The position numbers were made by a program, and so were the translations under genes. From positions 1-64,000 of the forward strand of contig CAJQUW010005352.1 in NCBI GenBank assembly GCA_907163375.1: DNA of 64,000 nucleotides, given 5' to 3'. Below are positions 1 through 64,000 of the stretch, in pieces. Position 1 is the first letter of the stretch. Each line of letters starts with the position of its first letter. The notes under the pieces are model-generated. The model searched no databases. It saw nothing but the letters and a program-made list of their open reading frames with translations, and was not told the DNA's origin. The stretch comes from Prostheceraeus crozeri. Its lineage: Eukaryota; Platyhelminthes; Polycladida; Euryleptidae.

Positions 1-1
1 G

Positions 2-253
2 AATAATAATTTGAATGAGAGTAATCCGAATTTGCAGAAACTTAAGCCGAAATTTAAAATTGGAGATAGAGTTAGAATATTTAAATATAAGAATAAATTT
101 GAAAAAGGCTTTGTTGGCTATTGGACTAAAGAAATATTTGAAGTTTGCAAAATAAATAAAACTTATCCGATTACTTATGAAATTAAAGATTTAGATAATG
201 AGGATATCAGAGGTCGTTTTTATCAAAATGAATTACAGAAAACAGAGCTTTAA
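2..253 (+). CDS. Retrovirus-like integrase, C-terminal fragment
   Basis: Partial gene; the reading frame is open back to the window edge. The 83 residues match the C-terminal domain of the integrase at 61564-62526 almost residue for residue, including the KIGDRVRIFKYKNKFEKGF segment and the C-terminal RGRFYQNEL. In this family that small beta-barrel domain follows the rve catalytic core and binds DNA. The catalytic residues are outside the window. It converges on the protease gene 35 bases downstream. Confidence 0.85.
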   Translation, partial: NNNLNESNPNLQKLKPKFKIGDRVRIFKYKNKFEKGFVGYWTKEIFEVCKINKTYPITYEIKDLDNEDIRGRFYQNELQKTEL

Positions 254-287
254 CCTTTAGGTGGCGCTTTAGCTAGCTTCGCTTGAG

Positions 288-683
288 TTATAGATTGTTT
301 AACTCTAACATAATATCTAGAAATGATACTCCTTTTTGTAATTTGTACAAAACGTATAAACATAATTGTCCACAATAGGTAGTGCCTGGTGTTTGAATTT
401 GAAACGTATTGTATGTTCCCGTTCCAAGTAATTCTTTTACTTCATTTGTAGGGGGCAAACCGTATGAATCAAAATAATAGTTCTGCTGATGATTTTTAAC
501 GCCTGCTGACCAATGTACACCTTTTTCATTTGACGTATGAAGATTTGTTATGAAATTTACAGTTATTGATGGCCTATTTTTTAGGAATTGTAATTCGTTT
601 CTCATTAGAACATGAAAATTCTTTATTCCTAATCGATTAGCGATTTTCTTTAGGTCGAAATTCGTTGTCGTTTGTGTTTCCAT
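288..683 (-). CDS. Adenain-like cysteine protease of element A
   Basis: Maturation protease of the adenovirus protease/Ulp1 fold, which in Polintons and adenoviruses cleaves capsid precursors. The catalytic pattern is visible: HW in GVHWSAGV, Asp in YYFDSYG, and Gln/Cys in the block ending TYCGQLCLYVLY. The 131-residue frame opens at an internal ATG. The copy at 61074-61559 starts further upstream, and the equivalent ATG here (712-714) is out of frame because of one extra base near 685. Either the shorter start is used or this copy carries an N-terminal frameshift. It also lacks the 33-base hairpin insertion present in the other copy. Confidence 0.8.
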   Translation of the reverse strand: METQTTTNFDLKKIANRLGIKNFHVLMRNELQFLKNRPSITVNFITNLHTSNEKGVHWSAGVKNHQQNYYFDSYGLPPTNEVKELLGTGTYNTFQIQTPGTTYCGQLCLYVLYKLQKGVSFLDIMLELNNL

Positions 684-714
684 ATAATTTCAAAAACTCA
701 TTTATGTTGCTCAT

Positions 715-1549
715 TTTATAATAAAAAAAATTTCTTAAGGGACTAGAAGAAGTCAGAAGGGGGGTATTGATTTAAAACTGTTCTGTAATGATGTCTTTCC
801 TTACTACTTATTCGATTTTGAAATGATTATATTATAATTATTCTAATCTATATTGTTTTATATATTTCCATTTTCTTCATGAACTTCATTTGTAAAATAT
901 GTTTCATCGTTAAAATGATTGTTTAAAATTGTCATAACAACTATCCCGCATGTCGCCGTCCATGCGTTCTAAATTTAGAAGAAGAATTTTATTGTCATTT
1001 GCTTTTATTGTCAATGCACTCTTATGTGCTTAATCTATTCATGTCTTCACAATGGGAAGTACTTTACTACCCGTATGTGTTTGGCAAACGCTAAATGAAT
1101 TTTGCAAATCGATTTCTAAAACTGAATTTGAAAATAGACTTTGCAAATGGATTTTGAAAATAGATTTTGAAAACAGATTCTGAAAATAATTTACGTAGGG
1201 GTAAATTGAAATGTCAAAACTTTACGCACGCGTAAGTTGAAATGTCAAAAGTTTACCGATGGGTAAATTGAAATGACAAGATATAGCATGATAATTTTAG
1301 GGGAAAGCTGCTAGATGTTTCTCTCTCTTCAATCTCTGTCTCTCTCTTCAACTATCAGGCAGTGTACGGGTTCATTGAATAATTTTGAGTTTATGAGTTA
1401 CAATGATCTTCTAGTTCACACAATTAGTACTTTAAATAATGTTGAGCATACAATAACGAAGAATGACTAAGTAATAATTGCGTCTTCTTAATTTATCATA
1501 GTGCTCTAATCTTAATAATAATTGAGAACCATTTCACCTGTTTTTAATT
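715..1549. other. AT-rich non-coding stretch between protease and TIR
   Basis: No coding region is supported. At about 1195-1270 there are three imperfect copies of a roughly 30-base unit containing GTAAATTGAAATGTCAAAA. The TTTTATAATAAAAAAATTT just upstream of the protease is mirrored at 61050-61075, so it is element sequence and not host sequence. Confidence 0.4.
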
Positions 1550-2154
1550 GAGATAACGAAGGATATATTCTTGCGGTTTCATCCACTTTTGTTTCTTCCA
1601 TTTTTAAAGAAATATTTTTAGTCACATGATATATTTTAAAAACCTGAAAGATGGATAAAATTCATGAATTTGAAATTCTCAACTTTTATGATTTTCGGTG
1701 TCCGGTTTTACATGACCTGGAACGGTCATGATTTTGGGAGCAAAATGTCATAATCACAAATTTTGAGATTCTCAACTTTTCTGATTTTATCGGTGTCCTG
1801 GAACGGTCATGATTTTGGCGGGGGTGAAAATCGAACCGAAGGTTGTAGGGCTTCGCCCAATTGTAATTCTCAAATTTTGAGATTTTGAAAAATTTGAAAA
1901 TTGGGTATTTTTAAAAACGCCCAAATTTATGAATTTAGGTCTTCATAACCTGAAAAAGGGTTCAAATTCATGAATTTATGTTGTTTTTAAAAATACCATT
2001 TTTTGAAAAAATGGTACTTTTTGAATGGACTAAATTCATGAATTTAGGTCTTAAAAACCTGAAAAAGGGACTAAATTCATAAATTTATGTCGTTTTTAAA
2101 AGTACTAATTTTTTTGATTTTATGGTGTCCTGGAACGGTCTTTTATCCATTACT
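1550..2154. repeat. Terminal inverted repeat of element A
   Basis: This segment is the inverse of about 60278-60990. Shared landmarks, in inverse order, are the terminal AGTAATGG, AAAAGACCGTTCCAGG, repeated ATAAATTCATGAATTT blocks, GGGCGAAGCCC/GAACCTTCGGTTC hairpins and a TATATCATGTGACTAA block. The TIR itself is built from several diverged copies of a unit containing the CCTGGAACGGTCATGATTTT core. Confidence 0.75.
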
Positions 2155-5100
2155 GCTGGCAAGTATGCAATTAGGCATATCTGTAGGAAGATTTTAAAAT
2201 CAAGCAAGTCATAACTGTGTATATCGCACATTTAATAGTAAATTTCACAAGAGTAAAAGAATTAATGAATGAGTAGATTGATTAAAATCAATATGCGTCT
2301 GGAAGCCGACAGCAATATAATCTAAATAAAGAATGGAAATGCTTTTTATTTTGATGAATCTGGGCACTCTTGATTTACCGCAATAATAGAAACCATTACA
2401 AGTTACCAGCTTCAAATTCTCGAACTGCTCGAAGTCGATTTCATCAAATTCAAGCTATTATTTCATATCGACCGGATTTCATTTCAATTATCATATACCA
2501 GTGCAACGAAATCTAGTACTACTTACTTATTTCATGCTCACCTCTCTCAAGGACCGACAGGGTTTCAAGTCGAAATGAGAGATTCAATAGTAATTCCATT
2601 TTCGGTAACAGTCAACAAAATTTTTGAACACTTGGCCAAATCAGTGATGAGTTGATGTTATGACCAACCGCGATGATTTATCCACTGTCGTCCACGGAGT
2701 TTGAGAATTTGGAGAACCTGAAATAATTTTGTTTTGAGCCGAGATTTACTGTGTTTAATGTCGGCAATATGGATCAATCCTTAAAAATATGCACAAGTAA
2801 CTGCGATGAAGTAATGGTGCATGTTCATCACACAGTGGCAGAACATTGTGTCAGAAAAAAATGTATACGTAAATGGGATGTCTTGAAGCAAGCCACGAAA
2901 ATGAAAATATGCACAATGTAAATAGAATAATTAAATATTGAGTTCCAAATTCAGTTGAAAAATAGAATATACATGAATAGCTGGCATTTCATCCAATATC
3001 AGGAATCATTAGAATCCCTAGTTCACATATGTCAACATCGACACAACTCCATATTTAAAGTCGCAGTCATACCCGGGTAAATTCGAGATTTGCAATTAAA
3101 AAGTTAGTTAAATTTCGACAAAATAACTATAACTTCGACTAAACTATAATTTCGAGAATCAAGGTAGAGCTATCCATAAAATGGCGTAACTTTTATACTA
3201 ATATAGAATTTCGTCATTCGACCTAATAATAGTGATAGGAGACATAACTTTTGTTGAGTATACCTAGCATTTCAGCGAATTTTCTCAGCACAGTGGATGG
3301 CGATTAGACCTACTTTTAATGATAAATCAAGAATATCAACTTTAAATTTCAACAACAGTTTCCTTAACTCCTAAACTAAAGAATGGGGGCATATTGATAC
3401 CTTTTAGAAGAGAGATATTCGGCCACTTAATATTTTACTAGAAAAGCGGATTCTACACTTTGAGAGCTACTTAGCGAGAATATGATTGACCGGTGGGCGG
3501 CATTTCGGTTCTCTTTCACTCTGCGTTTTAAGGAACCCTCTGCTTTTCCTATCACCAATCCAGAAAAGATTGGTGTCAGCCGATCTCACTCTCTTCCACC
3601 ACTGTGACAAAATATGATGGGGAAAGCATCATATCGCAACAATTTCTTTCTTCACTACTTCTACGCGTAGAAGTGCACCCCAATGCCGATAAGACGAAAT
3701 CTCTAGACCTAGCCTATAGAAGGTAGCCTAAAAGTTGGCGCTGAAATTTGAGACTTTGAGCCCCTCAACCAGTCTTAATTGAGTTTCTAAAACATTACAA
3801 TTAAAGGATTAAGTTACATCCAAAGGTTGTAAGTCATTGATCGTCTTGTGAAGTTCGCATATTGACATCAGTGTGCAACATAAAGTAAATGTATGATCTA
3901 CATAACATTTAAACATATATACATGCCATTTGAATATGATGAAGTGAAGAAAGGTAAATATCATTCAGACTGCTTTAATAATTACTTCAAAGAATCTAAT
4001 AGGCATATCAGATCCCGCGGAAATTAAATTGCTTAACTAAAAACCACGGCGATAAGAATGTTATGTTTCACAACATTGCCTGCAGGAAGTCCGAAGTAAA
4101 TTCTTACTAGATAAGGCATAACTGTGGCAAAATATGATGCGGAAAGGATGTGAATTTTTAAAATACTGCTATCTAAACATCCGTGACAGAACGAATAATA
4201 ACAAATCTAGCAGAAGACATAACTTTTTTTCGGTAAATGTTATTAGCACTGTATCTTTTTGTACATTCAACAAATCTTAACATCATGATGAAGCTGAATG
4301 ATAGCTCACACTGTTTGACAGTTCTCATGGAAAAATTCGGTCCTCTTCATGCTAAAATCCTGCATCAAAGAAAACTCTCAATTATCTTTCGGAAAGCCTA
4401 CTGGCCACAACTGACCACTTAAGAAATTAAATTCAACACGAAAACTGCATATGAAAATGGTTCAACTTTTTTATGAAATTATTTATTAAACGGCTTGTGT
4501 GATCTGCACAGCAGTTAAACATAAACACGAAATTTAAACATGACGGAAGTGAACAAAAGTAAACATCATTCATGTTGCTTTAATATATACTTCAAAGAAT
4601 CTGAATCATACATCAGACAACGCGGAAATTATATTGCAAGCCTAAAAAGAACAACGCTAGGAATAGGTTAGAATCACAGAATCTAATTCTGTGGTTAGAA
4701 TATTATTTCACGAGAAGGAGAGAAATGACCACAGCGTACGACAACCACAGAACTAGATTAGGGAAAGACTTCCCGCTTTCATTCATTCACCGTTACTTGC
4801 ACTGAAGCCGCGATTTCTTGTTTACATCGACGGCCGCTGAAAATACTTGGGCAAGAAATTGGAGTTAGCCAGCAGCAAAGCATGAAAGACCAGTAAATTA
4901 CAATGTTTTGCTTGAATTACATCATACAATATTGTGTTCAATTGCTAAATTAACAAATGTGCGGTACCTCAGTCATGCCACAGGTTGAATCGATATTTGA
5001 AGAGATCAAAATTTGACGGCCACATCTTTCTTTTATCATTGAAGTACTAAATTCTTGATTGACATGTTTTGACAACTTGTAGGAGTCTTCGCAATTGAAG

Positions 5101-8100
5101 TAAATAATATAAGTAATATAACTTATAATTTTGTTTTTGACTGATGTTATTCAGAGGATATATGTGTCATGTTGTGTTCCTCGCTGCTAAAATCGAGCGA
5201 TAAAATTTTCAACATTATCATTTCATTTGTTTCTGTGTAGTAATTCCGATCTTCTCAAAACTTGACTGAGTAAAATATAGAGAAAGAAATTCATTCCCGT
5301 TAAAAACATCTCATTCGTATGTAGTGCTCACTTCGTTTACAGCGATTATGAAGATAACTTGGTATCTCGGGGAAGGCAAGGTGAGAAAGTCAGTTTCAGA
5401 CGAAAACCTCTTTTGAAAAATAATGCAGTTCCCAGTGTTTTTTATGGTTATCCGTCCTAATTAAACACGACACTAAAAATACCTCGTCGTGCACCTCCAG
5501 ATCGTTCCAACATCTCATGTCCCAATTCTTTAACGGCTGTCCTGCATTGCAAGGTTTTTCAGGACTTTTCAATATTCGATCAGCTGTAGAAGTGTAAATA
5601 GGCTAATGAATATAGCCTATCCCAAAGCTCTTCCGTGACTTTTCATGAACTGACACAGTGAAGCCACATGTAAAGTTTGAACCGCCAATTATTATTTGTT
5701 TTAATGCTACGACCTAAAGGTGCTTCACCTGCCTGGACCCTGTTACGGAATCTGTCAAGTTCTCTCTACAATCCGCGCTCCCTTAGAATATTTATTGATG
5801 TGTGAGCATTGCTAGCACTGCATGATGATCAGCTGTTGGTCTGATGAATGAAACTGCACTATGTTGACGTTTCTTCTAGCGAAACTGTTCTCAGATGAAC
5901 GTCACTTGTGAGGAGTAGGCCAAAATGAGACAGCCGGCGTGACGAATTCCCGCTATATTGAAGCAGTTGATTTCGAAGATGACATGGCCAACAGTTAGAC
6001 GACAAAGCTGGCCGAATTGGTGTGCTTTTAGACAGACGATGCAATATGAAGATTCCATCCTGGTGTTAGGTCTACCTGCAGATACTTGTATCATATGATA
6101 TAGGTGCTCATTCTGACACCTGCCTGTGAGAAAGAAGATCCGATCAGTGGAAAATGTTAAGTGGAGATGTCACCATCAGGAATTGTGAGTACGTTTCCGA
6201 AAGAAAAGGAATGCATATTGTGATCATATTCTAGAAGCAGAGTACAGGTACGGTAGCATGATGAGGTGCACACGCTAATACAAACATATGAACATATTTT
6301 GAATCTATGGATTTGTCATGTAATTATGCTTTCGGTACAAAAGTTTTGCTGCATTCATAGAATGCGATTTAATTGTCATCATCAAACTCAATTTTTCCCA
6401 TTGAAGTGCTGATATGGATATGCTAAATTGTACATCATTCTTTCTAATAACTTGCAGATGGCAGACCTAAACGGGAGTTTTAAACTGCACTTTGAATACG
6501 TGACGGATCATTTTCAGTTTTCAAAATAATGTTACTAAGCAATGGTGTGCTTTGAAAGTTATGACTTTATTAAATTGAGTCGATTAGTTTGCATCAAAGT
6601 GACAATAATACATTAGAGTAATGATTGTCCGGGAGACCCTGCTGAGCAGGTGAAGCAAAATTTTTTCTAGGGCAGGACAACCGTTAATAGGCCAACCGAA
6701 AAAAGTTATTGAATTTTTGATGCGTCTTATTTGCTTAAGTTAATGAGAAATCTATTGCATGACTATCAAATTCTTACTTACAAAGATTCTGATGGCGCAT
6801 TTCATAAAATTGAATGGATTTGCATTGAAAATCTTCATGAATTGCAAACAAATGATTCATTGATTCTCGCAAATACGTTGGGAGTAAAACATATTACAAA
6901 CAGGCACTTATGAAGGTGTTCCTTTCATAGAAGAAACGTTCATCTATAACTACAAAAGCGCTTAATCACAGATATTTGAATTGATGAACTTCCACAGAAA
7001 GTTCTTGCAATTTTATCAAGCTGCAATTACGATGACTGAATATGCAGATGAATCAGAACCCGCACGTACTGCGTGATTACTTATATAAATGGAAATGGTG
7101 TAAATGTCTACTTTTTATCATATGAGCTTCTAATCACTTTTATCAATGAATAATTGCCGCGACTTTAATAGTATCCGCCAACTTCTTGCCGAAGTATTTT
7201 TTAGACACAAAATACACCCCAGTATATTTCTGACACGAGACTGACTTGCTTACCGGCTTCACGTGCTGTTGATCAGAGCAGGCCGTCTTCGCTATGGCGA
7301 CAACTGGAGTCTCGTTTACTCATTCAATTAGTTACTTTCACCAAGTAAAATTTCATCACGTGATAGCGTTGGATGAAAAGCTGCATGAATATTATGAAAA
7401 TCCAGATTTCCCTTTTCACATTGCGCAATGTCATATTTCAGACTCGTGGAGCGTCTGCCCAGGTTTCTCTTAGCCTAACTAATAACTTTCTCGTCTGTAT
7501 CAAACAGGTCGACCATCTGACAAGCTTCATTACGCAATTTCTACACAAAGTGACGTTATGAGTTTGTCAATGAAATTCTCTTTCAAGACAATAAACTACC
7601 ACACGTTTGGAAGACAACGCCCAGCGTACTCGACCTAGCTTACTGTACAATAACGATTACATGTACTTGTTGTATTATTCTTACTAGCAGCAGCACAAAG
7701 CTCAATCAATACTTGCCTCCGCACCAGTCAGTCGGTAATGATGTATAATAGCGGATTAGGAAGTAAGTCTGACAAACGTTTTCCAAGAATCCACAGGCTT
7801 GCAGAACCGAAATATATCTATTTGAAATATGAGCACTTAAACAAAATATACCCAAAGCTTCTAAATATGCCGTAAGTTAATAGAGTACCGTTGTGCTTCA
7901 AAAATGCCTTCATAAACAGAAAATGAAGGGAGACTTCAGCGTCAACAAGTAGCCTCACTCTGTATGATGTAAGGGTGAAACAAGTGTATTCCGTTAGTAC
8001 TCGCAAAATACGGGAATATAGAAGAATAAAATATCTGTTCCATGATAATGTTGCTGATTGATTGGGGACACTGATCGATATTCAAATCCTGCATTACCAT

Positions 8101-9094
8101 ACATGCTGTGCATCGCCACTTATAGCATTATTCATATGATGACAATTATGGCTTACTACATGTCATAACTTTCATCGTTATGGAAATTTCTGCATAAACG
8201 GCTGGCTAAATTTATAAGCATCGGCGCGCTACTGGCGAAATTGTGGCTTATGGGGCAAATATTTAGAGATGCCGTCAGTCGCCGGTACGGTGAGGGTTTT
8301 ATTGGGCATGGGTCACCTCAAGTAGTGCCCTCACCTTGCCAATCCTCAAAAAAGTGGTGCCCACGACAGCCCATATGACCCATTCCTGAGCCAGCGTGGG
8401 GCCGTCAGAAGCGTGTTACTAGGGTGATGATTTTGTATTTCTATTATCTTTAGGATCCTTTTATTTCTAGCATGATGCTCAATAAGAAAATGAGGCGGCG
8501 TCATGTCATATCAGTATATAAACACACGAATAATTTGTAAAAATGTTGCTTCTTAAAAACTGCTCAAATAATCTTTTTGAACCACAGGAACGTAATCTCC
8601 GCAAAAAAATGAGTCCTTTCATACAAATTTTTTTATTGTATACAGATACTTTTTTGAAACGACACTCCACCTACTATATCTCTACTATATTCAATCGTCG
8701 TTGATAGAACATCAGACGAAAGAGCACCCGATCTGGATCATGTCATGGAAAGTAGTTAGTTTTGTGGACACGCTGGGTAAGGATTCGAACATGGATACGA
8801 ACATGTTCCGAATGTGTGATTGCGAGCATATGAATAAGAACCTCGTTCCGATTGGGAACCGAATTGAGTTAATCCTTTGTGATTCGGTGCGATTATTCGT
8901 GTGTCAAGATCAGAACGCCTTGTTCTGAAATTGAATTGGAGTGTGTGAATTAGAACAGAGATACGAACAATTATTTCGAAACTTGAACGAATATATTTGC
9001 CGAGGAGTTGCGAACAAGAAGTTATATTGAAGTACTTTAATATTTGAATTGATAGTGTTATATACCAGATAGATGAAGGTGGTTTGATTTTGAG
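2155..9094. other. Spacer of about 6.9 kb with no recognisable gene
   Basis: All open frames here are short (60-75 codons), often overlap on both strands and resemble no family I know. I treat them as chance. The stretch contains a diverged direct duplication (3880-4645) and an imperfect hairpin (8289-8335). It is moderately AT-rich and could be host intergenic sequence or old transposon relics. Confidence 0.5.
3880..4645. repeat. Diverged direct duplication, period about 600 bases
   Basis: About 3885-4035 and 4490-4640 align with many substitutions. Both contain an ATCTxCA block, TTAAACATxxACA, GAAGTGAA, TAAA(C/T)ATCATTCA, GCTTTAAT and ACTTCAAAGAATCT followed by a CGCGGAAATTA block. No open frame is conserved between the copies. 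This is probably an old tandem duplication or two copies of a dispersed repeat. Confidence 0.5.
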
Positions 9095-10323
9095 ACTGCA
9101 AGTAGAAATCCCATTGAAAATTCAAGGACGGTGCGGTGCAGTGATGAGTCATCGATGAGTCATCAGGCTGACTCAGCCCCCCCTCCGGCAGGAAGGTGAG
9201 GGAGATGGCCAAGGATGTGCTGTGAAGAATGGGTCCCAGAGGAAGAAACTGTTCCCCCCCTCTGGAAGGAAGGAAGGAGGAGTGATGAGGCAAGGGGTGG
9301 GAAGGAAGGTGATGTGGGAGGGATAGAGTGAGGAAAGGGCGGGTGTTGGTGGTGTTGGGATGAGAAAAGTCGTTTTTCGGGCAGAAGAAGAACTCGGATG
9401 AGAAAACGGAGGCCAGATTCGGAATTTTTGGCCGATTTTGGGTTAGGAAGGATGTTTCCAGCGACATTGGAGAGAAAAAGTTTTGAGGACGTCCCCCCTC
9501 CCTCCTGCCAAAATTCCAACTTTGGTGTGAGAGATCGTAGAAAGTCGTGCAATAGCTCATTTGAAAGCTAAAAGTGAGAAAAAAGCAGTGGAAAGCTCAG
9601 TTTGGACTAATTTTCTTGGGTTTAGGGAGGAAAATGGCAGGAAAACGTCAGAGTTGGAAAAGGCAGGTGTTGGAGGTTTTGGGATGAGAAAAGTCGTTTT
9701 TCGGGCAGAAGAAGACCTCGGATGGGAAAACGGAGTGCAAATTCGGACGTTTTGGTCAAAGTTGGGTCTAGGAACTTCTTCCCAACTCAATCGGAGAGAA
9801 AAAGTTCTGACCCCCCCCCTCGGCAACGATCTTCCAACTTTGGTTGTAGACATCGTAGAAAGTCGTGCAATAGCTCGTTTGAAAGCTAGGAGTGAGACAA
9901 TTTCAGTGAAAAGCATGGCTTGTTCGTATCTGCCTTCGTTTAGAGGTGAGATATTATTGAAATTTTGGACCTTGGCGAAAAAAACGACAGAGTTAAAATG
10001 TTTATGAAAATCGCTCTAGCGGGTGAAGCAAGACTCGGACGGGAAAACAAAGACCAAATTTGGAATCAGCGTCAAATTCTGCTTCGGCATGCTAAATTTG
10101 GAAGTCATCAGAGAGAAAAAATTTTTCATCATTTTTTCCGAAAAAACGAGTTAGAATTTTTGCGATGGCTGTGGGCTGTAGAGCCAAAACGAAGCGTCGG
10201 ATGGGAAAATGGAGGGCAGATTCGGATTCAGCGTCAAATTCTACATGGTAATGGCGAATTTCTAGCTCCATCGGAGCACTAGAATCAGAGATGGACGGGT
10301 TTTTAGTGTTTGGATGATGGCTA

Positions 10324-10358
10324 TTACGTCATCAGCTGATCGCCACACACTATATAAG
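10324..10358 (+). promoter_or_regulatory. Inward promoter: CRE-like site, E-box and TATA box (left arm)
   Basis: TTACGTCA (10324-10331), CAGCTG (10333-10338) and TATATAAG (10351-10358) lie in a block of about 50 bases that recurs in the right arm (25709-25743, minus) and in the full Polinton (32408-32442). A possible splice donor GTAGGT follows at 10406. Conservation between two otherwise different elements argues for function. In this arm it points toward the gene at 17883. Confidence 0.65.
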
Positions 10359-10799
10359 TGGAAACTCGGCTTGTGGAAATCAGTTCTCCTCCCGACTGGG
10401 TTGGGGTAGGTGAACTCTGGAGCTCCGATGATAGCTTCGGACATTCCAAATTCCGGGTTTCTGTAAGAAACCGACTTAGAAAATTTCATTGCTAAGGCGT
10501 CAGACTTAGAGGTTCGCCAGGAGATGGCCTTCGTCTCCAGGCCATAAAAGACTCCAAAACTTTAAAGGCTTGTAACTTTGCTTCTACAAGTCCGTTTGAC
10601 TTGATTCAAAAAAGGTTCGGTTGCTATTGACCTGCTCTAAGTGATAAACTACTTATAAAATTTCATAAGTAGTGCTAAAAAGTTGAAAAATGTAAATTCA
10701 CTAGTTTTGGAGGTTTTCTGGGGTGTTCGACCCTGCTGAAGTCAAGTAGATGATTTTTAGTGAGCCAGTCTTCTCATGGTATAAGCAGCTTTTCACTGA

Positions 10800-11385
10800 A
10801 AGCGAGCAAGACACGGAGAGTTTTGCTTTAATATTCCACTGACAGGGTGTTCCTTCGGGACGGCGGACGATGCCGTAGTGATAAGTGTGGCAAGGGAGTG
10901 TGTCATAGTTAAGACCGAAACCGCTGGGGCAACTCATGTCTCATGTTGGGCATTTGACACAGTTCTCAACGTAGCACTTTGAACGCCAATCGGTTGAGTC
11001 TTAGCTATCTTGTCATGGGTGGCCTCTAAACATCTCCATTGCAAAACACTGGTGAATCAAGCTCTCTACGGCTTGCTATCAAGCTGATCAAAGTTTGCCA
11101 ACCTCTTACCAACTCCACCGGTTTTCATGTCTGGCGATCAAGTCATGGACGGTGCAAGTCACGGAGATTTTCGGTGTGATACTTCCTGTGGGCGGGCGTT
11201 CTTTCGAGACAGTGGTGAAGTCCGTAGCGATGAGTACTGCACGGGACGTGGGCAATGGTAATCCTTGTGAAACCTCTCTGCGTCATGTTTGCAATTTTTC
11301 GTCTCAACGTGGTACTCTGACCGCCAAGGCGACATTTAGCTATCTGCCACAGGTTACCTCATAAAATCTCCATTGCACTTGTCTC
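10800..11385. ncRNA. Candidate structured RNA, two tandem diverged units
   Basis: Two units of about 230-260 bases (about 10800-11040 and 11150-11385) align despite low identity, and a third lies at about 34525-34755 in the full Polinton. The units end in (A/C)TxTCCATTGCA. A small hairpin with a TTCG loop is kept in the first two units: GTTCC-TTCG-GGAC and GTTCT-TTCG-AGAC, where the loop-closing pair changes from C-G to T-A. Open frames across them differ between units, so an RNA or DNA structure is more likely than a protein. The transcript is an inference. Confidence 0.35.
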
Positions 11386-11559
11386 CCGACAGTTGGCCAA
11401 ACATGCGAGAATGAACCACCAGTTCTTCTTGTCTCTATCACGGAGACGAAATGATGAAGGAATGAAGGGAGGACATTCATGCGCCACACGCAACACATCA
11501 CAGACTTTTCTCTTCGCTAGTGAACAAGCTCTTGTCAGTGTCGTCAGAAACTTTATCAT

Positions 11560-12540
11560 GTTGTACAAAAATTTTACTGCTACTCAGGATGATGTATAGT
11601 TAGAAAGTTTGATCATTGAAAGTTTATTCGCAAGTCTAGTCAGACAGTGTATCATGGTTTGCAAAAGTTCTATTGCAACGCAGGTTGATGTATCGTTAGA
11701 AAGGTTTGATCATGGTGTTTTATGAAACACACATGTCATAAAATGTTATCGTTAGTGTAGTCAACTAGTTTTACTACGACACATGTTTGTAAAAGTAAAG
11801 GTCAGAAAGTGTATCATGGTTTGCAAAAGTTTTATTGCAACACAGGTTGATGTATAGTTCGAAAGTTTGATTATTGAAGTTGTATTCGTGAGTGTCATCA
11901 GAAAGTGTATCATGGTTTGTAAAAGCAAAGTTTAGTATAGTCAAATATTTTTATTGCAACACAGGTTGATGTATAGTTAGAAAGTTTGATCATGACGTTT
12001 ATTCGTAAGTCTAGTCAGAAACTTCATCATGTTGTACAAAGGTTTTACTGCAGCACAGGTTGATGTATAGTTAGAAAATTTGATCATTGACGTTGTATTC
12101 GTAAGTCTAGTCAGAAAGTGTATCATGGTTTGCAAAGTTAGTGTAGTCAAGTAGTTTTACTGTGACACACGTTTGTAAAAGTAAAGTTTGATCATTGATG
12201 TTGTATTCGTAAGTCTAGTCACAAAGTGTATCATGGTTTGTAAAAGCAAAGTTGGTGTAGTCAGAAACTTTATCATGTTGTACAAAAGTTTTATTGCAAC
12301 ACAGGTTGATGTATAGTTAGAAAGTTTGATCATCAACGTTTTATTTGTAAGTCTAGTCAGAAACTTTATCATGTTGTACAAAGGTTTTACTGCAGCACAG
12401 GTTGATGTATAGTTAGAAAAGTTTGATGATTGACGTTGTATTCGTAAGTCTAGTCAGAAAGTGTGTCATGGTTTGCAAAGTTAGTGTAGTCAAATAATTT
12501 ACCGCGACGCATGTTTGTGAAAATAAAGTTTAATCATTGA
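11560..12540. repeat. Degenerate short tandem repeats in the left arm
   Basis: Blocks such as AAAGTTTGATCATTGA, GTCTAGTCAGAAA, ATCATGGTTTGCAAA and GCAACACAGGTTGATGTATA recur about every 120 bases in shuffled order. Mirrored at about 23530-24510. Open frames here are products of the repeat and are not listed as genes. Confidence 0.8.
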
Positions 12541-14447
12541 CGTTGTATGACTGACCGAACTCATCACAGCACTAGAAAGTTTTAGAAGGTTTTACTGCAC
12601 AGTGTAGATTGTCTTGTAACTTACTTTCACAGTGTTAGAAAGTTTTATTGGAGACAGTTGTAAAATGTTTCCCTATTAGAAAATTCAAACTTCATGACTG
12701 TTAGATTCGCTTCATCAGGTTTACTAAAAGCAGTTTTCTACTGCAATGAGAGTTTAGAATGTTATATGAAAACAGTGTTCGCCACAGCACTAGAAAGTTT
12801 TTATCCTTAGTTGAGATCCGGACTGCAGTGTGTAAAATTTTTTATGTGACAGTCTTTTCACAAACGGTGAAGTGTAAATTCAGAGTGAATACATCTGTTA
12901 GGTAGTCATTAAATTTGGATGTGAAGTAAAGCGAATCTGTGTACCGAATGAATTGAATATTAGACAACGCATGCAAGTTTTTGACGACTTGAGTGGTTGA
13001 AACCAAGTCTAAGTTTAACATGTTGGATATAAAAGTGAGATGGATAGAAATAAGTGTTGAATGTTTTATAAAACCAGATGTTGTCACACACGTTGAGTGT
13101 GATTCCATGACATTGAATGGCGTCGGTCGTAAAGTCCATCATCCAAGGCTAGGCTCCTCTACGGTCGGATTTAGGGTTTTATATCACATGTGTTAACCAT
13201 TCGTGTAGAATACGTGAAGCACATGTTCGCTTAAACGCACATGTTGAAATAAGTTTGTAAGAAGTCTTTGACAGGTTGTTGTGAAACGCAGCGAACGTTG
13301 AAAAAAGTTTCATGAAATGTTTCTGCAGTCACACTCGTTAGCGTACCAGCTTTACTAAATGTGTTGTTTGCCTTTATCAAATTGAATGCGTGTGTAGACT
13401 GTTTTGTAAATAAAGACAGTGTTTTTGCACTCTGCATCGACAGCATACAAGTATAGACATAACAACCAGTAACGTTGTTAGTCGAATGCATATGAGACAG
13501 GAAACATTATGTGTGAGATAAAAATCAACCTGCTAGATGAAGTGAAACACAAAAGTGTCACAACTAGTTTACGGGAAATAAAGGAGAACTGTGACAACGT
13601 TTACACTCATCATAGACAGATGAACATACAAATCTGACATTCAAATGAAAGTCGTAAACATGAACTGCGGTGTAAGAAACTTTATGTCAACAACTTTATG
13701 TTGGTAAAACTTTCATAGATTGCAGGCGTGTTGAAAGCTGATATAAAGACCTGTAGAAACACATAAGTCTTAGTTCAACGACTCGACCCTTGAACTCACA
13801 CAATGAATACGTCTGTGTAGAAAACTCATTTGTAGGAAACAGCAATTTCTGTGTGAATGCAGACGATGTAAACATGACATTTAACATGGCTTGCAATAGT
13901 CAACATGCTGCCATTCAAAATGTTTATCATAAAACCTATCAGTGAAAAAAACCCTCCTGTGCCCACAAAGTATCATAAGTGCACTCTGTGACGCCTGTCT
14001 GTCGCATTAGCCCCTCAGCAGATAGAGTAGAACACAAAGATGAATTACAGCGCAGCCGGTGGGCGATCGTCTGTCGCGCTAGCCCCTCAGCAGATAGAGT
14101 AGAACACAAAGATGCATGCGCTCTCTCTCTGGCGCCCGTCTGTCACATAAAACAGAGAGCTATCGCATCTGTCCCAGGATTCCGGAACGTATCGTAGCAC
14201 CTGGCTGATTCCCACACAGCTCATTGCAATCGCGTCGAAGAGATTATCGTGGGCGTCTGAAAGGATTCTCACGTTGACAATTCGTTACTGTACACTGCGC
14301 GCGCGCGCAAGTCACCATTTGCTGTGAAAGCATGGACACTGCCGATTTTTTCAATTCTTCAATGTCTTGCTAGCCAGTCACAAAAATGTGTGAGAAACAT
14401 AAGGGAGACGTTCACACTCATTCATCAATTACAAGTCGTTTCAGGCA

Positions 14448-14684
14448 ATGTCTTTCGATATCGCTTTCTTTGACATGAGTCGAACCCTTGAGCTCCGCTG
14501 TGGATGCAGGGTGAAGACGGTGAAAGTCTTTCTCCTGGCTGCTTTGCAGGCAGAGAAAGGCGAAGCAATTCGCTGCCCCGTCCATCTTATTCCAGATGAG
14601 CTTGTGGAGAACCTTTTATTTAGGGATGTGGCGCTAGAATATCTGGCGTTAATGAGAACTCAGCGTCCGGACTACTTCGAGTAA
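14448..14684 (+). CDS. Small Cys-containing protein, unknown function
   Basis: A 78-residue ORF just inside the left arm, in the unique centre of the element. Residues CGC (18-20) and CPVH (43-46) give a possible small metal site, followed by a helical C-terminus ending in ALMRTQRPDYFE. The start ATG is preceded by TCGTTTCAGGCA, which could be a splice acceptor. I do not recognise a family. It is kept because it stands alone in the unique region, reads like a globular protein and has no overlapping long frame. Confidence 0.4.
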   Translation: MSFDIAFFDMSRTLELRCGCRVKTVKVFLLAALQAEKGEAIRCPVHLIPDELVENLLFRDVALEYLALMRTQRPDYFE

Positions 14685-14699
14685 TCGAAGTATTTCATC

Positions 14700-17600
14700 G
14701 GTCCTTCCGTGGGCCCGGTCACCAATTCGTTGGAGGCCACCCTATTAACAAAGAAAAGTTACAGACTGTGCCACACACAAACACTAGATTCAAGGATCTC
14801 TATCTTTCTTATGAAATGAAGAAGCTCTTATTAAATTCATCTGATGAGAACTCAACTTTATGACAAGTGTTAAACTTGTCCAACACACATCTTCAAAGGT
14901 CTAACTGCCATGAAATCATCATGTTTAAAGTTGTAAGGCCCCTATGATAAGTAGCAAGGATCTTTTACATGATGTAAAATATAAACGTGTGTAGAGAGAG
15001 AGGTTTTGACCTGAAGTCATGAATTTGTTTCTTCATTACCCCTCAAATGGAAATAGTTAGAGTGGTGGAAGAATCATCAGAGCAACATGTTGTATAGTAA
15101 TGCAGGTAATGATAGCCACGGTTGGACTTACAGATTTAGCGTTTTATATAACATACATCAATGATAACTGTTGTTGTAGAGTGTATGCATGCATTTACTA
15201 ACTTAGCAATTGGTGAATGACATGGCTAAATTGGTAAAGTCCATCATCTAAGGGGTAGGGTTACCTACCGTTGGGTTTAGGGATTTAGGGCTTTGGATAA
15301 CACAAATGAACGATCTCTTTTAGTGTAGAATACGTGATGCATATGTTCGCTTTATAAAATGACTTTGAAGGCAAGACTTAATTTTCATAGTGAAAAGCCA
15401 GTTTTGATATCATTGATGAGAGATAGTTACATGCTCATTATGTTATACACTTTACATTTGATGTGGTCAGCTGAAAGGTGATTGATGCATGTTCAATAGA
15501 AGCGTTGTATGTAACTTAGTTATTGGAATCATAAGTGTGTAAAGAGTTAAAATATATATTAGTCAACGCAGGAAAGTTTCTTGTTATCCAATCTAGGAAT
15601 ATATGAACATCATTCATCAGTCAGTGTTGTATTTTAAAAGTCGTATGCTGACAGAGACATAAGTTTAATAAATTATACAGCAAAACTCCTAAATCCATAG
15701 GATAGGTGTCCCTGTGTTGAGATTTAAGGATTTAGCGTTTTAAAAGTGTAAGTTACATAGATAAATCACTAAGACCATAGATGGCATAGTCAAGCCTATG
15801 ACAAGACTTAGCGTTTTATATGATCCCTGTTAGTAATATCTGTTTGTGTAGAATGTGACTCAATGCGTTTAGTCAGATAATGTATCATCAATGTCATTCA
15901 CTTGGTTACATGATGAAGAAAGTGAGATAGAAGTGTAAACGAACTCATAAAGTTTAGAACACATAGTAGTAACATTGTAGGAATAAGTAAAGTGAAAGTT
16001 ATGTCGTATGAAATGAGTGATACAAGACTAGCTCACATTGAACTGAATTGTTAGTGTAGCAAAAAGCTGTATGGGTTTCAATAACATATCATGTACATAC
16101 TGTGTCGTTTTCTTTTCACATAAAGTTGGGCTTCAAACAGAGTGGATTGGCTTAGTAATAAAGTTACAACCATTTTATTGTTTGTAAAGTTTGGAATAAT
16201 ATCAGAATCATTTCAGTGCTTGCAAGTTAGGTAAAGTATAAAATAGTGTCACAAGCATTTCACTGTTTGTAACGTTAGAAATAAAGTTGATGTTTGTAAA
16301 GTTCGAAATCATGTTAGAATCCTTTCAGTGTTTGTAAGATAGGCGAAGTATAAAATAAAGTCGTGGCCATGTCACTGTTTGTAAGTTAGGAATCTTATCA
16401 GAATCATTTCAGTGTTAGTAAGATAGGTAAAGTATAAAATAGTGTCACAAGCATTTCACTGTTTGTAACGTTAGAAATAAAGTTGATGTTTCTAAAGTTT
16501 GAAATCATGTTAGAATCCTTTCAGTGTTTGTAAGATAGGCGAGGTATAAAATAAAGTCGTGGCCATGTCACTGTTTGTAAGTTAGGAATCTTATCAGAAT
16601 CATTTCAGTGTTAGTAAGATAGGTAAAGTATAAAATAGTGTCACAAGCATTTCACTGTTTGTAAAGTTAGAAATAAAGTTGATGTTTCTAAAGTTTGAAA
16701 TCATGTTAGAATCCTTTCAGTGTTTGTAAGATAGGCGAGGTATAAAATAAAGTCGTGGCCATGTCACTGTTTGTAAGTTAGGAATCTTATCAGAATCATT
16801 TCAGTGTTAGTAAGATAGATGAAGTATAAAATAATGTCACAAGCATTTCACTGTTTGTAACGTTAGAAATAAAGTTGATGTTTGTTAAGTTTGAAATCAT
16901 GCTAGAATCCTTTCAGTATGTGTAAGATAGGGGACGTATAATATAATGTTAAAATCCTTTCAGCATTTGTAACGTTAGAAATAAAGTTGATGTGTGAGAA
17001 CTGTATTCCAGTCATGGTTTAAGTGACAATGTGTGTGCGTGTGTGTGAGAGATTGAGTTCAACGTCATTGAGAGATATAGCTTCATGCGCTGCGTAAACG
17101 AACACTTTATAAGACGACGCGAGTCCGGTGAAAGCTTATACACTTGTACAAACACATAAAATTGAAATGTCATGGGAATGCAGTATTGAACTTTACAAGC
17201 ATCCTTCGAATGAACCATTGAATCAAGCCTCTTTGAAAGTGAGCATGATTTAAGAAAACATTCAAATGATGTGAAGCCCCTAAGTATCATTGTGAGCATC
17301 TGTACGTTTATCATTCCATGTATTTTATCACACACTAGGAACTATTCAATCTTTTCATCTTCGGATACATTCAGTTCACTTGAGGGTCATACAAACTTGC
17401 CACTCAGGATAAAGAGATCGCCGTCACAAAGCGTGAGCCGAGCGTCATTTCCCTTCCGTCACAACGAAGCGAGAATGTCAATTTATGGCAATCTTGACTC
17501 CCTTCGTCAGTCAGGAAAATTAGAGGTTGAGATTCCAAATATGGCGAGATGAAATCGTTTGAAGGAGACATGACCAAATTTGGACATTGGCATATTCTGT

Positions 17601-17870
17601 CTTTGTGAGAGAGAAGTGTGTAAGGCGCTTCTCCCTACCCAATGTCACTCCTGTTTCCTCCTTTCAACGGTGAGTCGTCTGACGTTTGCTATGAAACGTT
17701 CTAAGTTACAGATTTAAAGTCAGATCTTACAGGCATCACTGATACACTTTCTAACACTAGGGTCTTAAGGTTAGGGCCATCATTGTCTGTCCTATGCCAT
17801 TTATTATAAACATGTTTCTGATAAACAATGCTTTCTTGTGAGAACTGCAGTAAATAACTAACTTTTATCT
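14700..17870. other. Unique non-coding centre of the non-autonomous element, first part
   Basis: No supported gene. It is AT-rich and carries the 196-bp tandem repeat described separately. The frames at 17012-17335 (minus) and 17271-17552 (plus) overlap each other and look like chance. Confidence 0.5.
16150..16990. repeat. 196-bp tandem repeat, about four copies
   Basis: The block AATCCTTTCAGTGTTTGTAA recurs with CCTTTCAG at 16321, 16517, 16713 and 16909, an exact period of 196 bases. Units also share TATAAAATAAAGTCGTGGCC and GTTAGAAATAAAGTTGATGT. Looser copies lie at 20480-20970. Near-identity of the middle units suggests recent amplification. Confidence 0.9.
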
Positions 17871-17882
17871 TGCAGTTTGAAC

Positions 17883-19037
17883 ATGGTTTTATCGAAGTCT
17901 TCGCGCTACAGCGTCACAAGATGTTCATGCGATAAAGTATACAGTGGGACCGAACACAAAAAGCACTTGAGACAGGTGGAACACATTGGGGAGCATAAGA
18001 AGGTCCTTGAAAAAAAGACCTGTGTCCATCATGCTGTGGAAGCAGACTCTGACTTTGTCGAATTTAGGAAAAAACATGACCAGTGTTCTAGTGCGTCTAT
18101 TTCTAACTGCCCTTCAAAAAGTGGTTTGATGACTTGTATAGACGAAGGCAGGAGGAGAGGGCGGCTGTAAGACACATTGTCGACTTGGATGATGATGGCA
18201 GCGATCATTTCCTCAGCGATACTAGCAGCAGTGAGGAGGAAGGGGAAGTACGGGAGGTGAGAGCCGTTTTCATGAGTGGTAAACAGGAATCTGAACATGT
18301 ATCTGAGCACGCATCTGAACATGTAGAGGAGCCACTTAACACTTCTACGCCAAAGAAAGGCGGTATACGCGAGCAAACAAGAGCTCTAGATAGAGATGAG
18401 TTGAAGGCAAAAGCATCACAGCAAGCCCATTACATGCTGCTCAAAGATCGCTATGAGACCATGAATAGACAAAATAAAGAGATGGTGCAGGACATAGCCA
18501 AACTAGAAATTAAAGTGGGAACGGTGAAACTCTTACAGGAGGAAGTATTACAGCTGCAGAAGAGAGAGGAAACATTAATGAAAGAGAGGCGGGAATGGAA
18601 GGAGAAGGAGATGGCTTATGAGGAGGTAGTATCCGAGTTGAATTATCAGAGGGAGGCGGTTACCAGACTTGGTGTGATAGAGAGGAACTGTCAAGGGATG
18701 AGAGAAGAAAATCATGAGCTGAAGAGGAGACTTAGTCAGGCTGAAGATATCAACAAGGAAATGAAGAGAATACACGTAGAGGTACACCTGCCAATCTACA
18801 GAAACCAAGTATGTGACGTGCCTACTGTTACAGATGATTTAAACACCACGCAGGAGTGCTACGAGGGAGGTGGGGTCACCTGCATTCATATCAGTATGGA
18901 GGTAGACGGTCGACTGCATGATTTTTCAGTGAGAAAAGTGAAGAGGAAAATTCCTAGTAAGTTACTCGAACGTCATTGTCTCTCAATCAACTCTAACACT
19001 ATTTTTCATTCTTGCAGAGATCTTCGAGCAACAGTAG
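17883..19037 (+). pseudogene. Zinc-finger/coiled-coil protein gene, frameshifted
   Basis: Homologue of the gene at 33160-34308. The start follows a clear acceptor (TTTTATCTTGCAG, ending 17875). The N-terminus (to about 18100) has a Cys/His pattern CSC-H-H-C-H-H-C like the homologue's. The frame then changes: the first frame stops at 18170, while the homologous acidic segment and long coiled coil (rich in K, E, Q and R) run in another frame from about 18107. The C-terminal block (VHLPIY, QECYEGGG, CIHISMEVDG) matches LHLPII, FECYEGAM, CIHVSIKHDG in the homologue. A probable intron (GTAAGT at 18957 to AG at 19017) leads to a stop at 19035-19037. The function is unknown. Confidence 0.65.
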
Positions 19038-19039
19038 AG

Positions 19040-21238
19040 AGGAGTCGGAGAACGCCACAAACAGCCTTCATGAGGCTAGTGAATGTTCCAAACAGCCTTC
19101 ATGAGGCTACCCATAATGAGGCCGGAAAGTGTTTTCACTTTCTGACGGTTCCAAGCCCGTTGAACTCAGAGGATGGGTTGAAAATTGATGAAAGGGATGA
19201 AAGGATGGCCACTCACACGCCAAACGTATACAGATATCAAATTTCTATCTTCATTAGTTTGCAATCTCTCTTCACAGTGTGATACAAACACTCATCTTCA
19301 GCGAGCTAAGAATGAATAATCAAAGTCTCCATTAAACTAGAGTGATGAAGTAACTCATCTATGTTACTAGACATGAAGACATCAAATGTTACTCGTGTAA
19401 ACTGAAATAACAACTGAAGCATCTTAGGTTCTCATAACCTTCTCACACCTGAGTAACAGGAATTTACAAGTCTCGATCATGTACATGAATGCGATACAAT
19501 TCACAACAGTCATTGCACAGTCATTAGAGTGTTAGAATACATGGTAGGGATTGTGTTGAGACCACTACAGTAACATTGTTGGAATAATTAAAGTGAAAAG
19601 TTGTGTTACATGAAATGAGTGATGCAAGATTAGCCCACATTGAAATGAATTGGTAGTCTAACAAGCAAGCTGTGTGGGATTCAGCATATGTTTGAAGACA
19701 AGCGCTGTTAAAGGGTTTTGAGATGATGTGAATTTTATCACATCATGTTCATGGATGTAACAGAATGAATGTCTCTACTGGTTGAGTGTATAAGATAGAA
19801 CACATATCATACATAGTTGTTGTATGTAAATTAGAGGTTCATATTCGATGAAACCAAAGATTGAGATTGCAAAGTTTAATGAATAGGTAGTGTAATTAAC
19901 TGTTTGAATCAGTGACATAGTTAAAAGAAACAACAATAGCATATCGAGACAGTATCATATAGCATCAGGGCATTCGGTTTATTCATGTAAAAGTTAGATA
20001 GAAGCAACTTGTTGATGCAGCATGACACCATGAGTGCGAAACCAGGAATAACATGCTATGACTGGAGCATCCGTTGAAATTGATTGTATGTCAGCTGTAC
20101 ATGAAAAGTTATTTCCAAAAGCTTGACATGGACACATTAAGAGTTAAGTCACTGCAAGCCTTTCATATTGATGAGCATGTAGTCACGCATGATAGAAAAA
20201 TTACTGATGTCATAAATGTGGGAATCAGTGCATGTTTAGAGTCAGGTACTGCTAGTTGTTTCATGATAGTATTTGATATCGAAGATTTAATGTAATGTAT
20301 CACATGTCAATAGATTTCAGGTGTAATAGAATAAATGTCGTTGCAGGTTTTGAGCGTATAGGATAGAGGACATGAAGTGAATTGGTAGTATAACAAAAAA
20401 GCTGTGTGGGTTTCAATAACATATCGTGGTCATACTGTGTCGTTTTCTTGTCGTTTCAATAGAGTGGATTGACTTAGTAATACAGTTACAACCACTTTAC
20501 TGTTTGTAAAGTTAGAAATAAAGTGATCACCATGTCGCTGTTGGTAAGATAGGTGATATATAAATGAAGTCAGATTCACTTCACTGTTTGTAACGTTAGA
20601 AATATATAGATGACGTTTGCAAAGTTAGAAATAAAGTTATAACCATGTCGCTGTATGTAAGATAGGTGAAATATAAATGAATTCAGATTCACTTCACTGT
20701 TTGCAACGTTAAAACTAAAGTTGATGTTTGTAAAGTTTGAAATCATGTTAGAATCCTTTCAGGGAATGTAAGATAGGCGAAGTATAAAATAAAGTCAAGA
20801 CCATGTCACTGTTTGTAAAGTTTGAAATCATGTTAGAATCATTTCAGTGTTTGCAAGTTAGGTAAAGTATAAAATAGTGTCACAAGAATTTCACTGTTTG
20901 TAACGTTAGAAATAAAGTTGATGTTTGTAAAGTTTGAAATCATGTTAGAATCCTTTCAGTGTTTGCAAAGTTAGAGATAATAGGTTTAATAAGTGCGTTA
21001 GAGAGTTGACTGTACTGAGATGTAAGGATTAGGTCACATTAGAATTCAAGTGATTGAATGTCATCTTAATGAAGATAGAAATGTGTTTGTGGCTGCATGT
21101 GGTGCAAGAGTGTCCTCCCATTTCATTCCATTCATCATATATCCTTCCCCTCTGCATTCCATATCCGAAGATATGTGGCGGGCTTGGGACCGCTTTAGCT
21201 GCATTAGAAGGAAGTTCTTATAAGAAGTCATCACGCAT
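19040..21238. other. Unique non-coding centre, second part
   Basis: No supported gene. It holds diverged copies of the 196-bp repeat family at about 20480-20970 (GTTTGTAA, GTTAGAAATAAAGT, AGATAGGTGA). The segment GAGTGTCCTCCCATTTCATTCC near 21110 resembles a block that follows the structured units at 11470 and 34830. Confidence 0.5.
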
Positions 21239-21713
21239 TCACGAGGAAATGTGGTGAAACAGTGTGCTGTATGTGTGCATAATGGTTTTATGAACTAAAG
21301 AACGCCCATCACTCACTCCATCACTGAAAGAAAACATGAACGAGTTGAGAGAACAGCCATTCGTATGCATGTGTAAAATTCTTACTTCATCATCCGATAT
21401 CACAATGACATCCACACTTTCCATGTCCTCACTTTCCATGTTATCACTTTCGACCGTCTCGCTCTCGCTTGTTGCCATCTCGGCCTCGCTCCCTACCGTC
21501 TCGGCGTCACTTGCCACCGTCTCGGCATCACTTACTTGCCTCCATCTCAGCCTCTTCTCCCACTCGTCGACTCAAATCTTCCTGTAGGGTGAAGTAAGAA
21601 TAGTACTTCATGAATTCCACAGTGATATCCTCACCATAGATATCACTGTGGAATTCTTCACCGCGGTGTATGATACGAAAAGGTATCACGCATGCTATTG
21701 GCTTCTCAGACAT
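21239..21713 (-). pseudogene. Small acidic protein with a SUMO-interacting motif, frameshifted
   Basis: An ATG at 21713 starts a basic, folded-looking N-terminal half (about 61 residues, to 21528). The frame then stops at a four-base tandem duplication, AAGTAAGT on the minus strand. Downstream, in the next frame, an acidic tail of repeated (S/A)(D/E)AET and SE-rich units runs into VIVISDDE, a textbook SUMO-interacting motif (hydrophobic core plus acidic flank). The two halves are probably one gene broken by slippage; alternatively the GTAAGT is a real splice donor. It lies just inside the right arm. The family is not recognised. Confidence 0.45.
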
Positions 21714-24700
21714 GATTATGATAGTAAAATGCAAGAGACTCTGCTTTATATGAGAATGATACAGCCTTTCAAATGTCTGGTTCGTGCAATCATATTGCAC
21801 TAAACGTATGGTTGGAGGAAGAAAGGGGAAGACATATTTTCATTGACTGCCACCCTCAACCACTCAACAAATTTAGATGCATTTATCACATGAATCTCCC
21901 TTCCGGGACGATAGCAATGAGCTGTGTGGGAATCAGCCAGGTGCTACGATACGTTCCTGCATCCGGGGACAGATGTGATAGCTCTCTGTTTCATGTGACA
22001 GACGGGCGCCAGAGAGAGCGCGTACATCTTTGTGCTCTACTCTATCTGCTGAGGGGCTAGCGAGACAAACAGGCGTCACAGAGTGCACTTATGATTCTTT
22101 GTGGGCACAGGAGGGGTTTTTTCACTGATAGGTTTTATGATAAACATTTTGAATGGAAGCATGTTGACTATTGCAAGCCATGTTAAATGTCATGTTTACA
22201 TCGTCTGCATTCGCACAGAAATTGCTGTTTCCTACAAATGAGTTTTCTGCACAGACGTATTCATTGTGTGAGTTCAAGGGTCGAGTCGTTGAACTAAGAC
22301 TTATGTGTTTCTACAGGTCTTTATATCAGCTTTCAACACGCCTGCAATCTATGAAAGTTTTACCAACATAAAGTTGTTGACATAAAGTTTCTTACACCGC
22401 AGTTCATGTTTACGACTTTCATTTGAATGTCAGATTTGTATGTTCATCTGTCTATGATGAGTGTAAACGTTGTCACAGTTCTCCTTTATTTCCCGTAAAC
22501 TAGTTGTGACACTTTTGTGTTTCACTTCATCTAGCAGGTTGATTTTTATCTCACACATAATGTTTCCTGTCTCATATGCATTCGACTAACAACGTTACTG
22601 GTTGTTATGTCTATACTTGTATGCTGTCGATGCAGAGTGCAAAAACACTGTCTTTATTTACAAAACAGTCTACACACGCATTCAATTTGATAAAGGCAAA
22701 CAACACATTTAGTAAAGCTGGTACGCTAACGAGTGTGACTGCAGAAACATTTCATGAAACTTTTTTCAACGTTCGCTGCGTTTCACAACAACCTGTCAAA
22801 GACTTCTTACAAACTTATTTCAACATGTGCGTTTAAGCGAACATGTGCTTCACGTATTCTGCACGAATGGTTAACACATGTGATATAAAACCCTAAATCC
22901 GACCGTAGAGGAGCCTAGCCTTGGATGATGGACTTTACGACCGACGCCATTCAATGTCATGGAATCACACTCAACGTGTGTGACAACATCTGGTTTTATA
23001 AAACATTCAACACTTATTTCTATCCATCTCACTTTTATATCCAACATGTTAAACTTAGACTTGGTTTCAACCACTCAAGTCGTCAAAAACTTGCATGCGT
23101 TGTCTAATATTCAATTCATTCGGTACACAGATTCGCTTTACTTCACATCCAAATTTAATGACTACCTAACAGATGTATTCACTCTGAATTTACACTTCAC
23201 CGTTTGTGAAAAGACTGTCACATAAAAAATTTTACACACTGCAGTCCGGATCTCAACTAAGGATAAAAACTTTCTAGTGCTGTGGCGAACACTGTTTTCA
23301 TATAACATTCTAAACTCTCATTGCAGTAGAAAACTGCTTTTAGTAAACCTGATGAAGCGAATCTAACAGTCATGAAGTTTGAATTTTCTAATAGGGAAAC
23401 ATTTTACAACTGTCTCCAATAAAACTTTCTAACACTGTGAAAGTAAGTTACAAGACAATCTACACTGTGCAGTAAAACCTTCTAAAACTTTCTAGTGCTG
23501 TGATGAGTTCGGTCAGTCATACAACGTCAATGATTAAACTTTATTTTCACAAACATGCGTCGCGGTAAATTATTTGACTACACTAACTTTGCAAACCATG
23601 ACACACTTTCTGACTAGACTTACGAATACAACGTCAATCATCAAACTTTTCTAACTATACATCAACCTGTGCTGCAGTAAAACCTTTGTACAACATGATA
23701 AAGTTTCTGACTAGACTTACAAATAAAACGTTGATGATCAAACTTTCTAACTATACATCAACCTGTGTTGCAATAAAACTTTTGTACAACATGATAAAGT
23801 TTCTGACTACACCAACTTTGCTTTTACAAACCATGATACACTTTGTGACTAGACTTACGAATACAACATCAATGATCAAACTTTACTTTTACAAACGTGT
23901 GTCACAGTAAAACTACTTGACTACACTAACTTTGCAAACCATGATACACTTTCTGACTAGACTTACGAATACAACGTCAATGATCAAATTTTCTAACTAT
24001 ACATCAACCTGTGCTGCAGTAAAACCTTTGTACAACATGATGAAGTTTCTGACTAGACTTACGAATAAACGTCATGATCAAACTTTCTAACTATACATCA
24101 ACCTGTGTTGCAATAAAAATATTTGACTATACTAAACTTTGCTTTTACAAACCATGATACACTTTCTGATGACACTCACGAATACAACTTCAATAATCAA
24201 ACTTTCGAACTATACATCAACCTGTGTTGCAATAAAACTTTTGCAAACCATGATACACTTTCTGACCTTTACTTTTACAAACATGTGTCGTAGTAAAACT
24301 AGTTGACTACACTAACGATAACATTTTATGACATGTGTGTTTCATAAAACACCATGATCAAACCTTTCTAACGATACATCAACCTGCGTTGCAATAGAAC
24401 TTTTGCAAACCATGATACACTGTCTGACTAGACTTGCGAATAAACTTTCAATGATCAAACTTTCTAACTATACATCATCCTGAGTAGCAGTAAAATTTTT
24501 GTACAACATGATAAAGTTTCTGACGACACTGACAAGAGCTTGTTCACTAGCGAAGAGAAAAGTCTGTGATGTGTTGCGTGTGGCGCATGAATGTCCTCCC
24601 TTCATTCCTTCATCATTTCGTCTCCGTGATAGAGACAAGAAGAACTGGTGGTTCATTCTCGCATGTTTGGCCAACTGTCGGGAGACAAGTGCAATGGAGA

Positions 24701-25708
24701 TTTTATGAGGTAACCTGTGGCAGATAGCTAAATGTCGCCCTGGCGGTCAGAGTACCACGTTGAGACGAAAAATTGCAAACATGACGCAGAGAGGTTTCAC
24801 AAGGATTACCATTGCCCACGTCCCGTGCAGTACTCATCGCTACGGACTTCACCACTGTCTCGAAAGAACGCCCGCCCACAGGAAGTATCACACCGAAAAT
24901 CTCCGTGACTTGCACCGTCCATGACTTGATCGCCAGACATGAAAACCGGTGGAGTTGGTAAGAGGTTGGCAAACTTTGATCAGCTTGATAGCAAGCCGTA
25001 GAGAGCTTGATTCACCAGTGTTTTGCAATGGAGATGTTTAGAGGCCACCCATGACAAGATAGCTAAGACTCAACCGATTGGCGTTCAAAGTGCTACGTTG
25101 AGAACTGTGTCAAATGCCCAACATGAGACATGAGTTGCCCCAGCGGTTTCGGTCTTAACTATGACACACTCCCTTGCCACACTTATCACTACGGCATCGT
25201 CCGCCGTCCCGAAGGAACACCCTGTCAGTGGAATATTAAAGCAAAACTCTCCGTGTCTTGCTCGCTTTCAGTGAAAAGCTGCTTATACCATGAGAAGACT
25301 GGCTCACTAAAAATCATCTACTTGACTTCAGCAGGGTCGAACACCCCAGAAAACCTCCAAAACTAGTGAATTTACATTTTTCAACTTTTTAGCACTACTT
25401 ATGAAATTTTATAAGTAGTCTATCACTTAGAGCAGGTCAATAGCAACCGAACCTTTTTTGAATCAAGTCAAACGGACTTGTAGAAGCAAAGTTACAAGCC
25501 TTTAAAGTTTTGGAGTCTTTTATGGCCTGGAGACGAAGGCCATCTCCTGGCGAACCTCTAAGTCTGACGGCTTAGCAATGAAATTTTCTAAGTCGGTTTC
25601 TTACAGAAACCCGGAATTTGGAATGTCCGAAGCTATCATCGGAGCTCCAGAGTTCACCTACCCCAACCCAGTCGGGAGGAGAACTGATTTCCACAAGCCG
25701 AGTTTCCA

Positions 25709-25743
25709 CTTATATAGTGTGTGGCGATCAGCTGATGACGTAA
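25709..25743 (-). promoter_or_regulatory. Inward promoter: TATA, E-box and CRE-like site (right arm)
   Basis: Mirror copy of the left-arm promoter: CTTATATA (25709-25716), CAGCTG and TGACGTAA (25736-25743) on the plus strand, so it fires leftward. Both arms therefore drive transcription into the centre. Confidence 0.65.
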
Positions 25744-26190
25744 TAGCCATCATCCAAACACTAAAAACCCGTCCATCTCTGATTCTAGTGCTCCGATGGA
25801 GCTAGAAATTCGCCATTTCCATGTAGAATTTGACGCTGAATCCGAATCTGCCCTCCATTTTCCCATCCGATGCTTCGTTTTGGCTCTACAGCCCACAGCC
25901 ATCGCAAAAATTCTAACTCGTTTTTTCGGAAAAAATGATGAAAAATTTTTTATCTCCGATGGCTTTCAAATTTAGCATGCCGAAGCAGAATTTGACGCTG
26001 ATTCCAAATTTGGTCTTTGTTTTCCCGTCCGAGTCTTGCTTCACCCGCTAGAGCGATTTTCATAAACATTTTAACTCTGTCGTTTTTTTCGCCAAGGTCC
26101 AAAATTTCAATAATATCTCACCTCTAAACGAAGGCAGATACGAACAAGCCATGCTTTCCACTGAAATTGTCTCACTCCTAGCTTTCAAAC

Positions 26191-26826
26191 GAGCTATTGC
26201 ACGACTTTCTACGATGTCTACAACCAAAGTTGGAAGATCGTTGCCGAGGGGGGGGGTCAGAACTTTTTCTCTCCAAATGAGTTGGGAAGAAGTTCCTAGA
26301 CCCAACTTTGACCAAAACGTCCGAATTTGCACTCCGTTTTCCCATCCGAGGTCTTCTTCTGCCCGAAAAACGACTTTTCTCATCCCAAAACCTCCAACAC
26401 CTGCCTTTTTCAACTCTGACGGTTTCCTGCCATTTTCCTCCCTAAACCCAAGAAAATTAGTCCAAAATGAGCTTTCCACTGCATTTTCCTCACTTTTAGC
26501 TTTCAAATGAGCTATTGCACGACTTTCTACGATGTCTACAACCAAAGTTGGAAGATCGTTGCCGAGGGGGGGGGTCAGAACTTTTTCTCTCCGATTGAGT
26601 TGGGAAGAAGTTCCTAGACCCAACATTGACCAAAACGTCCGAATTTGCACTCCATTTTCCCATCCGAGGTCTTCTTCTGCCCGAAAAACGACTTTTCTCA
26701 TCCCAAAACCTCCAACACCTGCCTTTTTCAACTCTGACGGTTTCCTGCCATTTTCCTCCCTAAACCCAAGACAATTAGTCCAAACTGAGCTTTCCACTGC
26801 ATTTTCCTCACTCTTAGCTTTCAAAT
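26191..26826. repeat. Two 318-bp subterminal tandem units with G-tracts
   Basis: GAGCTATTGCACGAC starts at 26191, 26509 and 26827, an exact 318-base period. The left arm has only one unit (9549-9866). Each unit has a GAGGGGGGG run followed by TCAGAACTTTTTCTCTCC. The GAGCTAT(T/G)GCACGAC core also occurs in the 486-bp subterminal units of the full Polinton. Long frames through these units are open on both strands and are not counted as genes. Confidence 0.9.
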
Positions 26827-27291
26827 GAGCTATTGCACGACTTTCTACGATCTCTCACACCAAAGTTGGAAGTTTGGCAGGAGGGGGGGAGGTTTTCAAA
26901 ACTTTTTCTCTCCAATGTTGCTGGAAACATCCTTCCTAACCCAAAATCGGCCAAAAATTCCGGATCTGGCCTCCGTTTTCTCATCCGAGGCCTCCTTCCT
27001 GTCGATTTCCAACTTTTCTCATCCCAACACCACCAACACCCGCCCTTTCCTCACTCTATCCCTCCCACATCACCTTCCTTCCCACCCCTTGCCTCATCAC
27101 TCCTCCTTCCTTCCTTCCAGAGGGGGGGGAACAGTTTCTTCCTCTCGGACCCATTCTTCCCAGCACATCCTTGGCCATCTCCCTCACCTTCTTGCCAGAG
27201 GGGGGGGGGCTGAGTCAGCCTGATGACTCATCGATGACTCATCACTACACCGCACCGTCCTTGAATTTGCAATGGGATTACTACTACTGCA

Positions 27292-27531
27292 TGCCCAAAT
27301 GCGACAACTGTAAACATAGTGACTATGATATCAATCTTTATTGATTTTCATAACCGGGTTAAGTTATTAATACGTGGAAGTTGTTTGATGATGTGAATAT
27401 TGACGGCTAGTTTCCCAATTTCATGGATTGTTGCAAGTTCGTTCAAAGTTACAGAAACTGTTACAAATCTAGATGAAAATATCAAAGCTGGTGATTTAGT
27501 TGAATGACTAATTGATCTGGATGAGCATGCT
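27292..27531. other. Right flank of the non-autonomous element
   Basis: Sequence that was joined to 9094 before the insertion. It is AT-rich and nothing is recognised. Confidence 0.4.
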
Positions 27532-27855
27532 ATGAATCATAACTTGGATCGTAGTTTGATTTCAATGCTACATTGCAATGACAGTGAAATTAGGAGGATG
27601 AAATTGGAGCGATCTGGAAAGAAGATGAAAAAAGTGGAACCTATAAGTGATTTATCAAAATGTTCTACCAATAAAAGTGACTTCAGAGGGAAATTAGAAA
27701 TAGAGACGCTTGAATTATTATGTGAACAGGACTGCATTCAGTGTTTTGAACGGGAAAGGTCCCTTCTCTTATTATCATGTTCTCATTTTGTTATGTGTTG
27801 TACATGTTATGTGCCCTTGAAAACTATGTTTTGCCCCCTTGTGATGAAGAAATAA
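27532..27855 (+). pseudogene. RING-finger protein, C-terminal Cys lost to a frameshift
   Basis: The C-terminal third has a RING (C3HC4-type) pattern: CIQC, SCSH, CCTC and a final CP pair. This order is typical of E3 ubiquitin ligases such as IAP-type RINGs. The last cysteine of the CPxC pair is missing in this frame; a Cys codon is present one base out of phase just after it, so a single-base loss near 27840 is likely. The N-terminal part is basic (KLERSGKKMKKVE) and unassigned. It lies outside the Polinton duplications, so it is host sequence or part of another element. Confidence 0.45.
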
Positions 27856-27871
27856 TTTCAACACCCAATTC

Positions 27872-28192
27872 GTGTGGCTCTTCTGTATAACGATGCTGCA
27901 ATTCTATTTCAATCATAATTTGAGGATCATAAATGACAGTCAACATGGCGTTCACTGCTTTTATTCCACTTTCAATTATTTACCGAGGCAAGCTTTTTAC
28001 CGGCAACATATATTATCCTGCGGCGATGTCATAGGACACAAAGCTGATCTGGTGGATTTGATGGTGGATGTTGTTAATTTTTTTCAATGTGAAGACGACA
28101 GTCAACTGCAGCTGCAGCAATGTTTTGTGAGGACTATTATTAGCACTCTGACACGAGTTGGGAAATTTTTATTTTTACTGAATACTTGGTAG
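27872..28192 (+). CDS. Hypothetical ORF, unknown
   Basis: A 106-residue frame between the RING ORF and the copia fragment. It has a moderately hydrophobic N-terminus and a segment GDVIGHKADLVDLMVDVVNFF that reads like a helical protein. There is no recognised family and no clear start context. Its end abuts the copia reverse transcriptase, so it may be chimeric. Confidence 0.2.
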   Translation: MWLFCITMLQFYFNHNLRIINDSQHGVHCFYSTFNYLPRQAFYRQHILSCGDVIGHKADLVDLMVDVVNFFQCEDDSQLQLQQCFVRTIISTLTRVGKFLFLLNTW

Positions 28193-28701
28193 AGCTTGGC
28201 TTTTATCAATTCAAGTCTGATTACTGCATCTTTAAGAAAACGAATCCAGTGACACTAATTGCCCTATATGTTGATGATTTAATCATTGTGGCGGAAAATG
28301 ATGAGCTTATGAATTCAGAAAAGAACGATTTGATGAAGCGACTTGCACAGAAGGACATGGGACCAGTAGCCTACACTACATTTTGGGAATGATATGCATT
28401 CAAGTAGATGGCAAAGTTGGCTTCTCTCGAAAGAATTACATTCAAAAAGTGATATCAAAATTGGTTATGGATGATGCAAAGGTAGTTTCAAGTCCTTATG
28501 ATTTAAATGTCCATTTGATAAAAAATAAGGAAGATTCTGATAACGTGGATAAAGTTTATTATCAATTCCTTGTTGGAAGCTTATCGTATATTGCTACGAA
28601 AGGACCCATATTCCATATTTAGTATCCAATTTCGAGATGCAGTGCAGATCCTAATTATTCGCGTTTGTCGGCTGAAAAACGAATAATTCGCTATCTTAAG
28701 C
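28186..28701 (+). pseudogene. Ty1/copia pol remnant: reverse transcriptase end
   Basis: Reverse transcriptase C-terminal part of a copia retrotransposon: GFYQFKSDYCIFKK, then the catalytic YVDD within LIALYVDDLIIV, then the YLVGSLxYI-type region. At least two frame breaks occur (near 28383 and 28622). The frame is cut at 28702 by a hAT element, continues for 14 unique bases at 31043-31056, is cut again by the Polinton and resumes at 55957. The upstream integrase and gag parts and the 5' LTR are absent, so the copy was already truncated. Confidence 0.85.
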
Positions 28702-31034
28702 CAGGGCTGTGGAGCCGGAGCCGAGCCGGAGCCTTAAGAAGCCGATGGTTTTGGTCGGAGCCGGAGCCGGAGCCGATTTATCACAAAGGCTCCGGCTCCG
28801 GCTCCGATAGTTTGAGCTTTGATATAAATCTAGAATTTTGAAAGTTATTAATTGGCATCATGAAAAAATTAAATCATTTGAAATCTATAGATATGTCTTT
28901 TAAGTATACCAATGATCTGTCCTCCACGATATTTTTCTTTGCAGTTGCCGCCTTCTTTTGTATTATATTTATTATATATTTACACACATGTGTAATATTT
29001 TTTTATTGCACATGTTTCGTAAGACTAATTTCCATATTGACAACGTATTCTCCAAAATCCATTAATTTGAAGACTTGTTATATGCGTGCTAACTAGATGA
29101 TTGTAGATTCCTAGAGACAAGTCACCATGTACACATTTCCAGTTCAGTCAGCAAAGATAATATAGCTACATTTCTTGCGCAACGTCTTAAATCTAATACG
29201 GTTACTATGTAGGCTATCATCTATGGGTATGGCTACTGGCAGAAGCTACTGGCATCTGTGACAATGCCAATTTCCTTAGATTGTATTGTAGGCTCTTGTG
29301 CAGTCCCCCCACCTACATTTTTCAAAACAATCGATTATTCAATTTGATCAATTTTGATTGGAGGGATAACTCTTCACACTCACACGAATGACCTGACTAC
29401 AAGTCCTCACATGGCTATAGCAATAAGCGACCCAGCCACTTCTAGTAGCGCCCTATTATTTTAAAGGTATCTCATTCACAATGAATTTCCTTTGACTTCA
29501 AAATTCAAAGGGTATATTTCAATGCGAAAAACCCGAAGGCAAATTACAATGTTGACTTGCTGACGAAGTTTGCGACCAGCATGACATCGCAATTACCCAC
29601 GTAGATTTTTACAACAGCACGGAATGCTTCACTCAAACCGGTGATGCTGAAACGGACAACCAATGGTGCTGCATCTTTTGACCAGAGAAAAAATGGGGGG
29701 GGGGAGGACTGCACAAGAGCCGTATCGTGTAATAATATTTCCCCAAATGTCATAGACCTGTGGATTTCAAGAATTTTCATTATTATTTTTTCCGTCTGTC
29801 AACACTTTATGCTGATATCATGCTGACTTATATGTAAACAATAAAAAAAGACTGAGACGCTCTCAATAAAGGCGCCTTTTGACCTCCCTTTTCTATTGTC
29901 TGTGACATTAAACCGCACGCGCATTCGAAAGCTAGCAAAGTAGATGGGATTTCTGCTCGGTGCTCGCAGTCAAATTTTTATTATGCATAGCACCCTGCAA
30001 CATACTGTGTGATACTCCGAGTTCAGTTTGCCTAACCATCATCAGAGGAATAGTGGTAATGTGTTATACATAAATTGAATATAATAATATACATGAATCA
30101 TTGATGAATTATTTAGTGCAACTTTACGCCATAATGAAAAATACGAAATTAATATAAGTTAGGCCTTCGCTTATTAAGTATGCTGCATAGAATTACAAAA
30201 CTTGTCCTAAATTAGATATTTTTAATTTTTTAAGTAAAATTTTCAATTGTACATTTCTAGCCTACACTGCAATGAGGCTATCTAAATTACAATTTCTACA
30301 GATGATGAGTCGTGGGCTACCCACCGATCATATTATTCATGGACCAACAGACTATTGAATAAAGGCAATAACAAATAACAATAACAATAACAACCTAAGC
30401 TAGCCTATATACACTTTAATATTCAATAAAGCAATTGATATCTTTATTGATACGGTATATTTGCCTATATAGCCGATACCCTTTCCATGTTCGAGTAGAT
30501 ACACGCCCTATAAGCTATTTAGGGGCATACGCTATCCAGTTTAATATTCAAGCTTTGTCAAAAAGCTTATACTACTATTCGGCCCCTGTGACGGCTAATT
30601 AGGTATATCATCATCACTCATGTGGTCTTATTTAATGTAGCCTCGTAGTAGACTGGTTGCAGGCTAGGCCAATTTATATTTAGACAGTGCGGGAGATCTT
30701 TATCTAATTTAACCAATCCTGGCTATAACTTTATTTTATCTTTCAGAGATAGTCAATTCATGCAAAAATATATGACAAGAATGTTATTTGTCATTATATT
30801 AGGCTATTATCATTTTTATTATTAACTTAAGTCGTTGCTTGTTAATGGAAACTAATTTGATGATTGTAGCAAGCCTCTAAAGGTCACACCGTTATCCAAA
30901 AAAACCCGTTCAACGGATCCAGGATAACCAGCGTTGATAGAACCTGAATTTGAAGCCGGAGCCGAGCCGGAGCCTTTCACATCAGTGTCGTGGAGCCGGA
31001 GCCGATGAGATAACGCATCGGCTCCACAGCCCTG
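28702..31034. mobile_element. hAT-superfamily element, probably non-autonomous
   Basis: Termini are CAGGGCTGTGGAGCCG on the left and its inverse CGGCTCCACAGCCCTG on the right. They are flanked by an 8-bp duplication TCTTAAGC (28694-28701 and 31035-31042), diagnostic of hAT. Subterminal GGAGCCGGAGCC repeats occur at both ends. The length is 2,333 bases. I see no transposase. The interior has a nested inverted-repeat element (29291-29721) and a CAATAA-repeat tail (about 30360-30395) like the 3' end of an old LINE copy. It sits inside the copia pol gene. Confidence 0.9.
29291..29721. mobile_element. Nested MITE-like element
   Basis: GGCTCTTGTGCAGTCC at 29291 is matched by its inverse GGACTGCACAAGAGCC ending at 29721, with GTA on both outer sides as a possible 3-bp duplication. 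It is 431 bases long with no transposase. The superfamily cannot be assigned. Confidence 0.55.
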
Positions 31035-31056
31035 TCTTAAGCACACCAAGGATCTA

Positions 31057-32160
31057 AGTAGTAAGCAAGTGACAAACACTCGACCGGCGCGCCCCCCCCC
31101 TCTGGAACGGCAGAGTGTCGTGGTGTGCCGGCCAGGTTGGTTCACGTTCACGAAATGTTCGCTGACTCCCCCCCTCTGGAACGACAGAGTGTCGTGGTGG
31201 ACTTGGGCGACCGCCAGGATTAGTCTTGAGGCTATAGTGTGTGATGTTTTTCGTGCAATCTGCTGAATGTTGGGTTGTAAAATGGGCTGTTTCGAGTGGA
31301 AGGAGTGGTCGGATGAGAAAACGGAGGCCAGATTCGGATTCAGCGTGAAATTCTGCATCGGTATGGTGAGTTTCAAGTCAATCGGAGAGAAAAATTTTTG
31401 CTGACGTCCCCCCCCTCTGGACAGCTTGCTTCGATTTTGGCTTCCAGTGGACGGATTTTGTCGTGCCATAGCTCGTTTGAAAGCTAAGAGTGAGAAAAAT
31501 TCACTGAAAGAATCGGCTTGTTCCTATCTGTCTTCGTTTAGATGTGAGACGCCATTTAAGATTTTGGGACATTGGCGAAAAACGACAGAGTTAGAATTTG
31601 GGACGTTTTGGGCTGTAGCTTCAAAACGAAGCATCGGATTTGAAAACGGATTTCAGATTTGGAATCAGCGTGAAATTTTCTATCTGTATGGTGAGTTTCA
31701 AGTCAATCGGCGACAAAAAATTTTCAACATTTTTCGAAAAAACGACAGAGTTAGAATTTGGGACGTTTTGGTGTGTAGCGCCCAAACGAAGCATCGGATG
31801 GGAAAATGGAGGCCAGATTCGGATTCAGCGTGAAATTCTGCATCCGTATGGTGAGTTTCAAGTCAATCGGAGAGAAAAATTTTCGCTGACGTCCCCCCCT
31901 CTGGACAGCTTGCTTCGATTTTGGCTTCCAGTGGACGGATTTTGTCGTGCCATAGCTCGTTTGAAAGCTAAGAGTGAGAAAAATTCACTGAAAGAATCGG
32001 CTTGTTCCTATCTGTCTTCGTTTAGATGTGAGACGCCATTTAAGATTTTGGGACATTGGCGAAAAACGACAGAGTTAGAATTTTGGACGTTTTGGGCTGT
32101 AGCTTCAAAACGAAGCATCGGATTGGAAAACGGATTTCAGATTTGGAATCAGCGTGAAAT
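31057..32160. repeat. Left TIR of the Polinton, two 484-bp modules
   Basis: Inverse of the right TIR. The TCTGGACAGC block occurs at 31416 and 31900 (period 484). The terminal 350 bases are a distinct module with two CCCCCCCTCTGGAACG tracts and AGAGTGTCGTGGTG. ORFs through these modules repeat with the module and are not genes. Confidence 0.9.
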
Positions 32161-33159
32161 TTTCTATCTGTATGGTGAGTTTCAAGTCAATCGGCGACAA
32201 AAAATTTTCAACATTTTTCGAAAAAACGACAAGTTAGAATTTTTGCGATGGCTGCCTACTGTAGAGCCAAAACGAAGCATCGGATGGGAAAACGGAGGCC
32301 AGATTCGGATTCAGCGTCGAATTCTACATGGAAATGTTGTATTTCCAGCTCAATCGGAGCACTAGAACCGGAGATAGACGGGATTTTTAGTGTTTGGATG
32401 ATGGGTATTACGTCATCAGCTGATCGCCACACACTATATAAGCTGGGAACCGACGGAGACTTTTCATGAAGACGAGAGATTGTCAACGGTAAGTCGTCTC
32501 TCTGAACTCCGATGATAGCTTCGGACATTCCAAATTCCGAGTTTCTTTAAGAAACCGACTTAGAAAATTTCATTGCTGATATCAGCTAAGCCGTCAGACT
32601 TAGAGGTTAGCCAGGAGATGGCCTTCATCTCCAGGCCATAAAAGACTCCAAAACTTTAAAGGCTTGTAACTTTGCTTCTACAAGTCCGTTTGACTTGATT
32701 CAAAAAAGGTTCGGTCGCTATTGACCTGCCCTAAGTGACAGAATACTTATAAAATTTCATAAGTAGTGCTAAAAAGTTGAAAAATGTAAATTCGCTATTT
32801 TTGGCAATTTTCGGGGTTTTCAAACCTTCTGATTTCAACTAAGGCATTTATAATGTTGTACGAGGCGAGCTTCGGCTCGAGACTTGCTTCCTGATGTAAA
32901 TAACTCCACCGGTTTTCATGTCAAAATCGGGGTCCGAATACCAACACAGTGATATGACGCACGCTCTGTCCGCGGGAGGTTGGATTTGAGGGCCGAGGCC
33001 TTGGAGTCGGGATAAGATCCCCTCTGAGTAATGCCTGTAACGGATTCATCAGCCTAGCTTGTCTATCCTCAAGTATTGAATGACATATTAGTTGTATTTT
33101 TAAAATGATTGTCAATGTTACTTGTCAGTAATTCTATTTTATCTTTCCTTCTACAGAAT
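32161..33159. promoter_or_regulatory. Leader region of the coiled-coil gene
   Basis: No coding region. It contains TTACGTCA (32408-32415), CAGCTG (32417-32422), TATATAAG (32435-32442), a donor AACG|GTAAGT (GT at 32489) and an acceptor TTCCTTCTACAG ending at 33156, three bases before the start ATG. The promoter block and about 200 bases after it are also found in both arms of the non-autonomous element. Confidence 0.65.
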
Positions 33160-34308
33160 ATGGGAGGCAACTCAAAATTTCTGTTTAAAAAATGCTCTTG
33201 TGGTGAAGTGAAGAGAGGTGGTGAGTTTAAACGCCACTTGAATAAATATAAGAATACGCCTCACATTCATGTTGAGAAAGGTGTTGTTTCCGGCTGTACA
33301 CATTGCCAAAAGTTTTTAAGAGGCAAGCAGCACGAAAAATTTTATGAGAGGCATCAGAACTGTCCAGTTGTGAAGTTCGCAAATTATACAACTGCGGACA
33401 TAGGCAAAATCATAGCCCCCTATTTTGAATTGGTCGATTTGGATCAAGAACTGCAGAATGCAATTGCAGATATCATAAATCCTCCTGTTCCGACTACAGG
33501 AAATGAAGAATTGCAGAATGCAATAATAGCCGGTCCTCCTGTTCCGACTACAGGAAATGAAGAATTACAGAATGCAATAACAGCCGATCCTGCTGTTCCG
33601 ACTACAGGAAATGATCCAAGCAGTGATTCAGACACCTCAGACGAGTCCGACTCTGAGGAGGTTGTAGTGCCCGTTAAAGGAATAGCAAAGCCAATCAGCC
33701 AATCTTCCCCGAAAAAATTGAAGGGGATTAAAGCCCAAACTTTAGCCTGGAATAAGGACGATCAGGCTGCCAAAGTTAGCCAGGAGTTTGCGCTCAATAA
33801 ATTGAAGGATGAGCTGAGTCGCTCTAGAAACGAATGCGAGACTTTGAGAGGTGAAAATTTTAGCCTGAAAGCTCAAGTCCAGGAAATCAAGAACCTCAAA
33901 ACGCAGGTCATAAATTTGGAGGCTTTTCGGGATAGGGCACTGCAAAGTGAAAAGCGAGTTGAAGAGCAGGCAGCAAATATTAAAAATTTAAAATCACAAG
34001 AAGGGGTGCTTAAGCTCAAGATTGAGCAACTAAAAATGAAAATGGTTGAGAACGAGCAGCACAAGGAGAGAAGAACAACACTCCACCTACCAATTATCAA
34101 CAGCAGGATTGTTGATGACATTCTGCTGCAAAGTGAGGATGTCGACAGCACGTTCGAATGCTACGAGGGAGCAATGGCGGAGATGCGCTGTATCCATGTC
34201 TCCATCAAGCATGATGGCGACATCAAAGAATTGCGCCACCGGAAGCGAAAACTGCCGGCCAAGTACTTGCCTGAGCCACCACCATCGAAGGGGTCACGAA
34301 CCGGCTAA
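33160..34308 (+). CDS. Zinc-finger/coiled-coil protein, unknown function
   Basis: 382 residues from the first ATG after a consensus acceptor. Residues 1-80 carry a Cys/His series (CSCG, H, H, CTHC, H, H, C) consistent with one or two zinc fingers. Three near-identical repeats of about 18 residues (ELQNAI...PVPTTGN) follow, then an acidic Ser/Asp patch, a Lys-rich stretch, a coiled coil of about 130 residues and a conserved C-terminal block (LHLPII, FECYEGAM, CIHVSIKHDG) ending in a basic tail. The same gene, frameshifted, is the main gene of the non-autonomous element (17883-19037). A role in element-specific functions such as genome binding or gene control is inference only. Confidence 0.75.
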   Translation: MGGNSKFLFKKCSCGEVKRGGEFKRHLNKYKNTPHIHVEKGVVSGCTHCQKFLRGKQHEKFYERHQNCPVVKFANYTTADIGKIIAPYFELVDLDQELQNAIADIINPPVPTTGNEELQNAIIAGPPVPTTGNEELQNAITADPAVPTTGNDPSSDSDTSDESDSEEVVVPVKGIAKPISQSSPKKLKGIKAQTLAWNKDDQAAKVSQEFALNKLKDELSRSRNECETLRGENFSLKAQVQEIKNLKTQVINLEAFRDRALQSEKRVEEQAANIKNLKSQEGVLKLKIEQLKMKMVENEQHKERRTTLHLPIINSRIVDDILLQSEDVDSTFECYEGAMAEMRCIHVSIKHDGDIKELRHRKRKLPAKYLPEPPPSKGSRTG

Positions 34309-35120
34309 ATTTCTCTTATGGTAAGTTAATATCATCTCTATCACTTAAATATAATTTCATCTATTTTCTTTCTATTTTTCAGATACGACGAGAACGAACC
34401 AACGGCTCTCATAAGGGCCACCATGGGGCAAGACATGATAGAACCTCCACGCGGTTTGCCCTGGGCAGTCTTCGGACTGGCGAATACTATCATTAAGTTG
34501 AATCTGCTATCAGTCAACTTGAACGTTGCAAATGAAGTTCGGTGTAATACTTCCTTTCGACGGGCGTTCCTGTAAAGGCTGGCGGTGAAACCCGTAGCTA
34601 TGTATACCGCAAGGGACATTCGGCAATGGTCAATCTTGTTAAACCTCTCTGCGTCATGTTTGCAAGTGATTGCCTCTGTCTCAACGTAGTATGCATTCGG
34701 GCCAGGGCGACATTTAGCCAACTGTCGAAGGTTGCCTAAAACTTTCCATTGCATACGTTATGAGAACCATGAGTTCTACCTGTCTCTATCAATGAGACGA
34801 ATTGATGAATGGAATGAAATGGGAGGACACTCACGCGCCACACGCAACATAACACACTTCTCTCTTTCGTAGTCTAACAAGCTCTTTACACATGGATCGC
34901 AGTCGATTGCTATCCCTGCATCAGAAGTGTAAGCTATCTTAATTTTATTTAACACTATTTCATCTACCATGATCGCCCATATGAAATGTTATAAGATTTA
35001 CAAGTTAGACTAAGCGTGCTACTATTTCCAAATGAAAAAGTATACATGGTTAAATCATCCAGTGAAGTCCCGTTCAAGTAAGTCAGTATGAAAGCAAAGA
35101 TAATATGAAATAAAAATTTA
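34309..35120. other. Downstream region with a short intron and a shared structured block
   Basis: Just after the stop there is ATG|GTAAGT (ATG 34318-34320) and an acceptor ending at 34382, so a spliced transcript may continue. At about 34525-34755 lies a third copy of the structured-looking unit seen at 10800-11385, followed at about 34830 by a block (GGAGGACACTCACGCGCCAC) also present at 11470. Frames here are not convincing as genes. Confidence 0.45.
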
Positions 35121-35570
35121 TTATGGCATGTATTTCAAAAGGTCTTCATCGTCAATATCGTCCCAGAGTCTGGCTTCACATAGATCACAAAAACAGTTCA
35201 GTTGCTTTAATCGTTCTTCTTCCGCGAGCCTCACTTTATCAATATACTCCCACTCTGCCATAGTTCGTGGCTGGGAGTTAGGGGTGTACCACTCCCATAA
35301 TTGGTGGAGGAATTTCGTGCTGGTGATCTCCATCACATCGTCAGTATCGTACTGGAGATACTTCCACCTCACGCCTGTTAAGTCGGGACACTCCTTCTCA
35401 CATACACTCTCCTCTTCCTCATCCGCTGGTAATGATAACTTCCTGATATTGTCCAGTCGGTACACCTTCTCTACCTTCCCCTTCGTTGGAGCGTTTGGTG
35501 TAACGAGCGCCTTTGGTGTTGAGCATGGAGAAGAGAATTTTGTGTTTGGTGTTGTCGGAGGGCTTGTCAT
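35121..35570 (-). CDS. Acidic hypothetical protein
   Basis: 149 residues, ATG start. The N-terminus is Ser/Thr/Pro-rich and disordered, with an acidic DEEEESVCEKE stretch. The middle contains W-rich segments (GVRWKYLQYDTDD, LHQLWEWYTPNS) that look folded. The C-terminus has CFCDLC followed by an acidic tail. The stop codon overlaps an AATAAA signal (35117-35122, minus). It is transcribed divergently from the polymerase gene about 260 bases away, so it may be an early gene. I checked for an LxCxE motif and did not find one. Family not recognised. Confidence 0.55.
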   Translation of the reverse strand: MTSPPTTPNTKFSSPCSTPKALVTPNAPTKGKVEKVYRLDNIRKLSLPADEEEESVCEKECPDLTGVRWKYLQYDTDDVMEITSTKFLHQLWEWYTPNSQPRTMAEWEYIDKVRLAEEERLKQLNCFCDLCEARLWDDIDDEDLLKYMP

Positions 35571-35627
35571 GTTGACTGTGAATAATGACTTTGAAATGTT
35601 TTCTAATTCTTAAGTATCAACAAGCAA

Positions 35628-35675
35628 CCAATCAGAATGAACAGCCAATGAATGATGAATATGAAAGTATATATG
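35628..35675 (+). promoter_or_regulatory. Polymerase promoter: CCAAT-17-CCAAT-23-TATA
   Basis: CCAAT boxes start at 35628 and 35645, and TATATATG starts at 35668. The spacings of 17 and 23 bases are exactly those of the promoter at the right end of the element (53815-53863, minus). The leader downstream ends with the start ATG directly at a GTAAGT donor. Confidence 0.75.
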
Positions 35676-35829
35676 CAAAGTGACATTCGTATCATTTCAC
35701 TCTGTCTTTGTGACGTATAAGTGAAGTGTTCTCTGGCGAATTCTATATTAGAGGCGTACAAGTGAATTCCAAATTTGAGTGAAGTCTCTATCTTGTTGAA
35801 GTATCAAGCTTAAACATAATTCTGTTCAA

Positions 35830-38800
35830 ATGGTAAGTTGAAAATTTCTTCACTCATCTCCCTCAAACGTGTGGCTAATAGCATCTTCCTCAATTTCAGG
35901 CATCAACTTCATCACCAACACCCTCCCTTCTCGAGGAAAGTTTAGAGTTGTTGAGTCAAGGTAGGTTGTAACAATACACTGAGACTTGAACAGAGATGAA
36001 AGAATGATTTCTCTTTCAGGTGATACCAGTTCCATCTCGTGCGAGTCCATATCAACATTGTCGCGGGAATGCGACGATCGGCAATGTGCTGACTGTGGAC
36101 ACATCTTCACGAGGAAGCGTGATCTCATCCGACACATCAAGCGAGGTGTTTGTAGACCTAAGCCGGCATCAATCTCCGAAGGTAGAGATGATTCTGTTAA
36201 CGATGTCTCCTTTTCTTGCGATTTATGCATTCAGTCTTTCGAGACACGTTTTGAACTATCTTCGCACAGACTTCAACATACACACACGAACGATACCTAC
36301 ACCAACGGTACCTCCTCTATCCGACTCACTGAAGTGTCCATAAATAATTTAGTGAGGAACTACCAGATGGACTCCTCAGAAACCATTGCTAACTTTGAGG
36401 AATGGTTTCATCAAAATTCATCATTGATAGAAGCGCTCTTCAACAATTTAGACAATTTTAGAATGAAGGCGCTCATCTATCTTAAAATAAAATATATAAA
36501 AATCGACCACCATACTGGACAAATAATAGAGAGGTTGGAGTTTCACATACCCTCCTCTCCTGCAACCGAAGTTGTAGACTGTGAGTCTTGGATAAATTTT
36601 CATATCCAAGGGTTAAAATTAAATATAGATAAATTTAACGAGCGTGATAGTGGACTCGTTTTTGATGGTATTGAGACCGCCATGATTAAAATCAGTTTAT
36701 TAGGAAATCATAGTGGTCGAGGCTCCTTTAAACTTCCGAAAAATTTAAGAAATAAAGCAGCAGTCATTTCTGTAGATTGCGAATCGCAATGTTTTAAGTA
36801 TGCCGTCCTCTCCATTCTCCACTATAATGATGTGCAGAATAGCCGATACCGCAAGAGTAAGTATCAACAGTGGGAGAATGAATTAAACTTCGATGACTGT
36901 AATAGTGACGATATGAAAATTAAAGATATAGAAAAATTTGAAAAATTGAACAACATCAAAATAGTTCTCCATGTTTGGGAAAAGGGATTGAAGGGTGTGC
37001 GCTACAACTCGCGTTCGAGTTGTTATGAACGTACAGTAAACCTGTTATTAGTAAAACAGGATGATAGTGAGGAATGGCACTACTGCGGTATTCCCAAAAT
37101 CTCTCGCTTATACCACCACTTAGAAAACTCTAGTAGAGAGTTATATTACTGCGACAGATGTATTCGCCACTTTAGGAGGAAAACTAAATTTGAAACTCAT
37201 TACGAATGGTGTAAGCGAGGTAAACTACAAATGGAGCGCATGCCCAAAGATAAGGAGTTTTCATATAGAGAGAATGGTGATGAACTAAGTCCTCTTCGTG
37301 TCATCTATGCTGACATCGAATGTTATATCGATGATAACATCCATCGACCAGCAGCGATTTCCTGCTATGAAGTATGGCATGATCACTTTAGGAGTAGGCA
37401 AAATAAAATGCGCGTCTGGCAAGGTGAGGATTGTATTTACCAATTCCTACAATTCCTCGAACAGGCTGTAAAATTTCAACAAAAGTATGATGGTGAACTC
37501 TATCGCAGATCATTGCATATGACAGCAGATGATCAAGCAAAATTTGATAGTTGCAACGCTTGCCCCAAATGTAGGAAAACATTTGACGATGATAAGATTA
37601 AGAAAGTGCGCGACCATGATCACATCACTGGTAAATTTAGAAACGCACTATGTTCAAAATGCAATTTTTCACTTAGGATGAAACGGCGTACATTACCCGT
37701 CATTTTCCATAATTTCAAGGGCTACGACAGCCATATGATAATAAAAGGAGGTTTAGGTCAAATGAAGGAGTGGAAGCTTGATGTAATAGCACAAACGAGA
37801 GAGAAGTTTATGGCCATGACAGCAAAAGTGCCTGTCGATAAAACTAAAGAAAATAAGACGGTCTATTTTGATATAAAATTTTTAGATTCCTACCAATTTA
37901 TGACTGCATCACTGGCCTCTCTCGTGCAAAATCTAAAGTCTCTTCCAATAACACAAAATCTTAAGAAACAATATCCAAATCTAACCGATGAAGTCATCAC
38001 ACGGAAAGGAGTCTTTCCATATGCATATTTTGATGCGATTAGTAAACTCGGCGAGACTTCTCTTCCGCCCATAGATAAATTTAAAAATGATTTGACCGGC
38101 GCAGAATGTAAGACTGAAGATTATGATCATGCACAAGATGCATGGATAAAATTTGACTGCCATACATTTGGTGAATATATGATTGCCTACCTTAAGTTAG
38201 ATGTATTTTTGCTGGCTGATGTATTTCAGGAGTTTCGACGAGTGGCATTAGAAGAAGATAAGTTAGATCCCGTCCACTTTGTCAGTCTGCCAGCCATGTC
38301 ATTTAAGTCTGCTTTTAAAATGACTGGTGAGACCATTCATCTCTTACAAGATCCAGAGATGTATAATTTATTTGAGCGAGGAATTCGCGGTGGTCTCACA
38401 TTTGTAAATAAACATAGGTTAAAATCTGAAACAGTAGGTAATGATCAGACTCATCTTAAGTATTATGACCAAAATAATTTATATGGTAGTTCACTATCCA
38501 AACCACTCCCTCACTCTGAGTTTAGCTGGTTAGATGATAGTGAAATTCAGCATTTCTCCAACCCTTCTAACATACTAGCAATCCCAGATGAAGGTGATTG
38601 GGGATATTATTTTGAGATAGATCTAATCTATCCAAATAATATTAAACATAAAACCGTAGATTTTCCACTCGCACCCGAATCAGGTGAAGTGAGTAAAGAT
38701 ATGTTTTCCGACTTTATGAAACAATTTCATAAAGATTTAGAATCATGCGGTCAACCCGACTATAAGCCTTGCCGCAAACTTTTACTCACGCAGTATGATA

Positions 38801-39816
38801 AGGAAAACTATCTAGTCCACTTTAGCATCTTAAAATTTTATTTAGAAATGGGAATGATTTTAAAAAGAGTTCACCGCATTATTAAATTTAGACAGAAAGC
38901 CTTCCTCAAACCATATATTGATAGCAACAGCCAGAAACGTGCACTAGCCCACAATAATTTTGAAAAAGATTTTTATAAATATAAGAACAACAGTCTATTT
39001 GGTAAGACGATGGAGGATGTTAGAAAGCGCGTAAACTACAAACTAGTTAATGATGATCAAAAGTATCACAAATTGACCTCATCACCTCTATTCATCGATA
39101 GAGACATTATCGATGAGGACCTTATAGGTGTTAAAATGATAAAATCTGAAGTTGAGTTGTGCAAACCCATCTATATTGGTCAAGCTGTACTAGATTACTC
39201 CAAGCTTGAAATGTATCAACTCTTCTATAAAATACTAAAACCGTGTCCTCTCGTAAAAGAGGTTCGTTTGTTGGGTGGTGACACAGATAGTTTCTTCTTA
39301 GGTATTACCACTCAAAGAGATTTAAATTTTAATGAAGTAGGAAAATCTTTAGAAAGATATTTTGATACATCAAATTATCCTACTGATCATCCACTATACT
39401 CCATCAAAAATAAGGCCAAACTTGGTTGTTTTAAGGATGAGACAGCAGGGAAGGAGATAGCTGAAATGATTCTCCTCCGCCCTAAAATGTATTCTATGAA
39501 ATTGAAGGATAGTGATGATACCATTAAGCGCGCTAAAGGCATATCAAGATCATTGGTCTCTAACATGAAACATAAAAATTTCAAGGGAGCCTATAGAAAT
39601 AAAAATATAACGTTTGTCAATATGACAATCTTAAAATCTAAGTCGCATGAGATCAAAACTCATACTTTTAGGAAACGGGCGCTTTCAGCATGGGAGGATA
39701 AGAGGTGCTGGTTAGAACACAACATATCTCTTCCACATGGACATCCTGATACAGGCATACCACCACCCAAAAGAATTAAACCCACACTACCACATTCAGG
39801 AGACGTCTTAGCATAA
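35830..39816 (+). CDS. polB: Protein-primed DNA polymerase B, spliced
   Basis: Replicative polymerase, 1,286 residues when two short introns are removed. Exons: 35830-35832 (start ATG alone), 35900-35960 and 36020-39816. Donors GTAAGT (35833) and GTAGGT (35961) and acceptors ending 35899 and 36019 keep one frame. Domains: a C2H2-like finger (residues 45-67), a Polinton-type N-terminal region with a CFKYAVLSILH block, a second Cys/His finger (YYCDRC), the exonuclease site YADIEC (about 452), an endonuclease VII-like insert CPKC...HDHITG...CSKCN (536-570), then polymerase motifs A (NNLYGSSLS, about 842), B (KNNSLFG, about 1012) and C (GDTDS, about 1109). All catalytic acids seen are intact. The protein-primed class is inferred from the family. 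It converges on the 40111 gene. Confidence 0.95.
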
Positions 39817-40110
39817 TCATCCTTAACTTAGTATTTTGATGTTGATTTCTGTAGATAAACATTGTTGTTTTATGTATCGCATGAGATTGTTTTTCCTTGT
39901 GAATATCTGTACATTCCCCATGTGATGACGTTTCCACTGAAAGACATTTTTCCTATCCCTGTATATTTCCACCCTTCACGAAGTAAAAAGACTTTTTGTA
40001 TATAGCAATGTTTATTGAAGTGTGCTCATGTATATATTTTCAGTGGATGTTGTATAAAGTCTATTGCTTCACATTCATGCACATATTTCAATAAATGTTG
40101 TATAAAGACT
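39817..40110. terminator. Convergent 3' ends with overlapping polyadenylation signals
   Basis: AATAAA on the plus strand (40090-40095) would end the polymerase mRNA. AATAAA on the minus strand (plus TTTATT at 40011-40016) lies 95 bases past the stop of the facing gene. The two 3' ends would overlap by about 80 bases. Confidence 0.5.
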
Positions 40111-41661
40111 TCACTTTGTTTTCCGAAACACTAAAGTTACGAGGGATTTAGTATCTTTCACATGGATGCACTCTTGCAAACCATTGGTAATTTTGATAGT
40201 AATAGAGGGTATAGTTTGTTTGACGACGGGATGATAGAAAATAGATTCAAACATCTTCTCGACTATTCCATATGAAGCGTCTTTATCATGAATGAAATCA
40301 CGTAAAATGTATTCTTTTTTCTCACCAACAGAAATAGGTAGAATCAAATCACTTTGAATGTAAAGGTGCTGTTCATGTTTATCAAGTGTCATTGGTGTTT
40401 CTATACCAATCGTATGCGCAGCAGCAAACACTGTTTGTAGCATTGTAAAACCAAAGAGTTTTTTCAAATTTTTACTCAATTGACATTGAATGTCATCACC
40501 CAGTCTCAGAACAACGCGTTGATTTTCAATTGAAAACGAAATGTGGTGTGTCTTTACATCATATTTACTTTTCATCACATGCTTCAACTTCTGTTGTATA
40601 TAAGGATTTACTACATGAATGAAGCTTTCAACTGTATGATATAGACGCGGCATTATATTGATAGCAACTTTAGATTCTTCATAAGACTGGTAAATTTTCT
40701 TGATGTGATCGCCATAGATGTCCACCCACCATTCATCATTAACTGAATCAGCTTTAGTGTGATATTCATGAGAAGCATACACCACACCGCTTCCAATAAT
40801 AGGTGTATAATGTCTTACAAAATGACGCAAGGTTGGAGAGAAATAAACCGTAAGTTTGTCATTATATTTCTGAATAACCAACTTATTTTTGTTCGCCATA
40901 ATTTTCTCTCCATACTTCTTACCCACAGTCTCATTCCATCGTTTTACTAAGTCAATAAGTGATAAAGGTTGAACACCACGCTTTTTCAAAATGATGCGTT
41001 CTTCGCATTCTACAACATCTTCATCAAATATTTTAAATCTATAATGAAATTTGTTGATTCGATTTGAATAAACTTTTTTAACATTTGCAGTAGCAATTGA
41101 TGTTAGATGTAGTCCATGACCAAAACCAAGATGTGGATAGAATTCATTATCCAACCTCAGCGTAAGACCTTTAGTAAAAGAATGAAAGCGGAGGAACTGT
41201 CTCCCACTCCAATGATAGATAGTAAACTCATAAGCTTTCTGATTTTTATTCTTCATGATGGAAGTATTACCACTGTTGAATGCCTTAATAATTTTCTCAT
41301 TCCCAAATGGTTCATAAGAATCTGATTTTATCTGAATCCATTCATAGTTCCACTTTCCATCTGATGTTAAATTGTATGGGAACTGAAATGCATTATTCAT
41401 CGTTATTCCATCATGGGTGCGAGGAGTCAATATCATTTCTTCCAAATCATTCACATTCTGAATATTGCTATCATAGCAAATACTAGAAACACCAACCTCC
41501 CATTCACCTTCTGAATGCAGTGGCCGATTTAATTCTACTCGATAGTCTGATGGTTTATTTTTGGGAAATTTATTCATAGAAGCATTACTGGGCAAGTAGA
41601 TTAGAAACGAGTCCTTATTTTCACTTTCCATATTATTCACATTGGAAAAATATATTAGCAT
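40111..41661 (-). CDS. Polinton structural-type protein with GEWEVG motif
   Basis: 516 residues from ATG 41661, or 506 from a second ATG at 41631 whose N-terminus (ESENKDSFLIYLPSNASM) better resembles the family. It opens with LPSNAS, then a GEWEVGVSSICYDS motif, a long beta-rich region and a C-terminal part. This kind of protein is widespread next to capsid genes in animal Polintons; its role, perhaps minor capsid or vertex, is inference. The neighbouring broken gene (41671-43068) is a paralogue with NGNWEVGVTQLVYS. The upstream region has ATGCAAACGT, a weak form of the putative late motif. Confidence 0.65.
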   Translation of the reverse strand: MLIYFSNVNNMESENKDSFLIYLPSNASMNKFPKNKPSDYRVELNRPLHSEGEWEVGVSSICYDSNIQNVNDLEEMILTPRTHDGITMNNAFQFPYNLTSDGKWNYEWIQIKSDSYEPFGNEKIIKAFNSGNTSIMKNKNQKAYEFTIYHWSGRQFLRFHSFTKGLTLRLDNEFYPHLGFGHGLHLTSIATANVKKVYSNRINKFHYRFKIFDEDVVECEERIILKKRGVQPLSLIDLVKRWNETVGKKYGEKIMANKNKLVIQKYNDKLTVYFSPTLRHFVRHYTPIIGSGVVYASHEYHTKADSVNDEWWVDIYGDHIKKIYQSYEESKVAINIMPRLYHTVESFIHVVNPYIQQKLKHVMKSKYDVKTHHISFSIENQRVVLRLGDDIQCQLSKNLKKLFGFTMLQTVFAAAHTIGIETPMTLDKHEQHLYIQSDLILPISVGEKKEYILRDFIHDKDASYGIVEKMFESIFYHPVVKQTIPSITIKITNGLQECIHVKDTKSLVTLVFRKTK

Positions 41662-41670
41662 ACGTTTGCA

Positions 41671-43068
41671 TTAACTCTTCATTCGGAAATGGAGTGTGAT
41701 ACTTGTTACAGCATCTTTATGAAAAGGAATCAACGCACCAGCATCGTCATAAATGGCAATATCAATTTGTGGGATGTAGTTTGATTTCAGCTTTGTATAA
41801 TGCACTTTCTTGAAAGTATGCTCAGATAAAATACTGCAGCTTTTTGGCTGGTATGGTATCATTGCTAGCAATGGAGCTTCAACATCTCCCACACGTACAT
41901 CTTTACCAATATTGGAATATATCTGAAAATAGTTAATACGACGCGATAGTGACATGTCTGCGCTAGCTTTGGTTACAGTACCACTTTTAAAGATATTTTG
42001 ATCAAAACCCAAAATGTCCATTAGAGTTTTATCCATAATTAGTTCAATACCTTTTCCACTTATAGTGAGAGACAAAGTACCTTCTTTTTCAGAAAATGAA
42101 ATATGTTGCTAATTAACCACTTCATTTAAATAATCTACAACCAATTTAACCGAAGTAATAATGCGAGGCATCAACACTCTTGTTTTATGTAAGATACCAC
42201 CTAAAGACTCTACACACTTTCTGTATAAAGATACGGACCATTCTGTATCAAATTGATTTGACCTTTCACATGGTAAATGTTGCATATCAGATTTTCCATG
42301 AACAGCTGCAGAACGATGTCGCAAGAACTGATGAAAATCTTTTGAACAAACTAATACCAGATCATCATCATTTGATTTGCTTATTGCAATATGATTACAT
42401 GATTTAATATAAGTCAATGTTGCCACTTGTTTACCATCAACTCGAAGGAGATAATTAAATTTCTTCAATAATGTTTCAGGAGTCATGTTTGTCTTCCTTG
42501 GCTTAATCACAATCTTCTTCACCAACGTCTTCTCATTTCTTGGAATAAGATCTACATAATAAGCTTCCTCTCGATATATTAACTGTTTATGACCACTTAT
42601 GTGGTCATTAACGTTAAAATTATCATAGCTTGTTAAGGCGCTAGCGAGGTAGCCTAAATCATTTCTTAAACTTGGACTTAAACCAACAATCCAATCTTTC
42701 TCAACTACATGATGTACATAATTATAATCATCATTGTGCGGAGTAAATTGGACAATATGTTTACACGCTTTATTCAAGAAGTCATATATAAACTTTTTAC
42801 ATGATAAGAGATCTTTCTTTGGCCACTGTGGAATGTATACTCGGCACCCCTTTTCACATTGATAAGCAGCTGTACGTCTCATATTAATAGTCATCACCTC
42901 ATGATCAAAAGTATAGACACAGTTGCTATAAACAAGTTGAGTGACACCCACTTCCCAATTTCCATTTAGCTGTTGTACATGATCAATGGGAGTAGAAAAG
43001 AGTGCGGCTCGATTACTAGCAAATCTCTTTGTAGCCGCATTGCTAAGCAAAATATGATAAAACGACAT
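41671..43068 (-). pseudogene. Second GEWEVG-family protein, interrupted by an in-frame TAG
   Basis: ATG at 43068. A 319-residue N-terminal part with the NWEVG motif stops at TAG (42109-42111). In the same frame 11 open codons and then 134 more residues follow, to 41671. The downstream part has the expected C-terminal features of the family (GDVEAPLL, a Y-P-Q-I-D-I-A-I-Y-D-D segment and ITLHFRM), so one protein of about 465 residues was split by a single nonsense codon. The base context is TAG followed by CAA. Either it is a nonsense mutation or the stop is read through. It is divergent from the 43104 gene with a 35-base gap. Confidence 0.75.
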
Positions 43069-43086
43069 TTTTATATTGCTAATCTG

Positions 43087-43097
43087 CAACTTTGCAT
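43087..43097 (-). promoter_or_regulatory. Putative late promoter motif ATGCAAAGTTG (first copy)
   Basis: CAACTTTGCAT on the plus strand, identical to 48350-48360. In both places it sits 20-40 bases upstream of a minus-strand structural gene start and is followed by an A-rich spacer. Here it lies in the 35-base gap between divergent genes. Confidence 0.4.
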
Positions 43098-43103
43098 AAC
43101 ATC

Positions 43104-43460
43104 ATGAAGACTTGGATTTTGGACTCTCTACAATATATCAGAGTTGATCGTGATGGAAACGTACATTTCAAAAATTCTCATGGTCATACATCAAGAGGAA
43201 TTACATTAACATGGCGACAATTTGTCAACCTCAATGATATCATGAGGGATTTGGAATATTTTGAAACATTAAGATTCATCTCCTTGGGTGATCAAGTTTG
43301 GCTTCAACATTACAGAAATGAAATTCAAATCTACCATTCTCATTCCGCAAACTGTTTCTCATTTCGCAAATACAATTGGGGGAAGTATAGAAGATACATA
43401 CATCGCTCCATCATGACATTTATTCGTCGTGAGTTCATCGCCCTACTATGCAAATCTTAA
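43104..43460 (+). CDS. PC4-like (p15/SUB1-type) transcription cofactor, copy 1
   Basis: 118 residues. The first half (IRVDRDGNVHF...SRGITLTWRQFVNLNDIM) matches the PC4 C-terminal domain plan: beta strands, a Gly-Ile-x-Leu-x strand and a helix starting at a W-x-x-F/L position. PC4 binds single-stranded DNA and supports RNA polymerase II initiation. The second half (WLQHYRNEIQIYH...FSFRKYNWGKYRRYIHRSI) repeats the strand-helix plan, so the protein may hold two PC4-like units. A paralogue follows 22 bases downstream, then the TBP-like gene. The assignment is by fold pattern only. Confidence 0.55.
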   Translation: MKTWILDSLQYIRVDRDGNVHFKNSHGHTSRGITLTWRQFVNLNDIMRDLEYFETLRFISLGDQVWLQHYRNEIQIYHSHSANCFSFRKYNWGKYRRYIHRSIMTFIRREFIALLCKS

Positions 43461-43482
43461 TCAGACATGACTACCACACATC

Positions 43483-44140
43483 ATGAGTTGGAAATTAGAT
43501 TCCCTACAACGTATTGAAACGGATCATGATCGAAACGTCTATTTCAAAGATTCAACTGGAAAAGTGAGAAGAGAGTTTGTTTTATCTTATCGTCATTTTC
43601 AATCTCTACATCAAATCATGAAGGACTTGAAATACTTCTATATGAAAAGACATTCACGTATTGGAAATCGCATCTGGCTTCGCGTCAACAATCGGCGAAT
43701 TCAACTCTATCATTCCCAACTTCATACTAACTTCACATTTCATCAAGGTAGTTGGGAGAAGTATAAAAGGAAGGTGCATCGCTCAATTTACTCATTCTTT
43801 CATCATGAAGCGCCATCGCTACACCATCGTCAACATTCTCTGTCGCTTCAGACTCTACACCAAAATCGATCTCACAACATTACACCAACACATTCCAAAC
43901 AGCAAGTATTACCCGGGCCGACCTCAAATGTTAGTGGTGAAGATGAACAATTCACGGAATCTTCAACTCTTCCCAAATGGAACTGTACAGATTCTCGGCG
44001 CCCTTTCTCATTCATCGGCGCAGTCAATGCGCTTAGAGCTACAAAGACTACTACGTCGGATATGGAAGAGGGAGAGGTGTGTGATGTCGAATCTGACTGT
44101 GGACAATATGGTGATCTCTACTCAATTGAGAGAGAGAGAG
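43483..44140 (+). CDS. PC4-like transcription cofactor, copy 2
   Basis: ATG 43483. Residues 1-105 are clearly paralogous to copy 1: both have LDSLQ(Y/R)I, D-x-x-x-NV(H/Y)FK(N/D)S, Q-I-M-K-D-L-(K/E)-Y-F, IG-(N/D)-(R/Q)-(I/V)-WL and a W-x-K-Y-(K/R)-R-x-(V/I)-HRSI end. Copy 1 ends just past this point, but here the frame stays open across the first half of the TBP-like gene in another frame, with an acidic segment (DMEEGEVCDVESD), until it runs into the LINE. The tail may be chance or a genuine overlap. Confidence 0.5.
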
Positions 44141-45896
44141 AGAGAGAATACTATATTCACGGCAAATTCATGCATGTGACTAAATACATTAACATCATAA
44201 CATCATTCATAAATAACATAGAAAATTAAAGGAAAATAAAACAAAATGAACGAGTTCGTAGTCCTTCTTTGTGCCACTCCACTTGTCTGCCTTATGTACT
44301 TTCGAATGGCTTCCAAAGCACTTGCCGATTTGTGATGACGAACTCTAGCATCCGATGGAATTCTGTTCCAGAAGCTGGCACCAAAATAGCGGATAGAATT
44401 TTTCCCATACTTGACAGTTCTATATTTGGGCTGTTCGAAGACGCTTCTGTGAGACTTATCTGGAGCAGGACAGAAAATGTGCATGAGAGGAATAGGAGCA
44501 ATACCTGGCTCTTCCATACTAGTGGTAATTAGCTTATGTTCCTTATGTTCCTCATTCTTATAAACAGTCCAGGAGTTTTGAATTGATTTCATGAGTCGGT
44601 GTAGAGTCAAATACCAGCACTCAAGCAGACTGCATGCATTCAAAGATACTTGCAATGACTCTATAGGAGATGTGTCATAAAGATGGAGATCCATCATGCT
44701 GTGTCGAAGGCACCTCGCATACATCATGTCAAGCTTACGCTGTGCAGATGGTGATGCAAATAACAGAAGCGGTGAAACATAGTCGAAATGAGGCTTTACG
44801 AAAGTTTGAATTAAACGCCACCTAACTTTCTTGTTAATAAATTTCTTTACACGATTTATGCCGTTTAGCTTCCATGCAACTTTGCGAGTAATAGTTTTGA
44901 CATGATCCTCAAAAGTAAAGGACTTGTCGATCGTGACACCAAGCAATCGGAGCTCACTCGACTGTTCAAGAGTCTCGCCCTTAACTTTGAAACGTAGATC
45001 TTCCGAGTGATCACCCCATGCGACACATTGACATTTCTCGTTGTTCATTTTCATGCAGTTTTTGTCTAGCCATCGCCAAGTTACATCTAATGTCTGAGTT
45101 GCTAGTTTCTGAACACGAGAAAGACTATCATCTGCTATCCACATCGTGATGTCATCTGCATATATAGAGATATTTACACCCAATGATTGAATCAAAATGA
45201 TGAGATCATTTAGATAAATGTTCCATAATAACGGTCCTAGCTGAGAACCCTGGGGAATTCCTTTTGTCATGCTGTAACATTTGTCAAACTTTTGTCCATT
45301 CATTCTCACATAGTTCTCTCTGCCACTCAGATATGATGTCATGATACTTAATGCAGTGCTTTGTAATCCGTAGGCTTTAAGCTTTTGTAGAAGCAATTCG
45401 TGAGATATACTGTCAAAAGCTGCACTCAGATCTAGCGCAATAACAGCAACTGTTTTCTTTTTGTCGATGCTAAGCTTCCACGACTCAGTCATAAACACAA
45501 GGGCACTCTCAGTACTGTGATTACGTTTGTAGGCAAATTGGTATGGTGATAATTTTGGAATAATGAAGCGAGACAGTTGCAATGTCAAAATAGATTCAAA
45601 TACTTTTGAAAACTGATTCAGAACGGTCACGGGTCGATATCGATTAACATCACATCGATTGCCACCTTTACAAACAGGCGACCAAAGACCCCGTTTCATA
45701 GTCGATGGAAATTGTCCTGAAGAAATGCAAACATTGAAAAGATATGATAGCACCATGGAAATAACAGGAGCGGAGATTTTAACAACACTAGCTGGAATTC
45801 CATCTATGCCGGTTGACTTGCCGCTTTTGACTTTTGTCTTGATCACATCTTCAATAGTGGATTGGGATATCCTCATGAGTGAAAGTGTATCATTTT
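44136..45896 (-). mobile_element. 5'-truncated jockey/CR1-type LINE inside the TBP-like gene
   Basis: Contains the 557-residue RT reading frame, an A/T-rich 3' region and a TCTCTCTC-type end (plus-strand GAGAGA run at 44131-44150). The 5' end is near 45880-45900, just before the RT domain, so the endonuclease and ORF1 are missing, as in most LINE copies. I could not find a convincing target duplication. Both boundaries are approximate and were set by where the TBP-like frame is lost and regained. Confidence 0.85.
44203..45876 (-). CDS. LINE reverse transcriptase
   Basis: Non-LTR reverse transcriptase fragment. Motifs in order: SGKSTGIDGIP, ALDLSAAFDSISH, GIPQGSQLGPLLWNIYLNDL, the catalytic YADD in SIYADDITMW, LRLLGVTID, and a C-terminal FGASFWNRIP block typical of jockey/CR1-like elements. 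The frame is fully open for 557 residues without damage, which points to a young insertion. Confidence 0.95.
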   Translation of the reverse strand: MRISQSTIEDVIKTKVKSGKSTGIDGIPASVVKISAPVISMVLSYLFNVCISSGQFPSTMKRGLWSPVCKGGNRCDVNRYRPVTVLNQFSKVFESILTLQLSRFIIPKLSPYQFAYKRNHSTESALVFMTESWKLSIDKKKTVAVIALDLSAAFDSISHELLLQKLKAYGLQSTALSIMTSYLSGRENYVRMNGQKFDKCYSMTKGIPQGSQLGPLLWNIYLNDLIILIQSLGVNISIYADDITMWIADDSLSRVQKLATQTLDVTWRWLDKNCMKMNNEKCQCVAWGDHSEDLRFKVKGETLEQSSELRLLGVTIDKSFTFEDHVKTITRKVAWKLNGINRVKKFINKKVRWRLIQTFVKPHFDYVSPLLLFASPSAQRKLDMMYARCLRHSMMDLHLYDTSPIESLQVSLNACSLLECWYLTLHRLMKSIQNSWTVYKNEEHKEHKLITTSMEEPGIAPIPLMHIFCPAPDKSHRSVFEQPKYRTVKYGKNSIRYFGASFWNRIPSDARVRHHKSASALEAIRKYIRQTSGVAQRRTTNSFILFYFPLIFYVIYE

Positions 45897-46125
45897 TGAA
45901 GATTCGTACCAGCAGTTACAATTTGTGTTATGAACCCGAACTTTTTCCTGCAGCTCTCATTAGTTGTTGGTTACCTGTGCATGTGGCAATCTTTCATAAT
46001 AGTAAAGTTATCATTACTGGACTAAAATCTCATGTACAAGCAAATGTGATCCTAGACTATCTCATTGAGTATGTACGTACCCAGCGGATTGTAAAATAAA
46101 AAACAATTTTTCCAACATGATGTTT

Positions 46126-46587
46126 TTATTTCAAATCATGATAGAACTTACAAATCATTTTTTCATTAGAGGATGGATTACATGAAAAGTTTTGAATAAT
46201 AGATGCAAATCGAGATACATGTAAACGTTTTAAGATGAAGTACAGTACAAAAGCACCACACGTTGATGAAAGTGGATGTTGTAGTATGCGTTCATTTCGC
46301 TGATATTGACGCGTATGTTTTCTCAACCACTGCTGTGTTGGTATATTTGGAGGTTGAGCAAGAGAGTCAAATAGTTCACCACGTCGGTCTTCTCCAATAA
46401 AGATCGCTTTCCAATGCTCACCGCCTAAATTCTTCGAATGAGTGTTTAGCACAATAAAGATGGGATAGTGATTTACTGCAGGTGGTAAGGTATCGAGTGA
46501 ATAGACATTATCGAAAGCTTTCAACGTCGCTTCGTCTGCATTACGCTGCACTTTAGTCTTAATATCGTCAGCAGTCAACCAACTCAT
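46126..46587 (-). CDS. Adenain-like capsid maturation protease
   Basis: 153 residues. Cysteine protease of the adenovirus protease fold. Catalytic residues: His58 in GGEHW, Asp74 in LFDSL, Gln103 and Cys110 in the segment ending SSTCGAFVLYF. It cleaves structural precursors during assembly in related viruses. Its ATG overlaps the stop of the capsid gene (TAATG). Its own stop overlaps an AATAAA signal, and the convergent TBP-like gene ends 26 bases away in the same manner. Confidence 0.9.
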   Translation of the reverse strand: MSWLTADDIKTKVQRNADEATLKAFDNVYSLDTLPPAVNHYPIFIVLNTHSKNLGGEHWKAIFIGEDRRGELFDSLAQPPNIPTQQWLRKHTRQYQRNERILQHPLSSTCGAFVLYFILKRLHVSRFASIIQNFSCNPSSNEKMICKFYHDLK

Positions 46588-47864
46588 TAACGATTATACT
46601 GAAGAATCACGTCACGATACTTTGTAATTTCAATATTTGAATCGAAGACTGCATAAATTAATACATTGATCGTCTCAGGTAGTGTTCTTTTGAACGTCAA
46701 ATCCAAACGAATATTATGAGGCACGTTCGCTTGACGATAGGGTGCACTAATATCGCTGTCAGCAGTCAAATCAAATGCATAAATAGTATATCCACTCTTA
46801 AACTCTTTCATAGTCAGTCCGTTGGTATCATCCGTATTGTAAAAGCCAAAGACATCCATAAAATCAACATAACTGCGCATAAATTGATCCGCAGCAAAAT
46901 CTGGTTTGTAGGGTGGACCAGGATGACTCACACCATTTACACGTAAAGCAATTTCACTTAACTGATTGTGTTTAAAATTGAAAGGATTCTTCTTTATATT
47001 ACCATTAAATGCGTCATTTTCAACCATTGCCACCATGAGGAGCTTCGGTGCTTCCGATGGAAAGAGGCCATCTTTCATGAAACTCTTTTGATCTTTCGGA
47101 ATTGTAAAGGTGAGAAGCTTTGTATGCTGAACGTGGTAAATGGCATTTTGGCGGTTAAGACCTTCAGCATGTCCTCTAATGACACTTGGATTCGGTACTA
47201 CTCGACGAATGTAAAGTGCAATATCTTCCACATGAATTCTAAAATTGTCAACTTTAGCAAATGCATTCAGCGCAAATTCAGGCTTATTCAATGTCAGCTT
47301 GAGTCGCATGCTGGTATTACAGAGTAAAAACTTTGACTGTCTAAAGAAGTCTAAATTCAGCGGAGCATATAGCTGACATACTCTACTATCTTTAATCATA
47401 GCAGATCGCTTTACAAAGCCACTGTTTGTTTCAACATCAAATTTTCCTGCTTCATCTCTGTACCATCCCATGGCTTCCATATGACTTTTTTGTGCTGCTG
47501 GATGAAACTGTGATACATGATTGAAATATGATTTATAGGGATAATCGCTTTGACCACCTTCCACCTGCTGCTCTCCAATCGTTAGAGAAACATCGCGAAG
47601 TAATGTAGTCAATGGTAAATTGTTCAGTCCAACTTTATGTGCATCGTCAATAGCAGTTCCATCTGCTTGCTGAATTCTAAACCTCAAATCAAGCATCGCA
47701 TAACTGAAATCTATGTAGTCATCACTACCACCAGGAATAACAAATTCAATGGGGCCAGCATTCTCAGCTGTTCGAGGATGATAATCTACAATACTTGAAC
47801 TAAGAATATCTGTCTGTATGGCTTGTTGATCGAACCAACAAAAACCGGAAGTTTTACACTCCAT
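46587..47864 (-). CDS. Probable major capsid protein (double jelly-roll type)
   Basis: 425 residues. The N-terminal block (GPIEFVIPGGSDDYIDFSYAM...LRFRI) and internal segments (VEGGQSDYPYKSYF; MGWYRDEAGKFD; RVVPNPSVIRGH) belong to a protein set common in animal Polintons and often assigned to the capsid hexamer-forming protein. Its length suits a compact double jelly roll. It lies between the pX-like core protein (2-base gap) and the protease (1-base overlap), the usual structural cluster. The capsid role rests on family resemblance, not on a structure comparison. Confidence 0.7.
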   Translation of the reverse strand: MECKTSGFCWFDQQAIQTDILSSSIVDYHPRTAENAGPIEFVIPGGSDDYIDFSYAMLDLRFRIQQADGTAIDDAHKVGLNNLPLTTLLRDVSLTIGEQQVEGGQSDYPYKSYFNHVSQFHPAAQKSHMEAMGWYRDEAGKFDVETNSGFVKRSAMIKDSRVCQLYAPLNLDFFRQSKFLLCNTSMRLKLTLNKPEFALNAFAKVDNFRIHVEDIALYIRRVVPNPSVIRGHAEGLNRQNAIYHVQHTKLLTFTIPKDQKSFMKDGLFPSEAPKLLMVAMVENDAFNGNIKKNPFNFKHNQLSEIALRVNGVSHPGPPYKPDFAADQFMRSYVDFMDVFGFYNTDDTNGLTMKEFKSGYTIYAFDLTADSDISAPYRQANVPHNIRLDLTFKRTLPETINVLIYAVFDSNIEITKYRDVILQYNR

Positions 47865-47866
47865 GA

Positions 47867-48322
47867 TTAGAAGTTATAGCAGCGTCGTCGTTTAGCGCCT
47901 GATGAATGATTAGAGCCTCTGCGACGTTTGCGTGAATGCCTTTTGACTGAAGATCGCACCTTACCAGCTCCGCGATGTTTCCTCCTTCCTTTATTCATTC
48001 GTTTAGGTGATTTCTTTCCTTGAGTAACACCAGCAATGGTCTGCTTCAATGTTTTTAAACCGCGTTTCTTCCCACGATTCAACAAACTGCTCTTAAAACT
48101 TCTACCTCTGGAAAGATCACTAGCAACATCACCAGCAAAGCCAACGGCATTACTTAAAACATTTCGTTTTAAAGATCTTCCGACATTGGATATGAGAGGT
48201 GCTACAACAGATTTCAGTGCACCAAGTATGCTACCTCCACGTTGGCGGCGAGCGCCGATGTAAATTTGTCCTCCACCACTTACATAGGAGGGTCGTGAAT
48301 AAAATGAGACAGTTGGATTCAT
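47867..48322 (-). CDS. Basic virion core protein, adenovirus pX/pVI-like
   Basis: 151 residues. An N-terminal RGGSILGALKSVVAPLI segment resembles the hydrophobic/amphipathic region shared by adenovirus pX and related Polinton proteins. The C-terminal 60 residues are extremely rich in Lys and Arg (KSPKRMNKGRRKHRG; KRHSRKRRRGS), suited to binding packaged DNA and acting as a nuclear signal. The putative late motif lies about 30 bases upstream. A second protein with a similar hydrophobic end is encoded at 50972-51328. Confidence 0.7.
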   Translation of the reverse strand: MNPTVSFYSRPSYVSGGGQIYIGARRQRGGSILGALKSVVAPLISNVGRSLKRNVLSNAVGFAGDVASDLSRGRSFKSSLLNRGKKRGLKTLKQTIAGVTQGKKSPKRMNKGRRKHRGAGKVRSSVKRHSRKRRRGSNHSSGAKRRRCYNF

Positions 48323-48349
48323 AGCTCAAACCCTAAACATTGTTAGTTA

Positions 48350-48360
48350 CAACTTTGCAT
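48350..48360 (-). promoter_or_regulatory. Putative late promoter motif ATGCAAAGTTG (second copy)
   Basis: Identical 11-mer to 43087-43097, upstream of the pX/capsid/protease gene run, which has almost no other intergenic space for a promoter. Confidence 0.4.
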
Positions 48361-48363
48361 GAA

Positions 48364-49452
48364 TCACTGTCGATCACTTAGATGAAAGATGTCGGCACGA
48401 CGCATCCAAGAGTTCATACTTGAAGGATAACCAGTCCATTTAACAAGACACCATTCTTCACCTTGCCGTTTTTTACATCGAATGATTTTCTCTACCAAAT
48501 ATGTTTCACTTTCAGTGACTACCTCAATCTCATCGCGGTAAAAGCTACCCTCAATTTCTTCATTATCGTAATCTTTCAACTTGTAGGTGGTCGGAGAGTC
48601 TTTTTGATTAATCCTTGATACTGTAAATACCTCCTCTGTCCAATTCGGAAGGTACCCTTTAGCAAAAACACTTTTCACTTTTGAGATACGAACTTTATCA
48701 CCAATTTTCACATCACTTTTCACATGAGTGCGTTTACGTTGGAATGATTCGCGCACTTTATCTACATTGTCAGCATTTACATCTACTGGTCTGAGTCCAA
48801 TAGAACGATGGATAGAGTGATTGTAGGCATGGAGTGTATCTTGTAGAACCTTTGTCCAATTTTGTGTCAAGTTGGCGGTAAAATGTCGCCACAAGCGATT
48901 TTTTAATGTGCGATTAAAACGTTCAACGAGTGCAGCTTTATAAGCACTCTTTACACTAAACAACTCAATGTCATGCCTCTCAAATAATCTTGTCACATGC
49001 TGATTTTCAAACTCTTTTCCTTGATCACTCTGAATTCTTTTTGGAATGCGACCTTCTCGAAAAATTGTTTGGAATGCTTTTGCTACTCCTTTCCCTTCTT
49101 TAGTTTTTAAAGGTTGAGCCCACGCATAACGCGAGAAAATATCAATGACGGTTAAAATAAAATTATTGCCCGAGTTATGTTTTGAAATGGAGGCAACATC
49201 ACACAAATCTGCTTGCCACTGTTCATCGATGTCATGAACAATATAATGGCGGGTGCGGTACTTCTTTTTCGCTTGTTTGTGGAGTGTATAGGTAGCCTGA
49301 CCCTTTAACCATCGTTTCACTTGTGATTGTGGAAGACCACTCGCTTTTGATAATTTCTTGATAGATGCAAATCCTGCCGGATGTTTTACATCATAATAGA
49401 TTGACTTCAAACGTTCAGTCGATGACGACTGACTCTTTTTCCTCCTTCTCAT
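48364..49452 (-). CDS. Retrovirus-like integrase with C-terminal chromodomain
   Basis: 362 residues; inserts the element and makes the 6-bp duplication. The N-terminus has the Polinton-type helical DNA-binding region (HPAGFASIKKLSKASGLP...KRWLKGQ) and not an HHCC finger. The rve core shows Asp82 (WQADL), Asp143 (QSDQGKEF) and a Glu about 34 residues later (LVERFNRTLKN). A small beta-barrel follows (IGDKVRISKV). The end (YLVEKIIRCKK...EWCLVKWTGYPSSMNSWM) is a chromodomain, known in Polinton and chromovirus integrases to target modified histones. All key residues are present. Confidence 0.95.
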   Translation of the reverse strand: MRRRKKSQSSSTERLKSIYYDVKHPAGFASIKKLSKASGLPQSQVKRWLKGQATYTLHKQAKKKYRTRHYIVHDIDEQWQADLCDVASISKHNSGNNFILTVIDIFSRYAWAQPLKTKEGKGVAKAFQTIFREGRIPKRIQSDQGKEFENQHVTRLFERHDIELFSVKSAYKAALVERFNRTLKNRLWRHFTANLTQNWTKVLQDTLHAYNHSIHRSIGLRPVDVNADNVDKVRESFQRKRTHVKSDVKIGDKVRISKVKSVFAKGYLPNWTEEVFTVSRINQKDSPTTYKLKDYDNEEIEGSFYRDEIEVVTESETYLVEKIIRCKKRQGEEWCLVKWTGYPSSMNSWMRRADIFHLSDRQ

Positions 49453-49630
49453 CTTTTTGTTTTCTTACCTTTCTATATTTACAACAACTGCAGCATTTAG
49501 CTTTAGCGGTTTTGCGATCGTGTTCACATTGCTTAGGGGTTTCATTATGAGAGCTGGCGCAGAAAGTGCAAGTGACAACGACATTCACCTCTGGCGGCTC
49601 ATTACATGGCAAGCAACTTATCTGCTTCAT
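49415..49630 (-). CDS. Small Cys-rich protein
   Basis: 71 residues with CLPC, CTFC, C and CCSCC, enough for one or two zinc sites, and a Lys/Glu-rich tail. Overlaps the integrase start by 38 bases in another frame, in line with the dense packing of this strand. No family recognised, and chance is possible given its size. Confidence 0.4.
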   Translation of the reverse strand: MKQISCLPCNEPPEVNVVVTCTFCASSHNETPKQCEHDRKTAKAKCCSCCKYRKVRKQKDEKEEKESVVID

Positions 49631-49631
49631 A

Positions 49632-50326
49632 TTAATAGTCTGAGAACATGTATTTCCTAGGAGGAGCTGTTTTACGTTTTCCTTTTACTAGTTTTAGTGG
49701 TGATGTAGATCTACGTCGAGTTCTTTCTCTTGTTTGCTTAGTGAGTGTGGGAGGGGATGTAGCAGGTGACGTCTTAAACCAATTTGTTGGCATTTTCATC
49801 GCCTGAAGCATTGGAGCAGTAGCCACTGTTGAATCAAGTTCTTTCAATGTCTCATTATTCAAAGCAAATTTTGGCACATTATGCTTTTTCAATAGTTTAA
49901 GAAAGTATGACCAACCAGGTGGAACATAGCCCTGACGGCGCTTTCTACGTGTCGCATACTGAATCAAGTCTTCATAACGTGAAGCATCAATCACTTTATT
50001 TTCATCTGTAATGATTTCTCCTCTATCATTTACATTGAGATGGGGTTCAATACTGTTGAAAAGAGATATGGCATGTGCGCGAGTGATGCTAAAGGTGTAG
50101 CAGTCGATACAGAGTCACGCATCTTATTCTTCAAGTTTTTCAATTGCTCAACAGTTTCCGATTGTAATAATACAGCACGATGTGGATCTTTGATGTGAAC
50201 ATTTTGCTGATAATCTATTTCTTTCCTATACATTTGATTTGCAAGAGGTTGCTTTACTTGCTGCATGGCAGTCAATTGTACATATTCATCCTGAGGAATA
50301 ACAATCATGCGAGAATAAGAACTCAT
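49632..50326 (-). pseudogene. Polinton conserved protein next to the ATPase, frameshifted
   Basis: Two frames form one gene. Codons from ATG 50326 give about 75 sensible residues (VIPQDEYVQL; HRAVLLQSETVEQL). The homologous continuation (RAHAISLFNSIEPHL; GEIITDENKV; ASRYEDLIQYATRRKR; PPGWSYFLKLLKKHNVP) lies in another frame down to 49632. The switch is near 50100-50110, in an otherwise open stretch, so one indel or an assembly error explains it. The GxI-ASxYxDLI-P-GW-F-LxxxNVP pattern is common in Polintons, function unknown. The start overlaps the ATPase stop (ATGA). Confidence 0.6.
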
Positions 50327-50988
50327 AGTTTGTAGATAATCATGGGAGTTTTCAAAATATCACTTCGAAATCTAAATTCTTCCGGACACTCTTGCGTAAA
50401 GTCAATGAATAAGTAACCGTATGGTTTTTCAGTAGCTGCTTGAAAATTTTCAATTAATGCTTTTGATCCTCTGGGTGCAACTTGTCGCGCTAAAATTTCA
50501 AATTGACTTTTATCTCGCGGATTCTTGAAAATAGCATAATAGTGTGTATTCAGGTTTCGTGTACGAGTTTCTTTTCCATCAGGAAACAAATTTTGTGTGA
50601 TATAGATGATAAAGCACCTTTTATGGTGTGCTGCGCGAGTGAACATATCTGTAACATCTTTTGAATTCTTACTTTCTTTTAATAAATCATCCAATACAAC
50701 AACATCATTAGACTGAAGTTTATCCACTGGAATAATTCCTTCATGTCGAATAAAGTTGCGACTTTGCAATTCCTGAAACAGCGACGGTTGATAAATACCA
50801 TAACACCAAATCACTCGATTGATAGGTTCCTTAAACAACTCCCTTCTTTTATCCAATAAATTCAGCGTGAAAACAGTTTTACCTGCATGAGATGGACCTG
50901 ATACAGTCAGAACTTTATCACATTGAAGTCTGAAATCCATTTTATTACTTTGAGATTCAACATTTGCATAATTAACGCTTAGAGGCAA
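50323..50988 (-). CDS. Genome-packaging ATPase (FtsK/HerA, A32-like)
   Basis: 221 residues. Walker A GPSHAGKT (31-38) and Walker B VVVLDDL (96-102) are intact, followed by a likely sensor segment YITQNLF. This compact P-loop ATPase pumps DNA into capsids in Polintons, virophages and related viruses. Its start overlaps the upstream basic protein gene by 17 bases and its stop overlaps the next start by four. Confidence 0.95.
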   Translation of the reverse strand: MPLSVNYANVESQSNKMDFRLQCDKVLTVSGPSHAGKTVFTLNLLDKRRELFKEPINRVIWCYGIYQPSLFQELQSRNFIRHEGIIPVDKLQSNDVVVLDDLLKESKNSKDVTDMFTRAAHHKRCFIIYITQNLFPDGKETRTRNLNTHYYAIFKNPRDKSQFEILARQVAPRGSKALIENFQAATEKPYGYLFIDFTQECPEEFRFRSDILKTPMIIYKL

Positions 50989-51328
50989 AGATATTACCCA
51001 ATAGGTTGCCCACGGCAGGAGCTATCATTGGAAGTATTGCTGAAAGGAAGCCGCCCTTTTGTGTTAGAGTTTTCCTCTTTCTTTGAAGGGTGACTTTAGG
51101 ATTGGAGATGAAACGCAATTTCGTAGCATATCGCTTAAGTAACTTTCGTTGTTTTGGCGCTAATTTCTTCGTCCTCAACTTCCTCACATGAGAAATAATT
51201 TCACAAATGAATTTATCGTTAGCATGTCGTATAGCATTGTATCGCTGATTTGCTTTCATTCGTCGGAGAGCTTGAATGGCTGAAGAAAACTTTTGACTTT
51301 TACGTTTCGTCATTTTACGTTTCGCCAT
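50972..51328 (-). CDS. Basic protein with hydrophobic C-terminus (pX/core-like)
   Basis: 118 residues. The first 90 are strongly basic (MAKRKMTKRKSQKF; RKLRTKKLAPKQRKLLKRYA). The end (QKGGFLSAILPMIAPAVGNLLGNIF) parallels the GGSILGALKSVVAPLI segment of the 47867 protein. A virion core or membrane-active role is inferred. It overlaps the ATPase gene by 17 bases. Confidence 0.65.
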   Translation of the reverse strand: MAKRKMTKRKSQKFSSAIQALRRMKANQRYNAIRHANDKFICEIISHVRKLRTKKLAPKQRKLLKRYATKLRFISNPKVTLQRKRKTLTQKGGFLSAILPMIAPAVGNLLGNIFASKR

Positions 51329-51336
51329 TTTCCGTG

Positions 51337-51708
51337 TTAGTCTTTGCTAAAACCTATCTTTACCACATTTGCATAGGTACTAACTATTGCGACATAAGTG
51401 ACACTCGAAATGAGCAATATCACAGTGGTTACATTGGCAAAGTTGAATGCAATTACGTATGAAACAGCGTTGACAAAAGCATGCTTACATCTCTTGAAGA
51501 TGCGCTTTTCATTTCCATCCTTTCGCTTACATACATCGCAACACATAGTTTCACAGTTACTGATGTCTATAGCAAGTCTTTTTGAAGATATGAATTTGCT
51601 AGCCTTTTCTAAATAATAGACGCATGTACAGAAGGAATATACTTCGAGAGTGAGCAGACATAGCTCGAAAACCAATTGTGCTACAATCAAGTACCACTGC
51701 ATTTTCAA
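51337..51708 (-). CDS. Two-helix membrane protein with a Cys cluster
   Basis: 123 residues. A hydrophobic N-terminal segment (WYLIVAQLVFELCLLTL) and a second near the C-terminus (VTTVILLISSVTYVAIVS) look like membrane helices. Between them lies CETMCCDVCKRK and a basic patch. Family unknown. It overlaps the upstream gene by four bases (ATGA), which supports it as real. Confidence 0.55.
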   Translation of the reverse strand: MKMQWYLIVAQLVFELCLLTLEVYSFCTCVYYLEKASKFISSKRLAIDISNCETMCCDVCKRKDGNEKRIFKRCKHAFVNAVSYVIAFNFANVTTVILLISSVTYVAIVSTYANVVKIGFSKD

Positions 51709-52115
51709 TTTTTCTTTATGGAAAGTTGAATGTGAATATCTGAAATCGCTTCAATCACTAGACTGCTACCATGATGGTTAAATGCGTTAAGACGTTCAGC
51801 AATTTTTATCATATGTCTTTTAAAAAATTCTTCGGGGTGATCTACCACTTCCATTGAATAAGAAGCAAAATGGAAAGAGCGACTTTCCACCTCTTCCCTT
51901 CCAAAATGACTAAACTTCATTTTCGCAACTAATCGCGCCATGATAATGCTATAAGAGAATGTATTCATTAACTCTAGAAATAGAGTGCTAGCATCATCGA
52001 CCACTGCTTCGATGTCGGTCTCATCTTTATGAAAATTTATCACATAATCTTGAACAGCTCCTTTCAAACTTTGCCTATGAAAATGTAATGTTCCGCAGTC
52101 GTTTGAGAAAGACAT
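51705..52115 (-). CDS. Stand-alone paralogue of the polymerase N-terminal domain
   Basis: 136 residues. The layout matches residues of about 125-260 of this element's polymerase: a helical start, FSYSIIMARLVAKMKFS against FRMKALIYLKIKYIK, an FH-(F/I) strand, an EEFFKRHM-type helix, and LNAFNHHGSSLVIEAISDIHIQLS against IDKFNERDSGLVFDGIETAMIKIS. In other Polintons this domain is found fused ahead of the polymerase. A separate copy suggests a partner or decoy role, which is inference. Confidence 0.5.
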   Translation of the reverse strand: MSFSNDCGTLHFHRQSLKGAVQDYVINFHKDETDIEAVVDDASTLFLELMNTFSYSIIMARLVAKMKFSHFGREEVESRSFHFASYSMEVVDHPEEFFKRHMIKIAERLNAFNHHGSSLVIEAISDIHIQLSIKKN

Positions 52116-52202
52116 GATCGCCCTTTATCTAACCCATCCATTGCATGAAAACAACAACTCTTCTCATAGTAACATTTATTGAATAACGGTAACAAGCATG
52201 CA

Positions 52203-52751
52203 TTATAAATCAATGGTTTGAAAGAGATAAAATAGATACAGCTGGTAACTATCATACAGCGAGCAATGATAACCATACAGGACTTTGGCAGTGTTGAGGT
52301 AAGGAGGAAAGAAGCATTGGTTATGAACGTAGCTACTACAACGAACAGACAAAATAGGAACACACAAATCCTTGAAACGCTTCGTGACTTCATGATAATG
52401 TTGATTCACTCTACTATCCCAAGGCGGGAGCAAAATATCATCAATGATAAGATTGGGAAATACTTTCCTCTCCTTACCAGGATTATTACAAAAGATGCGT
52501 ATAACATTGAAAGCAGCTAACCATCGTTTAAAGTCAATAAGAAGAGCACTCTCACAAGAAAAGCCATAGTCTTGCAAATATTTCAGATTAAGTCCATGAA
52601 TGTGTTTTCTCGCCCATTGATCAACATTGGGATCGCAGTTGGCATGTTGATGATAGACACTGACAATCTGATATGTCCAATTGTTCATAGCAATAGCACT
52701 GAGCTCCTGTACAGGTTCACCCTCACAATCCATAAAAATGATGATAGAAGC
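52203..52751 (-). CDS. DEDDh-type 3'-5' exonuclease-like protein, spliced start
   Basis: The exon opens at an acceptor (TTTCCGTTTTAG, ending at 52752) and stays open to 52203. An internal ATG (52733) could start a 176-residue product. If spliced to an ATG-ending leader exon, as in two other genes, it starts Met-Ala-Ser and gains the beta strand ahead of the active site. Motif I is DCE in FMDCEGEPVQELSAI; HIHGLN and LIDFKRWL fit the middle region; motif III is H-C-S-L-Y-D (HxxxxD). Motif II is atypical (NNPGKE). Such enzymes trim 3' ends or proofread. The match is by motif only. Confidence 0.55.
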   Translation of the reverse strand, partial: ASIIIFMDCEGEPVQELSAIAMNNWTYQIVSVYHQHANCDPNVDQWARKHIHGLNLKYLQDYGFSCESALLIDFKRWLAAFNVIRIFCNNPGKERKVFPNLIIDDILLPPWDSRVNQHYHEVTKRFKDLCVPILSVRCSSYVHNQCFFPPYLNTAKVLYGYHCSLYDSYQLYLFYLFQTIDL

Positions 52752-52784
52752 CTAAAACGGAAATTACACATCTAAGGAAACGTT

Positions 52785-52985
52785 CTATAACATATTACAA
52801 AATGAAGAATTACATCGATGCTTTTCACGACAAAATACACAAATGATATGATGGCAACGAAGAAGTAAAATGTATCTAATAAGACCACGTCTACGACACT
52901 CAAAGCACATAAGCGAATTGTCATAGGGTAGAGTTAGGAAAGGACTAGTAATTCTCCTTCTTTGATTTGCGTTTTGATGCAGCAT
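52785..52985 (-). CDS. Small RING-like zinc protein
   Basis: 66 residues from ATG 52985. The C-terminal 40 hold CFEC, RCHH, CVFC, H-x-C and a final C, a RING-like arrangement with an RCHHIICVFC core. It resembles, but is not the same as, the RING ORF at 27532. RING proteins in large DNA viruses often act as ubiquitin ligases; no such role is shown here. It overlaps the next ORF upstream. Confidence 0.45.
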   Translation of the reverse strand: MLHQNANQRRRITSPFLTLPYDNSLMCFECRRRGLIRYILLLRCHHIICVFCREKHRCNSSFCNML

Positions 52986-53142
52986 TCTTCTCCGACTTGC
53001 GCTTCGTACCACTGCTGTTAAGGATTTGATCAATTATGTCGTCCACGTTGGGTGGTTTTGGAATATATAGGATGGATTCCATATGCATGGAGAGAGAGGC
53101 TATTTTATTATCCTTATGCCGACCATAATATAGCCCATTCAC
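52945..53142 (-). CDS. Small protein with a basic, NLS-like tail
   Basis: 65 residues: a hydrophilic first half, an amphipathic DDIIDQILNSS segment, then a basic end (TKRKSEKNAASKRKSKKENY) like a bipartite nuclear signal. It overlaps the RING ORF by about 40 bases. It is in the spliced early region, so it could also be an exon. Not recognised. Confidence 0.35.
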   Translation of the reverse strand: MNGLYYGRHKDNKIASLSMHMESILYIPKPPNVDDIIDQILNSSGTKRKSEKNAASKRKSKKENY

Positions 53143-53196
53143 TTTGAAAAGGATATCCCAAGTACCTTCTCCGAGCTCATCACATCTGATGGGTAT

Positions 53197-53720
53197 TTAT
53201 TGATCTCCCTCCTTCTTATAGTAAGTACACCAATGTGATACCGGTAGGCAAATGTGATTACCATCCCAAATCTTTCTATAAGGAGTATCCTTGTCATCTC
53301 TCGCCCTCCACTCTTGAGCAAGAGGAGTAGGAATGTCCATATTTAATGTCACGTACTCCTCAATAATATCAAGTTGGCGGCGAATGTACGGACTCACGGG
53401 GATCAGTATGTAGTCCCCATACTGATTGCGCATTATCTTGACATCCGTGGAAGGGAGCATTCCCGTTTGGAGTACTACGCTATGATCGTCATAACGCAAG
53501 ACTTGTTTAAATTTACGCTGTAGCGGTGTAGGATTATGTACCTTGGTTGTTTCTTCCACTGGCCTCAGTTGTAGATGATCTGACCGTAGCGAACCTTGTA
53601 ACGTTTGACCGCCATTTTGTCCTACTAGTGCAGCAGATGGAGTAGATGCCTGAAAATGAAAAAAGATTGTATTAAGTTTACGTTCAAGGGAGGAGAGGGA
53701 GGGAAGTAGCGACTTACCAT
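53197..53720 (-). CDS. Early-type hypothetical protein, spliced
   Basis: Exon 1 coding part is only the ATG (53718-53720) followed by GTAAGT. The acceptor (TTTTCATTTTCAG) ends at 53650 and exon 2 runs 53649-53197 in phase, giving 151 residues beginning Met-Ala-Ser. Body: a polar N-terminus, KVHNPTPLQRKFKQVLRYDD, a beta-rich middle and a W-rich end (WDGNHICLPVSHWCTYY). No family recognised. The promoter is described separately and matches the polymerase promoter, so co-expression is likely. Confidence 0.65.
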
Positions 53721-53814
53721 TTTAGTTGGATAATAGAATAGAATAGAGAGAGAAAATATGCGTCCGTCACTCGTGTGATTCAACGATGGAATGATTCTCA
53801 CTGTGGAAGGCTCG

Positions 53815-53863
53815 CTATTTATAAAGAAATGCTTGATTCTCATTGGATGATGATCCTCATTGG
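53815..53863 (-). promoter_or_regulatory. Right-end early promoter: CCAAT-17-CCAAT-23-TATA
   Basis: On the minus strand CCAAT starts at 53863 and 53846, and TATAAATAG starts at 53823. Spacings equal those of the polymerase promoter. The ATG-ending leader exon is about 100 bases downstream. Confidence 0.75.
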
Positions 53864-53876
53864 ACAATAACATCAA

Positions 53877-55950
53877 GCTGATTCCAAATCTGAAATCCGT
53901 TTTCCAATCCGATGCTTCGTTTTGAAGCTACAGCCCAAAACGTCCGAAATTCTAACTCTGTCGTTTTTCGCCAATGTCCCAAAATCTTAAATGGCGTCTC
54001 ACATCTAAACGAAGACAGATAGGAACAAGCAGATTCTTTCAGTGAATTTGTCTCACTCTTAGCTTTCAAACGAGCTATGGCACGACTAAATCCGTCCACT
54101 AGAAGTCAAAATCGAAGCGAGCTGTCCAGAGGGGGGGACGTCAGCGAAAATTTTTTTTTCTCCGATTGACTTGAAACTCACCATACGGATGCAGAATTTC
54201 ACGCTGAATCCGAATCTGGCCTCCGTTATCCCATCCGATGCTTCGTTTGGGCGCTACACACCAAAACGTCCCAAATTCTAACTCTGTCGTTTTTTCGAAA
54301 AATGTTGAAAATTTTTTGTCGCCGATTGACTTGAAACTCACCATACAGATAGAGAATTTCACGCTGATTCCAAATCTGAAATCCGTTTTCCAATCCGATG
54401 CTTCGTTTTGAAGCTACAGCCCAAAACGTCCCAAATTCTAACTCTGTCGTTTTTCGCCAATGTCCCAAAATCTTAAATGGCGTCTCACATCTAAACGAAG
54501 ACAGATAGGAACAAGCAGATTCTTTCAGTGAATTTTTCTCACTCTTAGCTTTCAAAAGAGCTATGGCACGACAAAATCCGTCCACTGGAAGCCAAAATAG
54601 AAGCAAGCTGTCCAGAGGGGGGGGACGTCAGCGAAAATTTTTTTTTCTCCGATGGCGTTCAAATTCACCATACCGATGCAGAATTTCACGCTGAATCCGA
54701 ATCTGGCCTCCATTTTCCCATCCGATGCTTCGTTTGGGCGCTACACACCAAAACGTCCCAAATTCTAACTCTGTCGTTTTTTCGAAAAATGTTGAAAATT
54801 TTTTCTCTCCGATTGACTTGAAACTCACCATACAGATAGAGAATTTCACGCTGATTCCAAATCTGAAATCCGTTTTCCAATCCGATGCTTCGTTTTGAAG
54901 CTACAGCCCAAAACGTCCCAAATTCTAACTCTGTCGTTTTTCGCCAATGTCCCAAAATCTTAAATGGCGTCTCACATCTAAACCAAGACAGATAGGAACA
55001 AGCCGATTCTTTCAGTGAATTTTTCTCACTCTTAGCTTTCAAACGAGCTATGGCACGACTAAATCCGTCCACTAGAAGTCAAAATCGAAGCGAGCTGTCC
55101 AGAGGGGGGGACGTCAGCGAAAATTTTTTTTTCTCCGATTGACTTGAAACTCACCATACGGATGCAGAATTTCACGCTGAATCCGAATCTGGCCTCCGTT
55201 TTCCCATCCGATGGTTCGTTTGGGCGCTACACACCAAAACGTCCCAAATTCTAACTCTGTCGTTTTTTCGAAAAATGTTGAAAATTTTTTCTCTCCGATT
55301 GACTTGAAACTCACCATACAGATAGAGAATTTCACGCTGATTCCAAATCTGAAATCCGTTTTCCAATCCGATGCTTCGTTTTGAAGCTACAGCCCAAAAC
55401 GTCCCAAATTCTAACTCTGTCGTTTTTCGCCAATGTCCCAAAATCTTAAATGGCGTCTCACATCTAAACGAAGACAGATAGGAACAAGCCGATTCTTTCA
55501 GTGAATTTTTCTCACTCTTAGCTTTCAAACGAGCTATGGCACGACTAAATCCGTCCACTAGAAGCCAAAATCGAAGCGAGCTGTCCAGAGGGGGGGGGAC
55601 GTCAGCGAAAATTTTTTTTTTCTCCCATGGCGTTCAAATTCACCATACCGATGCAGAATTTCACGCCGAATCCGAATCTGGCCTCCGTTTTCTCATCCGA
55701 CCACTCCTTCCACTCGAAACAGCCCATTTTACAACCCAACATTCAGCAGATTGCACGAAAAACATCACACACTATAGCCTCAAGACTAATCCTGGCGGTC
55801 GCCCAAGTCCACCACGACACTCTGTCGTTCCAGAGGGGGGGAGTCAGCGAACATTTCGTGAACGTGAACCAACCTGGCCGGCACACCACGACACTCTGCC
55901 GTTCCAGAGGGGGGGGGCGCCGGTCGAGTGTTTGTCACTTGCTTACTACT
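53877..55950. repeat. Right TIR of the Polinton, four 486-bp modules
   Basis: The GCTGTCCAGAG block occurs at 54121, 54607, 55094 and 55580 (periods 486, 487 and 486), against two copies in the left TIR. Each module has a G7-G9 run, then GACGTCAGCGAAAATTTTTTT, and TTGACTTGAAACTCACCATA occurs twice per module in most copies. The last 350 bases form the terminal module shared with the left end. ORFs repeating with the modules are not genes. Confidence 0.95.
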
Positions 55951-56422
55951 GATCTAGTATTATCGTACGGGAATACTCATCAACATTTCTTCGGATATAC
56001 TGATGCGGATTTCGCTCAAAAGATAGATGACCAACTTTCGAATTCGGGGTGCGTTTTCATATTTGGAAATGCGACGGTCAGCTGGTCTAGTGGCAAGCAA
56101 GAAGCAATCACAACCTCGACAACTCGAGCAGAGTACGTTGTTTTGAGTCATGCAACAAAAGAAGTCTGAAAAGTGAGCCAGTATCATCCATGATGACAAT
56201 CAAGCGACTGTTGCAATTGCAAAGAATCCAGTTTTTCAGTCTAAAATAAAGCACATTGACATTTCCTATCATTTTGTCCGAAAGGCTGTTCATGATGGTC
56301 TCATTCAGATTTCTCATTGTGAAAGTTCAAATATGGTTGCAGATGTGATGACTAAACCATTGCCAAGTATGCATTTCCAAAGATTGCGAAATTTGCTGGG
56401 ACTTAAAGACTCGGTGGGAGAT
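55951..56422 (+). pseudogene. Ty1/copia pol remnant: RNase H end
   Basis: Continues the copia frame after the Polinton: FFGYTDADFAQKIDD, SNSGCVFIFGNATVSWSSGKQ and TRAEYVVLSHATKEV are copia RNase H landmarks. A stop follows at 56167. Later motifs (DDNQATVAIAKNP, KHIDISYHFVR, ADVMTKPLP) continue to a stop just before a purine-rich GGTGGGAG tract and the LTR. The target duplication GATCTA is part of the copia coding sequence. Confidence 0.9.
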
Positions 56423-56569
56423 TGTTAAGAGTGCTTTTTTATCTTTATTGTTCACTATTATTCGACTGCAAGCAGCATTCACGCTCTGGTAGGCTGTACG
56501 ATGTACACAGTTCGAGATCACAAATAGATCATAACATCTATCGAACGGTCGTCTTTCTCTGCACTAACA
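56423..56569 (+). repeat. Probable 3' LTR of the copia element
   Basis: Begins TGTTAAGAGTGC after a purine tract and ends GCACTAACA, giving matched TGTTA/TAACA ends over 147 bases. The 5' LTR was not found in the window, so the end is inferred from the terminal symmetry only. Confidence 0.55.
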
Positions 56570-58751
56570 CCCAAAACTCATATTCATTCTAGGTTTAATT
56601 CCGCTCAAACTGCGTGATAAAAGGGTGGCAATTTGAAGTCGATGTGGCCTAAATGGATCGTACCTATATCCTAGTCTTACTATTAATATCCTGTAGCCTA
56701 CTCATCCTAACCTAAAACTTGCTTTATTCTATAACTTTAAAAATTATAACTGTGAAAAGAATCTCATAGGCTAGCTAACTTACGAAAACCTTTAATCCAA
56801 AGACTTGATAAGTCAATTAAAATTGATTGAACATACGCTAGAAATTCATCATCAAACAAGAATATGCATGCATAAAAATCTGCGGTGAGGGTTGAGACCA
56901 ATGAAGACAGTTAATGATAATTTGACAAAGTAGACCTACCTACATATAGGTATTAATGCCTATGTTGGTACTTTTCTATTGATCTCACTGTACATCAATT
57001 TTCGTTTTGCTAAAATTGCTCGAGTAGTAACAACTTATGCCATTGGAAAGATCTAACAATTTCGAAAATGTGTTTACTATTATGATAGCTTTATCTCATT
57101 TGTAAATAGATTAAGTTGAATCGAAGCAAAAAAGTGAAAATTTGTAAAAATTTTCACAAAATCAACTGTTTTTTTTCAATAACGTTTTCTCTCAAACTAA
57201 GGCGCAAAATTTATAGAAATCACACCATCTTTTGCACCAAGCCCTCCATATTGATATTGTAATACATCATTCACCTTGAATAGTTCCTAAGTGGCTAGAA
57301 TCAGTTTATGCAAAATAACTGATTATTGTGATGATCACTAAATATGTTTGGGATTCAAACTATTATTTTAAAGACCGGTGAAGTGGAATTTTTAGCGCTA
57401 TGCAATAGCTCATGGAACGGACAATATTCCCGTAGCATTCAATTGGTCTGAAAGACAAATTATAACTTTATGGAATAACTGGAAGATTTTGACTGAAAAG
57501 GACCTACATGGAGGTTATTTTCACTTTCAACCATTTTTCGCCTAAACATTGATAATCCTGAAAATGTCTAGTGTTATAACATTGATGTGGACAAATTTAG
57601 AGCAACTATTTAGATTAAAGATTCAAAAATTTCATCAGAAACCATAATGCATAGAACTTGTTAGAGAATTATGACATGACATATAAGTGAATGAATGAAT
57701 GAGTGAGTAACGTGTGCTTGTGCGTCGGACGCTGGTGGCGATCTGCATTATGTAATAGTTATTGCACTGGGAGCAACAGTCGAGCGCGTAGCGCGAGACT
57801 GGCTTCCAGTGCGATAACTAACTTATCGGCACTGCTTTCTGTGCACGGTGTCACACAAATCTTCCCTTTTTCTTGTGTGAGCCATGTGTGAGCACATGTG
57901 CAGCACACGTGCAGCACGCTTCAGACCGCTCTGGCATTGAAACGCGGACTGGACATTTCACTCGTGTAGTTGACAGAGACACGGAGAGATTCAAGAGAAG
58001 ATGAGAAGTTAAATATGTAGTTAGAATTTCACTAAGTTGTCTCTTAGTGCTTTGCTTTTATTTTAGATGATCTCCACATGAGGACTAACCGTCAAACATA
58101 AAACGTTATTGATTGTTCGTTTAAATCACTTCGATTTTACTGTAATTTCTAAATGTGATTTTAGGGACGTTTTATGGAACTTGTTATGAGGAGCACGCGT
58201 CATACCGCTGTGGAATAGAAAGCCGGAGTAATTATTTCGCTGATATGAGTGACAGCGACATGTGGATAATTAATTGGGAGTTTGCAGTCCGAGAATTGAG
58301 AGAAGATGATTAGAATCAAATGCTTTTAGATTTTCATTGGTGTCTGTTTTCCTTGCTTTTATATTATCTCTACACTTCATGATTGATCGCTTTCATTCTT
58401 TTAATAACAACAGGGGCCTGCGCGGCATCAATTAATAGTCTGGAGTCTGAGAAATTTAAACATTGTGAAATGAAAGTGGTCAAAGAATTTGACAGAAGTG
58501 TGCATGTTCCATGTTTTTGTTCCATTTTATCGCTACATCAGAGCTGACCACTTTCTTTCCACAACATCGATAATTTCTTCCACTTCACCATGTGATCAAT
58601 TTCCTAGGAGCGATAAAGTCTCGCCCTTTTCCTTTGGTGTCAATTATCTATCTTCTCACTTGTTTGTGTGTAATTTTATATCAGTCCAAGAACTCTCTTT
58701 AAAAATCGCCCTCCAGAATTAAGCACATTATCTTGCATCTTACTGTGCAGT
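56570..58751. other. Non-coding spacer with one hairpin
   Basis: AT-rich, no supported gene. AGTTATTGCACTGG (57757-57770) and its near inverse CCAGTGCGATAACT (57806-57819) form a hairpin whose loop contains GCGCGTAGCGCG. This may be the end or promoter of an unrecognised element, possibly the one carrying the recombinase gene that follows. Confidence 0.45.
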
Positions 58752-59945
58752 ATGGAGCGTTTTACTTTTGTCGGCACTCAAGAAATTGAGTCGGTTATTC
58801 GGAGACAGAAGCCTGTAAATACTCGAAGGGCTAATACATTCGCAACCCACGTTTACGACGAGTGGGTTGCTGCCCGAAATTCGGCTTTCCCAAACGATCC
58901 CTTCCCTACTCTGCCTCAACTTCCTGACGTGCCCATAAAGAAGTTGAACAACGTTTTGAGCCATTTTGTGTTCGAAATCCGGAGACGCGACGGCAATGAC
59001 TATCCTCCAAATACCATTCATGGTATCATGTGTGGAATCATGAGATATTTACGTGATGACTGTATGAGACCAGACCTCAACTTCTTCGATAAAACTCATG
59101 ATCAATTTCATTATCTTCGTCAATCAATTGATTCTAGAATGTCACAATTAACAGAAATAGGAGTTGGACTTCACAAGATACAAGCTTCTCCGGTGGACCC
59201 TTGTGATGAAGAAAGATTATGGAACTCTGGCGCTTTCTCCACGACTTCGTCGGATGGATTAATTGCTGTTGTTTACTTTTACGTATGCAAAGTATACGGT
59301 CTTCGTTCTCGTGACGAGCATCGTCACTTGACGATAGAACAGTTCACCTTTGACGAGGACAATAGCGGGAAATTTGTAAAATTTGATGGGAAAACTTCAA
59401 AAACATTCTCTGGTGGTCTTGAGCATCGTCGTATTCAACATAAATCAATAAAGCATTACGACAACACGTCTACCCACTCCACCTACAAATTATTGAAAGT
59501 TTACATCGATTCCCTACGTCAATGTGACATTCGCAGTGGTCCATTCTATCGCTGGTCCTTGATGACCATTGGAAACAAGGTGAGATTTTCTTGTGTGCCG
59601 GTTGGTGCCAACACTATCTCCAGATTGTTGCCAAATGCGGCTAAGAAAGCAGGTCTTAAAGGAAATATCACCGGTCACTCAGGGAAAGTGACATGCGCCA
59701 CATCATTGTTTCGCGCCAACATTGATGAACAATTAATAATGGAAAGAACAGGTAATCGCAGCAGTGCTGTTAGAGCTTACAAGCGAACGTCATCAGCCCA
59801 ATAGAGGGATATTAGTCAGATTCTTGATTACGAACCAAGAAGAAAAACTGCCAATCCGGCTGCTGCTTTCTCTGCCAGCAGACAAATAGATGTCAGTGAC
59901 ATGAATTTTGATTGCACTGTTTGTTCTGACCTCTTCGATACATAA
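58752..59945 (+). pseudogene. Crypton-like tyrosine recombinase with in-frame TAG
   Basis: A 350-residue frame ends in TAG (59802-59804), and a further 46 residues follow in frame, with CTVC, to TAA at 59943-59945. The recombinase core is recognisable: GLRSRDEHRHL (first catalytic Arg), SKTFSGGLEHRR, TGHSGKVTCATSLF, TGNRSSAVRAYKR with the catalytic Tyr. Two catalytic positions are changed: the Arg of the HxxR box is Lys, and the His of the later TGH box is Asn. It resembles Crypton-derived proteins of animals. The stop and the substitutions suggest a dead transposon gene; a repurposed host gene is possible. Confidence 0.75.
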
Positions 59946-60277
59946 TTTAGTGCATAGCGGTTTCTCTTCAGTTAGTTATTCTGCTGTTGCTAGTCGCTTC
60001 ATTTTCAGAAACAGCTTACTTTATGTGTAAAAATTTGCTTTATACTGCTTTCTCGATTATATGTGCTCTTCGTTGCTTTGCTTTCCTACTCAGTGCTTGA
60101 TATTCGTGATTTGCATTAATTAAAATTTTAGATATTTCCTCAGGTTTTTAGTATATTTCATTATACACTGGGAATGGGACAGTAATTTATTATTCATGGA
60201 GACTGGAACACAGCCTAGCACAATTCATCAGTTGCTTATCATTGAAACATCTGAAACAACTTTATCTCGACTATAGA

Positions 60278-60990
60278 AGTAATGGGCAAAAGACCGTTCC
60301 AGGCCACCACAAAATTCAAAAAAATAGTATCTTTAAAAACGACATAAATTCATGAATTTGAACCCTTTTTCAGGTTATTAAGACTTAAATACATGAATTT
60401 AGTCCATTCAAAAAGTACCATTTTTTCAAAAAATGACATTTTTAAAAACGACATAAATTCATGAATTTGAACCTTTTTTCAGGTTATGAAGACCTAAATT
60501 CATAAATCGGCTAAAGCCAGAGGAGCTTCGCTCCGATTTGGGCGTTTTTAAAAATACCCAATTTTCAAATTTTTCAAAATCTCAAATTTGAGAATTACAA
60601 TCGGGCGAAGCCCTGGAACCTTCGGTTCGATTTTCACCCCCAAAATCATGACCGTTCCAGGACACCGAAAATCATAAAAGTTAAGAATCTCAAATTTGTG
60701 ATTATGATCATTTTCTTGCTCAAATCATGACCGTTCCAGGACACCGAAAAAATCATAAAAGTTAAGAATCTCAAAATTTGAGAATTACAATCGGGCGAAG
60801 CCCTAGAACCTTCGGTTCGATTTTCACCCCCAAAATCATGACCGTACAAGGACAGCGAAAATCATAAAAGTTGAGAATTTCAAATTCATGAATTTTATCC
60901 ATCTTTCAGGTTTTTAAAATATATCATGTGACTAATAATAATTCTTTAATAGGGGAAGAAACAAAAGTGGAAGAAACAGCAAGAATATAT
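60278..60990. repeat. Terminal inverted repeat of element B
   Basis: Inverse of 1550-2154. Built from diverged internal repeats (ACATAAATTCATGAATTTGA; CATGACCGTTCCAGGACACC) and studded with hairpins: CGGCTAAAGCC, GGAGCTTCGCTCC, GGGCGAAGCCC and GAACCTTCGGTTC. Confidence 0.8.
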
Positions 60991-61073
60991 CCTTCAATAT
61001 CATATGAACGTAGTTCTGCTACCCCCTCCCTTCTGTCTTCTAGGGGTCCCTTAAGAAATTTTTTTATTATAAA

Positions 61074-61559
61074 ATGAGCAACATAAATAAGTTTTTTAAA
61101 TTATATGGAACGCAAACTACGACAAATTTCGACCTAAAGAAAATCGCAAATGAATTAGGAATAAAGAATTTTCATGTTCTAATGAGAGACGAATTACAAT
61201 TCCTAAAAAATAAGCCAACAGGAACCTTCAGTTCCCGGAACAAAGTTCCATCAATAACTGTAAATTTCGTAACCAATCTCCATACGTCAGATGAAAAAGG
61301 CGCACATTGGTCAGCAGGTATGTCTAATAAAAATGGAGATAATTACTATTTTGACTCATACGGTCTTCCACCTACAAACGAAGTTAAAAAATTACTTGAA
61401 AATGGAACTTATAATACATTTCAAATTCAAAAACCGGGAACTACTTACTGTGGTCAATTATGTCTTTATGTTTTATTTAAATTACAAAAAGGAGTATCAT
61501 TTCTTGATATTATGTTAGAATTGAATAATAAAAAAAATAATAATAATAATGATAATTAA
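61074..61559 (+). CDS. Adenain-like protease of element B, with hairpin insertion
   Basis: 161 residues. Catalytic residues as in the left copy: His in GAHWSAG, Asp in YYFDSYG, Cys in TTYCGQLC. Compared with 288-683 it carries a 33-base in-frame insertion (about 61219-61251) made of two hairpins, GGAACCTTCAGTTCC and GGAACAAAGTTCC, adding 11 residues in a surface-like loop before SITVNF. The C-terminus is Asn/Lys-rich from an AAT repeat. It ends five bases from the facing integrase stop. Confidence 0.85.
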   Translation: MSNINKFFKLYGTQTTTNFDLKKIANELGIKNFHVLMRDELQFLKNKPTGTFSSRNKVPSITVNFVTNLHTSDEKGAHWSAGMSNKNGDNYYFDSYGLPPTNEVKKLLENGTYNTFQIQKPGTTYCGQLCLYVLFKLQKGVSFLDIMLELNNKKNNNNNDN

Positions 61560-61563
61560 AAAG

Positions 61564-62906
61564 CTAAAGCTCAGTTCGTTGTAATTCATTTTGATAAAAA
61601 CGGCCTCTGATATCCTCATTATCTAAATCTTTAATTTCATAAGTAAACGGATAACTTTGATTTATTTTAGAAATTTCAAATATCTCTTTCGTCCAGTATC
61701 CGACGAAGCCTTTTTCAAATTTATTCTTATATTTAAATATTCTAACTCTATCTCCAATTTTAAATTTCGGCTTAAGTTTCTGCAAATTCGGATTACTCTC
61801 ATTCAAATTATTATTCTCGAATATTTTTTTTCTTATCAAATCAGGGTCGACAGAAGCATTCTTTGGAGTTTCTTTAATACCAGAATGAACTTTATTATTG
61901 TACTCTTCTACAATTCCTGGTAATATCTTCAACCATTTCTGATTTCTTTGCTCAGTAAATTTCTTGAATAATTTATTTTTTAACGTCCGATTGAATCTTT
62001 CTATCACTACAGCTTTTCCAGCGTTTTCAGTTGAATAAACTGAGCCTTGGCGATGACTTTCGTCTGTTTCAAATAGTGGCTGAACGTTTCGGTTATAAAA
62101 TTCCGACCCTTTATCAACAAACAATTTTTTTGGCTTTCTCTTACTTTCTTTAAAGATTTCTTCAAACGCATATTTAACTGAAAGACCACTTTTATTTTTT
62201 AAAGGCTTTACCCAAGCGTATCGTGTATATAAATCTATAACGGTCAATGCGTATTTGTAGTCCCTTTCATTCGGCATATGAATAAGATCAGCACTCCAAA
62301 TATCATCTTTATTAAATACTTTTACTTTCAATAAATATTTAGGCCTTCTGTATTCTTTATGAATTTCAGACGCGTAGGTTCGAGCGTTGCTCTCAGACAG
62401 CTTTGCTGACGTTTCATTTAAACCCTGACCGAATAATATTTTAGCTTGTAAAGCTTTCTTAACAAACATTCTTTCAATTTTTTCTCTAAATGTAGGATTT
62501 TGAATACTATCTAATTCTTGAATCATCTTCTTATCAGCTGCATGTCGAGAACTTAGATCATGATTTCGATAAGCTAAATCATGCCTGTAAGCTGCGGCAT
62601 CTACTCTATTTATTGGTTCTTCACCTGGTTTCGGATTATTATTCTCATCTAGTCTTATATCTAATCGAGTTCCTGGACCAGTATATGACCAGGAAGATGT
62701 TTTTCTTTCGAATATTTACTCCAAATAAATCCAGGAAAGTTTTTTAATGTTTTTTGTATATCACCACCGAAGTGGTATGGAACTTTCTTCTTGTCACCTC
62801 CAATATGCTGACAATTTGAGTTTTTATTTTTGCTTAATAGATAATTCAATAAATCTAAATTAGAAATTTTTAATTTAGTTAAATTTTCGGAATTTGTAGA
62901 ATTCAT
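61564..62906 (-). pseudogene. PLA2-like domain in frame with integrase; upstream frameshift
   Basis: The main open frame (from about 62690 to 61564) starts with a parvovirus-VP1-like phospholipase A2 domain: a GPGT calcium-loop motif, then AAAYRHDLAY with the catalytic His-Asp pair and a following ADKKM helix. It runs without a stop into an rve integrase (IWSADL Asp, FVDKGSEF Asp, VIERFNRT Glu; C-terminal KIGDRVRIF domain). The N-terminal 80 codons (ATG 62906 to 62661) are in another frame, switching near 62690 by one base. PLA2 domains help parvoviruses breach membranes. Fusion to integrase is unusual. No chromodomain is seen. Confidence 0.75.
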
Positions 62907-62976
62907 TTTAAAAGATAAAAAAAATTAAAAAGATAAAATAAATGTTTTACCTTATGGACCAAAGGTCCTGAGGTTA

Positions 62977-63459
62977 TTACCGAATCATACTAGGACTTAG
63001 ATATATTCCAGAACCATCCTTAGTTTCTTTAATTTCAATTAAATCATCAACATTGTGGAGAATATTTTTAAGAACTCGTTTTCCTTCATCAACTAATTTT
63101 AATTTACTAATAAAATTATCTACTACTCCTTCACCCCTAGCAACTTTCTCTAACTCTCTATTATGTCGTTTTTGTTCTTCTAATGCTGCCTTCTCTGATT
63201 TATTTTTATTTACTGCTTGGACAATACCAGCTGTCCCACCTGCAACACTTCCTGCTGCAGCTATGCCACCTATTATTAGTGGAATTAATGGGAGAATCCC
63301 GCCATTCTTTTCTTCTTGTAATTGAATATTCTCTATCATTGGTTTACTTATGTAATACTTTTTTTTGTTAATCGTAATAGTTTTAGGGGTATTTTTGTCA
63401 ACAATATTACGTAATTTTAATTCAACAGTTTTATTATTATTACTTTTCGCTTGCGACAT
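62977..63459 (-). CDS. pVI/pX-like structural protein
   Basis: 160 residues. A polar, Lys-rich N-terminus, then a Gly/Ala/Ile membrane-active segment (NGGILPLIPLIIGGIAAAGS), AGGTAGIVQAVNKNK, and a helical EEQKRHNRELEKVARGEG region. This GG-hydrophobic-AGG-K-x-RHN-RE pattern is typical of a small Polinton structural protein located near the capsid genes. The precise role is inferred. Confidence 0.65.
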   Translation of the reverse strand: MSQAKSNNNKTVELKLRNIVDKNTPKTITINKKKYYISKPMIENIQLQEEKNGGILPLIPLIIGGIAAAGSVAGGTAGIVQAVNKNKSEKAALEEQKRHNRELEKVARGEGVVDNFISKLKLVDEGKRVLKNILHNVDDLIEIKETKDGSGIYLSPSMIR

Positions 63460-63479
63460 TTTTAATAAAAAAATTTTAA

Positions 63480-63630
63480 GTTATCAAAAATTTTAATCTA
63501 TTCTAGTTATGAATAAATTATAAGTTAAGAATTTTTTTAATCTATTCTAGTTATGAAAAATTTTAAGTTACCAAAAAATTTTAAGTTACCAAAAATTTTA
63601 ATCTATTCTAGTTATGAAAAAATTTTAATT
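63480..63630. repeat. AT-rich short tandem repeats
   Basis: TTTTAATCTATTCTAGTTATGA occurs three times, interleaved with copies of AAATTTTAAGTTA(C/T)CAAAA. It lies upstream of the pVI/pX-like gene and may include its promoter. Confidence 0.8.
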
Positions 63631-63636
63631 AACTTA

Positions 63637-63796
63637 TCGGAGCGAAGCTCCTCGAGGCTTTAGCCGATCGGACCAAAGGTCCTCAGGTTACTAACCAATC
63701 GGAGCGAAGCTCCTCGAGGCTTTAGCCGATCGGACCAAAGGTCCTCAGGTTACTAACCAATCGGAGCGAAGCTCCTCGAGGCTTTAGCCGATCGTA
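63637..63796. repeat. 62-bp tandem repeat made of hairpins
   Basis: TCGGAGCGAAGCTCC starts at 63637, 63699 and 63761 (period 62). Each full unit contains three hairpins: GGAGCGAAGCTCC, a CGGCTAAAGCC-type one (inverse strand, GGCTTTAGCCG) and GGACCAAAGGTCC, followed by TCAGGTTACTAACCAA. The same hairpin types occur singly in the TIR, near 62956-62968 and inside two coding regions. Confidence 0.95.
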
Positions 63797-63832
63797 GATA
63801 TTTTTCCCAAAAGTCAAATTTAATCCTAAAAA

Positions 63833-64000
63833 ATGCCTATAATTTATAAACACAATCTTAAACATTTTGCTTCAAATCAAAAAATTGCTCATGAACCACG
63901 TATGAATCCTGTTTATCATTATGATAATAGAGAAACAGTCGGAACAGAAAAGTTCCTAGGCACCGCAGGTGCCGTTCACACGGAAGGAGCTGGGATCTTC
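63833..64000 (+). CDS. Start of an unidentified gene of element B (partial)
   Basis: ATG at 63833, open to the window edge (56 codons). It begins MPIIYKHNLKHFASNQ. Codons 37-47 are again built from hairpins (GGAACAGAAAAGTTCC at 63941-63956 and GGCACCGCAGGTGCC at 63959-63973), read in frame as in the protease. Too short to assign; a position after the small structural gene suggests another virion protein. Confidence 0.5.
   Translation, partial: MPIIYKHNLKHFASNQKIAHEPRMNPVYHYDNRETVGTEKFLGTAGAVHTEGAGIF

What the first reader, a model, noticed from the sequence alone, without database searches (positions are those of the whole stretch)
43104..46099. A Polinton with its own TBP-like protein and two PC4-like cofactors
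Seen: two-repeat TBP signatures (YEPELFP, paired GxVxxxGA/ITG turns) in a gene directly after two tandem paralogues with a PC4-like strand-helix plan, all on one strand between capsid-side genes. Known: TBP and PC4 act together at RNA polymerase II promoters, and some nucleocytoplasmic large DNA viruses encode TBP-like factors. I know of no Polinton described with such a set, but I could not search. Inference: the element encodes a promoter-selection module for its own genes.
Basis: partly seen in the sequence, partly recalled or inferred. Interest (0 to 1): 0.93.

Follow-up and report, generated by a model that had tools for sequence, protein, structure and literature searches.

The report
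Polinton encoding its own TBP
A virus-like mobile element in an animal genome carries its own version of the protein that marks where genes start to be read, next to two proteins of a DNA-binding type, which suggests that it reads its own genes with its own start signal.

The parts
31057..55950 (.). Complete Polinton, 24,894 bp, flanked by 6-bp target-site duplication GATCTA (31051-31056 and 55951-55956)
   Evidence: TIR ends and TSD; TIR alignment
31057..32359 (+). Left terminal inverted repeat, with internal repeats
   Evidence: 31057-32359 pairs with 55950-54647 at 95.1%
54647..55950 (-). Right terminal inverted repeat (repeat copies extend to 53873)
43104..43460 (+). PCa: PUR/Whirly/PC4-type protein, 118 aa
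   Evidence: 150 of 150 scored genome matches at 99-100% identity without stops; fold of homologue P0126
43483..44130 (+). PCb: paralogue with a predicted disordered tail ending ..SIE; from about 43805 the tail overlaps the TBP N half in another frame; its own stop is displaced by the LINE in this copy
43762..43769 (+). TATAAAAG, the only exact one in the element, 43 nt upstream of the TBP ATG, inside PCb codons Y-K-R
43805..44134 (+). TBP-like gene, first repeat and start of the second
   Evidence: (PF00352 1.6e-12)
44135..45877 (-). LINE-type insertion (reverse transcriptase ORF 44203-45876) splitting the TBP gene in this copy; ends approximate
45878..46099 (+). TBP-like gene, rest of the second repeat with YEPELFP
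   Evidence: (PF00352 3.8e-5)
43448..43454 (+). ATGCAAA upstream of PCb (-35)
43091..43097 (-). ATGCAAA upstream of the gene starting at 43068 (-29)
41665..41671 (-). ATGCAAA upstream of the gene starting at 41631 (-40)
48354..48360 (-). ATGCAAA upstream of the gene starting at 48322 (-38)
50963..50969 (-). ATGCAAA upstream of the ATPase-type gene starting at 50940 (-29)
51368..51374 (-). ATGCAAA upstream of the gene starting at 51328 (-46)
35986..39816 (+). Large polymerase-type protein (GDTDS and KNNSLFGK read by eye as PolB motifs, recalled; Pfam finds only endonuclease VII and a weak C2H2)
40111..41631 (-). Unnamed protein, paralogue of the next gene
41671..43068 (-). Unnamed gene, interrupted by a stop at about 42109 here, one ORF in several copies (e.g. 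L009, L010, L024, L030)
46126..46587 (-). Protease, Ulp1/adenain type (Pfam matches below cut-off)
   Evidence: C48 1.3e-3, C5 0.034
46587..47864 (-). Putative major capsid protein (by size, order and recalled motif; no profile or PDB match)
47867..48322 (-). Putative minor virion protein, basic
   Evidence: name by position only
48364..49452 (-). Integrase with chromodomain
   Evidence: rve 9.5e-11, Chromo 5.5e-7
50323..50940 (-). Putative A32-like packaging ATPase (chance-level Pfam match, named by order)
   Evidence: (Pox_A32 0.033), for the start
50972..51328 (-). Small basic protein, adenovirus mu/PX-like (below cut-off)
   Evidence: Adeno_PX 0.0025

Best explanation
A Polinton lineage carries a transcription cassette: one or two PUR/Whirly-type proteins and a divergent TBP. 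Shown: the TBP fold, the PUR-like fold (of a homologue), presence in three clades, the overlapping frames, and the two kinds of upstream motif. Inferred: host TBP reads the single TATAAAAG box and makes the element's TBP; that TBP binds the A(T/A)GCAA box before replication and virion genes and recruits host TFIIB and Pol II through its conventional second repeat and YE.ELFP stirrup, while its altered first repeat changes DNA choice or TFIIA contact; the PUR-like protein helps by binding or opening single-stranded promoter DNA. The result would be a switch from host-read to element-read promoters.
For: TBP family and fold. In 104 environmental homologues the four positions that align with the DNA-kinking Phe of TBP (alignment; role described in passages of PMC5825884) are Pro in 101, and Phe in 104, 104 and 104; N101, V103, E129, P132 are 104 of 104. 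Linkage: 20 of 20 ten-kb loci, chosen because they have a TBP match, also hold a PC-type and a polymerase match; 3 of 3 copies chosen by PCa, not by TBP, hold the TBP. dN/dS (L014 vs L028): 0.22 PCa, 0.23 PCb core, 0.26 TBP overlap part. PUR fold. Motif: A[AT]GCAA in sense within 60 nt of 8 of 17 starts (0.84 expected) in clade 1 and 7 of 15 (0.83 expected) in clade 3, antisense 1 and 1; one-mismatch ATGCAA in 11 of 15 clade-3 windows against 5.4 in random sets, reached by 14 of 3000. TATAAAAG once in the element, at -43, -43 and -46 in three clades.
Against: No binding, expression or transcription-start data. The motif's link to this TBP is by position only; ATGCAAA also resembles the octamer bound by host POU proteins (recalled). 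In clade 2 only 1 of 6 genes checked has the motif. Allowing for the choice of motif, the clade-1 signal alone is modest: 93 of 3000 random sets reach the same top count (3 of 3000 for clade 3). The form ANGCAA (8 of 15, 0 of 3000) was written after I had seen clade-3 sequences, so it is not an independent test. Given the Y-K-R codons, TATAAAAG arises in about 20% of synonymous recodings per clade, about 1% for all three. Two of 14 distinct genomic TBP genes lack any TATA match. ATGCAAA is not enriched in the element as a whole (11 seen, 8.4 expected). No Polinton without a TBP was available as a control.
Confidence: 0.48

Rival explanations
1. The Polinton TBP acts against host transcription: it competes for TFIIB or promoters and redirects host Pol II, while the element's genes use host factors, the A(T/A)GCAA motif being a host-factor site.
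For: Second repeat and its stirrup kept, first repeat changed, as a decoy could be; ATGCAAA looks like a POU octamer (recalled).
Against: The motif goes from ATGCAA to AAGCAA between clades in the same genome, easier to explain with a co-evolving element-encoded reader than with one host factor.
Confidence: 0.18
2. The TBP and PUR-like proteins serve DNA replication or genome handling (bending or binding the terminal repeats or single strands), not transcription.
For: In 11 of 20 loci the cassette lies near the polymerase gene without a capsid, protease or ATPase match within about 5 kb on either side; Pur-alpha repeats I-II bind single-stranded DNA and unwind duplex DNA (PMC4764581, passages).
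Against: Shared upstream motifs in two clades; viral TBPs in the papers seen are described as transcription factors.
Confidence: 0.15
3. Host TBP exon captured by chance in this copy.
For: None found.
Against: Found in three clades of elements and in 3 of 3 copies chosen without regard to TBP; host TBP lies in pieces about 15 kb apart and is 25% identical to the N half over 95 residues; 111-tip clade apart from host, microsporidian and archaeal TBPs, support 0.949.
Confidence: 0.01

Closest known systems
Cellular TBP (PF00352; e.g. human 1cdw, yeast 7o4i, M. jannaschii 2z8u)
   Different: 18-26% identity; first kink Phe replaced by Pro (GRP), repeat-1 Thr by Leu, Met or Phe; no intron in the ORF; encoded in a Polinton
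Beta/gammaherpesvirus vTBP (KSHV ORF24, TATT-binding late factor)
   Same: Virus-encoded TBP mimic that reads a non-canonical late-gene box with host Pol II (PMC13345323, passages)
   Different: ORF24 has several further domains; here a bare core of about 180 aa overlapping a PUR-like gene; motif A(T/A)GCAA; binding not shown
TBPs of NCLDVs, CpV-BQ1 and mirusviruses
   Same: Viral TBPs; ASFV B263R also keeps three kink Phe (PMC5825884); CpV-BQ1 encodes TBP and is thought to act on host RNA polymerase (PMC12085832); mirusviruses 59% (PMC10132985); passages only
   Different: Large viruses, some with their own RNA polymerase; no RNA-polymerase gene was noticed in this 25-kb element
Pur-alpha repeats I-II / Whirly / MRP1-2
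   Different: About 7-12% identity; no sequence-profile match; long tail predicted disordered with one helix
PC4/SUB1
   Different: PC4 has one repeat per chain and dimerises (recalled); here two repeats in one chain
Polintons/Mavericks, adintoviruses
   Same: TIRs, 6-bp TSD, rve integrase, polymerase-, protease- and capsid-type genes
   Different: No TBP or PC4 word in the two Polinton/adintovirus papers searched inside, and no report by keyword

Membership tests
TBP family (PF00352) | Two TBP repeats above the curated cut-off | tested here: met
   Both halves above 22.9 bits separately; intact homologue P0003 72.8 bits, 2 stretches
TBP family (PF00352) | Saddle fold over the full length | tested here: met
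   (model of P0003, not of the broken window copy)
TBP family (PF00352) | Four DNA-kinking Phe (typical, not universal) | tested here: not met
   Three of four; the first is Pro in 101 of 104. Other accepted TBPs also have three (PMC5825884 passages), so this does not exclude membership
TBP family (PF00352) | Binding and bending DNA, TFIIB recruitment | not testable with these tools
   Inferred from conserved residues only
PC4/SUB1 | Pfam PC4 profile match | tested here: not met
   No PC4 row for the two paralogues or the 6 aligned members
PC4/SUB1 | One bbbba repeat per chain | tested here: not met
   Two repeats in one chain in the model of P0126
PUR/Whirly-type tandem-repeat binders | Tandem bbbba repeats forming one intramolecular domain | tested here: met
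   Foldseek alone gave no E <= 1e-3
PUR/Whirly-type tandem-repeat binders | Sequence-profile match or shared nucleic-acid contacts | tested here: inconclusive
   No profile match; contacts not examined
Polinton/Maverick | Long TIRs and 6-bp TSD | tested here: met
Polinton/Maverick | Retrovirus-like integrase | tested here: met
   rve 9.5e-11
Polinton/Maverick | Protein-primed PolB, adenain-type protease, A32-type ATPase, double-jelly-roll MCP | tested here: inconclusive
   Weak or no profile matches; assigned by gene order and motifs read by eye or recalled

The most novel reading that the evidence does not exclude
This Polinton lineage has a self-contained promoter switch: a host-read TATA box, hidden inside a PUR-like gene, starts the overlapping vTBP gene, and the vTBP with the PUR-like protein then reads a private A(T/A)GCAA box that changes together with it from clade to clade. 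That would be a herpesvirus-like early-to-late switch, arisen independently in a transposon-virus of about 25 kb that depends on host Pol II.
Probability: 0.3. Interest if true: 0.92.

Novelty: new variant of a known kind. Interest (0 to 1): 0.77.

Why it matters
Viral TBPs are reported for large DNA viruses (herpesviruses, NCLDVs, mirusviruses). A TBP in Polintons, thought to be linked to the origin of several eukaryotic DNA virus groups (recalled), extends this to a 25-kb transposon-virus and gives a concrete, testable answer to how an integrated element might time its virion genes. At least 150 near-identical copies in one genome and three divergent clades let the promoter code and the TBP-motif pairing be compared directly.

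Tried and rejected
Captured host exon: rejected. PC4 proper: no profile match, two repeats. Nudix match of PCb (0.0092, below cut-off) judged chance. IMG/VR scans with five TBP queries confirmed no relative, and one with the capsid protein none, so the context of the environmental TBPs is unknown. BFVD: 47 matches at E <= 1e-3; the named ones in the 50 rows shown are mainly large DNA viruses; several rows have no name, so a Polinton TBP there is not excluded. A whole-element enrichment of ATGCAAA was not found.

Overlap test, results against: the pair L014-L009 shows no excess conservation in the PCb frame (169 of 1000 resamplings reach it); in all three pairs the third, unused frame is as conserved in the overlap as the PCb frame (0.218, 0.269, 0.366 against 0.188, 0.25, 0.356); and third-base identity at same-residue codons is no higher in the overlap (21 of 40, 21 of 44, 31 of 50) than after it (13 of 29, 15 of 25, 21 of 38). 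So the open frame is the stronger evidence and the conservation test the weaker. Two of 14 distinct genes have an early stop in the PCb frame (L026, L007).

The host species was not identified. L006 and L008 were fetched but not examined further than the TBP search.

Papers: listings, abstracts or found passages only, none read whole: PMC10675990, PMC10132985, PMC11071296, PMC11071308, PMC11410667, PMC13345323, PMC5825884, PMC12220804, PMC11640650, PMC4764581, PMC11464507, PMC12085832, PMC7786948. PMC8502044, the adintovirus description, is not held, and the 2006 Polinton papers were not checked, so their gene lists are unseen.

Full report
1. What is there. The window holds a complete Polinton, 31057-55950, with inverted repeats of about 1.3 kb (95% paired) and a 6-bp duplication GATCTA on both sides. 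It encodes a chromodomain integrase (rve 9.5e-11), a polymerase-type protein, a protease and an ATPase with below-cut-off Pfam matches, and capsid-type genes named by order and size only. Between 43104 and 46099, on the strand opposite to the capsid block, lie PCa, PCb and the TBP-like gene. The last is split by a LINE-type element with a reverse transcriptase on the other strand.

3. Key residues. In the 104 of 120 listed proteins that have at least 155 aa (aligned, counted), the positions matching the kink Phe by the alignment are Pro (101), Phe (104), Phe (104), Phe (104). The position of the repeat-1 Thr is Leu 88, Met 12, Phe 4; that of the repeat-2 Thr is Thr in 103. E129, F131, P132 and A133 of the stirrup are invariant. 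The second repeat is conventional, the first remodelled. That the second-repeat stirrup faces TFIIB and the first TFIIA is recalled.

4. Not the host's gene. Host TBP lies on contig C9306 in two matches about 15 kb apart. It is 25% identical to the window's N half over 95 residues and 40% to the C half over 35 residues around the stirrup; other members of the family are 23-37% identical to the host's first exon over 62 or more residues. A FastTree of 115 sequences puts all 104 environmental and 7 genome proteins (L005 and L009 are one place) in one clade, support 0.949, apart from host, microsporidian and two archaeal TBPs. With four outgroups and a long stem the origin is open.

5. Copies. 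The PF00352 search of the host genome scored 150 matches, its cap; four rows are host TBP and a TBPL-type gene, the rest were not classified one by one. I fetched 20 places of about 10 kb, chosen from those rows, so the TBP there is by choice; but in 20 of 20 a PC-type match and a polymerase match lie with it. Nine (L009-L014, L019, L024, L028) also show protease, capsid and integrase matches. In the other eleven (L015-L018, L020-L023, L025-L027) no protease, capsid or ATPase match was seen within about 5 kb on either side, and one has an integrase match; a capsid-less derivative is possible, but the elements were not followed to their ends. Three copies brought by PCa have PCa, PCb, TBP, protease and the neighbour gene in the same order. 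The PCa search gave 150 of 150 scored matches at 99-100% identity without stops, from 13598 candidates: a lower bound, and a recent burst. Over 1.5 kb, ten copies are 95.8-98.3% identical to the window, L028 85.8%. dN/dS between L014 and L028: PCa 0.22, PCb core 0.23, protease 0.16, minor virion protein 0.44, TBP overlap part 0.26; dS 0.30 in the TBP overlap part, 0.35-0.51 in the others.

7. Overlapping genes. PCb runs on into the TBP ORF in another frame. Seventeen genomic TBP genes were collected, two with changed frames dropped and one counted twice (L005 = L009), leaving 14. The PCb frame stays open 102-113 codons in 12 of 14. In one representative of each of three clades synonymous resampling of the TBP codons leaves it open that long in at most 2, 6 and 5 of 5000. 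Conservation in the PCb frame exceeds resampling in two of three clade pairs, but the third frame is equally conserved, so this is weak. Tail motifs (FSF..A...L, EE..VC.IE) recur in the three clades. Of 23 environmental TBPs with at least 50 residues before the GRP motif, 15 have Ile-Lys upstream, 14 of them 48-52 residues before it, where the window has S-I-K; in that frame it is what W-E-K-Y-K and TATAAA would give. Their DNA was not seen.

8. Promoter-like signals. TATAAAAG occurs once in the element, 43 nt before the TBP ATG; it is at -43 in clade 2 and -46 in clade 3. Of 14 distinct genomic genes 10 have the exact 8-mer, two a TATA variant, two none. Within 60 nt upstream of the genes the commonest 6-mer is ATGCAA in clade 1 (6 of 17) and AAGCAA in clade 3 (7 of 15). 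A[AT]GCAA: 8 of 17 and 7 of 15; 9 of 17 after correcting two starts (three of the 17 windows, PRO, U50030 and U51337, were anchored off an ATG and have no motif). Except for PCa (-59) the nearest-to-TATA-position hits lie 28-47 nt before the start. Start codons in clade 3 were my choice by homology. Controls. Clade 2: 1 of 6.

9. Reading. The simplest account is a promoter-selection cassette that works like the vTBP of beta- and gammaherpesviruses, which binds a TATT box at late promoters (PMC13345323, passages). Shown: presence, folds, recurrence, motif positions. Inferred: DNA binding, TFIIB use, order of events, the helper role of the PUR-like protein.

10. Novelty. Keyword searches for Polinton or Maverick with TATA-binding protein or TBP, Polintons with TFIID, and adintovirus with TATA gave no report of a Polinton TBP. 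Of the papers listed, those with Polinton and TBP wording were opened by passage: the words refer to megavirus, CpV-BQ1, mirusviruses, mirusvirus-like elements of Cymbomonas, or a reference list. One paper listed (PMC2612703) was not opened. Subscription papers and the adintovirus description were not available, so priority is not certain.

Noticed in passing
G000, e.g. L010-L014, L030-L032: At least 150 near-identical intact PCa copies in one 2.05-Gb genome: a recent, large Polinton burst.
   Followed up: partly
L015-L018, L020-L023, L025-L027: A divergent clade has polymerase, PUR-like and TBP matches but no capsid, protease or ATPase match in about 5 kb on either side; possibly capsid-less Polintons.
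   Followed up: partly
window 41671-43068: The gene on the other side of PCa is broken by a stop in this copy but is one ORF in several others.
   Followed up: partly
L016, L017, L023 just upstream of the PC gene: A pyrimidine-rich stretch ending in ttag before the start codon in clade 2 looks like a splice acceptor; the gene may be spliced.
   Followed up: no
G000:C3829 (L002): A host TBPL1/TRF2-like gene fragment, about as distant from the Polinton TBP as host TBP is (the name is recalled).
   Followed up: no
window 31057-32359 and 53873-55950: The inverted repeats contain internal repeats of about 485 bp, more copies on the right than on the left.
   Followed up: no
rows 2, 3, 5, 6 of BFVD: Unnamed viral proteins with good TBP matches (e.g. 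A0A5P9U4S6, TM 0.77) that may be relatives; identity not resolved.
   Followed up: no
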